This document shows, piece by piece, positions 1 through 64,000 of a DNA stretch of 64,000 nucleotides. Made by a program: the position numbers and the translations under genes. The notes under the pieces are model-generated. The model was not told where the DNA came from and searched no databases. It saw only the letters and a program-made list of their open reading frames with translations. Source of the stretch: Verrucomicrobiota bacterium (lineage in GTDB: Bacteria; Verrucomicrobiota; Verrucomicrobiia; Opitutales; Opitutaceae); NCBI GenBank assembly GCA_016222805.1, contig JACRQG010000041.1, positions 124,001 through 188,000 on the forward strand, given 5' to 3'. The stretch's first letter is position 1. Each line of letters begins with the position of its first letter.

Positions 1-786
1 CGCCAGGCCCGGGAGGTCGAGCTTCAGCTCGCTGGCGCTCTCGAGGGCGATCTTCATGTCCTTGATGATGTGCTTCACATAGAATCCGGGGGCGAAGTTC
101 TCGGCCAGGGCGCGCGGCGCGAGGTTGGTCATGGCCCAGCTGCCCGCCGCGCCACCGCTGATGCTCCCGTGCACGGCCGCCGGATCCAGGCCGGCCCGCT
201 TGGCGTACGCCAGCGCCTCCACCCAGGCGACCATGCCCACGGCCACGGCGATCTGGTTGGCCATCTTGCAATATTGGCCGGCACCCGGACCACCGTGCCG
301 CGCGATGTTCTTTCCCATGATCTCGAACAGCGGTTTCGCGCGGGCGAATCCGGCTTCGTCACCCCCCACCATGATCACCAATCGCGCCTCCCGCGCCCCG
401 AGATCGCCCCCGGACACCGGGGCATCCAACGCCGTCACGCCGCGCCGGGCCGCCGCCTCGGCGATGCGCCGCGCCAAAACCGGACTGGAAGTCGTCATGT
501 CGATCAACAACGCCCCCGGTCGCACGCGTTCCACGATGCCTCCCGCTCCCAGGTAGCTCTGTTCCACGTCGGTGGGAAATCCCAGCATCGTGATCACCAC
601 GTCTGCCTGGGCCGCGGCCGCCCCGGCGGACTCGTGCCAGGTCGCCCCTGCTTCCAGCAGAGCCGTGGCTTTCTCGCGGGTGCGGTTGTACACGTGCAGC
701 GTATGGCCGGCCTTCTGAAGGTGCCCGGCCATGCTGCGGCCCATCACGCCGGTGCCAATGAATGCAATTGCGAGCGGTGCGGTCAT
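1..786 (-). CDS. NAD(P)-dependent oxidoreductase, 3-hydroxyisobutyrate dehydrogenase family (3' end beyond window)
   Basis: The frame opens with ATG at 786 and runs off the left edge, giving 262 residues without the C-terminus. The N-terminus carries the Rossmann motif GTGVMGRSMAGHL (about residues 11-23). The family substrate-binding motif DAPVSGG follows near residue 120. The catalytic-lysine stretch GQYCKMANQ lies near 170, where K is the family's general acid. These mark a beta-hydroxyacid dehydrogenase such as 3-hydroxyisobutyrate, tartronate semialdehyde or glyoxylate/succinate semialdehyde reductase. The exact substrate cannot be read from the sequence. It is divergent from the small cytochrome c gene and is presumably cytoplasmic. 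Confidence 0.9.
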   Translation of the reverse strand, partial: MTAPLAIAFIGTGVMGRSMAGHLQKAGHTLHVYNRTREKATALLEAGATWHESAGAAAAQADVVITMLGFPTDVEQSYLGAGGIVERVRPGALLIDMTTSSPVLARRIAEAAARRGVTALDAPVSGGDLGAREARLVIMVGGDEAGFARAKPLFEIMGKNIARHGGPGAGQYCKMANQIAVAVGMVAWVEALAYAKRAGLDPAAVHGSISGGAAGSWAMTNLAPRALAENFAPGFYVKHIIKDMKIALESASELKLDLPGLA

Positions 787-906
787 GCGAGGGAGGAGCG
801 AAACCCGATGCAAGATGCTCGCGCCGGCTGGCGCGAACCATTTCTCCGACCGTCACCGCGAGCTCCGGAGTTGCCAAGCCTGCGGTTCTTGGTCGTCTCT
901 AGGTTC

Positions 907-1227
907 GTGCGTTTTTCCCGCATTCCGCTGCTCCTCCTTGCCGGCCTGCCCCTCGCCGCCGCTGAGCCCGTGGACGGGCGCCAGATTTTTGGCGACCATT
1001 GCGCCTCCTGCCACGGCACCGACGGTCGTGCCCGCACGCCCGCCGGGCGCAAGGTCGGGGCCAAGGATCTCGCGCAAAGCACCGCCAGCGAGGCGGAAGT
1101 CCGCGAGCGGATCCTCGCGGGGCTCAAGGATCCGGGCGGGGCGATCCGCATGCCCTCCTTTGCCGACCGCCTGTCGCCGGAGGCGGTGTCCGCCGTCGCC
1201 GCGTACGTGAAGACTTTTCGCCGTTAA
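907..1227 (+). CDS. Small secreted c-type cytochrome
   Basis: 106 residues if started at GTG 907, which gives a compact signal peptide (VRFSRIPLLLLAGLPLAAA). One haem c site CASCHG lies about 20 residues into the mature protein. The sequence IRMPSFADRLS near the C-terminus probably supplies the axial methionine. The domain is a class I mono-haem cytochrome c of the cytochrome cbb3/CccA type, an electron carrier in the periplasm. An upstream in-frame ATG at 808 has a better purine-rich ribosome site (GGGAGGAG) but would put about 33 charged residues ahead of the signal peptide, so 907 is preferred with some doubt. The gene ends 18 nt before the NIPSNAP gene, so the two are probably cotranscribed. 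Confidence 0.8.
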   Translation: MRFSRIPLLLLAGLPLAAAEPVDGRQIFGDHCASCHGTDGRARTPAGRKVGAKDLAQSTASEAEVRERILAGLKDPGGAIRMPSFADRLSPEAVSAVAAYVKTFRR

Positions 1228-1245
1228 CCTCGAAACCCAACCGTC

Positions 1246-2088
1246 ATGCACACCAATCGACGCCAGTTCATCACCACCTCGCTCGCCGCGACTGCCACGC
1301 TCGCCACGGGAGCGCGGGCCGCCGGTACCGCCGGCGCGGGGTCCCGGGAGTATTACGAACTCCGCTCCTATGGCCTGAAACCGGACGTCCGCCTGAAGGC
1401 GCCGGCCGCGCGCGCCCCGGTCGAGGCTTACCTGGAAAAGGCCCTGCTGCCGGCACTGGCGAAGCGGGGCGTGAAGAACGTCGGCGTCTTCACCGAGCTC
1501 AAGGTCGACAAGAAGCAACGCACCTCCGAACCCCTGGCGGACTCCCCGCTTTGGGTCCTGATTCCCTACGCGTCCCTGGAGACCTTTGCCGGAATCAGTG
1601 CCGAGTTGAACCAGGATCCCGCCGTCCAGAAGGCGGGGGCGGCGTACCTTCAGGTGCCGAAGGCCTCGCCGGCCTTTGAGCGCATCGACGTCTGGCTGTA
1701 CCGGGCGTTCCAGAGCATGCCGAAGATGGAGATTCCGGCCTTCGCCAAGAGCCGGACGCCGGGACGGGTCTACGAGATGCGCGACTACGAGAGCCACAGC
1801 GAGGAACGCGCCCTCAACAAGATGGCGATGTTCGACGCCGGCGAGACGCAGTTGATGCGCGACCTCGGAATGTCGCCGATGTTCTTCGGCCAGGCGATTG
1901 CCGGCCCGAACCTCCCGCATCTGCGCTACATCACCGGCGCCAAGGACCTCAACACGCACCTCGACAACTGGGGCAAGTTCGGACCCGACCCGCGCTGGAA
2001 GGCCATGTCGGGCGACCCGAAGTGGAGTGGCAACACGTCCAAGAACACCGCCCGGTTCTGTGTGCCGACCGCGTACTCGGAACTTTGA
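1246..2088 (+). CDS. Tat-exported NIPSNAP family protein
   Basis: 280 residues. The N-terminus has a twin-arginine signal (NRRQFITTSLAATATLATG), so export in folded form is expected. The mature part starts with the NIPSNAP-type YYELRSYGLKP strand and contains a second related unit (RVYEMRDYESHSEERALNKM, about residues 178-197), so it looks like a tandem NIPSNAP protein of the dimeric alpha/beta-barrel fold. This is a common PVC paralogue group of unproven function. It directly follows the cytochrome c gene. Nothing in it suggests an active site. Confidence 0.9.
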   Translation: MHTNRRQFITTSLAATATLATGARAAGTAGAGSREYYELRSYGLKPDVRLKAPAARAPVEAYLEKALLPALAKRGVKNVGVFTELKVDKKQRTSEPLADSPLWVLIPYASLETFAGISAELNQDPAVQKAGAAYLQVPKASPAFERIDVWLYRAFQSMPKMEIPAFAKSRTPGRVYEMRDYESHSEERALNKMAMFDAGETQLMRDLGMSPMFFGQAIAGPNLPHLRYITGAKDLNTHLDNWGKFGPDPRWKAMSGDPKWSGNTSKNTARFCVPTAYSEL

Positions 2089-2192
2089 TCGCATACCGGA
2101 CGGTCCGCCAATCCGGCGACCGGGCGTGCAGTTCCGCGAAAGGTGAATAGGCTGTCGGCAGGGATCGTCTGACGAGACGTTCCCTGCCAGCC

Positions 2193-3656
2193 ATGAAATC
2201 CTCCCGCCTCTTCTGGTTTTGCCTCCTCCCCGGCGCATCGCTGCTGCAATCCCAGGTTGAGCCGGCCGGGGTCGGGCCGCAGGGCGAGCCGGTGACGACG
2301 GTCGCTGCCCCCGCCCCGCTGCGTTCGGCTGCGGAACTCGAACAGCTGGCCGCGCCGATCGCGCTCTATCCCGACGCCCTGCTGGCCCTGATCCTTCCGG
2401 CCGCCGCGGCGCCGGCGGATGTGGTCCTGGCGGCGCGGCACCTGCGCGAGAATCCAGGAGACCGCGCGCAGATCGAGCAGCGGGGCTGGGACGAAAGCGT
2501 CAAGTCGCTCTCCTATTACCCAGAGGTCCTGAAGTGGATGGACGAGAACTTGGAATGGACCAAACAGCTCGGCGAAGCGTTCACGAGCCAGCCCGCCGAG
2601 GTCATGCAGGCGATCCAGCGCCTCCGGGCGCGCGCTCGCGCGGCTGGCACCCTGATCGATTCGGCAGAACAGCAGATCATCAGCGAAGCCAACGTCATCC
2701 GGATCGTGCCAGCCCAGCCGGACGTGCTTTACGTGCCGTATTACGAACCGACCTACCTTTATGCGGAGCGGCCCATCGTCTACGGGGCCCCGTTCCTGCG
2801 GTTTGGCCCCGGCTGGCCCGTCGGTTCCTGGCTCGCATTCGAATGTGACTGGTTCCGGTCGACGATCTGGATTGGCAATCGTCACCGTCGCTGGACGCGC
2901 CCCGATTGGCGGCAACCCTTGGTCCCGGTCCCCGTCGTCGCCACCTCCTACGCCAACCCGCATGGCGTCCGCCCGTGGCATCCACCGCCGCCGTCGGCGC
3001 GGCATCGCCCGCCCCCCCCGCCGTCAGTTTCCCCCTCGACGGCCACGTACGTCCAGTCGCCGCCGCCCTCCTCCGGACCGCCCAGCCACGTCGGTCCGCG
3101 CCCGCGACCTTCCGCGGGGCCGTCGCCCATGGCCCCCTCAGGGCGACGCCCGCCCGTGGACCATTCGGCCGATTCTCAGGCGAAAGCTGCCAGTTCGGCC
3201 CAGAACACGCCGGGCATGCCTCCGCCCTCCGCGGCGCGCTTCCAGGTGGAACAGGCCGTGGCCGCCGCCGCTTCCGCCCAGGCAGCGGGCCCACGGCGAC
3301 CGCGACCCGCGGCTCCAGCGGACAGCGACCGCGCTCCGGGCTCCACTCCTCCGCGGAGCTACCAACGGCCGTCCCCTCCTCCTCCGTCGACCAGCGCCCC
3401 GCCCTCCATGACCGGACGCGATTATTCGAATCGTCATCCCGGCGCCGCCCCGGCTGCTCCCTCCCGATCCGCTCCGCCACCTCCGGCCGCAGGTCCACCG
3501 CCGGGAGCGCCAAGTTCCTCTCGATCCGCGCCCTCCGTGCCCCCTCCCGCGGCCCGCGCGGCTCCCGCACCAGCCCCGGCCCAGGCTCCGGCGCCGGCAC
3601 CCGCCAAAGTCGAACCAGGCGTCGAACGGCGCAATCCCAACGAGCACCAGAGGTAG
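2193..3656 (+). CDS. DUF3300 domain protein with long Pro/Ala-rich tail
   Basis: 487 residues with an N-terminal signal peptide. Residues about 45-200 match DUF3300, with the family's hallmark LAAPIALYPDALLALIL and a later YVPYYEP near residue 185. From about residue 255 to the end the protein is almost entirely Pro, Ala, Ser and Arg, probably a flexible cell-envelope linker. DUF3300 proteins are exported and have no established function. The low-complexity half may be length-variable between strains. It stands alone between the NIPSNAP and helicase genes. Confidence 0.9.
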   Translation: MKSSRLFWFCLLPGASLLQSQVEPAGVGPQGEPVTTVAAPAPLRSAAELEQLAAPIALYPDALLALILPAAAAPADVVLAARHLRENPGDRAQIEQRGWDESVKSLSYYPEVLKWMDENLEWTKQLGEAFTSQPAEVMQAIQRLRARARAAGTLIDSAEQQIISEANVIRIVPAQPDVLYVPYYEPTYLYAERPIVYGAPFLRFGPGWPVGSWLAFECDWFRSTIWIGNRHRRWTRPDWRQPLVPVPVVATSYANPHGVRPWHPPPPSARHRPPPPPSVSPSTATYVQSPPPSSGPPSHVGPRPRPSAGPSPMAPSGRRPPVDHSADSQAKAASSAQNTPGMPPPSAARFQVEQAVAAAASAQAAGPRRPRPAAPADSDRAPGSTPPRSYQRPSPPPPSTSAPPSMTGRDYSNRHPGAAPAAPSRSAPPPPAAGPPPGAPSSSRSAPSVPPPAARAAPAPAPAQAPAPAPAKVEPGVERRNPNEHQR

Positions 3657-3711
3657 CCGGGGGCACCCGGCGCGTTGACAACCCACGGCGGCGCTGCGGC
3701 AGTGGTCGGCG

Positions 3712-6324
3712 ATGCCGCTTTCGTCCGCCGCTCCCGCTCCTCTCGCGCCGTTTCGGACCGCCGGCGGAGGACCACCGGATGCCGACGCAGTGCTCGAACG
3801 TTTTCTCGCGGTGGCAACCTCCCGCGGCCTGAACCTCTATCCCGAACAGGAAGAGGCGATCCTGGAGGTACTCGCGGAGAGGAACGTGATCCTCGCCACT
3901 CCGACCGGGTCCGGAAAATCCCTCGTCGCGGCCGCGGCCCATTTCCACGCCCTCTGCCGCGGGGAGCGTTCCGTCTACACCTGTCCCATCAAGGCGCTGG
4001 TCAACGAGAAGTTCCTCGCCCTTTGCCGGGACTTCGGTCCGGAAAACGTCGGGATGATGACGGGCGACGCGAGCGTCAATCCGGGCGCCCTCGTGCTCTG
4101 TTGCACGGCGGAGATTCTCGCCAACGTCGCGCTCCACCGTGGTGCCGAGTGCGGCATCCGCACGGTGATCATGGACGAGTTTCACTACTACGCCGATCCC
4201 GAGCGCGGCTACGCCTGGCAGGTTCCCTTGCTCACGCTCGGGCGCAGCCGCTTTCTGCTGATGTCGGCCACGCTGGGGGACACGACCTTCTTCGAGCGCG
4301 AACTCACGCGCCTGACCGGGGCCCCGAGTGTGACGGTGCGCAGCGACCGGCGGCCCGTGCCGCTGGAGTTCGAGTATTCCGAGGTGCCGCTGACCGAACG
4401 GATGGCGGAGTTGCTGCAGACCCGTCGCGCGCCCATCTACCTGGTTCACTTCACGCAGCGCGCCGCGAGCGACGCCGCGCAGGCGCTGATGAGCCTGAAT
4501 GTCTGCACGCGTGAGGAAAAGGCCGCGCTGCAGGCCGAACTGGAGACCGCGCGGTTCAACAGCCCCTACGGAAAGGAAATGCGCCGGTGGTTGCGCCACG
4601 GCATCGGCGTGCACCACGCCGGCCTGCTCCCCAAGTACCGCGTGCTGGTCGAGAAACTCGCCCAGAAGGGGCTGCTCAAGCTGATCTGTGGCACCGACAC
4701 CCTCGGCGTCGGCATCAACGTGCCGATCCGCACCGTGGTCTTCACCCAGCTGTGGAAATACGATGGCCGGAAGGCGGCGGTGCTCGGTGTCCGGGATTTC
4801 CGGCAGATCGCCGGGCGGGCGGGGCGGAAGGGATTCGATGACGTCGGCTACGTGGTGGTCCAGGCCCCGGAGCACGTGATCGAAAACAAGCGCGCGGACG
4901 AAAAGGCCGCGGCCAATCCGGGGAAGAAAAAGAATGCCCCGCGGCAGCGCGCCCCCGAAGGTTCGGTCGTCTGGGATCTGAAGACCTTCGACCGCCTGCG
5001 CACCGCCCCGCCCGAGGAGCTGGTGTCGCGCTTCGAAGTCACGCACGGGATGCTGCTGCTCGTCCTGAGCCGGTCCGGGGATGGCTGCGGTGCGATGCGA
5101 CAGCTCATCCGCGACTCCCATGAGACCGAGCACCGGCGGCGCGCCCTGCGCCGTCGGACCTGGCAGTTGTTCCGAGCCCTGCTCGACCGGCGAATCGTCG
5201 AGATCCTGCCCCGCCCTGCCGCGCCTCTCCCCGCGGGCCACGCCAAGCTCCGCGTGAACGTCGAACTGCAGGAGGATTTTTCCCTCCACCAGGCGCTATC
5301 CCTCTACCTGATCGACACGCTGCCCCGCCTGGACCGCGCTTCGCCGGACTACCCTTTCGATGTCCTGACCCTCTGCGAGGCCATCGTCGAGGATCCCGAT
5401 GCCATCCTGCGGCGGCAGGTCGACAAACTGAAAACGGAGAAACTCGAGGAGATGCGGGCGGCGGGAGTCGAGTACGCCGAGCGCATGGAGAAGCTGGAGC
5501 AGATCGAACACCCCAAGCCGCTCCGCGAATTCCTCTACGAGACCTTCAACGCCTTCGCCGCCGTCCATCCGTGGGTCGAGCAGGAGAACGTGCGCCCCAA
5601 GTCGATCGCGCGCGAGATGTATGAACGCTACCTGTCGTTCGCCGACTATATCAAGGAGTACGGCCTGCAACGCACCGAGGGGCTCCTGCTCCGGCATCTT
5701 TCGCAGGTCTGGAAGGTCCTGGCCCAAACCGTGCCGGAGGCAGCCAAGACGGAGCCGGTGTTCGAGATGGAGGACTACTTCCGTGAACTGATCCGCGGGA
5801 TCGACTCCAGTCTGCTCGAGGAATGGGAGCGCCTGCGCCATCCCGGAGCGGAGATCCCCGCCGCCACGACCGAGCAACCGCCGCGTCCGTCCACGTTCGA
5901 TCTCACCCGGGACCGCGCCGGCTTCCGCCGGCTGGTGCGCACCAGCGTGCTCGGCTTCCTGCAAGACATCGGGACTCACTCCTGGGAGAGCGCCGCCTCC
6001 CGGCTGGCCCACGGTGAAGCCGGCGTTGCGGAAGACGGCCAGCCCCTCTCCCCGGAGGCACGCCGGCTGGAAACGGCGTTCACGCCTTACTTCGAGGCCA
6101 GGGGACGTTTCCGCCTCGATCCCGAGGGCCGTGCGGCCAAGCACACGCACTTCCAGGGCGACGAAACGCCGGGAGAAACCGAATGGGATCTGGCGCAGGT
6201 TCTGGTGGATCCCGAGGGGAACAACGACTGGGAAGCGAGGTTCACGGTCTCCCTCGTCGAATCCCGGGCCGAAAACCGCGCCGTCGTGCGCTTCACCACG
6301 GTCGCGCCCATCGGCGCTCCTTGA
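3712..6324 (+). CDS. Ski2-like DEAD/DEAH box helicase with DUF3516 C-terminal region
   Basis: 870 residues. The superfamily 2 helicase core occupies about residues 45-390. It has Walker [10 protein letters not shown] (62-70), motif II DEFH (about 155), motif III SATLG, the Ski2 feature [10 protein letters not shown], motif [11 protein letters not shown] and motif [14 protein letters not shown]. The DEFH box and [10 protein letters not shown] place it with Ski2/Mtr4/HelY RNA helicases. The remaining C-terminal half fits DUF3516, which accompanies this helicase type in bacteria. A role in RNA processing or decay is inferred from the family. ATG 3712 is the first start in frame after the upstream gene. 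Confidence 0.93.
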
Positions 6325-6371
6325 GACAGAAGCGATCGCGGTACTCCCTCCCCGGGCGCGCCGCGATGGAA

Positions 6372-6390
6372 GCGGCCCGGAATCGGCCGC
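6372..6390. terminator. Possible bidirectional terminator hairpin
   Basis: A 6-bp stem GCGGCC/GGCCGC with a 7-nt loop sits between the convergent helicase and response-regulator genes. No T-tract follows on either strand, so intrinsic termination is doubtful. Confidence 0.3.
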
Positions 6391-6415
6391 CCCGCCCTCG
6401 CCGGCCCCGCGCTCC

Positions 6416-7762
6416 TCACGGATCGATCGGCACTCCCTCGGCCCGCAGCCGCTGAAGCTTGTAGGTGAGGGCGCGCCGGCTGATCGCCAGCTCCCGCGCC
6501 GTCTCGGTCCGGTTGAAGTTGTTTTTTCGCAGCGCCTTCAGGATCGCCTCCCGCTCGATCTCTTCGAGCCGCTGCACCTCCCGCTGCGTGGACCCGGGTT
6601 CATCGCCGCCCGTCGTCGTGAGGACGCGCGCCGGCAGGTGTTCCGGCAGGACAATTTCCCCCCGGGACAGCAGGGCGGCCCGCTCCATCGCGTTGCGCAA
6701 TTCCCGGACGTTTCCCGGCCAACGATAACGCAGCAGCCCGGCGGACACCGTCGCGGAAAACCGTGATTTCTGCCGGGAAAACTGCCCGATGAAGTGGGTC
6801 GCAAGTGGCAGGATATCCTCCGGGCGCTCCCGCAGCGGAGGCAGGTGAACCTCCATGACGTTGAGCCGGTAGAAGAGGTCCTCGCGGAATCGTCCCGCCG
6901 CGAGCAGCGATTCCAGATCCTGGTTGGTGGCCGCAAGCAGGCGGGCATCGGCCCGGAGATCGCGCGTGCCACCGGAGCGCCGGAACACCCCATCGTTGAT
7001 CACCCGCAGCAACCGGGCCTGCAGCGGCAGCGGCAGCTCGCCGATGTCGTCGAGCAGCAGCGTGCCGCCGGCGGCCTCTTCGATTCGCCCGAGCCGCGTC
7101 GCCGGCCCCTTGTCATGGCCGAAAATCTCGTCCTCGAGCGCACTTTCGGCCACGGCCGTGCAACTGACCTTGATGAACGGTCCGGCGGCACGGCGGCTCC
7201 ACCGGTGGATCAGATCCGCCACCACCTCCTTGCCCACGCCGCTCTCGCCGGTGATAAGCACGCGCGTGTCGGATGGCGCGATGATCGCGACGTCGCGGAA
7301 AACCGCCTGCATCAGCGGACTCGGGCCGATGACCCCGGGAGGCAGGGCCTCGATTCCCGCCCCGCCCGGCGCGGGCTCCAGGCCCGACGCGGGCGCGACG
7401 CGCACCGAGGCCATCAGCTCGTCGAGATCGATCGGCTTGGCGAGGTAGTTGACCGCGCCGTCGCGCATCGCCGCCACGGCGGAGCGGATGTCCGCAAAGG
7501 CCGTCACCAGCAGCACGGGCAGCGCCGGCAGCATCTCGCGGACCCGTCGAAAGGTCTCGATGCCGGAGATGCCGGGCATGCGGACGTCGCTGATCAGGAG
7601 GGCAAACGGCTCCTGGGCGAGCAGCTGCAGGGCCGCCTCGCCGGACGCGGCGGAATGGGTGCGGTACCCTTTCGCGCGCAGAAACGTTTCCAGCAGGTTC
7701 CGCTGCCCGGGATCGTCGTCGACGACGAGGATGCGGGCGGCCTTCAGGGGATCAGGCTTCAT
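6416..7762 (-). CDS. NtrC-family response regulator with degenerate GAFTGA loop
   Basis: 448 residues: receiver domain (about 8-125, phospho-acceptor D59), AAA+ domain (about 145-380) and a Fis-type helix-turn-helix (about 405-445, ending NRTETARELAISRRALTYK). Walker A GESGVGKE and the RLNVMEVHLPPLRERPEDI segment are intact. Where sigma-54 activators carry GAFTGA after GHEK, this protein reads GHDKGPATRLGR, about five residues shorter and without the motif. The Walker B region reads LLLDDIGE, with Asp in place of the usual second acidic Glu. Family knowledge says GAFTGA contacts sigma-54, so this regulator may work without it. It overlaps the sensor kinase gene by 11 nt, and the two form a pair at the end of the type II secretion operon. 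Confidence 0.95.
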   Translation of the reverse strand: MKPDPLKAARILVVDDDPGQRNLLETFLRAKGYRTHSAASGEAALQLLAQEPFALLISDVRMPGISGIETFRRVREMLPALPVLLVTAFADIRSAVAAMRDGAVNYLAKPIDLDELMASVRVAPASGLEPAPGGAGIEALPPGVIGPSPLMQAVFRDVAIIAPSDTRVLITGESGVGKEVVADLIHRWSRRAAGPFIKVSCTAVAESALEDEIFGHDKGPATRLGRIEEAAGGTLLLDDIGELPLPLQARLLRVINDGVFRRSGGTRDLRADARLLAATNQDLESLLAAGRFREDLFYRLNVMEVHLPPLRERPEDILPLATHFIGQFSRQKSRFSATVSAGLLRYRWPGNVRELRNAMERAALLSRGEIVLPEHLPARVLTTTGGDEPGSTQREVQRLEEIEREAILKALRKNNFNRTETARELAISRRALTYKLQRLRAEGVPIDP

Positions 7763-9251
7763 GGCGCACGGCAGAGGCGGCCAGATGGCTCAGCCGGAAG
7801 ACGGCGCCACGGGGCGAATTGGCCAGACAGACGATATCCCAACGATGGGCCGCCACGATTTGCCGGACGATGGCCAGTCCCAGGCCCACTCCCTTGGGCC
7901 GCTTCGTCACGTACGGTTTGAAAATCTCCTGCCGGTCCGCCTCGGCCACGCCCGGGCCGTCGTCGCGCACCTCCACCACCACTCCCTCGGTGGGCGTCGA
8001 CTGCCAGCGAACCTCGATCTTCCCGCCGGAATCCACCGCCTGCACGGCGTTCAGGAGGAGGTTGAACAGGGCCTGGCGGAAGAGCTGCTCGTCGGCCTCG
8101 ATCAGGAGCGGCGTGTTGTCCGTCTCGAGCCGCACCTGCTTGTCCTCGATGTCGGGCACCAGGGTGCGGGTGACATCGGCCACCAGCCGGGCGAGGTCAA
8201 CGGGAGCCAGGTGGGCCTGGCGGGGCTTGGAGTAGTCGATGAACTGGTTGAGCTGCACCGTCACCCGGTCCGCCTCCTCGATGATGGCCGACGCGTGCTC
8301 GCGAAGCCGCGGCGTCCCCTGGGCCTCCATCGAAATCATCTGGGCGAGGCCGCGGATCAGGTTGAGGGGGTTGCGGGTCTCATGGGCGAGGCCCGCGGCC
8401 GCCAGGTTCATCTGGGCGAGATGGCTGTTCATCTCCCCGGCCTTGACGAGACGGATCTGCAGCTCCGAGTTGCGGTGGAGGTTGCGCCAGGCGAGGGCGG
8501 AGATGAAGGCGGCGCCCAGGGCGAGCCCGCTGACCATCGTGCGCAGCAGGAAATCCCCCTGCACCGCCCGCCGGAGGTCGGCGGTCGAAAGCGAAATCAC
8601 CAGGCTGTGCACCCCCTTGGTGCGAATCAGCGCCTCGTATTCCTCGGGATCCATCCACGGCGGCCGGCTGTAGGGAAAGCGCGACGACGGCGACGGCGAT
8701 CCCTCCGCTGCGCCGCCGCCCGGGGGACGCGCCTCGCTGCCGCGCGGACCCGCCGGGCGGGATCCCGCCGGCCGAAAGGCCTTGCTGAAGCGCTGGCTGC
8801 TCACCACCACCGCCGCGGGCAGGGTCTTGTCCTCCGGCGCTCCCGGGACCGGTCCGAGGTCCATGAGGTTCAACAGCGTCAGTTCCTGCTCACGCCAGTG
8901 CACCCCGCCGGCGCGCAGCGCCTCCGGCGTGAGTTCCACCGGCCGCCCGGCGCTCGCAATCGTCTCGCCGGTGGCACCGAGGATTGCGATCGACTCCAAT
9001 TCGCCGGGATGAATCAGACCCTGCAGGGCGGATTCGATGCGTTCCTTGGGAACCAGGATGCCGGCCCGCCGCTGGGAACTGACCACGATGCCCAGGGTGG
9101 TCGTGATGTCGCGGCCGCGATTGATCAACGCCTGTGCGGAGGTCTCGCGAAACCGCCGGTGCTCCCCCCACTGCCAGCCGCAAATGGCGAGTCCGGCCCC
9201 GGCGAGGACGGCGTAGATGCCCAGGCTGCGCTTGAGTTGAGGCCTCCGCAT
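7752..9251 (-). CDS. Membrane sensor histidine kinase, partner of the NtrC-type regulator
   Basis: 499 residues from ATG 9251. A GTG at 9299 is possible but would precede the first membrane segment with 16 extra residues. Transmembrane helix 1 is near the N-terminus, followed by an extracytoplasmic region of about 200 residues with a Gly/Pro/Arg-rich insert. Helix 2 (FLLRTMVSGLALGAAFISAL) follows. The HisKA motif LAHETRNPLNLI has phospho-acceptor His, then come N-box FNLLLNAVQAV and G-boxes RDDGPGV and GVGLGLAIV. This is the NtrB/ZraS layout. Its stop overlaps the regulator's start. The external signal is unknown; position suggests it monitors the envelope or secretion state. Confidence 0.93.
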   Translation of the reverse strand: MRRPQLKRSLGIYAVLAGAGLAICGWQWGEHRRFRETSAQALINRGRDITTTLGIVVSSQRRAGILVPKERIESALQGLIHPGELESIAILGATGETIASAGRPVELTPEALRAGGVHWREQELTLLNLMDLGPVPGAPEDKTLPAAVVVSSQRFSKAFRPAGSRPAGPRGSEARPPGGGAAEGSPSPSSRFPYSRPPWMDPEEYEALIRTKGVHSLVISLSTADLRRAVQGDFLLRTMVSGLALGAAFISALAWRNLHRNSELQIRLVKAGEMNSHLAQMNLAAAGLAHETRNPLNLIRGLAQMISMEAQGTPRLREHASAIIEEADRVTVQLNQFIDYSKPRQAHLAPVDLARLVADVTRTLVPDIEDKQVRLETDNTPLLIEADEQLFRQALFNLLLNAVQAVDSGGKIEVRWQSTPTEGVVVEVRDDGPGVAEADRQEIFKPYVTKRPKGVGLGLAIVRQIVAAHRWDIVCLANSPRGAVFRLSHLAASAVRHEA

Positions 9252-9264
9252 GTTCGGCGTGTAC

Positions 9265-9294
9265 ACTCTAGCCGCAGTGGCGCCGGATTTCCAA
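9265..9294 (-). promoter_or_regulatory. Weak candidate promoter for the kinase-regulator pair
   Basis: On the minus strand TTGGAA (9294-9289) and TAGAGT (9270-9265) are 18 nt apart, 4/6 matches each to the -35 and -10 boxes. The predicted start would leave a leader of only about 7 nt before ATG 9251. No good sigma-54 (GG-N10-GC) box was seen here. Confidence 0.22.
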
Positions 9295-9382
9295 GTCACA
9301 ACTCCGCCGACCGGCGCTCCCGGCCACTTTCCCCGGCCGCCGGCACCCGTCGCAGAGGATACGCGGCGCCGGGCCTACAGGA

Positions 9383-10573
9383 TCAGTTCTTGTCGAGGAA
9401 GCGGGCCCGCTCCTCCTTCGAAAAGGCCTTCGGGGCGAGTTCCAGCCGCTTCTCCTCCTGCTCCGACACGCGCGCCATCACGTCCGTGGTGGGTACGACA
9501 TGCGGGGTCAGGAAGATGAGCAGCTCCGTTTTCACGTCGGCCTTCTGCTTCCGCTTGAACGCGGCCCCGACGATGGGAATGTCGCCGAGTACCGGCACCT
9601 TGTTGTCCCGGTCCGTGTTCTGGGAGGAAATCAAGCCACCGATCACCACGGTCTTGTCGCTGGCGGTGACCACGACCGTGTCGGCGGAACGCTTGTCGAT
9701 CACCGGCGAGCTCACCGTATTGGAAATCGGCACACTGGTGGCGCTCAGCGAGGAGATTTCCGGCGAGACGATCATCTCGACAAGTCCATCCTGCGTGATG
9801 AACGGCGTGACGCGCAGGATGATGCCGATATCCTGGTACTGCACGGTGTTGATCGTGGTGTTGGTCTGGTCGCTGATCCGGGAGTTGGTGATGATGGGCA
9901 CCGACTGGCCGACCATGATGGTCGCCTGCTGGTTGTTGCGGGTGAGGATCGAAGGCCGGGAGAGAATCTCCGTCTTGCTCACCGAGGACAGCGCGTGGAG
10001 CGTGGCGTTCACGTCGCGTCCGAGGATGCGGTAAAACGCGCCATATTGCGTCGGATCGCTGAACGCCTCACCGAGCCCGAAGCGAGTCGAGGCCGAGTCC
10101 GCGGCGCGCCCGCTCGGTTCGTCCTTCAGGGCGATGCTGCCGGCGCGGGACACCTCCAGACCGAGGTTGAGCCCGTTGTCGTGGGTCACCTGGACGAAGA
10201 CGACGTTGATCAGCACCTGGGGCTTCGGCTTGTCGAGGCTCTGGATGATGGTGCGGATGTTTTCGTTGGTCTCGTCGTCGGTGACGATGATGAGGCGACG
10301 CGTCTCGAGATCACTCGTGATCGTGGCCTCCCCGACCATGGTGGAGTTCATGTACTGGCGGGACGCGGCGCCCCCGCTGCCACCACCACCGACGGCGCCA
10401 CGGCTGGCCTGGTTGATGGTCGTGGAGGTACGCGGTTGGGTCGTCGTGCGGCCGGCCTGACTGGTGCTCGGCCGGGCGCCGGTGGTCTGGGCTGCCCGGG
10501 CCGCGCCCGGAAGCAAGGTGAGCCCAAGCGCGAGGACACCCAGGGCGGACGGACGGAAGAGGAAAGAGTGCAT
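9383..10573 (-). CDS. gspD: Secretin pore half of a split GspD (second half of N3 plus secretin domain)
   Basis: 396 residues with its own signal peptide (FRPSALGVLALGLTLLPG, cleavage near ARA/A). A Ser/Thr/Gly-rich stretch (about 30-70) leads into a half N3 domain (ITSDLETRRLIIVTDDETNE, then IIQSLDKPKP). The secretin family domain follows (about 135-365), with the hallmark VPVLGDIPIVGAAFK near residue 335 and LLIFLTPHVV at its end. A charged C-terminal tail of about 30 residues may hold the pilotin-binding S region. It should form the outer-membrane pore of the type II system. The N0-N2 domains are in the gene just upstream. Overlapping or short spacing ties it to the operon, with a 42-nt gap from the N-half gene. 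Confidence 0.93.
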   Translation of the reverse strand: MHSFLFRPSALGVLALGLTLLPGAARAAQTTGARPSTSQAGRTTTQPRTSTTINQASRGAVGGGGSGGAASRQYMNSTMVGEATITSDLETRRLIIVTDDETNENIRTIIQSLDKPKPQVLINVVFVQVTHDNGLNLGLEVSRAGSIALKDEPSGRAADSASTRFGLGEAFSDPTQYGAFYRILGRDVNATLHALSSVSKTEILSRPSILTRNNQQATIMVGQSVPIITNSRISDQTNTTINTVQYQDIGIILRVTPFITQDGLVEMIVSPEISSLSATSVPISNTVSSPVIDKRSADTVVVTASDKTVVIGGLISSQNTDRDNKVPVLGDIPIVGAAFKRKQKADVKTELLIFLTPHVVPTTDVMARVSEQEEKRLELAPKAFSKEERARFLDKN

Positions 10574-10615
10574 GGAAAGGAAACGGGGTGGAAGGACCGG
10601 GAGACGCGGCGGAGG

Positions 10616-11812
10616 TCAGCGCACGCCCCGGGTGCCGAGGGTGATGTTGGTGCTGGTCGCCTGGGTGTTGGAGGAGGCGCGGGTGGACAGCGGATCCACC
10701 TGCTGGCTCGTCTGGGCGCGCGTGTTGGAGCTCTGGAAGAGATTCCGGAGAATCGTCTCCACCTGCTTCACGTCGCCATTCTCCAACGTGTAGACGAAGA
10801 CCTTCTGCTTGCGCGCCGAGCTGGCGTCGAGCTGGTTGATGATGGCCTCGATGTCATCGAGCGTCTCCCGGGAGGCGCTGACGATGACCGAGAAGGTGCG
10901 CGCGTCGGGCACCGCCACCACGGGTGTGCCCCGCGCGCCGCCGGAACTTCGGCCGCTGCTGGTGCGCCCGCCGGTCGGCCCCCGGCCGCCGCGCTGCGCT
11001 GCTGCCGCCGCCATCATCATCGCGGCCCCGGGACCGAACGCGCCGAACTGCCCCGGTTGCGGGGTGCTGCCACGCTGCTGCGAGCCCGAGGTACCGCCGC
11101 CAAAAATGTTGGTGATCAGCTGGGCCATTTCCACCGGGTCGGCGTTCTTCAACTGGAAGACCTTCATCGAGGACACCGAGCCGGCGGAGCCATCGAGGGC
11201 GGAAACCAGCTCGACGATGTGGCGCACGTTGGCCTGCGTGTCGGTGACGATGAGGGAATTGCTGTCGGTGTTGGCGGTGACGGTGGCGCTGCTCGGCATG
11301 AGCGTGGCGAGGTCGGCCGCCGCCTGCGTGGCGTCAATCCGCTCGAGCGGGATGATCTGCATCACCATCTCGGCATTGTCCGGGATCTGCCGCGGATCGT
11401 TGCCCGTCCGGATTGGGATGGCGCGCTTCCGGGCCTCCTCCTTGGTCGTGACGACGAGGTTTCGTCCCTTCAGCGAGGCGGTGTAGCCGTGCTTGTTGAT
11501 CGCGAGGTTGAGGAGTTGTACGGCTTCGGTGCGGCTGATCGGCTGGGCACTCCACATGTCGATCGAGCCCTTGACCGGCGTCTCCAAGACGATGATGAAG
11601 CCGGCCGCCTCGCTGAGGTAGTTAAGCACCGTCTCGAGCGGGGCGCCGCGGAAGTTGAAGCGCAGTCCGCCGGAGGGATCGCGCGGAGGCCGGGCGGAAC
11701 CGGCCGCTCCGGGTTCCGGATCCTGGGCGGGCGGAGGCGGTTCCTGGGTCCGGGCCAGGGGCGCCAGCAGGACCAGCGCGAAAAGCAGGGCGAGAGCAGG
11801 GTTGGTTTTCAT
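10616..11812 (-). CDS. gspD: Periplasmic N0-N1-N2 half of a split GspD
   Basis: 398 residues with a signal peptide. Domains in order are N0 (about 50-120, FNFRGAPLETVLNYLSEAAG), N1 (about 130-205), N2 (about 215-325, interrupted by a Gly/Met/Ala/Arg-rich loop at about 240-290) and the first half of N3 (VFVYTLENGDVKQVETILRN). It then ends in a Ser/Thr/Gln-rich tail. There is no pore domain. The N3 domain is completed only in the next gene, so the split lies in the long flexible loop of N3. Its ATG overlaps the stop of the GspC-like gene as TAATG. It should line the periplasmic vestibule and contact the inner-membrane platform. Confidence 0.93.
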   Translation of the reverse strand: MKTNPALALLFALVLLAPLARTQEPPPPAQDPEPGAAGSARPPRDPSGGLRFNFRGAPLETVLNYLSEAAGFIIVLETPVKGSIDMWSAQPISRTEAVQLLNLAINKHGYTASLKGRNLVVTTKEEARKRAIPIRTGNDPRQIPDNAEMVMQIIPLERIDATQAAADLATLMPSSATVTANTDSNSLIVTDTQANVRHIVELVSALDGSAGSVSSMKVFQLKNADPVEMAQLITNIFGGGTSGSQQRGSTPQPGQFGAFGPGAAMMMAAAAAQRGGRGPTGGRTSSGRSSGGARGTPVVAVPDARTFSVIVSASRETLDDIEAIINQLDASSARKQKVFVYTLENGDVKQVETILRNLFQSSNTRAQTSQQVDPLSTRASSNTQATSTNITLGTRGVR

Positions 11813-12423
11813 TATTTCAATTGTTTCTCCCGGTTCTTCATCAGCCGTTTGAGGACTTCGGAGGCGTTGGCGGGCAATTCCACGGTCGGCGGCCGGACCG
11901 TGCCGGGGGCGTCCGTAACGGCGCGCACCGCCGGGTTGACAGCCACGCTCCAGTCGGCGCCTTCCGTCCGGCGCAGTTGCTGCGCCACCTTGAGGGCAAC
12001 CGTCTTGCCCTCGCGGGTGAGCTCGACCCCATCCGCCGCGATGCTCTGCACCTTGAATTCGCCGAGGGCTTCCCCTTCCCGCACCGACTTGCGGTAGGTG
12101 GAGTCCGGACTGTCGAAAATCGCGAGCTTCTCCCCGTCGAACTGGAGCGTACCGACCAGCGCGGCCTGATCGACCTTGACCGTCTTCTCCTCGCCGCTCG
12201 GCCGCGTGCGTCCGACGCGGTTCGAGTTGAAGATATTGCGCTCCATGACGAGTTGGAACGAATCGATGGTCTTGGGCCCGGTGTTGGCGGCGGCCGCGGT
12301 CGGAGCGGACTTGGCCGTGGACTTGGAGCCCGACCCATTGCGGCGGCTTTCCGCGGCCCCGGCCCCGAGGGTGACCAGGGCGAGCGCCACGATTCCGGCG
12401 TGGAGTGGAAGGAGCGGCCTCAT
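11812..12423 (-). CDS. GspC/PilP-like periplasmic linker protein
   Basis: 203 residues. An N-terminal hydrophobic segment acts as signal or anchor, followed by a Ser/Ala/Asn-rich linker. The mature part contains FQLVMERNIFNSNRVG (about 57-72), which matches the RNIF motif at the start of the GspC homology region. A small beta domain (TLQFDGEKLAIFDSPDSTYR, then LGEFKVQSIAADGVELTREG) resembles the GspC HR/PilP fold. The role would be to connect the secretin N0 domain with the inner-membrane platform. The assignment rests on the motif and its position just before gspD; overall similarity is weak. Confidence 0.65.
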   Translation of the reverse strand: MRPLLPLHAGIVALALVTLGAGAAESRRNGSGSKSTAKSAPTAAAANTGPKTIDSFQLVMERNIFNSNRVGRTRPSGEEKTVKVDQAALVGTLQFDGEKLAIFDSPDSTYRKSVREGEALGEFKVQSIAADGVELTREGKTVALKVAQQLRRTEGADWSVAVNPAVRAVTDAPGTVRPPTVELPANASEVLKRLMKNREKQLK

Positions 12424-12965
12424 CGGCGCACCTCCAGCGGCACCAGCCGCAGTCCGCTCACCAGCAACCCGAGGGAGAGCTTCGAGCCGTTTTCATCCCG
12501 GGAGGTGAGCTCCACGGAATCAAGGCGCAGCGGCAGGTTCGACTTCTCCACCTCGAAGAGAAAGCGGGTGATCGCGGACAGGGAGCCCGTGGCGTCGACC
12601 CGGCATTCGAGGAGGGAGTAGCGGTTCGTGCCGCGCTTCCATTGCGGCTTGATCGAGCCGAGCTCGACATTGCACGCCCGTCCCCACCGGTCGAAGGCGG
12701 TGATGAGATCCTGCTCCGCCTTCGCGGGATCGTCGGGCAGCGCCTGGGACTGCATCTCCGCCCAGGTGGCCTGGGTGCGCTCGGCCCGCGCAATCATGCC
12801 CCGGCCTTCGCCGACCGACTTGGTGAGGCGGGCAATCTCGACGCCGCGTCCCTGCCACGCCTTGAGCAGCGGCGAGAGGACAAGACTGTCGAGGATGAGC
12901 AGGGCCACGCCCGCGCCGACGACGATGAGGAGGAGACGTTCGCGACTGGTGGTCGGTTTTTTCAT
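12420..12965 (-). CDS. GspM/PilO-like inner-membrane protein
   Basis: 181 residues. There is one transmembrane helix near the N-terminus (LLLIVVGAGVALLILDSLVL), a short coiled segment (about 40-70), then an alpha/beta ferredoxin-like domain (about 85-175). This is the layout of GspM and PilO, which pair with GspL or PilN in the assembly platform. Four-nt ATGA overlaps on both sides show translational coupling with the PilM/GspL and GspC-like genes. Identification is by architecture and position. Confidence 0.66.
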   Translation of the reverse strand: MKKPTTSRERLLLIVVGAGVALLILDSLVLSPLLKAWQGRGVEIARLTKSVGEGRGMIARAERTQATWAEMQSQALPDDPAKAEQDLITAFDRWGRACNVELGSIKPQWKRGTNRYSLLECRVDATGSLSAITRFLFEVEKSNLPLRLDSVELTSRDENGSKLSLGLLVSGLRLVPLEVRR

Positions 12966-14311
12966 GTGCCGGAGGTTCCGACCCAGCGGAACGTAAAGGT
13001 GAACTGGGCGGGGGTCTTCCCGCGGATTTGCTCGATCTTCAGACCCTGCACTTCCTTGGCCTGGCGCAGCTGATCGAGGGTCCGGAGCAGGGAGGCGTTG
13101 TCTCGGGCGGTCCCCGAGACGCTGACCGTCGCCGGCCCGTGGATTTCAAAGGTCTTGGCGGTCACGCTGCCGTTGTCCGGAAAGCACTCGACCACCCGGC
13201 GCAGGATCGTGAGGTTGCGGTAGGAGGCCACCCGGGCCGCCATGCCCTCCCACTCGGACCGCAGGGACCAGAGCCGGAACTCCTGCCAGCCAAAGGCGAC
13301 GGCGGCGACCAGCGCGGCCGCGGCGGCGGCGAAGCCCGCAGTGGCCAGGCGGCGCGAATTGTAGCGGGCGAGCAACTGGGCCCAGCGGCTCGGACGCGGC
13401 GGCAGGAACTCCAGCGCGGACGAGCCCGCGCGCAGGTAGCTTTCCGCCAGCTGCTCGATCATCACCTCGGAGACCGGCCGGCCCCCGGCCTTTCCGAGAT
13501 CGATTTCCAGGCCGGCCTCGCGCGCCCAGTCGCCGAGGATTCCGGCGAGTTGTTCGGTGAGCGCCGCGTCACCGCGCAGTGCCAGCGTACGGATCTCCGG
13601 GCGCAGCCCCGCGGGAATCTGCTCGAAGGTGATGCGCAGTTCGCGCGCGATCGCCGGGCCGTTGAGCACGTGTTCGCCGAACTCCGACTCGATCGTGGCC
13701 TCCAGGGTGCGATAGGCCGCGAAGCCGCCCCCGGCGGCCACGAGGAGCGTGGCTCCCTTGGGCTCGACCAGCAGGCTGATTCGCCCCTTCCCGGCCGCCC
13801 CGGCCGACTCGGGCAGGGCCGCCAGGCCCAGCGTGTAGCTGAGGGGCTTCAGGCCGGCGCTCTTCAGCACCTCCCCGAGCTGGGCAATCTGCTCCTGCCG
13901 CACGGCCAGCTGGGTGACATACCGCTCGCTGCCGACACGATGCGCCGACGGGGCGATCTGCAGTTCCTCCGGGCTGCACGGAAAGCCCTTCTCGGCCTCG
14001 ATCTGCAGGAGGCTCGCGGTATCCTCCGGGGAGAGATCCGGCACCGACACGTGCTGGCTCATCACCCAGGAGGCCGGGAGCGCGACCACGCAGTGGCGTT
14101 CCCGGATGTGGGCCGCCTCGAGGTGGTTCCGGATCTCCCGACCGACGAGTTCCGGCTCGGGATGCAGGAGATCCAGCGCGAGCGGAGCGGAGGCGGTGCG
14201 CAGCACGGCGACCGCGTTCTTGGACCGGGCCACGTGGGCTGCACGGAGCTGGCCGTCGGCCAGCGACAGACCGAGGATCGATTGAAGGCGGCGGCGCGGG
14301 GGCCAGTTCAT
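12962..14311 (-). CDS. PilM-PilN fusion acting as GspL
   Basis: 449 residues from ATG 14311, whose ATGA overlaps the gspK stop; longer upstream starts would run into gspK. Residues about 10-330 are a PilM-like actin-fold domain (ILGLSLADGQLRAAHV, then VVALPASWVMSQHVSVPDLS). One transmembrane helix follows (about 345-365), then a PilN-like periplasmic domain with a ferredoxin-like fold. This matches GspL, whose cytoplasmic domain binds GspE and whose helix and periplasmic domain pair with GspM. The cytoplasmic half looks closer to type IV pilus PilM than to proteobacterial GspL. Confidence 0.85.
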   Translation of the reverse strand: MNWPPRRRLQSILGLSLADGQLRAAHVARSKNAVAVLRTASAPLALDLLHPEPELVGREIRNHLEAAHIRERHCVVALPASWVMSQHVSVPDLSPEDTASLLQIEAEKGFPCSPEELQIAPSAHRVGSERYVTQLAVRQEQIAQLGEVLKSAGLKPLSYTLGLAALPESAGAAGKGRISLLVEPKGATLLVAAGGGFAAYRTLEATIESEFGEHVLNGPAIARELRITFEQIPAGLRPEIRTLALRGDAALTEQLAGILGDWAREAGLEIDLGKAGGRPVSEVMIEQLAESYLRAGSSALEFLPPRPSRWAQLLARYNSRRLATAGFAAAAAALVAAVAFGWQEFRLWSLRSEWEGMAARVASYRNLTILRRVVECFPDNGSVTAKTFEIHGPATVSVSGTARDNASLLRTLDQLRQAKEVQGLKIEQIRGKTPAQFTFTFRWVGTSGT

Positions 14312-15660
14312 GTGCGGTTCTCCTTCGCTTCCCGCCAGGACTGGCGGAGGCGGGGTCCCAGCGCCCAGCCAAAGGCGGTGAGATCCTGGTGATAGACAAT
14401 GCGGGGGGTGCCTCGGGTCATGTCGAAAACGGTCTTGGTCCGGCAATAGCCGCGCCCGGAACGGGCGACGGCGACGACGTCGGCGGAAAACTGATACGAG
14501 CGATCGGTGATGTACGGACCGGCCCGCCGGATCTCTTCGCGTCCGATTACCTGGGTAAGCCAGGCGAAGGAACCGCGCGTCACGTCGGGATTGGCCAGCC
14601 GGTAGGCAACCAGGGCGGCGGCGTTGTCGGGTCCGATTCCCGGGATGCAGGCGAGCACCGTCTCGGAGGCGGTGTTGACGTTGATCAAGCCGCTCACGGT
14701 GCTGTTGTTGCTGGCGGTGATCTCCCCGCGGATCTGGTCGAACTCCTCCGGGGTCATCCCGCTGACGACCATGAACTCAGCGACGGAGCGGAATTCGCCG
14801 CCCCCTACCCGGTTCAGGATCTCGGCGGTCCGGCCGCCCCCGAACCGATCCTGCAGGATTCGCTGCAGGGCCTGCCGGGTCTGCACGGTCGCGATGTTGA
14901 TTCGCCGGCCTCCCCCGCTCCGCGTGTTGGGTTCGCGGCTGTACACCGTCAGGTACTCGAGGATCCCGGGCTGGAGCACGCCGTCGAGGTCGTCGCGCGG
15001 CGCGGATTGCTCCCCGTCGTTCTCGTTGTCATCGAGGACGCCGTTGCGGTTGGTGTCCTCGCCAAACAGGATGTCCAGCGTAGCCCCGTAGACGAGGCGC
15101 AGCTCGTCCACGGTCTCGAAGGGTCCGGCCTTGTTCACCCGGGGAGGATCGAGCCGGCCGTAGCTGGAATCGCCGGTGTCGGTCTGGTTGCGCGAACGCC
15201 AGGAGATGATGGCATCGACCAGCTCCGGGGTGATGCCGGGCAGTGCCTCGAGGATCGACCGCGGCGCGGTGTTGATGTTGATCTTGGAGGCCTCGTCGAT
15301 GAGGCCGAAGACCGGCAGATCCGTAGCCCGCTGATCGGGATCGCGTCCGATGAACCAAAAGGCCGCGTCCCCCACCGGGACCTCCTCCGACTGGTAGTCG
15401 TCGCGGTAGGGCACGGTGCCGTTGAGGCCAAACTGGCTGAGGATGAAGGCCGCGTAGCGCACGCCGCCGGACGCGGCCTGCCGTGCGATGACCTCGCCGG
15501 CCCGGTTGTCCGCCGCGCGCAGCTCGGCGCTCATCTCGTTGGCGAAATACAACGTGAGGGCGACCAGGCCGAGGCAGACCCACATCACGATGATCATGAC
15601 CGAGCCCCGGCGCAGCCGGCTCCGGGAGGTGGCAGAGGTTTCAACCATCGGACGGCTCAT
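14308..15660 (-). CDS. gspK: Type II secretion minor pseudopilin GspK
   Basis: 450 residues. A pilin-like N-terminal helix follows a short basic leader (RRGSVMIIVMWVCLGLVALT). Two helix-hairpin-helix units are visible: ININTAPRSILEALPGI (about 125) and INVNTASETVLACIPGIG (about 335), as in the GspK alpha-domain. Between them DTNRNGVLDDNE (about residues 198-209) is a full 12-residue EF-hand-type calcium loop. GspK caps the pseudopilus with GspI and GspJ. It overlaps gspJ and the PilM/GspL gene by 4 nt each. Confidence 0.93.
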   Translation of the reverse strand: MSRPMVETSATSRSRLRRGSVMIIVMWVCLGLVALTLYFANEMSAELRAADNRAGEVIARQAASGGVRYAAFILSQFGLNGTVPYRDDYQSEEVPVGDAAFWFIGRDPDQRATDLPVFGLIDEASKININTAPRSILEALPGITPELVDAIISWRSRNQTDTGDSSYGRLDPPRVNKAGPFETVDELRLVYGATLDILFGEDTNRNGVLDDNENDGEQSAPRDDLDGVLQPGILEYLTVYSREPNTRSGGGRRINIATVQTRQALQRILQDRFGGGRTAEILNRVGGGEFRSVAEFMVVSGMTPEEFDQIRGEITASNNSTVSGLINVNTASETVLACIPGIGPDNAAALVAYRLANPDVTRGSFAWLTQVIGREEIRRAGPYITDRSYQFSADVVAVARSGRGYCRTKTVFDMTRGTPRIVYHQDLTAFGWALGPRLRQSWREAKENRT

Positions 15661-16367
15661 GGCATCGCCTCCTCCTCGGCCTGTTGCTGGCTGGTCGTGG
15701 TCACCACCATCACCGGCACCACCAGGTCAATCGGTTCACGCGCCGCCGCCACGCCCGGCTGGGCCGCCAGCACGAGGCTGAAGCGGATGCCCTGCGGCAG
15801 GGTCGAGGTTTCCGTCGAATCCCAGTTGTCGGTCCAGGACATGCCGTCGAAAAAGAGCATCTCCGCCGACTCGACCCCGGTCAGCAGCAGCTGCTCCTCC
15901 GGCTCCTGTTCCTGCACGGGCAGGAGATTGCGGGTGATGATGCGCAGCAGGCGTTTCCCCGAGCTGCCATCCGTCGACGGCGAGAGGTAGAACGACACCA
16001 TCTGCACCTCGGAGAACGGATTCCAGCCGTCGATCCGGCCCGAATTCGTGTACAGGTCCGGCGAGACCCGATCCCCGAAGTTGCCCTCGAACGAAGAGGT
16101 GAAAGTGGTGGTCTGCAGTTCCCCCGACAGCGTGCCGCCCGGCAGCATGATCCCGGCGAGGTCGCGCCGGATGATTGCCAGCGCCCGTTGCAGGCCGAGA
16201 TCCTCCTTGATCCGATCATGGGTCGAATTGTGCAGCTTCAGCGCCCCGAAATAGGTCGTCTGCACCACCAGCAGGACCACGGCGCCGACCGCGGTGCCAA
16301 TCAGCAGCTCGAGCAGCGTGAAGCCACGCGCATCGCACCGGCGGGACTGGAATCGCGGGGCGTTCAT
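15657..16367 (-). CDS. gspJ: Type II secretion minor pseudopilin GspJ
   Basis: 236 residues. The prepilin cleavage site is RGFTLLELLIG (about 15-25), with a class III leader and glutamate at mature position 5. A hydrophobic helix follows, then a large beta-rich domain. Length and position between gspI and gspK fit GspJ, part of the pseudopilus tip. It is coupled to both neighbours by 4-nt overlaps. Confidence 0.85.
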   Translation of the reverse strand: MNAPRFQSRRCDARGFTLLELLIGTAVGAVVLLVVQTTYFGALKLHNSTHDRIKEDLGLQRALAIIRRDLAGIMLPGGTLSGELQTTTFTSSFEGNFGDRVSPDLYTNSGRIDGWNPFSEVQMVSFYLSPSTDGSSGKRLLRIITRNLLPVQEQEPEEQLLLTGVESAEMLFFDGMSWTDNWDSTETSTLPQGIRFSLVLAAQPGVAAAREPIDLVVPVMVVTTTSQQQAEEEAMP

Positions 16368-16816
16368 TGGCTCGTGGAGGGCGAGTCCGCCAACGCCTGG
16401 AGGTCGGACGTCGTCACCGGGAGCAGCGTGGTCAGGCTCACCTCATAGGGGTTGCCCTGCACGGTGAACGTCACCGACACGGTGATCTGCTGCATCGCAT
16501 CCTCCGGCCAGTTCTCGATCCGCAGCGTCCACGGATAGCTGGTATCCCCCTCGGCGAGCACCCCGCTCGAGGTGCTCTGCTGCGTCTGGGCCTCGATGAT
16601 GGACTCCTGAATCACGCGCTCAGCGATTCGCAGGGCGGCGACCTTGCGCTGGCCGAGGATGCCGGCGCGGCTGGCGATGCCCATGCCCTCCATCGCCACC
16701 GGCACGATGATGGCCATCATCAGGAGCGAGGCCAGGACCTCGACCAGGGTGAAGGCCCGGCGGGCCCGGCCAGTCGCGGCCGGATCAAGGCTGCGCAGTG
16801 AGCGGGCGGATTTCAT
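16364..16816 (-). CDS. gspI: Type II secretion minor pseudopilin GspI
   Basis: 150 residues from ATG 16816; a TTG two codons earlier is also possible. The prepilin motif is RAFTLVEVLASLLM, with the conserved glutamate after cleavage. Small size and position fit GspI, which nucleates the tip complex with GspJ and GspK. The start overlaps the end of gspH by about 30 nt. Confidence 0.85.
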   Translation of the reverse strand: MKSARSLRSLDPAATGRARRAFTLVEVLASLLMMAIIVPVAMEGMGIASRAGILGQRKVAALRIAERVIQESIIEAQTQQSTSSGVLAEGDTSYPWTLRIENWPEDAMQQITVSVTFTVQGNPYEVSLTTLLPVTTSDLQALADSPSTSQ

Positions 16817-17360
16817 ACCCAAGTCGGTTCGGGGTCGGGGCGATTTCCAACGCCCCCTCGGTCCCCTGACGGATGATGATCTTGACGGCCCGATCGTCCT
16901 CGAAGAAGCCGTCGGGATTGAACCGGATCGCCGGCATGCCTTCCGGGAAGCCGAAGCCTTCGTCCTCCTGCTCGGACGTGACGTGCTCGCTGATGACCGG
17001 CACCTCGAACGTCAGGGACGGCTCGGCCGTAAACTCAATCGGACGATCGTCGGCCGAGGCGTGGCCGGTCTGGACATCGACGCCATAACGCTGGCGCGTC
17101 GTGTCGATCCAGAGCAGCACCGGCACCCCCTCGGCGACCGCCTTCGACTGGGCCTGGTTGATCACCGAGAGCATCCGGCGGGCCTCCGCGGCGAGCGCAC
17201 GGCCGCGGAAGAACGACGACATGCGCGGGGCGACCATCGAAGCCACGATCAACAGGAGCACCATCACCACGATCAGCTCCACCAGCGTGAAAGCGCGGCG
17301 GCCGGCGGTCCGGGATCCGCCGGACCTGGGAGCAACGTGGTGCTGGAGGGAGGGGCGCAA
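16785..17360 (-). CDS. gspH: Type II secretion pseudopilin GspH
   Basis: 191 residues. The prepilin site is RRAFTLVELIVVMVLLLIVA (about 21-40). A GspH/FimT-type helix and beta domain follow. No ATG or GTG precedes the prepilin site in frame, and an in-frame stop lies just upstream, so the likely start is TTG 17360, 19 nt after the end of gspG. The unusual start may keep expression below the major pseudopilin. Confidence 0.85.
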   Translation of the reverse strand: MRPSLQHHVAPRSGGSRTAGRRAFTLVELIVVMVLLLIVASMVAPRMSSFFRGRALAAEARRMLSVINQAQSKAVAEGVPVLLWIDTTRQRYGVDVQTGHASADDRPIEFTAEPSLTFEVPVISEHVTSEQEDEGFGFPEGMPAIRFNPDGFFEDDRAVKIIIRQGTEGALEIAPTPNRLGYEIRPLTAQP

Positions 17361-17379
17361 GGGGAAGAACTACCGCGGA

Positions 17380-17844
17380 TCAGCGCGAGGAGATCCGCGC
17401 GTTGACGATGTCGTCGGCCGTGCCGGCCTGTCCGTCGGGCCCCATCGAGCGGATGTCGTAGCCAGAGGGATTCACGCGACCGGGAAACTCATAGATGTAG
17501 GGGTGGCCCCAGGGATCCATCGGGATGTCACTCTTCAGGTAGGGGCCGCGCCAGTTCTGCACGTCGGCCGGTTGCACCACGAGCTGGCTCAGGCCGTCCT
17601 GGCCCCGCGGATAGCTGCCGGTGTCGACCTCGAAGGCATCGAGCGCGGTGCCAAAGGTGGCGATCTGCGTCTGGGCGGCGGTGACGCGGGCCTGCTCGGT
17701 GCGCCCGGTGAACTTGGGCATCACGAGCGCGGCGAGGATGCCGAGGATGACGAGCACGAGGAGCAGTTCCACGAGCGTGAAGCCGGCGCGGCGGCGCGGG
17801 CGGCGCGAGGTGGAGGCCTGGCGAAGGGTGCGATGAGCTTTCAT
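17380..17844 (-). CDS. gspG: Major pseudopilin GspG
   Basis: 154 residues from ATG 17844. A basic leader with several Arg residues is followed by the prepilin site AGFTLVELLLVLVILGILAA. The GspG family pattern follows: MPKFTGRTEQARVTAAQTQI, then LDAFEVDTGSYPRGQDGL, then SDIPMDPWGHPYIYEFPG and the C-terminal PDGQAGTADDI calcium-binding loop. It forms the pseudopilus rod. The start is 8 nt after the gspF stop, so it is in the same operon. Confidence 0.96.
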   Translation of the reverse strand: MKAHRTLRQASTSRRPRRRAGFTLVELLLVLVILGILAALVMPKFTGRTEQARVTAAQTQIATFGTALDAFEVDTGSYPRGQDGLSQLVVQPADVQNWRGPYLKSDIPMDPWGHPYIYEFPGRVNPSGYDIRSMGPDGQAGTADDIVNARISSR

Positions 17845-17852
17845 GGAAGGAG

Positions 17853-19115
17853 TTACTTGATGTGGTCCTGCAGGGAGAATATCGGGATGACCATCCCGAT
17901 GAAGATCGTGCCGACGAGCGCCGCGATGACGAAGAGCATCAGCGGCTCGGCCAGCGCCACGAGGCCGCGCAGCTGGCGGTCGAGATCCCCTTCGGTCGTC
18001 GCGGCGAGGCGCAGCAGTTCCTGGTCGAGCTTGCCGCTCTCCTCGGCGACGGAGATCATCTCCACGACCGCGCCGGGGAAGAGGGTGCGGTTCTGCGCCA
18101 GGCTCTTGCCGAGGGGCTTGCCCTCCTTCACGCGGTCGATCGATTCCGAGACCGCGTCGACCAGCACCTGGTTGCCGATCGAGCGGCGGGCGACGTTGAG
18201 GGCGTTGATCAGCGGCACGCCGGCGCCCAGCAGGGTGCCGAGCATCCGGCAGAAGCGCGCCATCGCAAACTGGGCGAGCAGCGGCCCCACCGAGGGAATC
18301 CGCAGCACCATGCCCTCCCACGTGCGGCGCCCCTTCTCGGACTTGAACCAGTTGCGCGCCGAAATCGCCGCGATGACCACGCCGGCGAGGAGAAAGAGCC
18401 CATAGTGCCGCACCGCCTCGCTGACGCCGACGATCATCTGCGTGAGCAGGGGCAACTGGGCGTTGAAGCCCTGGAAAACCAGCTGGAAGCGCGGAATGAA
18501 GAAGACCAGGAGGAAGATCAGGACGCCGATCGCGAGCACGAGCAGGATCGCCGGGTACATGAGCGCGGTGAGGACGCGCCCCTGCAGTTCCTTCTCGCGG
18601 GCCTGGAAGTCCGCAATCTGCGCCAGCACGACATCGAGGAAGCCGCCGGTTTCCCCTGCCTCGACCATGGCGATATACACCCGGGGAAACGTCTCCGGCG
18701 AGCGGGCCATCGCATCGGAGAGCGACATGCCGTCGATCACCAGACCATGGATCTCCTTCCACTTCGCCTTGGCGACCGGCTCGGCCGCCTCCCGGTGAAT
18801 GATTTCCAGGGCCCGGCTGAACGGCACGCCGGCGGCAAGCAGGCTGGAAAGGAGACGCGTGAAGTTTTCGAGAATGCGCGGGGTGATCTTGCGCGGCTGG
18901 CCCAGCTTGAAGCTGAAGCCCCCCTCCTCCGCCTCGCCGCCGGTGGCCGCCCCTGATCGCGTGGGCTTCGCGCCGGCCTTCGCCTCCGCGAGCCGGATCG
19001 GCTTCAGGCCCCGACCCTCCACCTGCCGCATGGCCTCATGGCGGTTGCTCGCATCGATCAACCCCTCGACGGCGACACCGTCGAGCTGCAGCGCTTTGTA
19101 GGCGAATTGGGGCAT
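17853..19115 (-). CDS. gspF: Type II secretion inner-membrane platform protein GspF
   Basis: 420 residues. The N-terminus MPQFAYKALQLDGVAVEGLI is the standard GspF opening. Two T2SF domains (about 85-205 and 285-410) and three hydrophobic segments are present, including ILLVLAIGVLIFLLVFFIP and a C-terminal FVIAALVGTIFIGMVIPIF. It anchors the GspE ATPase and drives pseudopilus assembly. It is separated from gspE by 163 nt that contain a palindromic repeat. Confidence 0.95.
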   Translation of the reverse strand: MPQFAYKALQLDGVAVEGLIDASNRHEAMRQVEGRGLKPIRLAEAKAGAKPTRSGAATGGEAEEGGFSFKLGQPRKITPRILENFTRLLSSLLAAGVPFSRALEIIHREAAEPVAKAKWKEIHGLVIDGMSLSDAMARSPETFPRVYIAMVEAGETGGFLDVVLAQIADFQAREKELQGRVLTALMYPAILLVLAIGVLIFLLVFFIPRFQLVFQGFNAQLPLLTQMIVGVSEAVRHYGLFLLAGVVIAAISARNWFKSEKGRRTWEGMVLRIPSVGPLLAQFAMARFCRMLGTLLGAGVPLINALNVARRSIGNQVLVDAVSESIDRVKEGKPLGKSLAQNRTLFPGAVVEMISVAEESGKLDQELLRLAATTEGDLDRQLRGLVALAEPLMLFVIAALVGTIFIGMVIPIFSLQDHIK

Positions 19116-19167
19116 GCGAGGGGAGTCCGAAGAGCCGGTTTAGCCGCGGTTGGTTGCATTCGTGCAG

Positions 19168-19240
19168 GCAGGGCGACCTGGGCCCGCACCCTTCATGGCA
19201 AGGCCCGCCGTGCGCGGGGCGAGGTCGCCCCTCCCACAGG
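19168..19240. repeat. Palindromic intergenic repeat, two units, between gspE and gspF
   Basis: An imperfect palindrome (19168-19187) and a second unit, gcggggcgaggtcgcccctc (19214-19233, followed by ccacagg), face each other across about 26 nt. The second unit plus ccacagg (27 bp) matches 62213-62239 with one difference. The same two-unit plan recurs at 42031-42096. Its place inside an operon means it will be transcribed and can fold. Confidence 0.6.
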
Positions 19241-19278
19241 AAACCCGAGACGAAGTAAGGCCACGTGTCATCGTGATG

Positions 19279-21021
19279 CTAATCGGAGGTCTTTTGGGCC
19301 GAGGCGGCCGCGGGCTGGCGCGGCGGCTCCTCGTGCACCGTGGTGACACTGAGGACCTCCTCGATGGTGGTGACCCCTTCCTGCACGAGCCGGCGGCCGT
19401 CCTCGGCGAGCGTCGTCATGCCGGCGCGGCGCGCGGCGTCGCGAATCGTGTCGGTCGAGGCGTTTCGGAGGATGAGCTGCCGGATCTCGTTGTTGGTATC
19501 CATCCACTCGAAGATGGCCTGGCGGCCATGGAAGCCGGTGTGCCGGCATTCCCGGCATCCGACGGAGCGGTAGATGGTGGCCTCGGGCGCGATCCCCATG
19601 CGGGTCTTGTAGGTCCGGGCCGCGGGCGATTCGTCGACCTGCTTGCAGTGCGGACAGAGCAGACGCACGAGGCGCTGGGCCAGCACCGCTTCGAGCGAAG
19701 AGGCGACCAGGTATGGCTCCACCCCCATGTCCACGAGGCGGGTCAGGGCGCCCGGCGCGTCGTTGGTGTGGAGAGTCGAGAAGACGAGGTGGCCGGTGAG
19801 CGACGCCTGGACGGCGATCTGCGCCGTCTCGTGATCGCGAATTTCACCGATCAGGATGACGTCGGGGTCGTGGCGCAGGATCGAGCGAAGCCCGCGCGCG
19901 AAGGTCAGGCCGGACTTCTCGGACACCTGGATCTGGTTCACACCCTTGAGCTGGTATTCGATTGGATCCTCAATGGTGACGATCTTGCGCTCGGCGTCAT
20001 TGATCTCCTGGAGCGCGGTGTAGAGCGTGGAGGTCTTGCCGCTGCCGGTGGGACCGGTGACCAGCACGATGCCGTGCGGCAGCTGGAGCACCCGCCCGAG
20101 GCAGGCGTACTCGCGCTCGTGCATGCCCAATTCGCGCACCCCGCGGAGGGCGGCGTTCTGCCGCAGGAGGCGCATCACCACCGCCTCGCCGTGCAGCATC
20201 GGGATGATCGAGACCCGGATGTCGACCTCCGCGGCCTCAATCCGGACCTTGATGCGGCCATCCTGCGGCAGCCGCTTCTCGGCGATGTTCAGGTGGCTGA
20301 GAATCTTCACGCGCGCCACGATGGCGGGCTGGAACTTCTTGATCTGGGCGGGCACCGGCACCTCCTGCAGCACGCCGTCGATCCGGTACCGGATGCGCAG
20401 TTCGTCCTCGAACGGCTCGAGGTGGATGTCCGACGCGCGCAGCTCGATGGCGTCCTTCAGCACCTGGTTGACGAACCGGATGATCGAGGCGTCCTCGGCC
20501 GCCTCGTCGAGGTTCGTGCCGGCCGCGATCGCGTTTTCGTCGACGACCTGCAGGTCGCCGGCCTCGTCGAGCGTGTCGATCGTGTCCGCGCCGACGCCGA
20601 GGCGTTTCTTCAGCTCGCGCTGGATGGTCTCGGAGACGGCGAGCACGGGGCGCAGGCGCAGGCCCGTGAGGGTCTTGAGGCCGTCGATGCCCTGGGTCGC
20701 GAACAGCCGGCAGGTGGCGATTTCGATCTGGTTGTCCACCCGCCGGAGGGGCAGCAGCTCGTCCCGGAGCAGCAGGCGCGCCGGGAAGAGCGAGAGCACC
20801 TGCTTGTCCGGCTCGAGCTCGTCGAGTTTGGCGAACGGCACGCCGTACTCCCGCGCGAGCCAGCGGAGGACCCGCTCCTCGGCGAGGGCTTCCTCGCCGG
20901 GATTCTGCTTCAGGTAGGCGCGGGCATCGCCGGTCGTGAGCTGCCGGGCCGCGATCATGCGGTCGAGCAGTTCCGGCAGGGCGCCGTTGGCGCCCGCGAC
21001 GGGGGCAGAGTCGGTCAGCAC
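19279..21021 (-). CDS. gspE: Type II secretion ATPase GspE
   Basis: 580 residues, GTG start at 21021. The N-terminal N1E/MshEN-like domain (about 20-150) is followed by the core ATPase. Walker A GPTGSGKTST is near residue 324, and the Asp and Walker B boxes are conserved (ILIGEIRDHETAQIAVQASL). His boxes include STLHTNDAPGALTRL. The zinc tetracysteine is present as CPHCK and CRECRH, about 30 residues apart (about 458-492). It powers pseudopilus growth at the inner membrane with GspF and GspL. It lies 7 nt after the upstream Gly-rich gene. Confidence 0.96.
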   Translation of the reverse strand: MLTDSAPVAGANGALPELLDRMIAARQLTTGDARAYLKQNPGEEALAEERVLRWLAREYGVPFAKLDELEPDKQVLSLFPARLLLRDELLPLRRVDNQIEIATCRLFATQGIDGLKTLTGLRLRPVLAVSETIQRELKKRLGVGADTIDTLDEAGDLQVVDENAIAAGTNLDEAAEDASIIRFVNQVLKDAIELRASDIHLEPFEDELRIRYRIDGVLQEVPVPAQIKKFQPAIVARVKILSHLNIAEKRLPQDGRIKVRIEAAEVDIRVSIIPMLHGEAVVMRLLRQNAALRGVRELGMHEREYACLGRVLQLPHGIVLVTGPTGSGKTSTLYTALQEINDAERKIVTIEDPIEYQLKGVNQIQVSEKSGLTFARGLRSILRHDPDVILIGEIRDHETAQIAVQASLTGHLVFSTLHTNDAPGALTRLVDMGVEPYLVASSLEAVLAQRLVRLLCPHCKQVDESPAARTYKTRMGIAPEATIYRSVGCRECRHTGFHGRQAIFEWMDTNNEIRQLILRNASTDTIRDAARRAGMTTLAEDGRRLVQEGVTTIEEVLSVTTVHEEPPRQPAAASAQKTSD

Positions 21022-21028
21022 GGGAAAA

Positions 21029-21475
21029 TCAGGGCAGCAGACCGAACATCACCGCCACCGCCTCCTGCCGAACACTGAGGACGGCGCGCAATTCCTCCTG
21101 GGCCTTGGTGAGCTTGGCTTCGTTGTCGCGCCGCACCTCGCGGAGGCGTTCGAGCCGCGACTTGATCTCCGCGTCGGGCAGTTTGTCGCGGACGGCCGAC
21201 GCCAGGGCGCTGACCTCCGGGGAGCCGCCGCCGCCGCGCATCGTGCGGTTGCGATCCCCGCCATTGTTGCCGCGGTCGCCTCCGCGATCACCGCCGCCCG
21301 GAGGGCCACCCCGACCGCCAAACATGCCAAACGCGCCCGGACCGCCCCCCATCCCGCCGCCCATGTTGCGGCGGATCTCCTGCAACTTGGCCAGACGCTC
21401 GGAGATGACCTTCCACTCCTCATCGTCGGTGATCTCCAGGCGTTCGCGCAACGCGTTGAGCATGCGCGCCTGCAT
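21029..21475 (-). CDS. Gly-rich protein of unknown function, first gene of the secretion operon
   Basis: 148 residues from ATG 21475. Order: a helical segment (about 1-38, LRERLEITDDEEWKVISERL), a Gly/Arg/Asp-rich stretch (about 39-80, GGDRGGDRGNNGG), and a charged helical C-terminal part (about 85-148). I do not recognise a function. The frame stays open upstream of the ATG to a stop at about residue -30. The extra codons read like protein of the same type (GGCDRGGDRGNFNPQ), yet no ATG, GTG or TTG start and no signal peptide is available there. The N-terminus may therefore be damaged, or the true start may be non-standard. It is only 7 nt from gspE, which links it to secretion. Confidence 0.68.
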   Translation of the reverse strand: MQARMLNALRERLEITDDEEWKVISERLAKLQEIRRNMGGGMGGGPGAFGMFGGRGGPPGGGDRGGDRGNNGGDRNRTMRGGGGSPEVSALASAVRDKLPDAEIKSRLERLREVRRDNEAKLTKAQEELRAVLSVRQEAVAVMFGLLP

Positions 21476-21620
21476 CTCCTGAGGATTGAAGTTGCCACGG
21501 TCGCCTCCGCGATCGCAGCCTCCAGCACGGCAGTTGCGACAAATCGTGACGAGACTCTTTCAACTCTCGCTGCGCGCAATGGTTGCGCAACCTTCCCGCC
21601 GGCGTGCGCAAGATTTGCTC

Positions 21621-21636
21621 ACCCCGCTTCCGGGGT
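21621..21636. terminator. Possible terminator hairpin after a sulfatase gene
   Basis: ACCCCG/CGGGGT, a 6-bp perfect stem with a 4-nt loop, lies 23-38 nt past the sulfatase stop and before the secretion operon's first gene. There is no T-tract, so it may instead be an attenuating or RNA-stabilising hairpin. Confidence 0.3.
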
Positions 21637-21658
21637 GCGCGTCCGCGGCGCCGAAACC

Positions 21659-23014
21659 CTACTTTCGCTTCTTTCCCGCCTTGCGCGCCTCCCGCCGCTC
21701 GACCTTCCGCTCCGGGTCGCCGTCCCACCGCAGATCGACCCAGCGCGGCGGTTGCATGGACGCATTCCAACGATCGAAGAGGCCCTGCAACTCCCGCACC
21801 CTCCCCGGTTCGCGGGCCGCAAGGTCGACTTGCTCGGCGCGGTCGGTGGCCAGGTTGACGAGCATCGGCGCCATTTCCTTCGACGCCTTCACCAGCTTCC
21901 AGTCGCCCTGCCGCACGGCGTACTGCACACCAAAGCGGAAGTACAGCTCGCGCGGCGGCAGGCGCTCCACCCGGCCCTCCAGCAGCGGCAGGAGGTTGGT
22001 TCCGTCGAGCTGCCACGTCGGGTTGACCTCGACCCCCGCAGCAGCGAGCGCCGTCGGCAGCACATCCAGCTGGATCACCGGTTCGCCGCTCACCTTGCCG
22101 GCGGGAATCCTCCCCTTCCATTGCACGATCCACGAGACGCGGATACCCCCTTCCCACAAGAACCACTTCCGGCCGCGCAGCCCGCCCATTTCCGCTTGCG
22201 GAGCCGCCCCTCCGTTGTCGCTGATCAGAAACACCAGCGTGTCTTCCTCGAGGCGGAGCGCGCGCAGGGTCTCCATCACGCGTCCGATCGCCTCGTCCGC
22301 CTCGGCGATCATCGCCGCGTAGTTCTGCTCCCGCTGTGGCAGGTGCCTGAATCGTGCCTTCCAGGCCTCCGAGGCCACGTGCGGCGCGTGCACGGCATTG
22401 AAAGCCAGATACAGGAACCACGGTTGCCCCGCCCGCTCCCGGATGAAGCGGATCGCCTCGTCCCGGTAGAACGGCGTGGTCACCGGTGCGCCGGGCAGGT
22501 CGTCGACTTTCTGGCCGTCGCGGAAGAAGGTCCCCTCCCCGAGGTTGCTGATCGATCCGATCGCGTGGTCAAAGCCCCGCGCCCGGGGAAGAAAGTCCGG
22601 CGTGGTGTCGCCGAGGTGCCACTTCCCGACGATGCCCGTCGCATAGCCGGCCGCCTTCAATCGCTGCGCCATCGTGGTCTCGCCGGCCAGGAGTTCGCGG
22701 CCCGCCCGGTTGCCGTTGGCGTCGTGCCCCGTGCGCGCCTGGTACCTCCCGGTCATGAGGCCGACCCGGCTCGGTCCGCAGATGCAAGCGGACACGTAAC
22801 CGTCGGTGAAGCGCACGCCGGCCTTCGCCACCGCATCCATCGCGGGCGTGGCGACGGTCCGGCCGCCATAACACCCCGGCTGAGCCCAGCCCATGTCATC
22901 CAGGTAAAAGACGAGGACGTTGGCCGGCTTCGCCCCATACAACGAGGCGGCGCCGACCGCGATGACGCCCAACCCACGAAGCACGTGCCAACCGCGCGAG
23001 ATCCGTGTAACCAT
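21659..23014 (-). CDS. Exported Cys-type sulfatase
   Basis: 451 residues with an N-terminal signal peptide. The metal-binding start VLVFYLDDMGWAQPGCYGG leads to the formylglycine motif CGPSRVGLMTGR (Cys79). The alkaline-phosphatase-fold body continues (KWHLGDTTPDFLPRARGFDH, then LVFLISDNGGAAPQ). It should hydrolyse a sulfate ester of a polysaccharide or glycoconjugate once Cys79 is matured by a formylglycine-generating enzyme, which is not in this window. The length fits the arylsulfatase A group. It is 19 nt downstream of the DUF6807 gene, suggesting cotranscription. Confidence 0.94.
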   Translation of the reverse strand: MVTRISRGWHVLRGLGVIAVGAASLYGAKPANVLVFYLDDMGWAQPGCYGGRTVATPAMDAVAKAGVRFTDGYVSACICGPSRVGLMTGRYQARTGHDANGNRAGRELLAGETTMAQRLKAAGYATGIVGKWHLGDTTPDFLPRARGFDHAIGSISNLGEGTFFRDGQKVDDLPGAPVTTPFYRDEAIRFIRERAGQPWFLYLAFNAVHAPHVASEAWKARFRHLPQREQNYAAMIAEADEAIGRVMETLRALRLEEDTLVFLISDNGGAAPQAEMGGLRGRKWFLWEGGIRVSWIVQWKGRIPAGKVSGEPVIQLDVLPTALAAAGVEVNPTWQLDGTNLLPLLEGRVERLPPRELYFRFGVQYAVRQGDWKLVKASKEMAPMLVNLATDRAEQVDLAAREPGRVRELQGLFDRWNASMQPPRWVDLRWDGDPERKVERREARKAGKKRK

Positions 23015-23033
23015 CAGGGGGAGTCTCCGGCGA

Positions 23034-23972
23034 TTAACGGGGCGCGGTCGTGGGGAGGTCCGCCACGGTCACCGTGTAGCGTTCCCGGAGCACCTGACCG
23101 GCGCGGAGCGTCACCTCCCCCAGGGCACTCGGCCCCATCGCCATGAAGGCAAAGGGAGTTTCCAACACGAAGAGTGCGTTCTGCTGTTCCTGCGCCAGGG
23201 TCACGCCGAGACGCGGGACCGGCCACGTGCCGTCGACGTGCCCGATGTAGGTCGCCCGCCGCACCACGGCGCCCATCGCCCCTTCAAAATCGAAGGGCTT
23301 GGAATTGCGGTTCCACTGCACCGGCCCGTCGTCCAGTTGCAAAGCGTTGTTCCGCGTGCCACCGGCAAACTCCCGGCAAAACCGGATCCCCAGCCCGTGG
23401 TAGTTGACCACGCGCCCGTCGGCGGTCTTCCGGCTCCACTGGCTTTGGATGAGCTTCGTGTCACGGCAGGCCGTAAGCGTCGTGTCCCAACTCCAGACAT
23501 AGGACGCCCCCTCCCGCCGGCAACTCACGCGTCGCACCTCCTCGAAGGCCGGCGCACCGCCTTCGGCTGGTTCCCACGACAGCGTTTCCGTGAAGCCAAT
23601 CTCCGGCCCCTCCCTGCGCACTTCGGTAAAGTCCCGGTGGCGCTGCCGCCCGACCTGCTCCCCCGGGCGCGTGGACACTTCCTCCCAGAAGTTCAGCTCC
23701 GGCGTGCGCAGGGCGTACATCAGACCCTTGTGGTGCCGGTGATCGTGCGGCTGCGCGAGCGAGACGCAGTGCCCCGCCGGCGAGTTCAGCGGATGCACGT
23801 ACGGCTTGAACTCGTCACGAGGATGATAGCGACCCGCCAGCCGCCCGTCGGCGGAGACGAAGTCGACCCGTTCGGCGGTGAGGACCAGGCGCAGGGGAGC
23901 GTCGGCCGCCCGGCCCGCCCCGGTTCCCGCGACTGGCACCGACAGCAGGACCAGCAAAACGCGGAAGTTCAT
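23034..23972 (-). CDS. Exported DUF6807 (PmoA-like) protein
   Basis: 312 residues from ATG 23972 with a signal peptide. The histidine-rich family motif is QPHDHRHHKGLMYAL (about residues 78-92), after which FWEEV follows. The fold is a beta-sandwich type seen in proteins labelled PmoA in PVC genomes. No catalytic role is proven, and methane oxidation should not be inferred. It lies between the GMC oxidoreductase and sulfatase genes with gaps of 23 and 19 nt, so the three probably form one operon. Confidence 0.88.
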   Translation of the reverse strand: MNFRVLLVLLSVPVAGTGAGRAADAPLRLVLTAERVDFVSADGRLAGRYHPRDEFKPYVHPLNSPAGHCVSLAQPHDHRHHKGLMYALRTPELNFWEEVSTRPGEQVGRQRHRDFTEVRREGPEIGFTETLSWEPAEGGAPAFEEVRRVSCRREGASYVWSWDTTLTACRDTKLIQSQWSRKTADGRVVNYHGLGIRFCREFAGGTRNNALQLDDGPVQWNRNSKPFDFEGAMGAVVRRATYIGHVDGTWPVPRLGVTLAQEQQNALFVLETPFAFMAMGPSALGEVTLRAGQVLRERYTVTVADLPTTAPR

Positions 23973-23995
23973 GGAGGGAAACTCGCCCGTGGCGT

Positions 23996-25600
23996 TCAGG
24001 CGCGCAGGAACCCGGCTGCCAACTCGCCGATCAAGCCGCAGGCGGCATGGGTCTGGCAGTTCACGACCGTGGGCATGATGGAGGCGTCGGCCACCCGTAG
24101 CCCGGCAAGGCCCTGGACCCGCAGTTCCGGATCCACCACGGCGTCGCGGCCGCGCCCCATCCGGCAGGTCCCCACTGGATGGTAAATGGTCGCCGACGTG
24201 CGGCGCACAAACGCCCGCAACTGCTCCGGAGTCGTCTCCGTGTCGAGCGGCTCGACGGCGGCGCCGCGCAGCCGGTCGTATGCGCGGGTCTGCACGAGCT
24301 CGCGCGCGAGGCGCACGCCCGCCACGGCAGCGTCGAGGTCGCGTTCGTCGGCAAAGTAGTTTGCGCGAATCACCGGTGCCGCCGCCGGATCCGCGGAGCG
24401 CAGGGTAATCGTCCCGCGGCTGCGCGGACGACAGAACACGACCGACAGCGCCAGGGCCGGGTCCGGGGCACTGAGGCCGCGCCCGACATAGAACTGGATG
24501 TCGGGGGCCCCGGAGGCCGCGCCCCGCGACGAGTACGCCAGGAGGCCGGCGGAAACCGACGACCCGCGCAGTGTCTCCCGGCCGTTCCATCGGAGCCCGA
24601 TCCGTGGGTGGTCATGGAGGTTGGCGCCCACCCCCGGCAGATCCTGCACGACGGGCAGACCATGGCGGCGCAGTTCCTCCGCCGGACCAATCCCCGAGAG
24701 GAGGAGAATCTTCGGGGAATCGATCGCGCCGGCGGCGAGGATGACCTCGCGCCCGGATCGCACCGTGGTGTACTCGCGGGCCGCGCCGCCCGGCCCCGGG
24801 CGAAAATACTCCACGCCCACCACCCGCCGACCTTCCACGAGCAGGCGGCGCACCTGGGAAAACGGCCGGACCACCAGGTTGGGCCGCTGCAGGATGGGGG
24901 TGAGGAACGCCGCGGCGGCGGACTGTCGCCGGCCATCCTTGAGGTGCTTCTGGTAATAACCCGCGCCGTTCTCCGGACGATCGGAGTTGAAGTTCCAGCG
25001 CGGATCCGCCGCGAACCCGAGCGTCCGCGCGGCTTCGAGAAAGGCCTCGTGCCCGGCGTGGGGATCCGTGGTGTCGGCCACCGCAATCGGACCTCCAACG
25101 CCGTAGAACTCGGAGGCGCCGCGCACGTTGTCCTCAAGGCGGCGAAAGATCGGCAGCACGGAGCGAAAGCTCCACGCCGGCCCCGCCTCCGCCGCCCAGC
25201 CGTCGAAATCGGAAGGATGGCCACGGACATAGGCCGCGGCGCTGATCGCGCTGGAGCCGCCGAGAGTCCGGCCGCGCGGCCATTTCACCGACCGCCCGCC
25301 GAGGCCCGGCTCGGGTTCGGTCGCGTAGTTCCAGTCCACCTCCGAGCCCACCAGCGAGGTCCACTGGCCGATCACCGGGATCAACGGATGGGTGTCCGGC
25401 CCGCCTGCCTCCAACAGCAGCACGCGCACGGTCGGGTCCGCGGACAGGCGGTTCACGACCACGCAGCCGCTGGAGCCGGCCCCGACGACGATGTAGTCGA
25501 AGGTCTCGGGAGCCGCGCCGCGAACACGGGGGGCCAGGGCGGCCACGGCGCCGGCGGCAAAAGTCTCTTTCACAAAGGTACGTCGGGTCTGGCGTAGCAT
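23996..25600 (-). CDS. Tat-exported GMC-family oxidoreductase
   Basis: 534 residues from ATG 25600. It has a twin-arginine signal (QTRRTFVKETFAAGAVAAL). The FAD Rossmann motif is YIVVGAGSSGCVVVNRL, then LLLEAGG. The substrate domain includes KWPRGRTLGGSSAISAAAYV. The C-terminal catalytic histidine lies in YHPVGTCRMG and the partner Asn in VVNCQTHAACGLIGE. This is a choline or alcohol dehydrogenase-like flavoenzyme. The substrate is unknown; sugar or alcohol oxidation outside the cytoplasm is likely. It is the first gene of a probable three-gene operon with DUF6807 and a sulfatase. Confidence 0.95.
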   Translation of the reverse strand: MLRQTRRTFVKETFAAGAVAALAPRVRGAAPETFDYIVVGAGSSGCVVVNRLSADPTVRVLLLEAGGPDTHPLIPVIGQWTSLVGSEVDWNYATEPEPGLGGRSVKWPRGRTLGGSSAISAAAYVRGHPSDFDGWAAEAGPAWSFRSVLPIFRRLEDNVRGASEFYGVGGPIAVADTTDPHAGHEAFLEAARTLGFAADPRWNFNSDRPENGAGYYQKHLKDGRRQSAAAAFLTPILQRPNLVVRPFSQVRRLLVEGRRVVGVEYFRPGPGGAAREYTTVRSGREVILAAGAIDSPKILLLSGIGPAEELRRHGLPVVQDLPGVGANLHDHPRIGLRWNGRETLRGSSVSAGLLAYSSRGAASGAPDIQFYVGRGLSAPDPALALSVVFCRPRSRGTITLRSADPAAAPVIRANYFADERDLDAAVAGVRLARELVQTRAYDRLRGAAVEPLDTETTPEQLRAFVRRTSATIYHPVGTCRMGRGRDAVVDPELRVQGLAGLRVADASIMPTVVNCQTHAACGLIGELAAGFLRA

Positions 25601-25682
25601 GGAAGTGGGTCGGGGCGGCGGGATAGAAGGCGGGACGGCGCCCCGCGGCACAGGGTAAACTTCCGCCGGGGGGCGCAAGCGC

Positions 25683-27278
25683 TCATTTTTTCCGGCCGGC
25701 CCGTTTGGCCGCCGGAGCCGGAGCCGCGGCCGGCTCGCCCGCCAGTTTGGCCTCCTGGGCCTTGAGCCAGTTGTCGTAAGACTTGTTGCCGCCGCCCCCG
25801 ACATATTCGTAGCGCTCCAGCTCCGCCGCGCGTCCGAGCACGCGGGGATCCTCCTCCGCCTTGAGCAACTCCAGCATCCGGCGCCGCAGGGTTTCCACCG
25901 TGGCGGCGTAGAAAAGATCGTAGGCGACGTTGTCGACGCCCGCCGGATCCGTGCGCAGGTCGTACAACTCGTCCGACAGACGCTTGCCGAACGACAGGTC
26001 GTAGAAATGCCCGCCGATCTGCTTCAGGAGTTCCTTGGTCGGCCCGGGGTCGCAATTCCCGAAGTCGGTCTCCGGGTTGCCGGCCGGCCAGCGTTCCGGG
26101 TGGAAGTTGTGCACGTAGAGGAAGTCCTTCGTGCGCAGGGCGCGCACGGGATAGCCGACGTTGTTCGGCCGCCCGAGATCGTGCCGTTCCTTGCCCACGA
26201 GCATCTCGGCACGGTTCTCCACCCAGCCCGACTGCGGCGAACGCAGGAGCGCGAGCAGGCTGCGGCCCGTCATCTGCGCATGGACCGGCAGGCCGGCAAT
26301 CTCGAGGTAGGTCGGCGCCAGATCGCGCACGTTGACGAAGTCCTCCACGACGCGTCCCGGTCGAACGACCGCTCCCCAGCGCATCGCCATCGGCAGGTGA
26401 AAACCGTCCTCGTGGATCTGTCCCTTCACATAGGGAAAGGGCATGCCGTGATCCGAGGTGACCACGATCAGCGTGCGATCGAGTTCACCGGCCTCCGCCA
26501 GCGTTTCCAGGGCCCGGCCGATGTGGCCGTCGGCGTACTCGACCTCGATCGCGTAGTCGGCCAGGTCCCCGCGCACCACCTTCATGTCGGGGAAGTACGG
26601 GGGCACCGTGATGTCCGCGAGGTTCTTGCCGAGGCGGACGCCGGAGTCGCGCTCATACGCCCGGTGCGGCTCGTGGAAGCCCATCCAGAAACAGAATGGC
26701 TGGTTCTTCGGCCGCCGCTGGAGGAAGGTCTCGAAGTTCTTCGCATAGTCCTTGCGGTTGATCCCGGAGGCGGGCGGCGTGGTGGTGTGCTCCTCGAAGG
26801 CGGGCCCGGCCGGATTGCGCGTGCGCTTGGCCAGGGTCTGGTGATCTCCCGGTCCCCACCCTTTGCCGGTCAGCCCAACGAAGTAGCCCGCGCGCTCGAG
26901 CAGGTCGGGATAGACTTCGAAGCCGGCGGGAAAGTAGCCGTTGTGCGAAACCGCCTCCTTCAACTGCCAGGTATTCCGGCCGGTCAGGATGCTCGCGCGG
27001 CACGGGCTGCACTTGGGATTCGAGGTGAACGCGTTCTTGAAGAGCGCCCCCTCCCGCGCGATGCGGTCGAAGTTCGGCGTCTTCACCCACGTCGAACCGT
27101 GGGCGCCCGCATCCCGCCAGCCCCAGTCGTCGAAGATGATGAACAGGAGATTCGGCCGCGCCGTCTCCGCCGCACGGGCCGCGGGAGCCAAGCCGGCCAC
27201 GAGCAGGCACACCAGGATTGCCGCGAACCTGCGGTCGCCTCCGGTGGACAGGAACCGGGAACAAGACGGGGATTTCAT
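25683..27278 (-). CDS. Exported Cys-type sulfatase
   Basis: 531 residues from ATG 27278, with a signal peptide (FAAILVCLLVAGLAPAARA). The metal site start is LLFIIFDDWGWRDAGAHGS and the formylglycine motif is CSPCRASILTGR (Cys90). The second motif position is Cys rather than Ser, which is allowed in C-x-P-x-R. The C-terminus ends in a Lys/Ala-rich tail. The body resembles the heparan N-sulfatase/sulfamidase group of S1 sulfatases, but subfamily and substrate are not certain. It faces the same way as the next sulfatase upstream, with a 142-nt gap. Confidence 0.94.
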   Translation of the reverse strand: MKSPSCSRFLSTGGDRRFAAILVCLLVAGLAPAARAAETARPNLLFIIFDDWGWRDAGAHGSTWVKTPNFDRIAREGALFKNAFTSNPKCSPCRASILTGRNTWQLKEAVSHNGYFPAGFEVYPDLLERAGYFVGLTGKGWGPGDHQTLAKRTRNPAGPAFEEHTTTPPASGINRKDYAKNFETFLQRRPKNQPFCFWMGFHEPHRAYERDSGVRLGKNLADITVPPYFPDMKVVRGDLADYAIEVEYADGHIGRALETLAEAGELDRTLIVVTSDHGMPFPYVKGQIHEDGFHLPMAMRWGAVVRPGRVVEDFVNVRDLAPTYLEIAGLPVHAQMTGRSLLALLRSPQSGWVENRAEMLVGKERHDLGRPNNVGYPVRALRTKDFLYVHNFHPERWPAGNPETDFGNCDPGPTKELLKQIGGHFYDLSFGKRLSDELYDLRTDPAGVDNVAYDLFYAATVETLRRRMLELLKAEEDPRVLGRAAELERYEYVGGGGNKSYDNWLKAQEAKLAGEPAAAPAPAAKRAGRKK

Positions 27279-27420
27279 CGGGGGAAGAGGCGCGCAGCCA
27301 ACCACGCCCGGGCGACCGAATGCACCTCTTTTCCGCGGGCGAGTTCCGCAGCGAGCGGGGCGCCGGCGCGACCGCCCCGGGGCGGCCCCGGCGATCACCA
27401 CACCTTCCCGCGATCGCCGT

Positions 27421-28899
27421 TCACCGGCCCCGACGTGGGAAGCGATCCTGCAGCAGCTTCTCCGCCTCCGCCTGCTGTGCAGCCACGAACGGCTCGCCGG
27501 CGACGTTGCGGGTCTCGGCGGGCTCATCATGGCCCTCGTAGAGTTCCTTTGCCACGGTCGCGCCGGTCTTCCAGTCGCGCCACTCGGTGTACCGCACCGT
27601 CGCCGTGCGCACGCTGTAGCCCATCACCTTCGGCTGCTTGTCGGGCTCGCGATCGTAATAGGCCGGCCGCGGATGCTGGGTGAACGCCGCCTCCTTCACG
27701 ATCGTCTCCGGGTTCTGCAGCACGGGCGCCAGGCTCAGGCCCTCCAGCCCGGCCGGCCGCGGGAGCCCGCAGAGCTCGGCCAGGGTCGGGAAAAGATCGA
27801 CCAGCTCCGCAAACGACTCGGTCGACTTCCCCGCGTGGGGACTGCCCGGCAGCGAGAAGAAGAGCGGCACGCGCGCATCGTATTCGAAGTTCGAGGTCTT
27901 GCCCCACAGCCCGTGCTCGCCGATGTGGTAGCCGTGGTCGCCCACGAAGACGATGATCGTGCGGTCCGCGACACCGCTGCGCTCGAGGGCATCGAGCACC
28001 TTGCCGAGCTGCGCGTCCAGGTACGCGATGTTCGCGAAGTAGCCGTGCCGCATCTCCAGCACCTGCTCCGGCGTGGGCTCGACGCGCTGCGGCCCCGGCG
28101 CCCCGAGGATCTCGCGGCTGTCGTGAAAGGCGATCTCCGGGGCATCCGATGGTCGCTGCGGATCCAGCGGCGGCAGCTTCTCCCGATCGTAGAGATCCCA
28201 GTACTTCTTCGGGGCGTTGTAGGGTGCGTGCGGCTTCCAGAACCCGACCGCGAGGAAGAACGGCTGCCCCTTGACCTCGCCGAGCACGCGCACCGCCTCG
28301 GCCGCCACGCGACCGTCGTAGTAGGCCTCGTCGGGCACGTCGCGGCTCTCGCACATCGCGACGTTGGTGTACTTCCGCGTGCCGCCGCTGGCGTGGTTCT
28401 TCGGCAGCTCGCCCGTGACCTTGGCTCCGTCGTCGCCGTGCGTCGCATAGTGCAGGAACTCGGGCGCACTCCACGAGCGGGCGTCACCCTTTTCCTTCGT
28501 GTGCCAGTTGTGGAAGATCTTCCCGACACAGCGCGTGGTGTAGCCCTGCTGCTTGAAGTGCAGCGGCAGGGTCACCACGTCGGGTTTCAGTTCGCGGAAG
28601 TGGGTGCCGTTGTTCCACAGGCCGAGCGTGTCCGGCCGCAGGCCCGTCAGCAGGGAGGAGCGCGACGGGTTGCACACCGCCTGCTGGCAATATGCCCGTT
28701 CGAACTGCACCGACCGCTTCGCCAGTCGATCGAGGTTCGGGGTGATCGCCGCCGAGCCGTACGACGCCAGCTCCGGCCGGTAGTCGTCCGCCATGATGAA
28801 GAGCACGTTGGGCCGGGGCGCGGCGGCCGCAAAGAGCGCGGGCGCGGCGGCGCCGGCGGCAAGGGTCAGGACACGGACGAGGCGACGGAGAGCATTCAT
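27421..28899 (-). CDS. Exported iduronate-2-sulfatase-like sulfatase
   Basis: 492 residues with an Ala-rich signal peptide. VLFIMADDYRPELASYG and CNPSRSSLLTGLRPDTLGLW (Cys76) match the iduronate-2-sulfatase branch, where the Arg-Pro-Asp after the motif and FHNWH are characteristic. IIVFVGDHGYHIGEHGLWGK is the C-terminal metal and active-site region. The enzyme should remove 2-O-type sulfates from a uronic-acid-containing polymer after formylglycine maturation. The substrate is inferred from the branch only. It is divergent from the M24 peptidase gene. Confidence 0.95.
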   Translation of the reverse strand: MNALRRLVRVLTLAAGAAAPALFAAAAPRPNVLFIMADDYRPELASYGSAAITPNLDRLAKRSVQFERAYCQQAVCNPSRSSLLTGLRPDTLGLWNNGTHFRELKPDVVTLPLHFKQQGYTTRCVGKIFHNWHTKEKGDARSWSAPEFLHYATHGDDGAKVTGELPKNHASGGTRKYTNVAMCESRDVPDEAYYDGRVAAEAVRVLGEVKGQPFFLAVGFWKPHAPYNAPKKYWDLYDREKLPPLDPQRPSDAPEIAFHDSREILGAPGPQRVEPTPEQVLEMRHGYFANIAYLDAQLGKVLDALERSGVADRTIIVFVGDHGYHIGEHGLWGKTSNFEYDARVPLFFSLPGSPHAGKSTESFAELVDLFPTLAELCGLPRPAGLEGLSLAPVLQNPETIVKEAAFTQHPRPAYYDREPDKQPKVMGYSVRTATVRYTEWRDWKTGATVAKELYEGHDEPAETRNVAGEPFVAAQQAEAEKLLQDRFPRRGR

Positions 28900-29079
28900 C
28901 GGACCGGAGGACTGATGGAGGAAAGCCGGCGCGGACGGAACGTGCCGCGGACGGCAGGCGGCAGACTATCGCGGAAGCGGCCAGAGGCAGAAGCAATTTC
29001 TGCGCGGAAAATCCGCCGGGCGCGGCGCCCCCGCCTTCGCCCCTTGCGCGCCGCCGGAAGGCCCGCCAACGTGCCCGCC

Positions 29080-30366
29080 ATGATCTCCGCCGACGTCCTT
29101 GCCGCCCGCCGTGCCCGGGTCGCCGCCGCCCTGCCCCTGGGCCGGGCGCTCCTGCTGGTCGGGGCCGGCCAGCCGATCCCGCTCCCGGAGGGCAGCGACC
29201 AGACGTATCCGTTTCGGTCGCACAGCGAGTATCTTTACCTCGCCGGCGGCGAATGCGCCGGAGGCGTCGTGGCCTTCGACCCGCTGGAGGGTCCGGTCGA
29301 TGGCTGGCAGACTTTCGTCCCGCCGGTGACGGAGGCGGAACGGGTCTGGGAAGGCCGCCGCCAGGCGCCCGGCCGGCCAATCGAGGAACTCGCCCGGTGG
29401 CTGGAGTCCCGCCGGGGCCGGCCGGTGGCGGTGCTGGGGAGCCGCCTTCCCGACCTGGATGGCGACCCGCAGCTGTCGGACCGCGTCCGCGAGGCCCTGA
29501 CCCACGCGCGACGCCCCAAGGACGCCCACGAGATCGCCTGCGTCCGCCGGGCGGTGGCCGCCACGGTGGCCGGTTTCGCCGCGCTGCCGGGGCGCCTGCA
29601 GCCGGGGGTGAGCGAACGCCGGATTCAGATCGAACTGGAGGCGGAGTTTCTCCGGCACGGCGGCGATCGGACCGGCTACGGCACCATCGTCGGCACGGGG
29701 CCGAATGCGGCGGTGCTGCACTTCGAACCCTCGGATCGGACCGTGGCGGCCGGCGATTTCGTGCTGGTCGACGCCGGCGCCGAGGTGGAGCGCTACGTGG
29801 CGGACGTCACGCGGACCTTCGTGGCTGGCAAGCCCTCGCCCTTCCAGCGCGATCTCTACCAGGTGGTCCTGGCGGCCCAGGAGCGGGCAATCGCCCGTTG
29901 CCGCCCCGGCGCGGAGTGGAAGGAGATCCACCTCGCCGCCGCCATCGACCTGGTCGAGGGACTCGTTTCCCTCGGGATCATGCGCGGTGAGCCGGCCTCG
30001 CTGGTGGAGCAGGAGGCGCACACGTTGTTCTTCCCCCACGGGCTCGGTCACATGGTCGGGTTGGGGGTTCGGGATGGCAGCGGACGCGCGCCGGGCCGCA
30101 CCCAGGATCCCCGCGCCTCGTTGCGCACGCTGCGCATGGACCTGCCCCTGGCCCCCGGATACCTGGTGACGGTGGAACCCGGACTCTACTTTATTCCCGC
30201 GCTTCTGAATGATCCCGGGCGGCGGCTGCGATTCTCGTCCTGTGTCGACTGGACTCGCGTCGAGGCCTGCCTGCCGCTCGGCGGCGTGCGCATCGAGGAC
30301 AACCTGCTCGTCACCGACGGCGCCCCGGAGGTGCTGACGCGGGAGATTCCCAAGGCGCTGGACTGA
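29080..30366 (+). CDS. pepP: M24 family Xaa-Pro aminopeptidase
   Basis: 428 residues from ATG 29080. The N-terminal creatinase/AMP_N domain (about 1-135) precedes the pita-bread catalytic domain. Dinuclear metal ligands are present: Asp in FVLVDAGAEVERYVADVTRT (two Asp), His in FFPHGLGHMVGLGVRD, Glu in VTVEPGLYF and Glu in GGVRIEDN. This is a complete active site for a metal-dependent aminopeptidase P that removes an N-terminal residue before proline. It is cytoplasmic and stands alone, convergent with the acyltransferase gene. Confidence 0.95.
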   Translation: MISADVLAARRARVAAALPLGRALLLVGAGQPIPLPEGSDQTYPFRSHSEYLYLAGGECAGGVVAFDPLEGPVDGWQTFVPPVTEAERVWEGRRQAPGRPIEELARWLESRRGRPVAVLGSRLPDLDGDPQLSDRVREALTHARRPKDAHEIACVRRAVAATVAGFAALPGRLQPGVSERRIQIELEAEFLRHGGDRTGYGTIVGTGPNAAVLHFEPSDRTVAAGDFVLVDAGAEVERYVADVTRTFVAGKPSPFQRDLYQVVLAAQERAIARCRPGAEWKEIHLAAAIDLVEGLVSLGIMRGEPASLVEQEAHTLFFPHGLGHMVGLGVRDGSGRAPGRTQDPRASLRTLRMDLPLAPGYLVTVEPGLYFIPALLNDPGRRLRFSSCVDWTRVEACLPLGGVRIEDNLLVTDGAPEVLTREIPKALD

Positions 30367-30370
30367 AGCA

Positions 30371-30385
30371 CCCGGAGCCTCCGGG
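30371..30385. terminator. Bidirectional terminator hairpin candidate
   Basis: CCCGGA/TCCGGG, a 6-bp perfect stem with a 3-nt loop, lies exactly between two convergent genes that are only 29 nt apart. It lacks a strong T-tract. Confidence 0.4.
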
Positions 30386-30395
30386 ATCAGGTCCT

Positions 30396-31562
30396 TCACT
30401 CCACCCGTGGCCCGGCGGCCTCGCGTCCGGTGCGAGCCCCGGTCAGGAACGTGCCGACGAAAGTCCCCTGCACCAGCACGTGATAGGTCGCGAGGCACAC
30501 CGCCGTCGCCACGGACACCAAGGTCAGGTACTTCAGTCCGATCGGAGCCGCCCAGGCACGGAAGGCCAGCGCCAACACGAGCAGGACGGGAATGTGCACG
30601 AGGTAGACCCAGTAGGAGGCGTCCGCCAGGTAGCGGCCGTACGTCTTCGGCTGTGAGCAGTACCGCTGGAAAAGGCCGATCAACCCGAGAATCATCCACC
30701 AGCAGGCGGCGGCAGTCACCAACAACAGGGCAAAGCTGGGACGGGACCGCGTCGCGATCGTGCCGAAACTGAAAATCGTGCTCGCCACCCCCAGCAGGAC
30801 GCCGGCCAGCAGTCGCCCGCGCCAGCCGTCGCTCAGGGTGGCCAGGTACCGCTCCTGCCGCTGCCAAATCCACCCGACCGCAAAGAACACCGCGTAAGCC
30901 AGAAGGATTGACCAACGCGGCCACAGCGAGGTCCCCGTCGCAATCGCCGCCGTCTGCATGGGGCGGAGGGTGACGGCCGTCACCAGCACCAGGAGCACGA
31001 GATTGTAGCGCGCCGTCAACCCGGCCTCCAGGGCAGCGGCCAGGCGCTGCCTCCAACCTTCTGGCAGGTGCCGCAGTCCCAGGAGGAGTCCCCAGGCACC
31101 GAGGCAGAGGAGAAACAAGTACCAGAGAAACCACAGGTGCATCAGGTTGGCCCGGCGCAGCAGCATCCCCACTCCGGCTGCCGCCGTTCCCTCGCCCCCC
31201 CGGTTGCCGCCGATCGTCGACAGCAGAAGGCCGACGACCGGGGCGAGCACGACCCACGCCGCCGCCAGGGGCAGCAGCAGGCGCCGGGCGCGATGGCGCA
31301 GGAAGCCCCCCGCGCCGTACCGGCGCCACAGCAGCGCGCCAAAGAAACCACCCAGCAGGAAGAAAGCCGGCATGCGAAACAGGTGGATCCACCCCACCAG
31401 CAGGTTGAAGAACCCACTGGTGCTCGCCTCCCGGGCCGGCCAAGCCGCGGCTCCCGCCCCCTTCATGAAGAAGAGCCCTCCGTGCAGCACCACCCCAAGG
31501 AACATCAGCACTCCCCGCAGAAAATCGAGGGCGTGAAAGCGTTCGGCCGGGGCGGCGGACAT
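30396..31562 (-). CDS. Acyltransferase 3 family integral membrane protein
   Basis: 388 residues from ATG 31562. About ten transmembrane helices are visible. The first contains the family signature DFLRGVLMFLGVVLHGG, with the Arg and the His that is essential in acyltransferase 3/OafB/MdoC proteins. The function would be O-acylation (acetyl or succinyl) of a surface glycan or periplasmic glucan. The acceptor is unknown. Alternative upstream starts would add an Arg-rich stretch and are less likely. Confidence 0.88.
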   Translation of the reverse strand: MSAAPAERFHALDFLRGVLMFLGVVLHGGLFFMKGAGAAAWPAREASTSGFFNLLVGWIHLFRMPAFFLLGGFFGALLWRRYGAGGFLRHRARRLLLPLAAAWVVLAPVVGLLLSTIGGNRGGEGTAAAGVGMLLRRANLMHLWFLWYLFLLCLGAWGLLLGLRHLPEGWRQRLAAALEAGLTARYNLVLLVLVTAVTLRPMQTAAIATGTSLWPRWSILLAYAVFFAVGWIWQRQERYLATLSDGWRGRLLAGVLLGVASTIFSFGTIATRSRPSFALLLVTAAACWWMILGLIGLFQRYCSQPKTYGRYLADASYWVYLVHIPVLLVLALAFRAWAAPIGLKYLTLVSVATAVCLATYHVLVQGTFVGTFLTGARTGREAAGPRVE

Positions 31563-31681
31563 GGCGGGGTGCGCCCGAGAAGGACGCTCCTCCCGGCCCC
31601 GCGTTACGCGTCGACACGCCCGCGCCTTCATCGCCCTTTCCCTCACCGCGATCCCGGCGGCCGCCGGGGGCGGAATTTTCC

Positions 31682-31957
31682 ATGGACAAGCCGCGCCTTG
31701 TCCTTCTCCTTCCCGGCATGGCCCAGCCGGAAAAGAAGCTCACCTCCCCCGCCAGTCTCGCCGTCGATGCGGTCCTGGTGGTCGCGTTCTTCCTCTACAT
31801 TTACACGGTCGTCGCCCCGCATGTCCCGTCGACCAGCAAGGCCATGATCCTGCTCTGGGGCGGCCTGACCGCCGCCTGCATGTCGGGTGTTTTCTGGCTC
31901 TGCATCCAGATGTTCCGGGTCGTCCTGCGCGCCCAGCGCGAGGCCCGGCAAAAGTAG
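31682..31957 (+). CDS. Small two-helix membrane protein, unknown
   Basis: 91 residues from ATG 31682, which has a GGGGGCGG ribosome site 8 nt upstream; ATG 31718 would give 79 residues. There are two predicted membrane helices (LAVDAVLVVAFFLYIYTVV and WGGLTAACMSGVFWLCIQMF) and a basic C-terminus (RAQREARQK). No family is recognised. It may be a small envelope or stress-related protein, but this is only shape-based. It lies between the divergent acyltransferase and the lipoprotein gene. Confidence 0.6.
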   Translation: MDKPRLVLLLPGMAQPEKKLTSPASLAVDAVLVVAFFLYIYTVVAPHVPSTSKAMILLWGGLTAACMSGVFWLCIQMFRVVLRAQREARQK

Positions 31958-32047
31958 CCGCGCAGGGCAGCGTCCCCGCACTCGAAGGGTGCCGACCGGC
32001 TGGTTTTGCCCCGGATCGCCTCCGCCGATAAAGATCCGCGCTTGGGG

Positions 32048-32075
32048 TTGCGGACGGAAAAACTTCGGCTAGCTT
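32048..32075 (+). promoter_or_regulatory. Weak candidate promoter of the lipoprotein gene
   Basis: TTGCGG (32048-32053) and TAGCTT (32070-32075) are 16 nt apart, 14 nt before ATG 32089. Matches to consensus are partial. Confidence 0.25.
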
Positions 32076-32088
32076 CGGGCCGTTCCTC

Positions 32089-32844
32089 ATGAACGCCGAC
32101 CACCCATCGGATTCGCCGGGCTCGACGCGACCGCGCCTTCGTCGCTGCGGTGCCCTCCTCTCTGCCGCGGCGGCTTGCGTGCTGGCCGGCTGCACCACCA
32201 CCCACGTGGTCAAGGTCGACTCCCTGTCCAAGCCCAAGGCCGAAAACGCGATCTCCTACGAGATCAAGAACAAGAACCCCCTCGTCGCCGACGACTCCCT
32301 GCGCTACCAGGAGGCCGCCAATCTGGTGAAGACCGCTTTGTCCGGCCGCGGAATGTACGAGGCTCCTCCCAACACCAAGGCCGACATGGTGGTCGACCTC
32401 GACTACGGAGTCGGCCCCCCGCAGATGCGGAAGGAAACCGTGTCCGAGCCGGTCTACATCACCGTGCCCGGCCAGATTCGCACCGAACGGGTGCAGGTCG
32501 GCACCGATTCGCAGGGCCGCCCCATCTACCAGACCATCACGGTGCAGGATCCCCCGACGACCGAGTTCGCGGGCTTTCGCGAGTACATCGTCACCGTGAT
32601 CGTCTACGAGAAGTACCTGAAACTCTCCGCCCGTGAAAACAAGGTGGCGGAGGAGGGCAAACCTCAGACGCAGATTTGGACGGTGGATGTCACCAGCGAA
32701 GGCGAAAGTCGCGACATCCGGAAGAACCTCCCGGTACTGGTGGCGGCGAGCATCGACTACATCGGCAAGGATTCCCAGGGCCAGAAGACCATCCGGATCA
32801 AGGACACCTCCAGCGACATCGCCTTTGTGAAGAAAGGCATGTAA
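32089..32844 (+). CDS. Lipoprotein of unknown function
   Basis: 251 residues. A basic N-terminus and hydrophobic stretch end in the lipobox LAGC (Cys about 35), so it should be lipidated. The mature region has a beta-rich pattern with two repeats of the VYITVPGQ/IYQTITVQ type and a YIVTVIVYEKYLKLSA strand. It loosely resembles DUF4136-type envelope lipoproteins, but I cannot place it firmly. No Asp follows the Cys, so outer-membrane sorting is possible. It is convergent with tatC. Confidence 0.8.
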   Translation: MNADHPSDSPGSTRPRLRRCGALLSAAAACVLAGCTTTHVVKVDSLSKPKAENAISYEIKNKNPLVADDSLRYQEAANLVKTALSGRGMYEAPPNTKADMVVDLDYGVGPPQMRKETVSEPVYITVPGQIRTERVQVGTDSQGRPIYQTITVQDPPTTEFAGFREYIVTVIVYEKYLKLSARENKVAEEGKPQTQIWTVDVTSEGESRDIRKNLPVLVAASIDYIGKDSQGQKTIRIKDTSSDIAFVKKGM

Positions 32845-32848
32845 CCGG

Positions 32849-32920
32849 GCCTGGCCAGGGCCGGCCAGGCGGGCTTTGCGATTGATCGCGTGAAGCGCCC
32901 CCGCCTTTCGCAAGGGCGCT
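32849..32920. terminator. Two hairpins between convergent lipoprotein and tatC genes
   Basis: The first hairpin (32849-32870) has an 8-bp perfect stem GCCTGGCC/GGCCAGGC with a 6-nt loop. The second (32894-32920) has a 7-bp stem AGCGCCC/GGGCGCT with a 13-nt loop. Either or both could terminate the facing genes. Both lack a long T-tract. Confidence 0.42.
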
Positions 32921-32925
32921 GCCGC

Positions 32926-33738
32926 TTACTCCCTGAGCGCAGCCTTCTTTTTCTCGATGCGCGCCGAAACGAGGATTGAAATCTCGAACAGGGCGTAGAG
33001 CGGGGCCGCAAAAATGGTCTGGGTAACCGGGTCCGGCGTCGGCGTGACAATCGCCGCGATGACAAAGATCACCACGATCGCATGGCGCCGGTACTTCCGC
33101 AGGAATGCGGTCGAGAGGATTCCCATCCACACCAATAGAACGATCACCAGCGGGAACTCGAAGACCGCCCCGGTGCCCAGCACCAGCCAGGTCAGCGTCG
33201 TGAAGTAATTCCCCGCCGTCCAACGCATCTCCAGCCCGAAGGCGTTGTTGAGCTCGATCGCGATTCGGATCGTACTGGGCATCAACAGGAAGAAGCTGAA
33301 CGAAGCGCCGATGAGAAACAGGAAGAAGGCGGAGGTGCACAGCGGCTTCACCAGCTTGATCTCCTTGTCGGTAAGCGCGGGTGAGACGAACTGGCCGACG
33401 AAGAAGAGGATGAACGGCGCCGCCAGGAGCAGGCCGCCGAACACGCACAGCTGGATGATCATGTTGAACACCTCCAGGATCGAGAGGGTGCCCAGCTTGG
33501 TATCCAGATCCGGGTAGTCCTTGGCCACGGTGAGCAGGGGCCACTTCAGGACGTCGATGAACTCCGTGGCGAAATAGCCCGCCAGCACGGCGCAAATCAC
33601 GAACGCAATGACACTCTTGATCAGCGTCCCCCGCAGTTCCTCGAGGTGCTCCCAGAACCCCATGGGTTTCTCCCGGGGCGACGGAGCCGCCTCGACGGGC
33701 ACATAGGGTTCCTTGGGCTGGTTCTCGGGTTGACTCAC
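32926..33738 (-). CDS. tatC: Sec-independent translocase subunit TatC
   Basis: 270 residues, GTG start at 33738. After a Pro/Glu-rich N-terminus comes the TatC signature [19 protein letters not shown], whose conserved Glu residues bind twin-arginine signals. Six membrane helices follow, with the middle region [15 protein letters not shown]. It recognises twin-arginine signal peptides at the inner membrane. Three likely substrates are encoded in this window: the NIPSNAP, GMC oxidoreductase and DUF1501 proteins. TatA and TatB are not present here. Confidence 0.96.
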
Positions 33739-33860
33739 GGAGAAAGAAGAGGCGAAAGGCTGGGCGGTTTTTTTTCAAAACGGAAGCGCGATGTGAGCCC
33801 GTTCCGCGGTCCGGGCGGGGCCTGGCGGCGCTCCGAAACCTCCGCTCCCTGCCTGCGCCG

Positions 33861-33888
33861 TTGACACACCCTCCCCGCGCCGTATTCG
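33861..33888 (+). promoter_or_regulatory. Candidate promoter of ppdK
   Basis: A perfect TTGACA (33861-33866) is followed after 16 nt by TATTCG (33883-33888). That leaves about 50 nt to the ppdK ATG. The -10 match is only partial. Confidence 0.4.
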
Positions 33889-33944
33889 CTCGGACTCTTC
33901 GCGCACGGGCGCGACGAGTCGTTTTTAACCAAATCCTCCCTCAC

Positions 33945-36707
<2,763 letters not shown>

Positions 36708-36747
36708 CCAGCCCGGACGGGCGGCCCCGCGTCGCCCTCCCCTTTCG

Positions 36748-36780
36748 AGCCCCGCGCCCTCCGGCGTGGGGCTTTTTTTT
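36748..36780 (+). terminator. Rho-independent terminator of ppdK
   Basis: An 11-bp stem (AGCCCCGCGCC pairing with GGCGTGGGGCT, one G-T pair) with loop CTCC is followed directly by eight T. It starts 41 nt after the ppdK stop and is the clearest intrinsic terminator in the window. Confidence 0.92.
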
Positions 36781-36887
36781 GCGGGAGGTGGGGCGCCCCC
36801 TTCCCGCGTTTCCGGTGCCGTGATCCACTCCGCGGTTGCCTCGCCGAGGGGACCTGCGAGAAACGGTCCGCACGACGTTACCTCCCC

Positions 36888-37802
36888 ATGCGCGCCCTCT
36901 CCCTCGCCCTGCTCGTTTCGCTCGCCTTCGCCGCCCCGGTCGCCGCCGCCGGCAAGAAGGTCCTCCTGATCGCCGGCACCATCAGCCACGGTCCCGGGGC
37001 CCACGAGCACAATGCCGGCGTCCTCCTCCTGCAGAAGTGCCTCAAGAGCGTGCCGGACCTGCAGGTCGAGGTTTCGCTCAACGGCTGGCCCAAGGACCCG
37101 GCCGCCCTCAACGGGATCGACGCCGTCGTGATGTACTGCGACGGCGGCGTGAAGCACCTCGCCCTGGCGGACAACCGCCTGGCCGTGCTCGGCGCCCTCG
37201 CCCGGCGCGGCGTCGGCATTGGCTGCGTGCACTACGCCGTCGAGCCCACCAAGGAAAAGGGCCAGGCGGAGTTCCTGCAGTGGATGGGCGGCGCCTTCGA
37301 AATCGACTGGTCGGTCAATCCGCACTGGGACGCGCACTTCAAGTCGCTCCCAACCCACCCGATCACCCGCGGCGTGAAGCCCTTCACCATCCGCGACGAG
37401 TGGTACTTCAACATGCGGTTCGTCGAAGGCCGGAAAGGCGTGACGCCCATCCTCGTCGCCGTGCCCGATGCGTCGACCACGTCGCGTCCCGACGGCCATC
37501 ACTCCGGCAACCCGACCGTGCGCGCCGCCGTGGCCCGCGGCGAGGCCCAGGTCGTTTCCTGGGCCTATGAGCGGCCTGATGGCGGCCGAGGCTTCGGCTG
37601 CACCGGGGCCCACTTCCACGCCAACTGGGGCAACGACGACTTCCGCCGCACCGTGCTCAACGCGATCCTCTGGCTGGCCAAGGTCGAGGTTCCTGCCGGC
37701 GGGGTCGTCTCGACCGTCACCGCCGCCGACCTCGCGGCCAACCTCGACCCGAAACCGGCTGTGAAGGCCAAGGCCGCCAAAAAGGCGGAGGGCAAAAAAT
37801 AG
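36888..37802 (+). CDS. Exported ThuA-domain protein
   Basis: 304 residues with signal peptide (LSLALLVSLAFAAPVAAA). A class I glutamine-amidotransferase-like ThuA domain covers about residues 23-270: VLLIAGTISHGPGAHEH, then RRGVGIGCVHYAVE (the CVHYA elbow), then GCTGAHFHANWGNDDFRR. The tail is Lys/Ala-rich. ThuA-domain proteins are frequent in PVC genomes and are linked to sugar metabolism, without a proven reaction. The nucleophile-position Cys is present here, so a hydrolase role is possible. Confidence 0.92.
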   Translation: MRALSLALLVSLAFAAPVAAAGKKVLLIAGTISHGPGAHEHNAGVLLLQKCLKSVPDLQVEVSLNGWPKDPAALNGIDAVVMYCDGGVKHLALADNRLAVLGALARRGVGIGCVHYAVEPTKEKGQAEFLQWMGGAFEIDWSVNPHWDAHFKSLPTHPITRGVKPFTIRDEWYFNMRFVEGRKGVTPILVAVPDASTTSRPDGHHSGNPTVRAAVARGEAQVVSWAYERPDGGRGFGCTGAHFHANWGNDDFRRTVLNAILWLAKVEVPAGGVVSTVTAADLAANLDPKPAVKAKAAKKAEGKK

Positions 37803-37822
37803 TCCGCCGCCGGCGTCACGGT

Positions 37823-37838
37823 TCCGCGCCCGCGCGGA
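37823..37838. terminator. Possible bidirectional terminator hairpin
   Basis: TCCGCG/CGCGGA, a 6-bp stem with a 4-nt loop, lies in the 52-nt gap between two convergent genes. No T-tract. Confidence 0.3.
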
Positions 37839-37854
37839 CACTCTTGCTCCGGCG

Positions 37855-38817
37855 CTACGGGCTGTCCGGCCCGCCCTGATACGTCTTCTCGCCCGCCGTC
37901 ACGGCGAAGGGGAGCCGGTTCTCTTTTGGGGGCACGGGGCAGGTCGAATAGGGTGTGAACGCACACGGCGGGTTCTCCGCCCGGTTGAAATCGAGGACGA
38001 TGGTCGCGCCCGTCGGCCGCGCCGCATACAGGTGCCGCCCCCCGCCGTAGGTCGACCGCCCGCTCGTCCCGTCGGAAAAAACGAAGAACAGCGGCGCCTC
38101 CGCGCCCTCGTCAATCGCCACCATCTCCACGCGCACGCCGCCTCGTTCGAACACCGCCCGGCCCGCGGCGGGCTCCGGCGAGGTCTGGCCCAGGACGTTC
38201 ACCACCGGCACGGTGCTTCCCGGAGGAAGCGGCTCCCACTTCGCCTCGATCCGCCAGCCGGGATCCGCCGGAAAATACTCCAGGCCGGCGAAGCGGGTCC
38301 GACGGGGAGACTCGCTGTCCTTCACGCGCAGGGCCTTCCGGCCCCCCCGGTCGATGACGAAGAACGAGGCCGTCCCGAAGGTCACGCGTGTCGCCGTCGC
38401 CGAACTGGCCCACGTCAGCTCCGCCGCCGCGACCTCGCGGCCCTCCACCCGCACCCCCGTCCCGGGCGCTGGCACAAACCGGATCCGGCCGCCCGCCTCG
38501 AGCGTCACCGTGCCGACCCGGTCCGGGCCCGCTTTCAACACCACGTCGTTCCCCGGCGCCGCCCCGACCGTATTCGGTCCTTCCCGCAGGAAATGCAGCC
38601 CGATCAGGGTCAACCACCCGTCCGGCTTCGTCAGCCGCGCCAGCCGCTCCTCGCGCACGCCAGCGAGGTCGACCTCCGCGGCCCCGGCGGGGTACGGCGT
38701 CGCCAGGATCGCGCCGGCCAGGCAGAGTCCTGCGGCGATCGTCCGTCGCAGCCGACTTCGCCGGCCTACGCGCGAGCGGGTTCCCCACTCTCCAGCATTA
38801 TCCGACCTGACGTCCAT
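37855..38817 (-). CDS. Exported DUF1684 protein
   Basis: 320 residues with an Arg-rich N-terminus and signal peptide ending near YPAGAAE. DUF1684 features are visible: LTKPDGWLTLIGLHFLREGP (about 65-84), then FNRAENPPCAFTPYSTCPVP near the C-terminus, with the conserved Pro-Pro-Cys and CPVPP. The family is widespread and without known function. It is oriented with the MFS/spermidine-synthase gene 22 nt upstream and probably cotranscribed with it. Confidence 0.9.
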   Translation of the reverse strand: MDVRSDNAGEWGTRSRVGRRSRLRRTIAAGLCLAGAILATPYPAGAAEVDLAGVREERLARLTKPDGWLTLIGLHFLREGPNTVGAAPGNDVVLKAGPDRVGTVTLEAGGRIRFVPAPGTGVRVEGREVAAAELTWASSATATRVTFGTASFFVIDRGGRKALRVKDSESPRRTRFAGLEYFPADPGWRIEAKWEPLPPGSTVPVVNVLGQTSPEPAAGRAVFERGGVRVEMVAIDEGAEAPLFFVFSDGTSGRSTYGGGRHLYAARPTGATIVLDFNRAENPPCAFTPYSTCPVPPKENRLPFAVTAGEKTYQGGPDSP

Positions 38818-38839
38818 GCCTCGTCGCGTCGCCGCCCCC

Positions 38840-41128
38840 TCACTTCATGATCGAATACAGGCTCGCGAAGTCATCCGTCCACAGCGGCGCTTGCTTGCGG
38901 TCGCCCGGGCCGTCGGCGGCGTCGCGGATGGCCTCGATGGCGGCGAACTTCTGGTTCTTCGTCAGCAGCATCCAGGTCGTGGCGTAGATCCACCAGTTGG
39001 GTTCGTTGTCATCGGAGATGCAATACACGGTGAGCCCGAAGGTGTCCGCCAGCTTCTCCACCACCGGACGCAGATCGAGGTAGCGGTTGGAGATGTGCAC
39101 CGCGAGCACCCCGTCCGGCTTCATCTGCTTCAGGTAGATTTCCATCGCCTCCCGCGTCAGCAGGTGCACGGGAATCGCGTCGCTGCTGAAGGCGTCGAGG
39201 GCGAGGAGGTCGAATTGCTGCGAGGCCCCGCCGGCCACCTCGCGCTCCATCATCAGGCGGGCGTCGCCCATCACGATTTCGACCTGGCCCTGACAGTAGT
39301 CGAGGTACTTGAACTGGGTGCGGGCGAGGTGCTCGACCGCCGGGTTGATCTCGTAGATCCGCAGGTAGTCTCCCTTGCGGCCGTAGGCGGCGATGGTGCC
39401 CGTGCCGAGCCCCACCAGCCCGACCCGGCGCGGCCCCTCCGGCAGGTTGTTGATCGCCAGGCCGACGCCGCTCGAATCGGCGTAGTAGGTCGTGGGCATC
39501 ACCGCCTTCTCGGGCTTCACGAACTGCAGTCCGTGCGTGGTCGCGCCATGGATGAGGAGATGGTAGTTGTCCTCCTCGTCGTCGGGGTAGTAGTTGAGCA
39601 CCTTGAGGGTGCCGTAGAAATTGCGCGAGGCGGAGAGGGTCTGGACCGTGGACCGTTCGTTCCAGGTCATGACAAACACCGCGCCGAGGCCTACGCTCAG
39701 GATCATCACGAAGAAAGCCATCCGCGGCTGCCACTCCTCAATCAGCCGGCGCCGGCGAAAATCGATGGCGCAAGCCACGAACGCGGCCACGCCGGCGAGG
39801 ACCCAGTAGGCGCGGTCCCGGAAGAAGGCGAGATACTCCCCTCCCAGGCTTTCGCCGCCATCGAAGTACGTCCGCAGCCACGGCAGCACGAGGGTGACCG
39901 CCACCGCGCCCGCGGCCGCCGCCAGGGTGATCTCGCGGCTGCGATGGCGGAAGGCGAGCACGCCCAGCACGTAGCTGAGCAGCCAGAAGCCGAGTTGGAG
40001 TTCCCGGTAGTCATTGAAGATCGCCGGGGCGGCGATCGCCACCAGGAAGCCGCCCAGCGCGCCCCCGAAGGAGATGTAGAGGAAGTACGCCGTCAGGTGC
40101 CGCGGCGCGGGTTTCAGGCGGTAGAGTTCCCCATGGCAGACCATGCAGGCCACGAACAGGGTCGCCGTGTACGCCACGATCTGGAGCCGCATCGGCGCAT
40201 CCGTGCCCGCCGGGATCACCAGCGCCACCACCGCCATCCCGACAATCAGCAACGCGGTGAAGATCCCGCGGTGGAACCACCGGGCGTGGTCGAAACAGAT
40301 GATGAAGGTCAGCAGGTACAGGCTGAGCGGCAGCACCCAGAGAAACGGAATGACCGCCACTTCCTGGCACAGTTTGTTCGTGGTCGCGAGCAGGAGCACC
40401 GAGGCGATCATCGGCAGGGTCACCCACATCAACTTGTCGGTCGGCGTGGCCGCCTCCGCGGATTCCGCGCTGCCGGCCGCGGCGGCCGTCTCCCCGGTGG
40501 AGGTGGAATCCGGCGCCGACGGCACCGCGGCCGTCGCGAGGGCCGGGGCCTGCCGCCAGACGAGATACGCACAATAGGCGCAGAACGCCACAAACAGCAG
40601 CAAGCCGCCCGACCAGAGGTTGGCCTGCACGCGCCGGGAGAAGTTCACCTCGAAATAGGCCGGGTAGCTGAGGAGCGCCAGCAACGACCCGACGTTCGAG
40701 AGGGCATACAGGCGGTAGGGCGACACCCCCGGATTGGTCTGGCTGAACCAGCGCTGCATCAGGGGTCCGGTCGAGGAAAGGACGAAGTACGGGAGCCCAA
40801 TCGTCGCCATCAGCAGCAGGAGAATCTGCAGGTTGGGTTCGCCGGAGATGCGCGACTTCCAGCCGTCTCCGGGCGTAATCGGCAGCAGCGCCAGGGAGAG
40901 CGCCAGCAGCACGAGGTGGAGAATCACCTGGCGTCGCGGTGTCAGCCGCGAGGTGGAAAAGTGGGCGTAGGCGTAGCCGCCGAGGAGGAGCGTCTGGAAA
41001 AACAGCAGGCACGTGGTCCACACCCCGGGGCCGCCCCCGAACCAGGGGAGGATGTATTTCCCGATCAGGGGCTGGACCTGAAAAAGCAGGAATGCACCCG
41101 TGAAGATCGTCAGCGCAAAGGGAAGCAT
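38840..41128 (-). CDS. Fused MFS-like transporter / spermidine synthase-like protein
   Basis: 762 residues. The N-terminal two thirds are about 12 or more hydrophobic helices (LLFQVQPLIGKYILPWFGGG opens the family). From about residue 530 there is a Rossmann spermidine-synthase-like domain: VGLVGLGTGTIAAYGRKGD, then YEINPAVE, then LLALDAFSSDAIPVHLLT. The conserved DAFSSDAIPxHLLT segment replaces the polyamine synthase catalytic Asp region. Known members are membrane-bound and have no proven substrate; polyamine-like aminopropyl transfer or methyl transfer is possible. It is divergent from the small secreted-protein gene. Confidence 0.9.
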   Translation of the reverse strand: MLPFALTIFTGAFLLFQVQPLIGKYILPWFGGGPGVWTTCLLFFQTLLLGGYAYAHFSTSRLTPRRQVILHLVLLALSLALLPITPGDGWKSRISGEPNLQILLLLMATIGLPYFVLSSTGPLMQRWFSQTNPGVSPYRLYALSNVGSLLALLSYPAYFEVNFSRRVQANLWSGGLLLFVAFCAYCAYLVWRQAPALATAAVPSAPDSTSTGETAAAAGSAESAEAATPTDKLMWVTLPMIASVLLLATTNKLCQEVAVIPFLWVLPLSLYLLTFIICFDHARWFHRGIFTALLIVGMAVVALVIPAGTDAPMRLQIVAYTATLFVACMVCHGELYRLKPAPRHLTAYFLYISFGGALGGFLVAIAAPAIFNDYRELQLGFWLLSYVLGVLAFRHRSREITLAAAAGAVAVTLVLPWLRTYFDGGESLGGEYLAFFRDRAYWVLAGVAAFVACAIDFRRRRLIEEWQPRMAFFVMILSVGLGAVFVMTWNERSTVQTLSASRNFYGTLKVLNYYPDDEEDNYHLLIHGATTHGLQFVKPEKAVMPTTYYADSSGVGLAINNLPEGPRRVGLVGLGTGTIAAYGRKGDYLRIYEINPAVEHLARTQFKYLDYCQGQVEIVMGDARLMMEREVAGGASQQFDLLALDAFSSDAIPVHLLTREAMEIYLKQMKPDGVLAVHISNRYLDLRPVVEKLADTFGLTVYCISDDNEPNWWIYATTWMLLTKNQKFAAIEAIRDAADGPGDRKQAPLWTDDFASLYSIMK

Positions 41129-41358
41129 GGAAGAGGCGAGGTGTGCGGTCTGGAGGAAAAGGCGCGGAGCATGACGGACGACATTGCCATTCGATGCAAC
41201 GCTGGGACCGCAGATTCTGCGCGGGCCGCCGGCTCGACCTACGAGGCCCGCCTCAAACCAGGGCTGCGCCCGGAAGCCGCGCCCCCTCCCCCTTTGTCCC
41301 TGCCCGGCACTTGAGAAAACCCGGAACTTCCGCCAAGTCTGAGTGGTCCCCGCCCACC

Positions 41359-41988
41359 GTGAACCGCCCCCGCCCCACCCGCCTGGCCGCCTTCCTTTCG
41401 CTGGGCCTCGGGCTGGCGCTGGGAATCCCGGGCGCGGCGGCCAATGACCTGCGGTTCTCCGCCACGCTGGAAAAGGGGGATCTCGCCGACTGTGGCCTGC
41501 CGCGCCTCAGTTCCGACCAAGTCGCGGTGATCGACGCCCTCGTGCGCCGGGATACCCTCGCCCGAGGTGGCACCGCCGCCCCCGCCAAGGACCGGGTCGC
41601 GGCGGCGGTCTTTTCCCAGCGTCTGACGGCCGACGAACGGCGCACCGCGGGGCTCACCCTCCTCTCGCCCGCCGAGTCGGCCCGGCTCGACGCCGCCGTC
41701 GAGCGTTACCAGAACGCGCGGCTCGCGCGGACGCTGCTGGCCCCGCCGACCTTCGTTTCGCCGCGCCCCAACCTCGTGCCGACCGAACGAAAGAAGGAGC
41801 GGGAGATCCACGGGTCCTTCTCCCTCAGCTACGGCATCGGCAGCGGCGGCTACAGTGAGAAGTCGGGATCAATGACGCTGCAGTACGAGAACCCGGAGAA
41901 GGGGTTTGCCGTCAGCGTGGGCTACACGGAAACCCACACCAAGGGCGGTGTGCCCTATTACCTGACGCGGGATCCCCTGCGGCCATAG
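41359..41988 (+). CDS. Secreted protein of unknown function
   Basis: 209 residues from GTG 41359, chosen because it puts a normal signal peptide at the N-terminus (LAAFLSLGLGLALGIPGAAA). The middle is helical and charged (SPAESARLDAAVERYQNARL). The C-terminal 60 residues are beta-rich with Tyr, Gly and Ser (FSLSYGIGSGGYSEKSGSM, then GFAVSVGYTETHT), like strands of an outer-membrane or surface protein. No family is recognised. It is isolated between the MFS fusion gene and a repeat cluster. Confidence 0.7.
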   Translation: MNRPRPTRLAAFLSLGLGLALGIPGAAANDLRFSATLEKGDLADCGLPRLSSDQVAVIDALVRRDTLARGGTAAPAKDRVAAAVFSQRLTADERRTAGLTLLSPAESARLDAAVERYQNARLARTLLAPPTFVSPRPNLVPTERKKEREIHGSFSLSYGIGSGGYSEKSGSMTLQYENPEKGFAVSVGYTETHTKGGVPYYLTRDPLRP

Positions 41989-42030
41989 TCGCTCATTCCG
42001 GAGATTTTGCACTCAATCACAGAATTGCGG

Positions 42031-42096
42031 GCGGGGCGACCTCGCCCCGCACGCTTCGCGACAGGATCGCGGCTTCGCGGGGCGGGATCGCCCCGC
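42031..42096. repeat. Palindromic intergenic repeat, two units
   Basis: gcggggcgacctcgccccgc (42031-42050) and gcggggcgggatcgccccgc (42077-42096) are two 20-bp palindromic units separated by 26 nt. Each can form a hairpin. They fill most of the 132-nt gap between the secreted orphan and the sulfatase gene. The same family occurs at 19168-19240, 53743-53951 and 62213-62239. Confidence 0.8.
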
Positions 42097-42120
42097 CCAA
42101 ACCAACGTCACCTGGTCCGC

Positions 42121-43599
42121 CTACCGGGCCGCCTTGCCCTTCTTGCCGCTGCCGGCGACCGCGGCGTTCATTCCCCGCCGCCATTCCCAAACCCGTTCCC
42201 AAACCCCGGTCTCCGCCGTTGCTGGATCGAAGCGAGACACATCGACGTCCATGTAGAGCTCGCGGAACCGATTCGGATCATACGTCGGATTCGGCCGGTT
42301 CGTCTGCGCCCCGACGTCGTCCCGCCAGCGCGCGAGCGCCGCGCGCAATTCCGCGACGCGCGCCGGTTCCGCTCCCGCCAGATCGCGGGTCTCGCGCACG
42401 TCAGTGTCCAGTCGATACAGTTCGGCCCTCGATCCGTCGTAGTAGTCCACCAGCATCCAGGGACCGTCGCGCACCGCCCCGGTCGGTTGCCCGCCCTGGT
42501 TGTTGTAGTGCGGAAAATGCCAGAAGAACCGTCGGACCGGAGCCGGTGATCGGCCGGTGAGGAAGCCCGCGAAACTCACGCCGTCGAGCCCGGTGGGCGG
42601 CGGCGCGCCAATCAACTCCAGCAACGTGGGGACCCAGTCGGTGTTGATCACCGGATCGTCCACCACGCGGCCGGCAGGCACGTGCCCCGGCCAGCGCACC
42701 AGCAGCGGAATCCTCAACCCTCCCTGGTAAACGAAGCCCTTTCCCGCACGGTAGGGAGAATTGTGGGTCACGCGCCGGTGACTGCCTTCCGGGACGTGGA
42801 GTCCGCCGTTGTCGGAGGTGAAAATGACGATCGTGTTCTCGACCAGCCGCAGTGATTCGAGCTTCCGCAGGAGCCGGCCCACGGTGTCGTCCAGAGTCTC
42901 GATCACCCCGGCGTACACCGGTTCGAAGGCGCCGGCGTTGGCGGCGACCCGCCCGGGCTGGGCCGTGTACGGGATGTGCGGGGTGTTGTGCGCGAGATAG
43001 ACGAAGAACGGCCGGTCCCGGTTCGCCTCGATGAAGGCCTCCGCCTCGGTCGTGAGTTCGTATTCCCCTTTTCCGCCCTCCGTGGCGGACGGCACGGTGT
43101 TGGCGCGGCCCTGATGGTAGTGATCAAATCCCTGCTCCCGCGGCCCGAATCCGTTTCCACCGACGTGCCATTTGCCGAACGCACCGGTGGCGTAGCCCAG
43201 CGGCTTGAGGTACTCCGGCAGCATCCGCTCCTCCAGCGCCACCTGCAGTTCGATCTCCGGGTGCAGCAACCGCTGCGATACCGCATTGGGGCGGCCGGGC
43301 AGATACGTGGTCAGGTGCAGGCGGGCCGGGGTCTTGCCGGTGAGCAGCGCCGCGCGCGATGGCGAACAGATCGGCTGGCCGCAATACGCCGAGGCAAAGC
43401 GCGTGCCCTCCGCCGCGAGCCGGTCGAGGTGGGGGGTGCGGTGATCGGCGCGCCCGTAGCAGTGCAGATCGTTAACGCCAAGATCATCGCACAGGATGAA
43501 GACGATGTTGGGGCGGCGCACCTCCGCCGCCGACGCCGCGGTGACCACCGCCGCTAGGTACCCACCCATGATCCGAAGGAACCGCTGCCAGGAGTTCAT
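42121..43599 (-). CDS. Exported Cys-type sulfatase (arylsulfatase A-like)
   Basis: 492 residues from ATG 43599 with a signal peptide. IVFILCDDLGVNDLHCYGR leads to CSPSRAALLTGKTPARLHL (Cys78), the formylglycine motif followed by the arylsulfatase A-type TPARLHLT sequence. KWHVGGNGFGPREQGFDHY and IVIFTSDNGGLHVPEGSH complete the active site. A sulfate ester of a sugar polymer is the likely target. Divergent from the PSD1 gene across 176 nt, so a shared control region is possible. Confidence 0.94.
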   Translation of the reverse strand: MNSWQRFLRIMGGYLAAVVTAASAAEVRRPNIVFILCDDLGVNDLHCYGRADHRTPHLDRLAAEGTRFASAYCGQPICSPSRAALLTGKTPARLHLTTYLPGRPNAVSQRLLHPEIELQVALEERMLPEYLKPLGYATGAFGKWHVGGNGFGPREQGFDHYHQGRANTVPSATEGGKGEYELTTEAEAFIEANRDRPFFVYLAHNTPHIPYTAQPGRVAANAGAFEPVYAGVIETLDDTVGRLLRKLESLRLVENTIVIFTSDNGGLHVPEGSHRRVTHNSPYRAGKGFVYQGGLRIPLLVRWPGHVPAGRVVDDPVINTDWVPTLLELIGAPPPTGLDGVSFAGFLTGRSPAPVRRFFWHFPHYNNQGGQPTGAVRDGPWMLVDYYDGSRAELYRLDTDVRETRDLAGAEPARVAELRAALARWRDDVGAQTNRPNPTYDPNRFRELYMDVDVSRFDPATAETGVWERVWEWRRGMNAAVAGSGKKGKAAR

Positions 43600-43775
43600 G
43601 CCCTCACCCCATCGAAAAGAGCCCCCGGGCTCAAGCCAGCGCCCACAAGCCACTGTACTCCGGTCCCCGCTTCGGCTCCGAAGACCCGGAGTCATTCGCG
43701 TCTCCCGCGAATCCGACTCGCATCCGGACGCCGGGTCCTTACATGCTCGGTCCACCCACGTTGGACCCACTCCGC

Positions 43776-46700
43776 ATGACCGGCCGGCCCTGTCGCACCT
43801 TTTTGGCGTCGTTCTCCCGCGCACCGTCGCGAGCGACGGCGCTGCTTGCCCTCACCTGCATCTCCCTGCCGGCGCTCCGTGCCGCCACGCCCCCGGACTA
43901 CATCGGCGACGTGCAGCCGATCCTCGCCGAGCACTGTTTCCACTGCCACGGCCCCGACGATCAGGATCGCAAAGGCGGTCTCCGCCTCGACGTTCGAGAG
44001 CCGGCACTGAAGGGCGGGAAGTCCGGGGTCGCCGCGATCGTGCCGGGCCAACCGGACGCCAGCGAAATCATCGCGCGCCTCGTCTCCCCACACGAAGACG
44101 AAGTGATGCCACCGCCGAAGGAGCACAAACGCCCCACCGCGGCGCAAAAGGACATCCTGCGCCGGTGGGTCGCCGCCGGCGCGCCGTACGCGCAGCACTG
44201 GGCCTTCACACCGCCCGCCAAGCCCCCCCTGCCGCCGTCCCCATCCCCGACGCCGTCCCCGTCTTCCAAGTCTCCCCAGCCTTCCCCGTCTCTCTCGTCT
44301 TCCCAGTCTCCCCCGTCTCCCACGTCTTCCCCGTCTCCCAAGTCTTCCCAGTCTTCCCCGTCTTCCCCTTCCTCCGCCTCAAGACCGAACCCCATCGACG
44401 CCTTTGTCGCCGCCAAGCTGCGCGCCGCCGGACTCGCACCGGCCCCGGCAGCCGATCCCGCAACCCTGTGCCGCCGGCTGTACCTCGACCTCATCGGCCT
44501 GCCTCCGTCCCCCGCCGAGGTCGCCGCCTTTGTCGTGGCGGCCGCCGCCGATCTGCCGACCGCGGTCGACACCCTCGCACGACGCCTGATGGCCTCCGAG
44601 GCCTTTGGCGAACGCTGGGCGCGGGTGTGGCTCGACGCCGCCCGATACGCGGACAGCAACGGCTTCGAGAAGGACCTTCCGCGCGAGCAGTGGGCCTGGC
44701 GCGACTGGGTCATCCGCGCCTTCAACCGCGACCTCCCCTACGATCAATTTCTGGTCGAACAACTCGCCGGCGACCTGTTGCCTGGCGCCTCCCAGGATCA
44801 GATCGTCGCCACCGGGTTCCTCCGCAACGGCATGATCAACGAAGAGGGCGCCATCGTGCCCGAGCAGTTCCGGATCGAGGGCATGTTCGACCGCATGGAC
44901 TGCCTGGGGAAGGCGGTGCTGGGCCTCACCCTGCAGTGCGCCCAATGTCACTCGCACAAGTTCGACCCGATCACCCAGGAGGAGTACTTCGGCACCTTCG
45001 CCTTCCTCAACAACACCCACGAGGCGCAGTCCTGGGTGTTCACCGCGGAACAGCAGCAGCAGGCGGAGCAGGTGCGGGCGGATCTGCGCGCCATTGACGA
45101 GCGCGCGAAGAAGGCGCTCCCCCAGTGGGAGGAAAAGCTGGCCGCCTGGGCCGAGGAGCTGCGCCAGGCGCGCCTGCCGTGGACGCCGATCAAGGCCATC
45201 GAACTCGCCAGCACCAGCGGCCTCAACCACCCCGTTCAGCTCCCGGACGATTCCATCCTGACCCTGGGCCATCCGACGACGCGCGGCGACATCTTCATCG
45301 TCGCCACCCCGGAGCTCGCCGGGGCCACGGGCTTGCGCCTCGAGGCCCTGACTCATGGTGACCTCGAATTCGGCGGACCCGGGCGCAGCAAGTACGGTAC
45401 CTGGGCGCTTACCGAGCTCGAAGTCAGCACCCAGATTCCCGGCAGCGACCAATGGGAAAAAGTCGCCCTGTGCCGCCCGTCGGCCGACTACTCCGAGGCC
45501 ACCCGCGGACTCGAGGAGGAATGGAAGGCCGGTTTCGACAAGGAGCGCCGCCGCATCGTGGGACCGGTGGATTTCCTGATCGACGGCTCCAACGACACCG
45601 CCTGGCGGGCCGACCGTGGCCCGGGGCGGCGCAACACCGAATCCGTCGCGGTTGTCCAGTTCGCCGAGCCGCTCCAATTTCCCGCCGGCACCAAGCTCAA
45701 GGTCCTGCTGCGCATGCACCACAGCGGCGACGACAACGGGCGGCACAACACGGCGCTCGGGTGCTGCCGGCTCTCGCTCACCCGCGCCCCGGATCCCCGC
45801 GCGGCACCCGTCGATTATGCCGCCGTGCTCGCCCTGGAGGTACCGCGGGAGCAGCGGACACCGGCCCAGGAGGCGGTGATTTTCCGCGCCTGGCGGGCCA
45901 CGGTCCCCGAGGCGAAGAAGTTCCAGACCGAAACCGAGAACGCCTGGAAGAAGTACCCGGCCGCCGCAACCTCGGTGCTCCACCTCGCGGAGCGCCGCGG
46001 CCTCCAGGTGCGGCCGACCCGCTTCCTCGACCGCGGCGCCTGGGACAAGCCGAAGCACCTGGTTTCCCCGCACGTGCCCGCCGCCCTGAACCCCTGGCCG
46101 GAGGGTGCGCCCCGCGATCGGCTCGGCTTCGCCCGCTGGCTGACCGCCCCCGCCGCCCCGCTCACCGCGCGGGTGGCGGTGAACCGCGTCTGGCAAAACC
46201 TCTTTGGCGCCGGCCTGGTGGAGACTCCCGAGGACTTTGGCACCCGGGCCCCGGTCCCGGAGCACCGCGAGCTCCTCGACTGGCTCTCCGTCGACTTCAT
46301 GGAGAATTGCTGGAGCCACAAGCACCTGCTCCGGACCCTTGTGACCAGCCGCACCTACCAGCAGGATTCCCGCGTGACCCCGGCCCTGCTCGAACGGGAT
46401 CCCTCCAACCGCCTGCTCGCGCGCGGCCCCCGCTTCCGCCCGGACGCCGAGGTGGTGCGCGACACCGCCCTCTCGATCGCCGGGCTCCTGCATCCGAAGG
46501 TCGGCGGACCCAGCGTCTTCCCGCCCGTGCCGGAAAACGTCCTCGCCTACAATTACGTGCGTCCGACGTACTGGAATCCGCCGCAGGATGCCGAGCGGTA
46601 CCGCCGCTCGCTCTACCTTTTCCGCAAGCGTTCGATGCCGGATCCAATGCTCAGCACCTTCGACGCCCCCAATGGCGACTTCGCCTGCGCCCGGCGCGTC

Positions 46701-47062
46701 CGCTCCAACACTCCGCTGGCCGCGCTCACCAGCCTCAACGAGCCCGTCTTCGTGGAGGCGGCCCAGGCGCTGGCCCTGCGGATCTGGCGGGAGGGGGGGC
46801 CGACCGACGACGGCCGCATCGATTTCGCCTACCGGCTCTGCGTCGCCCGGCCGGCCCGCGCGGCGGAGGCCGCCGCCGTCCGCCGGCTCCTCGACGAAAA
46901 CCGCACGCGCCTTCGGAACGGCGAACTCAAGGCCGGCGAGATCGCTTTCTCCGCCCTGACAAAGCCGGCCGATCTGCCGGCCGACGCCTCGCCCGCCGAC
47001 CTCGCCGCCTGGGTCGTCGTGGCCCGGGTGCTCCTGAACCTCGACGAGACGTTGACGAAATC

Positions 47063-47066
<4 letters not shown>
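43776..47066 (+). CDS. Planctomycete-type cytochrome (PSCyt1-DUF1549-DUF1553) protein
   Basis: 1096 residues from ATG 43776, just ahead of a signal peptide; an ATG at 43743 is also in frame. Order: PSCyt1 haem domain with CFHCHG (about residue 60), a Ser/Pro-rich low-complexity linker (about 150-205), DUF1549/PSCyt2 (about 205-420), a concanavalin/discoidin-like middle (about 470-690) and DUF1553/PSD1 (about 760-1040). Such proteins are large exported cytochromes of PVC bacteria, always next to a DUF1501 gene, and are linked to polysaccharide or sulfated-substrate loci without a proven reaction. It overlaps the DUF1501 gene by ATGA. Confidence 0.95.
44232..44377 (+). repeat. Low-complexity minisatellite-like tract inside the PSD1 gene
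   Basis: About 145 bp of imperfect repeats built from ccccgtcttcccagtctc-like units of roughly 9-12 bp. It encodes only Ser, Pro and a few Lys, Gln and Thr, and stays in frame. It joins the haem domain to DUF1549. Base composition (C/T-rich coding strand) is unlike the flanking gene, as expected for slippage-driven growth. Confidence 0.8.
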
Positions 47067-48496
<1,430 letters not shown>

Positions 48497-48637
48497 GGCG
48501 GACGCGGCAAGGCCGGACCGGAGTCGCCGCCCCCGCCGACATCAGACCAACGACCGTCATTCCGGAGACGCGAACGGCGGACTCGGTCTTCTCAAACCAC
48601 GCTCGCCCGCGCCCGGCCGGATCTCCATCGTGCCGCG

Positions 48638-49705
48638 ATGCACTCCGTGGCCCGTCCTGCCACCCTTCGCCGGCTCGGGCGCTGGCGTACCATCCTCGCG
48701 CTCGGCGCCGGTCTCGCCTCTCTCGCCTCCGCGGCCGAACGCCCGCGCCTGCTGGTGCTCACCGACATCGGCGGCGATCCCGATGACCAGCAGTCGCTCA
48801 TCCGGCTCCTGGTTTACGCCAACGAGTTTGAGATCGAAGGCTTGGTCGCGAGCGCCTCGGGCACGCCCGGGGAACTCAAGCAGGCGGTGACCCGCCCGGA
48901 CCTCATCCGGCAGGCCGTGGCGGCCTACGGACAGGTGCGCCCGAACCTGATCCACCACGCCTCCGGCTGGCCGGAAACCGCCGCCCTCCTCGAACGGGTC
49001 AAGAGTGGCAACCCGCAGCGCGGACGCCCACACATCGGCGAAGGCCACGACACCGAAGGCTCGAACTGGATCGTCTCCCGCGTCGACGCCGGCGCTCCGG
49101 ATCGCCCGCTCAACGTCACCATCTGGGGCGGCCAGACGGATCTGGCCCAGGCGCTCTGGCGCGTTCGCACTGCCCGCGGGGTCGCCGGACTCAAGGACTT
49201 CACCCAACGCCTGCGCGTTTTCGACATCAATGATCAGGACCGGATCGCCACCTGGATCCACGCAGAGTTTCCCGGCCTCTGGTACCTGCTCGCCCAGGCT
49301 CCCGCCGGACGCGACAAGCGGGAAGGCACCTACCGCGGTATGTACCTGACCGGCGACGAATCCCTGACGAGCCGCGCGTGGATCGAGGAACACGTGCGTT
49401 CCCGCGGCCCCCTCGGCGCCCTCTATCCCACGAAGACCTGGACCGCCCCCAACCCCCACGGCTGCCTCAAGGAAGGCGACACTCCCTCGTGGTTCTTCTT
49501 CCTGCCGCAGGGCGGCAACGATCCCGCGGACCCGGCGAAGCCCGGCTGGGGCGGCCGCTACCGGCACGCGGACGACGGGTGGTTCCGGGACTTCCCCGCG
49601 GAACCCGGCCAGGATCCCCGCCACGGTGTCAGCCGCTGGCGTCCGAACTACCAGGCCGACTTCGCCCGCCGAATGGCCTGGTGTGTCGGGCAGCCGAGTC
49701 CCTGA
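48638..49705 (+). CDS. Exported DUF1593 nucleoside-hydrolase-like protein
   Basis: 355 residues with a signal peptide (ILALGAGLASLASAA). The Asp cluster LTDIGGDPDDQQSLIRLLVY (about 41-60) is that of the nucleoside hydrolase fold, which DUF1593 shares. NVTIWGGQTDLAQALWRVR and GYRHADD-like C-terminal segments fit the family. In PVC genomes it appears with sugar-active enzymes, and a glycoside or nucleoside N-glycosyl hydrolase activity is likely but unproven. It lies 141 nt after the DUF1501 gene on the same strand. Confidence 0.88.
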   Translation: MHSVARPATLRRLGRWRTILALGAGLASLASAAERPRLLVLTDIGGDPDDQQSLIRLLVYANEFEIEGLVASASGTPGELKQAVTRPDLIRQAVAAYGQVRPNLIHHASGWPETAALLERVKSGNPQRGRPHIGEGHDTEGSNWIVSRVDAGAPDRPLNVTIWGGQTDLAQALWRVRTARGVAGLKDFTQRLRVFDINDQDRIATWIHAEFPGLWYLLAQAPAGRDKREGTYRGMYLTGDESLTSRAWIEEHVRSRGPLGALYPTKTWTAPNPHGCLKEGDTPSWFFFLPQGGNDPADPAKPGWGGRYRHADDGWFRDFPAEPGQDPRHGVSRWRPNYQADFARRMAWCVGQPSP

Positions 49706-49786
49706 AGCCCGAAACCCGGGCTGAAGAGGTCCCCTTCGGGGATTCTGTAGCCGCGCTACCAGGAGCCTTGATTACGCAGTTCAATG

Positions 49787-49930
49787 TTCACCACCGAGAC
49801 ACAGAGCACACAGAGGGAAGGTGTCAGAGGCCAAATGTGCCCGAACGATCGGTTCACCCCGGAGGTGAGTGCACCTACCGGTATCACTTCAGCCGGTTGG
49901 CCTCTGTGTTCCCCGTGTCTCCGTGGTTCA
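49787..49930. repeat. Long inverted repeat of the ccac-gagacac-gag-acacagagg type
   Basis: Arms of 30 nt (49787-49816 and 49901-49930) match in 24 of 30 positions as reverse complements. The left arm contains ccgagacacagag and the right arm ends tccgtggttca. A nested perfect 10-bp pair, cagaggccaa (49825-49834) with ttggcctctg (49897-49906), shares the right arm, so two alternative folds exist. A further small hairpin, AGGTG/CACCT, lies at 49863-49876. It fills most of the 283-nt gap between the DUF1593 and HDOD genes. There is no ORF in it. Confidence 0.78.
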
Positions 49931-49988
49931 CCTGCGTTTTCCAGGATGAGCCAGCGGCGAAAGCGTGGCGCCTGACCGCGGTATCCGC

Positions 49989-50870
49989 CTACACCGCCAG
50001 GGCGCCGTGGCTGAGCTTGTCCTGCAGCCGGGCCTTGGCGCGGTCGTGCAGTGTCGCCATCGACTCCTGCAGCATCGTCTCGGTGAAGCCGCGCTCCGTC
50101 AGGAAGGCGGTATCGAGTTCGAAGAGGAAGCCCTCCTCCGGCACGCCGGGACCGAAGGAAATCGCCACGAATTTCGCCGCATGCAGGTGGGCCAGCAACG
50201 GCTGGTACTCGGCCGGTCCCTGCGACGGCCGCTCGCAGTACTCCGCGGCCGCGACCAGCGCGGACGGGAAATTCCACACCCGCAAGAGACGGGCGCCGAT
50301 CTCAAGGTGGGTGTAGCCCAGCAACTCCCGCTCAGCCTGCAGCCAGGTGCAGGTGCCGTCGGCGCACCGCGCATACAGGGCCGGAAGAAAGGCCGTGCAG
50401 GCGTGCCCGATGGCCAGCTTCCCCAGGTCGCAGACCAGACCCGCCGTGTAGGCGGTTTCGGGTTCCACCTGGTGCGTCATCTCCGCCAGCGCCTCCGCGG
50501 CGAGGCCGGTGCAGAAGGCGTGGCGGCAGAAATCGCCGGGACCGCCGCGGCCTTCGACGCCGGACTCCCACCGGCTGACGAGGGCCAGCGACGCCAGCCG
50601 GAAGAGCTCCTTCTGCCCGAGGCGGAAGACGGCGTCGGCCACCGAGGCGACCTTGGCCCCGGCTCCGAAGTACGCCGAGTTGGCCAGGCGAAGCGTCGAG
50701 CCCGCCAGCGAAGGATCGACCATGATCAACTGCGCGATTTCCTCCGCCGAGCTGTCGGGAGCGGAGATGACGGAGATCAGGCGCGGCAGCAGGGCCGGTG
50801 AACACGGCAGACGCAGGGCGCGATCGCACACCTGCTGGAGGGTCGGAGGCGGGTTGGTGGCGTTGCTCAA
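49989..50870 (-). CDS. HDOD domain signalling protein
   Basis: 293 residues, probable TTG start at 50870. The HDOD domain occupies most of the protein (LPCSPALLPRLISVISAPDS, then LIMVDPSLAGSTLRLANSAY, then TAYTAGLVCDLGKLAIGHAC). The domain is HD-related but has lost most HD metal ligands, as is usual. HDOD proteins connect two-component, chemotaxis or cyclic-di-GMP signalling. It ends downstream of CheA on the same strand with a 40-nt gap, so it likely belongs to the chemotaxis-type operon. Confidence 0.95.
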   Translation of the reverse strand: MSNATNPPPTLQQVCDRALRLPCSPALLPRLISVISAPDSSAEEIAQLIMVDPSLAGSTLRLANSAYFGAGAKVASVADAVFRLGQKELFRLASLALVSRWESGVEGRGGPGDFCRHAFCTGLAAEALAEMTHQVEPETAYTAGLVCDLGKLAIGHACTAFLPALYARCADGTCTWLQAERELLGYTHLEIGARLLRVWNFPSALVAAAEYCERPSQGPAEYQPLLAHLHAAKFVAISFGPGVPEEGFLFELDTAFLTERGFTETMLQESMATLHDRAKARLQDKLSHGALAV

Positions 50871-50910
50871 GGGGGCGAGGGAGGAAGGGAAACAGGACCA
50901 GGGACGGGGC

Positions 50911-53043
50911 TCACGCCGCCTGCAGCAAGGTACCCGGGTCGCGGATCAACGCGATGCTGCCGTCGCCCAGGATCGCCCCGCCGGCCACGCCAGGGAGGTT
51001 CTGCAGGAAGGCGCCGAGGTTCTTGATCACCACCTCCTGCTTGCTGACCATCTCGTCGACCAACAGCGCGGAAATCCGGCCGGAGTGTTCCACGATGACC
51101 ACGATGCCCTCCCACGGCTGGTTGGCCTGGGCGGAGATGCCGAACCGCCGGTGGAGACGGTGCAGCGGGAGCAGGCGGCCACGGATGTCGATGACCTCGC
51201 CGTCACCGTGCACGGTGGAGATGTTTTCCCGGGTCGGCCGCAGCGCCATCTGCACGGAGGTGCTCGGGAGGATGAAGCGGTCCGCCCCCACGCGCACGAC
51301 CAGCCCGTCGATGATCGCCATCGTGAGCGGCAGCTTGATCTTGAAGGTCGAACCCTGGCCGATCTCCGACGCGATCTCGATCGTGCCCCGCAACTTCTCG
51401 ATGTTGCGCTTCACGACGTCCATGCCCACGCCGCGGCCCGAGACCGCCGTGACCTTCTCCGCGGTGGAGAAGCCCGGCAGGAAGAGCAGTCCGAAGATTT
51501 CCTCGCGCGAAAGCGTGGCGTTCTCCGGCACCAGGTTCTGCCGACGAGCCTTGGCGAGGATCTTGTCGGGGTCGATGCCCCGCCCGTCGTCGCGCAGTTC
51601 AATCACGATGTTGCTGCCCTGGTGGTAGGCCGTCAGGTGCAGCGTGCCCGTCTCCGCCTTGCCCCGAGCCGCACGATCGGCGGGGGCCTCGAGCCCATGG
51701 TCGAGCGCGTTGCGCACCATGTGCACGAGGGGATCGCCGATCTCCTCGACCACCGTGCGGTCGAGTTCGGTGTCCTCGCCGCTGGTCACGAAATTGACCT
51801 TCTTGCCGAAGTCGCGCGCGAGGTCGCGCGCCAGCCGCTCCATCTTCTGGAACGTGGGCTTGATCGGGATCATCCGCAGCGACATCGCGGTATGCTGCAG
51901 TTCCTTGGTGATGCGGGAGAGTTGCGAGACGTTGCGCTGCAGCAGCGAATTGGCCTCGGTGGAGGAACGGGAGCTCTCGATCAGCTGGCTCTGCACGATC
52001 ACGAGTTCACCGACGACGTCCATCAGCGAGTCGAGCTTCTCCGTGTTCACCCGCACGGTCTGGTTGCCGCTGGCGACCTTGGGCTTTCCGGTGTCGGCGG
52101 CGGGAGCCGCCAGCTCGGCCACCGCCTTCGGAGCCGGCGCGGCCGGCGCCACCGGAGCCGCTTCGGCCACGGCGACCGCCTCGGCCGCGGGGGCGGTGAC
52201 CGCAGCCGTCGGTTCCGGCTCCGACGGCACGGCCCGAATCGGATTGGGATTGGCGGCCAGCAGCCGCACGGCCCGGATCAGGTGCCCGACCGGAATGACC
52301 CGGTCCGGCAACTTGCCCTGCTCCACCGCCACCGCCACCTGCTGCGTGAGGGCGGACAGCGCGTCGCGACTCTTGAGAATCTCCGTGATGATGGCGGCGT
52401 TGAGGCGCAACTTGTGGTTGCGCGCCAGGTCGAGCAGCGACTCCACCTCGTGGGCCAGGGTGTGCATCGGCACGAGGCCGAGGAAGCCCGCGTTGCCCTT
52501 GATGGTGTGGAACGAGCGGAAGATCGAGTTGAGCGCCTCCGGGTTTTCCGGCTCGTGATCGAGGGCCAGCAACGCCGCCTCGATCTGCTGCAGGTGGTCG
52601 ATCGCCTCGCCGAGGAACTCCGTGAGCAGCTCGCGGTTTTCGTCGAGGTGCAGGTCGAGCAGGACATCCCCAGCCCCCGCCTTCTCCTCAACGGCCGCGA
52701 CGGTGGCCGCCGCCGGCGCGGCGACCTTCGGGAGCTCCACCGGGCGGCCGGCCTTGGCCGCCTCAAAGGCTCCGGGCAGCCACTCGACCAGCGTGCGGAG
52801 GGCGCCGAGCGTCTCGGCGTCGAAGGGATGGGCGCTGTCGAGCAGTTTCTCGAGGGAGGCGTGCATCGCCGAGACCGGGTCCCGCAGCTGGGACTCGAGG
52901 CTGAACTGCTCGCGCAGTTCGCCCAGGAGACTGTAGGCGGGCACCAAGCCCTCGTCCCGGCCGGGCTGAGCCAGCACACACTCGGTGGCGAGGCGGTTCA
53001 GGGTCTCTTCGATGGCGGTAAAGTGGTCGGAGGGAATGGGCAT
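50911..53043 (-). CDS. cheA: Chemotaxis-type histidine kinase CheA
   Basis: 710 residues from ATG 53043. An N-terminal extension of about 115 residues precedes the HPt (P1) domain, which carries H179 in SFHTIKGNAGFLG. An Ala/Pro-rich linker (about 275-330) takes the place of a clear P2 domain. Then come P3 dimerisation (VNTEKLDSLMDVVGELVIVQ), the P4 ATPase (EIGDPLVHMVRNALDHGLE, RDDGRGID, GRGVGMDVVK) and a P5 CheW-like domain. It should autophosphorylate in response to receptors and pass phosphate to a CheY. No CheY, CheR, CheB or receptor gene is visible here. It is divergent from cheW. Confidence 0.96.
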   Translation of the reverse strand: MPIPSDHFTAIEETLNRLATECVLAQPGRDEGLVPAYSLLGELREQFSLESQLRDPVSAMHASLEKLLDSAHPFDAETLGALRTLVEWLPGAFEAAKAGRPVELPKVAAPAAATVAAVEEKAGAGDVLLDLHLDENRELLTEFLGEAIDHLQQIEAALLALDHEPENPEALNSIFRSFHTIKGNAGFLGLVPMHTLAHEVESLLDLARNHKLRLNAAIITEILKSRDALSALTQQVAVAVEQGKLPDRVIPVGHLIRAVRLLAANPNPIRAVPSEPEPTAAVTAPAAEAVAVAEAAPVAPAAPAPKAVAELAAPAADTGKPKVASGNQTVRVNTEKLDSLMDVVGELVIVQSQLIESSRSSTEANSLLQRNVSQLSRITKELQHTAMSLRMIPIKPTFQKMERLARDLARDFGKKVNFVTSGEDTELDRTVVEEIGDPLVHMVRNALDHGLEAPADRAARGKAETGTLHLTAYHQGSNIVIELRDDGRGIDPDKILAKARRQNLVPENATLSREEIFGLLFLPGFSTAEKVTAVSGRGVGMDVVKRNIEKLRGTIEIASEIGQGSTFKIKLPLTMAIIDGLVVRVGADRFILPSTSVQMALRPTRENISTVHGDGEVIDIRGRLLPLHRLHRRFGISAQANQPWEGIVVIVEHSGRISALLVDEMVSKQEVVIKNLGAFLQNLPGVAGGAILGDGSIALIRDPGTLLQAA

Positions 53044-53174
53044 GCGAAGACGGCGGTTGCGCAAGCCCTGCAATCGACCCAACGGGGGCAAAGTTAACCT
53101 CATTTTTCACCTAAACTCCGCGCCCACCGGTGCCGAAATACCCTCAACCGGACCAAATCCCGAAACTCACCACC

Positions 53175-53678
53175 ATGCCTGCACCTGCTCCCACCACCAC
53201 CTCCGCCACCACTTCCCTCGCCGGCAAGTACCTCACCGTCGTGCTCGACAACGAGGCGTACGGGATCGCCGTGCTCAAGGTTCGCGAGATCATCCGCATG
53301 CAGAAGATCACGCCGGTGCCGCAGATGCCCGAGTTCGTGAAGGGCGTGATCAACCTCCGCGGACGCGTGATCCCAATCGTCGACCTGCGTTCGAAGTTCG
53401 GACTGAAGGCCGAGTTCGCCGAGCGCACGTGCATCGTGGTGGTGCAGGTCAAGCTGCCGAACGAGCAAAACGTGCAGATGGGCCTGATTGTGGACTCCGT
53501 GGAGGAGGTCGTGACTCTCAACGCCAACGAGATCGAACCCACGCCGGATTTCGGCACCCGGGTCGACACCACCTACCTGCTGGGCATGGCCAAGGTGAAG
53601 GGCCAGGTGAAGACGCTGCTCGACATCGACCGCGTCGTCGCGCCCGAGACCGTGCAGGCGATGCACGCCGTGGCCTGA
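53175..53678 (+). CDS. cheW: Chemotaxis coupling protein CheW
   Basis: 167 residues from ATG 53175; an in-frame GTG at 53130 would add 15. After a Ser/Thr/Pro/Ala-rich start comes the CheW fold: YLTVVLDNEAYGIAVLKVRE, VPQMPEFVKGVINLRGRVIP, IVDSVEEVVTLN and the C-terminal VKGQVKTLLDIDRVV. It links receptors with CheA in signalling arrays. Transcribed away from cheA across a 131-nt gap that can hold promoters for both. Confidence 0.96.
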   Translation: MPAPAPTTTSATTSLAGKYLTVVLDNEAYGIAVLKVREIIRMQKITPVPQMPEFVKGVINLRGRVIPIVDLRSKFGLKAEFAERTCIVVVQVKLPNEQNVQMGLIVDSVEEVVTLNANEIEPTPDFGTRVDTTYLLGMAKVKGQVKTLLDIDRVVAPETVQAMHAVA

Positions 53679-53742
53679 ACGGGCCAGGGACCGCCGCCGC
53701 AGGCGGATCGCCAACCACGTGGACGACCCCGTTACCCGCTAC

Positions 53743-53951
53743 GCGCGGGGCGGGGTCGTCCCGTCTACAAGGGAGGCAATGCCATTGTAGCCGGGGGCGT
53801 CGACCCCGGCCAAAGCGTCTCGGCCAATCCCACGCACGCCTGCAGCGCACCGAGCTCCGGATTGCCTGGATGCGGACGCGCCCCGTGCGGGGCGGGGTCG
53901 CCCCGCCTACAGGGGAGGCAACGCAACTGTGGCCGGGGGCGTCGACCCCGG
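53743..53951. repeat. Two 67-bp direct repeats with palindromic cores
   Basis: Copies at 53743-53809 and 53885-53951 share cggggcggggtcg, the ctaca-ggggaggcaa-like middle and a common end, ccgggggcgtcgaccccgg. Each contains two palindromes: the cggggtcg-type core and gggtcgaccc. Sequence ggacgacccc at 53721-53730 pairs with the first copy's ggggtcgtcc. These copies take up most of the 381-nt gap between cheW and the hybrid kinase gene (53679-54059). I see no gene, RNA or promoter in the rest of that gap. Confidence 0.85.
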
Positions 53952-54059
53952 GCGGCACGGCCGATCTCCTGATCCAGACCGGCCTCAGCGAGGCCGGCTA
54001 CATCGGGCAGGGTCTCGTCCGTTGGCTGCGGGCTCGCACCGCGTGGGAATGCAACCGGG

Positions 54060-57000
54060 CTAGACTCCGAAGGCTCGCTCCGCTTCGCGGAGCAGCGACT
54101 CCGCGGTGAACGGCTTGTGCAGGAATCCGGCGACGCCTTCGGTCTTCAGCTTCTCCGCGTATTCGGGGGCGGCGTTCGCCCCGCTGCTCAGGACCACCCG
54201 AACCTCGGGGCGGAGGCGCCGCAGTTCACGGAACACCTCGAGCCCGTTCATCCGCGGCATCGAAAGGTCGAGGAGCACGCCCTGGATATCCGCCGCGCGT
54301 GCGGTGAACATCTCGATCGCCCCGGGGCCATCGCCGGCCTCCAGGGTCTCCCAGCCGTTGCGTTCGAGCATGGCCCGGCACACGCGGCGCACGACCACCT
54401 CGTCATCGACGACGAGAACCGTCCCTTTCTTCCGGGCGGGAGTCGCGGGAGCGGCTGCCAGGGTGACGGGGGTGGCTGGCGCCGCGGGCTCGACCACCGG
54501 GCCGGCGGGGAACAAAACGCGGATGCGGGTGCCCAGGCCGACCCGGCTGTAGACGAGAATGGCGCCCTTGTGGCCGCGCACGATGCCCAGGATGGCCGAC
54601 ATCCCCAGCCCGCGTCCCGTGAACTTCGTGGTGAAGAACGGCTCGAACAGGCGCTCCTGCGTCGCGGCGTCCATCCCGCAACCGGTGTCGGTCACCTCGA
54701 GGACAACATAGCGGCCGGGTTCCGGAATTTCGTCGCACCGGCTCTGCGCGAGCGTCTTGGCGTCGAAGTCCGCGACCGTCGTGCGCAAGTGGACCTGGCC
54801 GGCCCGATCCCCGATCGCCTCCGAAGCATTGGTGATCAGGTTCATCACCACCTGCTGCACCTGGCTCGAGTCCGCGATGATCCGCGGCAGCTGCGGGTCC
54901 GTCTCGATCCGAAGGGTGACCAGCTTGGGGATGGTCGCCCGGAACAGGTGGGCGTTCTCCGCGACGAGCGCCGCCAGGTCGATCTCCCGCACCTCGAAGG
55001 CCCCGCGCCCGGAATAGGCCAGCATCTGGCGCGTGAGCTCCGTGGCCCGTCGGGCCGCCCGGACGCTCTGATCGATGCTCCCCCGCGCCGGGCTGTCTTC
55101 CGGCAGGTCCATCAGCGCGAGATCCAGGTTGCCGAGGATTCCCATCAGGAGGTTGTTGAAATCGTGGGCGATGCCGCCGGCCAGTACGCCGAGACTCTCG
55201 AGCTTCTGGGCGTGCAGCAGCCTCCGCTCCAGTTCCAGTCGCGACTGCTCGCTGCGTTTGCGCTCCGTGAGATCGCGGACAAAGGCGCAGTGGAACTCCT
55301 GCCCCTCGAAGCGCATGAAGTTGATCGCCACCTCGACCGGGAAGGTCCGCCCGTCCTTGGCCCGGTGCAGGGTTTCGATCGAGTAGGCGCCGCGCTCGCG
55401 CGACTTCGCCCAGTGGTCCGCCCACTTTTCCCGCGGGAAGTTCGGATCGATGTCCGACACGGTCAGCTGGCAGAGTTCCTCGCGGGTGTAGCCGAGGGAT
55501 CGGCAGGCGGCTTCGTTGGCGTAGGTGTGCCTCCCCGCCTGGTCGATCCAGAACACCGGATCGCGCGCCAGGTCCACGGAGGTCTGCATGCGCCGCAGGA
55601 GATCCTCGGCACGCCGCCGCTCGGTGACGTCGCGCGTCACCGCCAGCACGCCGGTCGCGCGGCCCTCGGCATCGGTCAACGCGGCCGCCGCGATCTCTCC
55701 CACGAAGGTTGAGCCATCCGCACGCCGGAGGCGGTATTCGTGCAGTTCCACTTCGCCGCTGGTCTGCAGGCGCATGAAATTCTCCAACGCCCGGCCGTGA
55801 TCCACGGGATCGATAAACTCGAGCATGGATCGGCCGACCGCGGCTTCGAGGCTGTCCACCCCGTAGATTTCGAGCGCCTTGGGCGAGGCGTATTGGAGGC
55901 GGCCGTCCGGCTGCACCACCGACACCCCATCCGGAAACGTCTGCACGGCGGCCCGATACAGGCCCTCCGCCTCCCGCCGCGCGAGTTCCGCGCGCTCGTG
56001 TTGCCGGTGTTCCCGCAACGCGACGATGCCGAAGGCGAGGTTGTCCGCGAGCTTCTGCAGCAGGCAGGTCTCCTCGACATCAAAGGACTGCGGTTCCCCG
56101 GAATGCACCGAGATCGCCCCCATCGCCCGGCCTTCATGCACCAGAGGAGTGGCGCACACCGCCCGGGTCCCCCGCTGCGCCGCCGCCGCCCGCCACGCGG
56201 TGAAGCCCGCCTCCTGGGCGATGTCATGCACCACATGCACCCGACCGGTGCGCACCGCGAGACCCACGGGGCCGCGGCCGAAATCCGAGTCGCCCCACGA
56301 CACCCGCAGATTCGCCAGGTAGTCGGAATCCACCTTGGCCCACGCGACCGGCCGCACCGTGCGGTCCGCATCGTCCTCCGCCATCCCCACCCAGGCCATG
56401 CGATAGCCGCCGGTCTCGACGATCAGGCGGCAGACCGTCTGGAGCAGCCGCGTCTCGTCATGTTCGCGGATGAGCGCCTCGTTGCACTCCCCCAGCATGC
56501 GCAGCTGCCGGTTCGCGATCCGCACGCGTTCCTCCGTCCGCTTGCGATCGGTGATATCCTGGATCGTGCCGATCATGCGGCAGGGCTGGCCGGTCGCGTC
56601 GAACTCCAGCACCCCGCTCCCATCGACCCAGCGCAACTCGCCGTCGCTTCGCCGCACGATGCGGTACTCCCGGTCGAACCGGTTGCGTCCGGCCACGACG
56701 TGCTCCAGCAGATAGCTCCGCATCGCCTCCCGCTCCTCGGGTGGGACCAGTTCCAGCCAGCCCGACACGGTCTTGGGGTGGTCGGGCGGGATCCCGAAAA
56801 TCTCCTCCAGTTCCCGGGTGCAGATCCACGTGCCCGCCTGGATGTCCATCTTGTAGGAGCCGATGTGACCGACCGCCTGGGAGCGATGCAGGAAGTACTC
56901 GCTCTCGCGCAGGGCCGTCTCGGCGCGCTTCCGTTCCGTGACGTCGATGACGAACCCATGGGTCGCCACCGGCCGCCCATCGCGATCGCGCACGACCGTG

Positions 57001-57839
57001 GCCATGAGTTGCACCGGGAAGGAGGAACCGTCCGCACGCAGCGCATCGAGCTCGCCCACGAAGGCTCCCGAGGTCGCCAGCGCCGTCATCACCGGGCCGG
57101 AATTCCGCGCATCCTTCCAGAATTCGGTAATGTGGCGGCCGACCACCTCGCCGGCCGTCGCAAATCTCCACATGCGCAGAATGGCCGGATTCACGTAGAT
57201 GACCCGCCCGTCGACGTCGGCCGTCGCAATTCCCCAAAGCGTCGATTCCACCGCCCAGTCCTTGACCCGCAGCGTCTCCTGCTCCCGCGAGCGGATGTCC
57301 TGCTGGCCGATGGCGACCGCCAGCAGCGACGCCACCCGCAGTTCATCGTCGTTCGGTTCCCGATCCCGCCGGTGGCCGATGAGCAGCACTCCGCGCGGTG
57401 CGCCGCCATGGATCACGGCACAGCCGACACACGTCTCCCATCCGAACCCCTGGACCAGCGGATCCTCCCGGTGGAGCGCGTCCGCACGGAGCTGCCGGAA
57501 AACCCGGGGCGCCACCGATCCTTCCTCAAGCACCGCGCGGCCAATCCCGGTCCGTCCCCACTCCCCGATCGGCGCCCCTTCCGGCAACCCCCACTGCGCC
57601 GCCACGCGCAGGCTTCGCCCTGGGGTCGCGAAGCTCAGGTAGACCACGCCCTCCGCCTCCAGCAACTCGCCGCTCACCGCGGCCAGGTTGCCGATGTTGC
57701 GGGTCGCGTCGTCAGTCAGGTTGAGCAGTTCCTCGGTAACGCGGCCGAGAAAGCGCTCGATTCGGCGCTGGCGCCAGGGACGACCGCCCGGCTGGCCGCC
57801 GCTGCCTGGGACTCCTGCGTTCGGCTCGGGTGCGTTCAT
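54060..57839 (-). CDS. Large PAS/GAF hybrid histidine kinase with receiver domain
   Basis: 1259 residues, no membrane helix, so cytoplasmic. Estimated order: GAF (about 30-190), PAS (200-310), PAS (315-435), GAF (460-620), PAS (625-745), PAS (750-865), HisKA with [17 protein letters not shown] (His about 891), HATPase with NLITNASEAIGD and DTGCGMDAATQERLFEPFFT, then a receiver domain (1137-1255, LLDLSMPRMNGLEV). The HDFNN kinase type often acts in phosphorelays. It starts 10 nt after the stop of the preceding hybrid kinase gene, so it is the last gene of the TonB receptor/YfiR run. Signals are unknown; the GAF and PAS pockets could bind small molecules. Confidence 0.94.
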   Translation of the reverse strand: MNAPEPNAGVPGSGGQPGGRPWRQRRIERFLGRVTEELLNLTDDATRNIGNLAAVSGELLEAEGVVYLSFATPGRSLRVAAQWGLPEGAPIGEWGRTGIGRAVLEEGSVAPRVFRQLRADALHREDPLVQGFGWETCVGCAVIHGGAPRGVLLIGHRRDREPNDDELRVASLLAVAIGQQDIRSREQETLRVKDWAVESTLWGIATADVDGRVIYVNPAILRMWRFATAGEVVGRHITEFWKDARNSGPVMTALATSGAFVGELDALRADGSSFPVQLMATVVRDRDGRPVATHGFVIDVTERKRAETALRESEYFLHRSQAVGHIGSYKMDIQAGTWICTRELEEIFGIPPDHPKTVSGWLELVPPEEREAMRSYLLEHVVAGRNRFDREYRIVRRSDGELRWVDGSGVLEFDATGQPCRMIGTIQDITDRKRTEERVRIANRQLRMLGECNEALIREHDETRLLQTVCRLIVETGGYRMAWVGMAEDDADRTVRPVAWAKVDSDYLANLRVSWGDSDFGRGPVGLAVRTGRVHVVHDIAQEAGFTAWRAAAAQRGTRAVCATPLVHEGRAMGAISVHSGEPQSFDVEETCLLQKLADNLAFGIVALREHRQHERAELARREAEGLYRAAVQTFPDGVSVVQPDGRLQYASPKALEIYGVDSLEAAVGRSMLEFIDPVDHGRALENFMRLQTSGEVELHEYRLRRADGSTFVGEIAAAALTDAEGRATGVLAVTRDVTERRRAEDLLRRMQTSVDLARDPVFWIDQAGRHTYANEAACRSLGYTREELCQLTVSDIDPNFPREKWADHWAKSRERGAYSIETLHRAKDGRTFPVEVAINFMRFEGQEFHCAFVRDLTERKRSEQSRLELERRLLHAQKLESLGVLAGGIAHDFNNLLMGILGNLDLALMDLPEDSPARGSIDQSVRAARRATELTRQMLAYSGRGAFEVREIDLAALVAENAHLFRATIPKLVTLRIETDPQLPRIIADSSQVQQVVMNLITNASEAIGDRAGQVHLRTTVADFDAKTLAQSRCDEIPEPGRYVVLEVTDTGCGMDAATQERLFEPFFTTKFTGRGLGMSAILGIVRGHKGAILVYSRVGLGTRIRVLFPAGPVVEPAAPATPVTLAAAPATPARKKGTVLVVDDEVVVRRVCRAMLERNGWETLEAGDGPGAIEMFTARAADIQGVLLDLSMPRMNGLEVFRELRRLRPEVRVVLSSGANAAPEYAEKLKTEGVAGFLHKPFTAESLLREAERAFGV

Positions 57840-57849
57840 CGCCGGTGCC

Positions 57850-59940
57850 TCACGAGGCGGCGGCCGCCGCGTCGAGGGTGTTGCGGATCGCGGCCAGGAG
57901 AGAATCCGGACGATAGGGCTTGAGGAGCACGGACGCGCCGGGGATCGGAGGCGTGGTCCCCTGCTGCAGCAGTTCCGCGCTGTAGCCCGTCGAGAGTATC
58001 ACCTTCAGGTCCGGCTGGCGCGACTGCAGTTCGCGGGCAAGATCGATGCCACTCATGCCCTTCGGCATCACCATGTCGGTCAGGAGCAGGTCGAAGGCCC
58101 CCCCTCCCTTTTCCCACGCGGCGAGCGCGTCCGGCCCGTCCTGCGCGAGCACCGCCTGATAGCCGTAGCGGGGGAAGAGGACGGCGAGCATGTTGCGCAC
58201 GACGTCGTCGTCCTCGGCGATGAGAATCCGCTCGGTGCCGCGGTGGCGATCCGAGGCCGGCTGACCCGCCCCGGCCGTCCCCGTGGCCTCCAGGACGGTT
58301 CCCACCGGTGCGGCCGGCAGGAAGATCTCGAACAGGGCCCCCGCGCCCGGCGAACTCGTCAGCTCCACCCAGCCCTTGTGCTGGCTGACGATGGTCCGGA
58401 CGGTGGAGAGGCCGAGCCCGGTGCCCTTGCCCGAACCCTTGGTCGTGAAGAGCGGCTCGAACACCTGTTGTTGGATCTCCAGGGGAATCCCGCAGCCATT
58501 GTCGGCCACCGCGAGGACGAGGAACTGACCGGGACGGGCCTCGGGATGGCGCGCGGTCTGCGACGCCAGGACCACCGTCTGCCGCAGGGCCAGCCGGATC
58601 TCGCCGCCGTTCGGCATCGCATCGCGGGCGTTGACCACGAGGTTGAGGACCACGTGCTCCAGGTTGTTCTCGTCGCCCAGGATCATCGGCAGGCCGGAAT
58701 CCCATTCGGAGACGAGCTCGATGTCCTCCCCGATCAAGCGACGGAGCATCGGCAGGATGCGATCGAGCACCTCCGCCAGCTGGAGCGGCGCGAGTTCGCT
58801 GAACTGCTTCCGGCTGAAAATCAGCAGCTGCCGCGTGAGCGCCGCCGCACGGCGGCCGGCGGCCTGCACTTCCTGCAGGTCATCATGCAGCCGGGTGCCC
58901 GGCTGGCACTCGTGCAGCGCCTCCTCGGTGTAGATGTTGATCGCGGTGAGCAGGTTGTTGAAATCGTGCGCGATGCCCGCCGCGAGGTGCCCGACCGATT
59001 CCATCTTCTGGGACTGCACGAGCTGCTGTTCGAGTTCCAGCCGGTCGGTGATGTCGTCGATCAACCAGAGGGAACAGGCATCGTTGTCGATCGCGATCGG
59101 CTCGGTCGAGACGAGGACGTCGCGCAGCCGGCCGTCCCGGGTCCGCAGCTTGGCGGGATGTTTGCGCAGGCGATCGCCCCGCGACACGCCATCGAGCCAG
59201 GCCTTGCCCTCCGGCCAGAGCTCGAGTTCGCCCGGCATGTGGCCGATCACGTCTCCCATCGACTGCCCGGTGAGCTCGAGGAAGGCCGGATTCACCGAGA
59301 GGAAGCAGTGGTTGTAGTTGTACTGGATGGTCGAGGCGATCGGGCTGGCGGCAAAGGCCGAGGTGAACCGCGCCTCTGCCGTGCGGAGTTCGTCCGTGCG
59401 GCGCTCGACCTCCGAGGCCAGGTCCCACATTCGCGCGGCCAGCTTGCGGGCGAGCTGCCACTTGCGGGTGAGGGCATGCGCGAGCTGGAGCACCTCGATG
59501 TTGTCGAACGGCTTCTTCAGGATGATGAGGTTGTCGGAGGACCCGAGCTGGCGGATGGTCTCCGACCAGGAGTAGTCGGTGTACGCGGTGCAAATCACGA
59601 CCTGGAGCGCCGGGTCGACCTGCCAGAGGCGGCGGATGGTCTCGATCCCGTCCCACCCTGGGGGCATCCGCATGTCGACGAAGGCGAGCGAATAGGGTTC
59701 CCCGGCCTGGTGGGCGCGCTCGAGCAGGGCGAGGCCTTCCTGGCCCTGCAACGCCGAGTCGAGGACGAACGAGTCGGCCACCGGCGCGGAGCGGGTGTCG
59801 GCGAAGAGCGCCGCCTCGGCCGCGTCCAGCGACGCGTCATTGCCCCGGGAGATCAGGATCTTCCGGAAGTCGTCGTGAATCGACGGGGTGTCGTCGATGA
59901 CGAGGATACGGACGGGCGCGGAGGGTTGGGACGGGTTCAT
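57850..59940 (-). CDS. Hybrid kinase REC-PAS-HisKA-HATPase-REC
   Basis: 696 residues, soluble. The first receiver domain (about 10-140) starts [18 protein letters not shown] and has its Asp in [18 protein letters not shown] domain (about 190-305) follows, then HisKA with [17 protein letters not shown] (His about 322) and HATPase with [26 protein letters not shown] and [14 protein letters not shown] second receiver lies at about 575-690 ([16 protein letters not shown]). It can both receive phosphate from an upstream kinase and signal onward. Its ATG overlaps the stop of the broken membrane kinase gene by 4 nt. Confidence 0.95.
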
Positions 59941-61528
59941 GGAGAAAGAGGCAGCGGGAGGACGGGTAGTTCCAAAGTGAAGGTGGCGCCGCGGCCGGCT
60001 CCGTCGCTGGCGACGTTGAGCGTGCCGCCGAGAGTCTTGGCCGCGATGGCTCCGCTGTGGAGCCCAAAGCCATGGCCATCGCGCCGCAGATCTTCGTCAG
60101 GTGCTCCGGCGGGATTCCCACCCCGGTGTCCCGCACCACGAACCGCACCCGGCCTTCCTCCGCCGCCGCCAGTTGCAGGCTCAGCCGCCGCTCCGGGTTG
60201 TCCCCCGCCTTGATCGCCGTCACCGCGTTGCTCAGCAGGTTCACCAGAATCTGGATCACCCGGTGCCGATCCACCGTCATCGGCGGCAGCGCCGCATAGT
60301 CCCGCTCGATCCGGATCCGGTGCCGCCGGCACGAATCCTCCTTGATCCGCACCGCCTCGTCGAACACCTCCGCCGGGTTCACGTTCTCCAGCACCCCTCC
60401 CGGCTTCGCGTAGCTCTGCTGCATCGCCACGATCTCCTTGATGTGATCGACGTGCCGGCACACCCCCTCGATCTCCCCGCGCACCGCTGCATTCTCCTCC
60501 ACCAGGTGCTGCGTCACCTGCTCCAGGAAGCCCAGCACCTGCCGCCCCTGCGGATCCTTCCCCACGTACTCCGCCAGATCCCCCTCGTGCGCCCGCAGCA
60601 GCCCCACCGTCCGCTGCAGACTCCCCACCCGCGCCCGATCCAGCCGCTCCCGCAGCAGGTTCGTCGCCACATTCACGCTGTTCAGCACGTTCCCCACGTT
60701 GTGCAGCACCCCCGTCGCCACCTCCGCCATCCCCGCTTCCCGCGAGGCCGTCACCAGGGCACCCTGCAGCCGGAGGCGTTCCGTCATTTCGGAAGAGAGG
60801 CGGGCATGGGCCTCCGACAGTTCGCGGTTGGCGGTCTCCACCTGGCGCAGCATCGTGTTGAACGCCCGCGAGAGCTGCCCGACCTCGTCCCGCCCCGTCT
60901 CCGGGGCCCGCACCGAGTAGTCGCCCTCGACGGCGATCCGATCCGCCGTCCGGGCCAGATCCCGGAGCGGGCGCGCCACGATGTTGCGCAACACCGCGGC
61001 GCTCAGCACGGCCAGCACGAAAGTTCCCGGCAGGATGAGCGCGAGGAGGATTAGTTGCGGGCGCAGCACCTCCTGGCGAATCAACGCGTAGTCCACATCG
61101 AGCAGCAGGGTCCCGCGCACCGCCTCTTCCACCCGGACGGGTTCGGTGACGAGCAGGCGGCCGGCAACGATCACGATCGGTTCGGTTTCGCGGCGGACCT
61201 CCTCCTCCCGGGCTTCCGGGTCGCGATCGTGTCGGGCGAAGATGCTCCCGTCCGGCCGGAACAGCACCGCGCGTACGACCCGCGGCTCGAACCGCAGCGT
61301 CGCCAGCAACTCTTCGGCCGTGCGACGATCGTCGAACACGACGGCCGCCGCGGTGTTGGCCGCCAGCATCCGGGCCCGCACCGTGAAATCGGCCACCACG
61401 CGCTTCCGGGTCCACCACACCGTGGACCCGCCAATCGCCAGCCCGGCCACCAGCACGGTCAGGGCGCAGGCGCCGGCGATGAGCACGCCGACCTTCTGGC
61501 CGATGGTGAGGTTGCGGAAGGTGGTCAT
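59937..61528 (-). pseudogene. CHASE8-like/HAMP membrane histidine kinase, frameshifted near the 3' end
   Basis: The frame from ATG 61528 gives TM1 (about 12-34), a YfiN-like CHASE8 periplasmic domain (about 40-150, [20 protein letters not shown]), TM2, HAMP (about 180-235) and a transmitter with [16 protein letters not shown] (His about 277), N-box [13 protein letters not shown] and G1 [15 protein letters not shown]. At 60087/60088 the family sequence breaks off. The expected FAHGFTT segment is missing, and the C-terminal part ([12 protein letters not shown], then [11 protein letters not shown]) continues in another frame to 59937. The length is consistent with a 19-nt deletion. As read, the product has about 480 native residues plus 83 foreign ones, ending at 59837. 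Codon use also changes at this point. It overlaps yfiR-like and hybrid kinase genes by 4 nt each. Confidence 0.9.
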
Positions 61529-62094
61529 GGCTGGCGCGCGGGGGCGGACTCGTTCTTTCGGGCGAGCTGCAGCAACCGGGAGCTCACCCGCAGCCCCGAG
61601 TCCGCGAGGGCGGTCCGGTTGACTTCGAACCGAATGGCCGAGCCTTCCAGGAACAGGTTGATCATGCCGCCGAGCGCGCAGAACGTGTCCGCCTCGCCCA
61701 CCGTCAGGATGGGCAGCCCGGCGACCTGCCGCACCAGCGCCGCGGTCTCGGCACCGCTTTCGCGCGACACAAAGAGGACCTGGCAACTCCGCGGGTCCTC
61801 GTTCTCCGTGAGGGCGTGCACCAGGATCCTCCGGCCGCGCACGGTCTCCCCGGCCACCATCGCCTGCAGCGGCTCGAACACCGGGCTCGGCCCGGCCACC
61901 CCGATGACGAGGGCACCCGTGCCGCCGGTCGCCGGCCACTCGACGAAACGCGCGAAGTTCAGGAGAAACGCGGCCTTGACCTCGTGCTCCCCTCGCGCCG
62001 TCGCCCCGCTCCCCGGCGCCGGCGCGGCCGCGCCCAACAGGCACACCACGCCGGCCAAGCCGGCGAGGCAGAGGAGCGGGAGACGGAGTTTCAC
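61525..62094 (-). CDS. YfiR family periplasmic protein
   Basis: 189 residues, GTG start at 62094, with a signal peptide. The YfiR/DUF4154 pattern is clear: [20 protein letters not shown] (about 36-55), then [14 protein letters not shown], then [20 protein letters not shown] and [20 protein letters not shown], ending LLQLAR. In Pseudomonas YfiR is a periplasmic repressor of the CHASE8/HAMP cyclase YfiN. Here the partner encoded with a 4-nt overlap is a CHASE8-like/HAMP kinase. Cys residues that control YfiR by redox may be those near 105 and 133, though I have not checked their pairing. Confidence 0.92.
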
Positions 62095-62179
62095 CGGGAA
62101 GGAGAGGTTTAGGGCGCCGACCGCAGAGGGGACAGGAAGGCGGCCATCGAGAGCGCAGGCGCGCTTGAGCGGAGGGAGA

Positions 62180-62239
62180 GCGTGGAGCGTTCCACGCCCG
62201 CGCCGGTCTCACGCGGGGCGAGGTCGCCCCGCCCACAGG
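62180..62239. repeat. Hairpin plus palindromic intergenic repeat
   Basis: A 7-bp hairpin GCGTGGA/TCCACGC (62180-62197) is followed by a repeat unit, gcggggcgaggtcgccccgc (62213-62232, then ccacagg to 62239). The unit differs by one base in 27 from 19214-19240. Both sit in the gap between the TonB receptor and yfiR-like genes, where they could reduce read-through or protect the mRNA end. Confidence 0.7.
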
Positions 62240-62277
62240 TGGCCTGAGACAGTGTGAAGCAGCGCATTGTGGTAAAC

Positions 62278-64000
62278 CTAGAAGGTGAACGTGCTGCCCA
62301 CGACCAGATTGCGGCCCGGCTCATTCAGGCCCGAGCCGTGGATGCGGTAGTCGGCATCGGTCACGTTCTCGACTCCCAACGAGACCGAAACCCCTGGACG
62401 CGGCGTCCAGCCGGCCCGGACGGTTCCCACCGAGTACCCTGGCGTCCCTCCGGGCGGGATGCGTTCCCGATCCGCAAGATCTGCGGTCGACAGCCGGGCT
62501 TGGCGGCGGACAAGAGAGACGCCAGCCTCCGCCCACCACTTGCGGGAAGGCGAGCGCCACTCCAGGCCCACGCGAGTCGTATCCGGCATCAGCCGGGACA
62601 ACGGTTCCCGGCGCCGGTCGGCCGGATTGGCGGTGGGAAAGACGTCAATCTCACCGCGCTGGAGCGTCCAGGCGGCCCTGGCGCTGACACCCCGGCCCAG
62701 CACCCAGCGTCCCTCGGCCTCCGCCCCTTGCACGTAGCCATTCCCGGAATTGCGCTTGGTCAACTCCGCCAGCCGACCGAGAAAGCGCCCCGTCGGCACG
62801 CGGGTGATCATGCCGTCGATCTCGGTGTTGAACAGCGTCGCCGTCAGATCACCCCGGGCGCCATGCAGGCGGAGGCCGACCTCGGCCACGCGGTACTTTT
62901 CCGGGCGGACCTGGGTCGACGGAGTCTCCACCTGGCCGCTCGCCGCGGTGTCGAGCCGGGAAACATCGGACAGGTTCGGAGCCCGAAACCCATCGGAGAT
63001 CCCTCCGAAGGCCATCCAGCGCAAGCCCGAGGAAGTCGGACGCTGGTACGTCACCCGCACGCTCCCGAGCCACGAGTACCAGCGACCGTAGAACGAGGCC
63101 GGGACATTGGCCACCGGGTCGAGCAGCCGTCCGGCCCGGAGTTCGGCCGCATCGAATCGTCCCCGCACGGTCGCGTGCCAGCCTTGCCAATCGCGGAAGC
63201 GGTGCTGGAGGTAGACGCCAGAGAGGTCGTAGCGCGAATCATCCGCCACCGGTCCCTGCACCTCGAAACGGTCGAAGGCGCCGTCCGCCAGGTAACGCTC
63301 CGCCCGCGTGTCGACCCGGTCGCGGTGATAGCTCGCGCCGCCCAGCCAGGTGCCGGCACCGGTCGACCCCTGCAGCCGGGCGGTGAAGCCGTGAGTGACC
63401 ACGTCGGCGGCGCTCACGTCGCGACGGCCGTCGCTGCGGACGCGTTCCTGCGTTTCCTCCTGGCCGTGCCGCGAGAGCGTGAACTCCGCCTCCTCCACGA
63501 GCGCCTGGGGCCGGCGAAGTTGGAGCCGCCCATACGTCAGATCGCGGCGCTGGTCCGTGTCGCGCCGGCGTTCGGAGCCGGACGAAAGCCCGAGCCAGTC
63601 TGTGCCTTCCGGCGTGCTGTGCGACCGGTTCACGTCCTCCTGCGCGAATCCCTGGTGCGCGAGCACGAGCCGCCATCCCGCCGGCAGGCGCGACTCCCAG
63701 CGCAGGTCGAAGGCCGCCTCGTCGTAGTCGGTGCCACCCTGGCGGCCCACGTCTGCCCCACCCCGGAGTTCCCCGAACCAGCGCCGGGTCGCCCCGAGGC
63801 GCAGGGCCGAGTCGGCACCCACCGGGCCCGCGAACTCCCCGCGCGCCACGGCCGCCCGATCGGCGGTACCGGCCCGCGTCGTCACCGTCCGTTCCCAACC
63901 CGCCAGACGACTGTCGAGCAGGCTGCCCGACAGCGCGTGGATCGTGCCCCCCACCGAGTCGCTGCCGTAGAGAACCGAGGCCGGGCCCTTCACGACCTCG
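62278..64000 (-). CDS. TonB-dependent outer-membrane receptor (5' end beyond window)
   Basis: About 574 residues are present; the N-terminal signal, TonB box and start of the plug lie beyond the right edge. The visible part opens with the end of the plug (GPASVLYGSDSVGGTIHALS). A beta-barrel with many alternating strands follows, ending LNEPGRNLVVGSTFTF with a C-terminal Phe, the outer-membrane assembly signal. The barrel includes FGGISDGFRAPNLSDVSRLD and QRGEIDVFPTANPADRRREP, typical of TonB receptors. The substrate is not readable. It precedes the YfiR-like gene on the same strand. Confidence 0.93.
   Translation of the reverse strand, partial: EVVKGPASVLYGSDSVGGTIHALSGSLLDSRLAGWERTVTTRAGTADRAAVARGEFAGPVGADSALRLGATRRWFGELRGGADVGRQGGTDYDEAAFDLRWESRLPAGWRLVLAHQGFAQEDVNRSHSTPEGTDWLGLSSGSERRRDTDQRRDLTYGRLQLRRPQALVEEAEFTLSRHGQEETQERVRSDGRRDVSAADVVTHGFTARLQGSTGAGTWLGGASYHRDRVDTRAERYLADGAFDRFEVQGPVADDSRYDLSGVYLQHRFRDWQGWHATVRGRFDAAELRAGRLLDPVANVPASFYGRWYSWLGSVRVTYQRPTSSGLRWMAFGGISDGFRAPNLSDVSRLDTAASGQVETPSTQVRPEKYRVAEVGLRLHGARGDLTATLFNTEIDGMITRVPTGRFLGRLAELTKRNSGNGYVQGAEAEGRWVLGRGVSARAAWTLQRGEIDVFPTANPADRRREPLSRLMPDTTRVGLEWRSPSRKWWAEAGVSLVRRQARLSTADLADRERIPPGGTPGYSVGTVRAGWTPRPGVSVSLGVENVTDADYRIHGSGLNEPGRNLVVGSTFTF

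What the first reader, a model, noticed from the sequence alone, without database searches (positions are those of the whole stretch)
59937..64000. TonB receptor-YfiR-CHASE8 kinase module: YfiBNR-like logic with a histidine kinase as output
In YfiBNR an outer-membrane lipoprotein and periplasmic YfiR control a CHASE8/HAMP diguanylate cyclase. Here a TonB-dependent receptor, a YfiR protein and a CHASE8-like/HAMP protein are encoded in a row with a 4-nt overlap between the last two, but the output domain is an HNVGN-type histidine kinase. It feeds directly into a hybrid kinase with an N-terminal receiver, again with overlapping genes. This suggests a system that senses ligand uptake at the outer membrane through YfiR and outputs a phosphorelay. 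I know of no described pathway with this arrangement.
Basis: partly seen in the sequence, partly recalled or inferred. Interest (0 to 1): 0.75.

Follow-up and report, generated by a model that had tools for sequence, protein, structure and literature searches.

The report
TonB receptor–YfiR–CHASE8 kinase signalling module
The window carries a gene set that probably carries a signal from an outer-membrane receptor through the periplasmic protein YfiR to a membrane histidine kinase; it is a member of a widespread but experimentally untested relative of the c-di-GMP switch YfiBNR.

Summary
The genes are there. YfiR (61525-62094 -), a CHASE8-HAMP kinase (starts 61528 -, 4-nt overlap) and a hybrid kinase with receiver domains (57850-59940 -) follow a TonB receptor whose start lies outside the window. 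The kinase frame is broken at 60087/60088 in this assembly, probably a misjoin in a near-identical repeat.

The order is conserved. In 288 genomes of the window's phylum, 47 of 52 YfiR places are followed by CHASE8; 44 carry a histidine kinase, none GGDEF. In 299 Pseudomonadota genomes, 56 of 99 have a kinase and 15 GGDEF; there YfiB occurs only beside GGDEF (8 of 15), TonB beside the other 7. A TonB gene ends just upstream of 35 of 49 YfiR places in the phylum sample, against 2 of 49 other kinase frames and 37 of 6786 random points. The kinase keeps the exact AAVVF YfiR-binding motif.

It is not unknown: Malone 2012 reported kinase outputs on YfiN-like proteins, NCBIfam has models for the triad, and V. 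cholerae VpvABC is a described analogue with a cyclase.

Best reading: YfiR gates a CHASE8 kinase in response to a TonB receptor. Ligand, direction of control and partner regulator are unknown. New member of a known, functionally untested kind.

The parts
62278..64000 (-). TonB-dependent receptor, 729 aa in full; its start lies outside the window (window-equivalent 64467; L008:3279-5468 -)
   Evidence: PF00593 103.6 bits, PF07715 75.2 bits; N-terminal segment KLLELEELMQVKVVTAT resembles that of many YfiR-linked receptors; best NCBIfam model TonB-hemin TIGR01785, 148 bits, below its cut-off of 316.85
61525..62094 (-). YfiR-like periplasmic protein, 189 aa
   Evidence: PF13689 152.4 bits; NCBIfam NF053591 140.1 bits, over cut-off 125; PDB YfiR E 4.2e-15; AF2 model pLDDT 84.7, best PDB matches are YfiR
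59937..61528 (-). CHASE8-HAMP-histidine kinase (HNVGN type); frame broken at 60087/60088 in this assembly
   Evidence: PF17152 56 bits, HAMP 59 bits, HATPase_c 37.5 bits with the profile matched only to 59 of 111; AF2 model of residues 1-234 pLDDT 93.9, Cache/PAS-like fold between two long helices
61334..61348 (-). AAVVF motif (kinase residues 61-65), the YfiR-binding motif proposed for P. aeruginosa YfiN 66-70
   Evidence: alignment with PaYfiN; motif role from PMC3375315 (passages)
60087..60088 (-). break of the kinase reading frame, exactly where another copy of this sequence reaches the contig end
57850..59940 (-). hybrid kinase REC-PAS-HisKA-HATPase-REC, 696 aa, 4-nt overlap with the kinase gene
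   Evidence: Pfam, coordinates, N-terminal receiver in the local domain map
54060..57839 (-). PAS/GAF hybrid kinase with C-terminal receiver, same strand, next gene; possible further part of the operon
   Evidence: Pfam; membership in the module is inference from position only

Best explanation
This is a member of a widespread TonB receptor-YfiR-CHASE8 kinase module. Shown by sequence: a TonB-dependent receptor, a YfiR-family periplasmic protein and an inner-membrane CHASE8-HAMP histidine kinase are encoded together, and this order recurs in many phyla. Inferred: YfiR binds the CHASE8 domain through the AAVVF patch and its own hydrophobic C-terminal face and sets the kinase state, as it does for the cyclase YfiN. 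The outer-membrane receptor takes the place of YfiB as the signal source, most likely by bringing a ligand into the periplasm that YfiR (one lobe of a binding-protein-like fold) senses. The kinase then passes phosphate to the receiver at the start of the next, overlapping gene.
For: Gene order and a second copy in the same genome. Survey: 47 of 52 YfiR places in 288 genomes followed by CHASE8, 44 with HATPase in the same frame, 0 GGDEF; Pseudomonadota 56 kinase and 15 GGDEF of 99. TonB gene ending within 1.5 kb upstream of YfiR: 35 of 49 (phylum sample), 54 of 69 (genome contigs set), 50 of 91 (Pseudomonadota); controls from the first two sets: 2 of 49 other HATPase frames and 37 of 6786 random points. 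AAVVF kept in the window; Phe70 equivalent in 156 of 159 kinase partners and 18 of 18 cyclase partners; YfiR Phe162 equivalent is F in 117 of 159 and in the window. YfiB beside GGDEF only, and none of the 15 Pseudomonadota GGDEF loci has both TonB and YfiB. Kinases without their own receiver are followed by a receiver more often, 37 of 56 against 26 of 87, Fisher p 3e-5, loci not independent. Fold matches. YfiR domain fused directly to kinases in L069, L073, L318.
Against: No experiment exists here. Kinase modules with no same-strand TonB gene in the span examined: 11 of 44 (phylum sample; 2 of these have one on the other strand), 11 of 59 (genome contigs set; 5 likewise, 3 with under 2.5 kb upstream) and 12 of 56 (Pseudomonadota; 1 likewise, 3 with under 2.5 kb upstream). 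The window receptor is divergent: 262.6 bits against my profile, where eight other receptors near YfiR in the same list score 532 to 752, and far below the NCBIfam TOL_0244 cut-off (55 against 645). The window kinase is below the NF053592 cut-off (151 against 194). The window kinase frame is broken. Direction of control (repress or activate) and the phosphoacceptor are not shown.
Confidence: 0.62

Rival explanations
1. Direct sequestration: the TonB receptor itself binds YfiR (for example through the short helix before its TonB box), as YfiB does, and ligand occupancy releases or captures YfiR. No import is needed.
For: In Pseudomonadota TonB and YfiB exclude each other beside YfiR, as two alternatives for one job would. 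Many receptors near YfiR share an LSLEELM-x-x-EVTSVSK-like N-terminus: regex match in 117 of 173 TonB frames within 5 kb of YfiR, and in a second set 8 of 9 near YfiR against 3 of 41 not near. In PaYfiR the YfiB-binding face includes residues implicated in YfiN binding (PMC4655355, passage).
Against: The motif also occurs in receptors far from YfiR (L341, and L347 by eye); the regex was tuned by eye on linked receptors and two of its three matches in the unlinked set (L365, L366) look spurious; I sorted the second set into near and far by hand. No structure of a complex.
Confidence: 0.25
2. Transporter-regulator neighbourhood: the kinase senses something in the periplasm through YfiR and only controls expression of the adjacent receptor; the receptor is output, not sensor.
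For: TonB receptors are commonly controlled by neighbouring regulators (general knowledge, recalled). Some kinase modules lack a nearby TonB gene.
Against: TonB genes sit in the same position beside cyclase-output YfiR too (7 of 15 in Pseudomonadota), where no phosphorelay to a promoter is implied. In VpvABC the outer-membrane and periplasmic genes contribute to c-di-GMP and rugosity (PMC12456836, introduction passage).
Confidence: 0.2
3. The window copy is a dead or degenerate kinase: the frame break is real and this copy no longer signals.
For: Frame break with loss of the region that reads FGHGFTTK in the paralogue; a G-F-T-T box of this kind is present in 14 of 19 frames with an HN[VIL]GN motif in the survey regions.
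Against: The break lies at the exact base where another copy reaches the contig end (149 of 151 bases identical from 60087 on), a third piece of the same core ends contig C35 (225 of 228 identical), and the frame resumes intact to the end: the pattern of a misjoined repeat.
Confidence: 0.15
4. Redox or envelope-stress sensing by YfiR cysteines, as described for HmsC and YfiR, with the TonB receptor incidental.
For: Cysteine-based control is reported for HmsC (PMC8846402, passage) and YfiR (PMC4655355, passage).
Against: At PaYfiR positions 71, 110, 145, 152 the window has G, C, C, N, so neither pair is kept. In kinase-linked YfiR, C145 is kept in 13 of 159; C71 in 50 and C110 in 115 of 159, so some other members could still form the first pair.
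Confidence: 0.05

Closest known systems
YfiBNR / TpbB of Pseudomonas aeruginosa and E. coli YfiR-DgcN-YfiB
   Same: YfiR family protein, CHASE8(PAS)-HAMP inner-membrane partner, AAVVF motif and YfiR Phe162 equivalent, adjacent overlapping genes
   Different: Histidine kinase instead of GGDEF; TonB receptor instead of the YfiB lipoprotein; disulfide pairs of PaYfiR not kept
NCBIfam triad NF053590/NF053591/NF053592 (TOL_0244 family TonB receptor, TOL_0243 family YfiR-like protein, YfiR-associated sensor kinase)
   Same: Same three kinds of gene; window YfiR is over the NF053591 cut-off (140.1 against 125)
   Different: Window kinase below the NF053592 cut-off (151 against 194) and receptor far below NF053590 (55 against 645); receptor nearer the heme type
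YfiN homologues with kinase, Hpt, GGDEF-EAL or MCP outputs (Malone et al. 2012, PMC3375315; section 12 and passages read)
   Same: YfiR-YfiN[PAS] core with sensor histidine kinase output; Opitutus terrae is among the distant homologues aligned
   Different: The main text does not mention TonB (0 occurrences); its supplementary table was not seen
VpvABC of Vibrio cholerae (PMC12456836, passages and section 14; PMC8754643, passages)
   Same: Outer-membrane protein, periplasmic protein and membrane-bound output protein in one operon; the authors suggest vpvAB is a sensing unit that became linked to the cyclase later
   Different: Diguanylate cyclase output; described as porin and periplasmic binding protein; I could not compare VpvA or VpvB sequences here
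TOL_0244 of Thalassolituus oleivorans and OmpS of Alcanivorax dieselolei (PMC6304351, passages)
   Same: TOL_0244 names the TonB family of the NCBIfam triad; that paper cites OmpS, 40.3% similar, as essential for alkane detection (the original OmpS paper is not held)
   Different: The alkane link concerns those receptors; the window receptor is not in that family
FecA-FecR-FecI type TonB signalling (recalled)
   Same: Outer-membrane TonB receptor signals inward
   Different: Uses a receptor signalling domain, an anti-sigma factor and a sigma factor; Pfam found only plug and barrel in the window receptor

Membership tests
YfiBNR | YfiR family periplasmic protein | tested here: met
   PF13689 152.4 bits; best fold matches are YfiR entries such as 4zhu and 4yn7
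YfiBNR | canonical YfiR by NCBIfam NF053586 (sequest_YfiR) | tested here: not met
   62.5 bits against a cut-off of 85
YfiBNR | CHASE8/PAS periplasmic domain and HAMP in the membrane partner | tested here: met
   PF17152 56 bits, HAMP 59 bits; model
YfiBNR | AAVVF YfiR-binding motif | tested here: met
   identical AAVVF in the window kinase
YfiBNR | GGDEF output | tested here: not met
   HATPase_c in its place; no GGDEF in the Pfam scan
YfiBNR | YfiB (OmpA-like lipoprotein) in the operon | tested here: not met
   no YfiB domain within 4.2 kb downstream of YfiR in any kinase locus of the phylum sample, the window's included; the rest of the genome was not searched for YfiB
YfiBNR | Cys71-Cys110 and Cys145-Cys152 pairs of YfiR | tested here: not met
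   window has G, C, C, N at these columns
NCBIfam TOL_0244/TOL_0243/YfiR-associated kinase triad | YfiR-like protein over the NF053591 cut-off | tested here: met
   140.1 against 125 bits
NCBIfam TOL_0244/TOL_0243/YfiR-associated kinase triad | kinase N-terminal region over the NF053592 cut-off | tested here: not met
   151.3 against 194 bits, although the match spans 4-222 of 223 positions
NCBIfam TOL_0244/TOL_0243/YfiR-associated kinase triad | TonB receptor over the NF053590 cut-off | tested here: not met
   55 against 645 bits
VpvABC | outer-membrane protein-periplasmic protein-diguanylate cyclase operon | tested here: not met
   output is a kinase
VpvABC | homology to VpvA and VpvB | not tested
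   no named Vibrio chromosome was reached; the relation rests on the papers' wording
Kinase controlled by YfiR | change of kinase activity with YfiR | not testable with these tools
   needs biochemistry

The most novel reading that the evidence does not exclude
TonB receptors signal across the envelope through YfiR to CHASE8 histidine kinases. This would be a second, general route of TonB-linked transmembrane signalling beside FecA-FecR, seen here in records of 13 named phyla. It would be the prevailing use of YfiR, with the textbook YfiBNR a derived branch in which a lipoprotein replaced the receptor and GGDEF the kinase.
Probability: 0.45. Interest if true: 0.75.

Novelty: new member of a known kind. 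Interest (0 to 1): 0.5.

Why it matters
YfiR is known from pathogens as the repressor of a biofilm cyclase. In the two phylum samples taken here that is the minority arrangement, and most YfiR proteins sit beside a CHASE8 histidine kinase, usually with a TonB receptor. If the receptor is the sensor, this gives a testable route by which bacteria read what arrives at the outer membrane, in organisms with very many TonB receptors (at least 150 plug matches in this genome alone).

Tried and rejected
Chance neighbourhood: rejected by the survey and the two controls.

Reading the periplasmic domain as something other than CHASE8: rejected.

Ligand from riboswitches: no Rfam match over gathering score in the window, and only an RNase P and a tRNA in the nine module loci given. 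Nothing learned.

Ligand from the receptor: PDB sequence matches lie mostly in the plug and mix heme, siderophore and B12 receptors; the best NCBIfam model is TonB-hemin, under its cut-off. A heme-like ligand is a guess only.

N-terminal helix of the receptors as a YfiR-specific mark: partly rejected, since receptors far from YfiR can carry it.

Claim that kinase output is ancestral: not settled. The combined YfiR+CHASE8 tree (177 modules plus P. aeruginosa and E. coli, quick method, no mixture model) needs 9 changes of output, at least 4 forced by well supported branches, and one change between TonB and YfiB among the 144 rows with either. It is unrooted, and the tool warned of long branches, the YfiB group included.

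Limits: my domain profiles were built from a few seeds, the window among them, and iterated on the same loci. Places with broken frames or short contigs were left as other: in Pseudomonadota 27 of 99, of which 7 are YfiR-like proteins, all under 45 bits in my profile, with a kinase further on and 1 (L304) has HAMP-GGDEF without recognised CHASE8. 16 of 159 kinase modules were dropped from the receiver count for lack of room. Several of the 13 phyla rest on a single locus, mostly from metagenome-assembled genomes.
Full report
What is there. The window is bases 124001-188000 of contig C16 of a 7.9 Mb, 51-contig genome. The phylum is Verrucomicrobiota by inference: contigs of its phylum-mates equal in length named records (G166:C11, 191796 bases, and JAJPGZ010000007.1, Spartobacteria; G126:C27, 104078 bases, and JAJFLP010000122.1, Verrucomicrobia). 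On the minus strand lie a TonB receptor (62278 to beyond the window, 729 aa), YfiR (61525-62094), a CHASE8-HAMP kinase (from 61528) and a hybrid kinase with receivers (57850-59940), with 4-nt overlaps at the last two junctions.

The kinase frame. The kinase frame is not continuous. It stops making sense at 60087/60088 and resumes in another frame up to the end. The other end of contig C16 carries the same sequence from exactly base 60087 on (149 of 151 bases), and the end of contig C35 carries the start of the kinase core (225 of 228 bases, window 60518-60745) in a HAMP-GAF protein. So at least one more kinase with a near-identical core exists and the assembler broke there. I read the frame break as a probable misjoin, and the order C35 end to C16 end as a probable neighbourhood: a HAMP-GAF kinase whose stop overlaps the TonB start (by eye), then TonB, YfiR, CHASE8 kinase, hybrid kinase. 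Neither is proven.

A second module. Contig C35 holds TonB (L009 1654-3765), YfiR (3767-4357), a CHASE8-HAMP-PAS-HNVGN kinase (4354-6327) and a large PAS hybrid kinase, in the same order. These are the two YfiR places found in the genome (genome 95.6% complete).

Conservation in the phylum. In 288 genomes of the phylum, PF13689 has 52 places in 34 genomes and PF17152 60 places in 38. 47 of 52 YfiR and 47 of 60 CHASE8 lie within 1.5 kb of each other. I fetched the surroundings of all 52. 44 partners have HATPase in the same frame, 3 have CHASE8 without a recognised output in that frame, 2 YfiR are fused to kinases (L069, L073), 3 have no CHASE8 next or a contig end, and none has GGDEF.

Conservation elsewhere. 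In 299 Pseudomonadota genomes there are 99 places in 70 genomes. All 99 were fetched: 56 kinase, 15 GGDEF, 1 fusion, 27 other, truncated or none. The genome-contig scan gave 80 loci (the best of 512) with 82 YfiR places: 59 kinase, 3 GGDEF, 20 other or truncated. Kinase modules with a TonB gene fall in 13 named phyla by record titles, several on one locus only. Two Sphingobium plasmids show the same triad as annotated genes. A start codon in exact 4-nt overlap with the YfiR stop is available in 55 of 159 kinase partners over the three sets, and one within 30 nt in most of the others.

Outer-membrane partner. A TonB gene ends within 1.5 kb upstream of YfiR in 35 of 49, 54 of 69 and 50 of 91 places with at least 2.5 kb upstream (phylum sample, genome contigs set, Pseudomonadota). 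Controls: 2 of 49 other HATPase frames and 37 of 6786 random points in the first two sets. In Pseudomonadota 32 of 56 kinase modules have TonB upstream and a further 12 downstream only. YfiB occurs in 8 of 15 GGDEF loci and 0 of 56 kinase loci there; the other 7 GGDEF loci have TonB. On a tree of YfiR plus CHASE8 one change separates TonB from YfiB systems, while output type changes at least 4 times. The tree is unrooted and has long branches.

How it probably works. The window CHASE8 domain keeps AAVVF, the proposed YfiR-binding motif of PaYfiN. The phenylalanine is kept in 156 of 159 kinase partners and all 18 cyclase partners; the YfiR Phe162 equivalent is F in 117 of 159 and in the window (roles from passages of PMC3375315). 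This is good evidence for the same YfiR-CHASE8 contact. The YfiR model matches solved YfiR (TM by target 0.74-0.81) and, more weakly, substrate-binding proteins, an L-Trp binder among them. Hence a ligand-sensing YfiR fed by a TonB receptor is the mechanism I find most likely, with direct sequestration by the receptor as the main rival. The PaYfiR cysteine pairs are not kept in the window, which speaks against the redox model. Kinases without their own receiver are followed by a receiver gene more often (37 of 56 against 26 of 87), which fits transfer to the next gene product, as the window arrangement suggests; these loci are related, so the p-value is only a guide.

What is known. Searches of open-access full text for YfiR with TonB, DUF4154 (45, 86) and CHASE8 (46) listed no paper that, from its title and the start of its abstract, is on this triad; I read none of the five YfiR+TonB papers, and subscription papers and preprints are not held. 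Malone 2012 (PMC3375315; section 12 and passages read) already reports kinase outputs. NCBIfam already models the triad, and in the phylum sample 29 of 52 YfiR places exceed the NF053591 cut-off. VpvABC is the nearest described whole system (PMC12456836, passages and section 14). TOL_0244 rises sevenfold on n-C28 against Tween 80 and is likened to the alkane sensor OmpS (PMC6304351, passages). So the arrangement is catalogued but, as far as these searches reach, untested.

Verdict.

Noticed in passing
window 60087-60088; L008:5465-5615; L010:4872-5099: Near-identical kinase core in at least two genes (225 of 228 and 149 of 151 bases); contigs C16 and C35 both end inside it, and the window kinase frame breaks at the same base.
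   Followed up: partly
L010:619-3480: Three tandem genes that by eye look like PhnD-type periplasmic binding proteins, ahead of the HAMP-GAF kinase at the end of contig C35; not run through Pfam.
   Followed up: no
L069:1-2043 -, L073:9002-11749 +, L318:2776-5418 -: YfiR domain, long coiled-looking stretch, apparent membrane helix and histidine kinase (hybrid in L073 and L318; L069 runs off the contig end) in one protein, without CHASE8: YfiR used as a direct kinase sensor.
   Followed up: partly
L239, L245, L248, L255 (genome G397): One Pseudomonadota genome with seven YfiR places; four have a TonB gene beside them but no recognised CHASE8 partner next door.
   Followed up: no
window 50911-53103 -: CheA-like protein (Hpt, H-kinase_dim, HATPase, CheW) on the same strand, downstream of the module.
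   Followed up: no
window 45452-48496 + and 48638-49705 +: DUF1501 protein and a cellulose-binding Sde182/nucleoside-hydrolase-like protein.
   Followed up: no
genome G000: At least 150 TonB plug matches (150 of 247 candidates were scored), a very large receptor set.
   Followed up: no
L119, L156, L271, L312: Variant order YfiR-TonB-CHASE8 protein (kinase in three, output not seen in L312), with the receptor gene between the other two.
   Followed up: no
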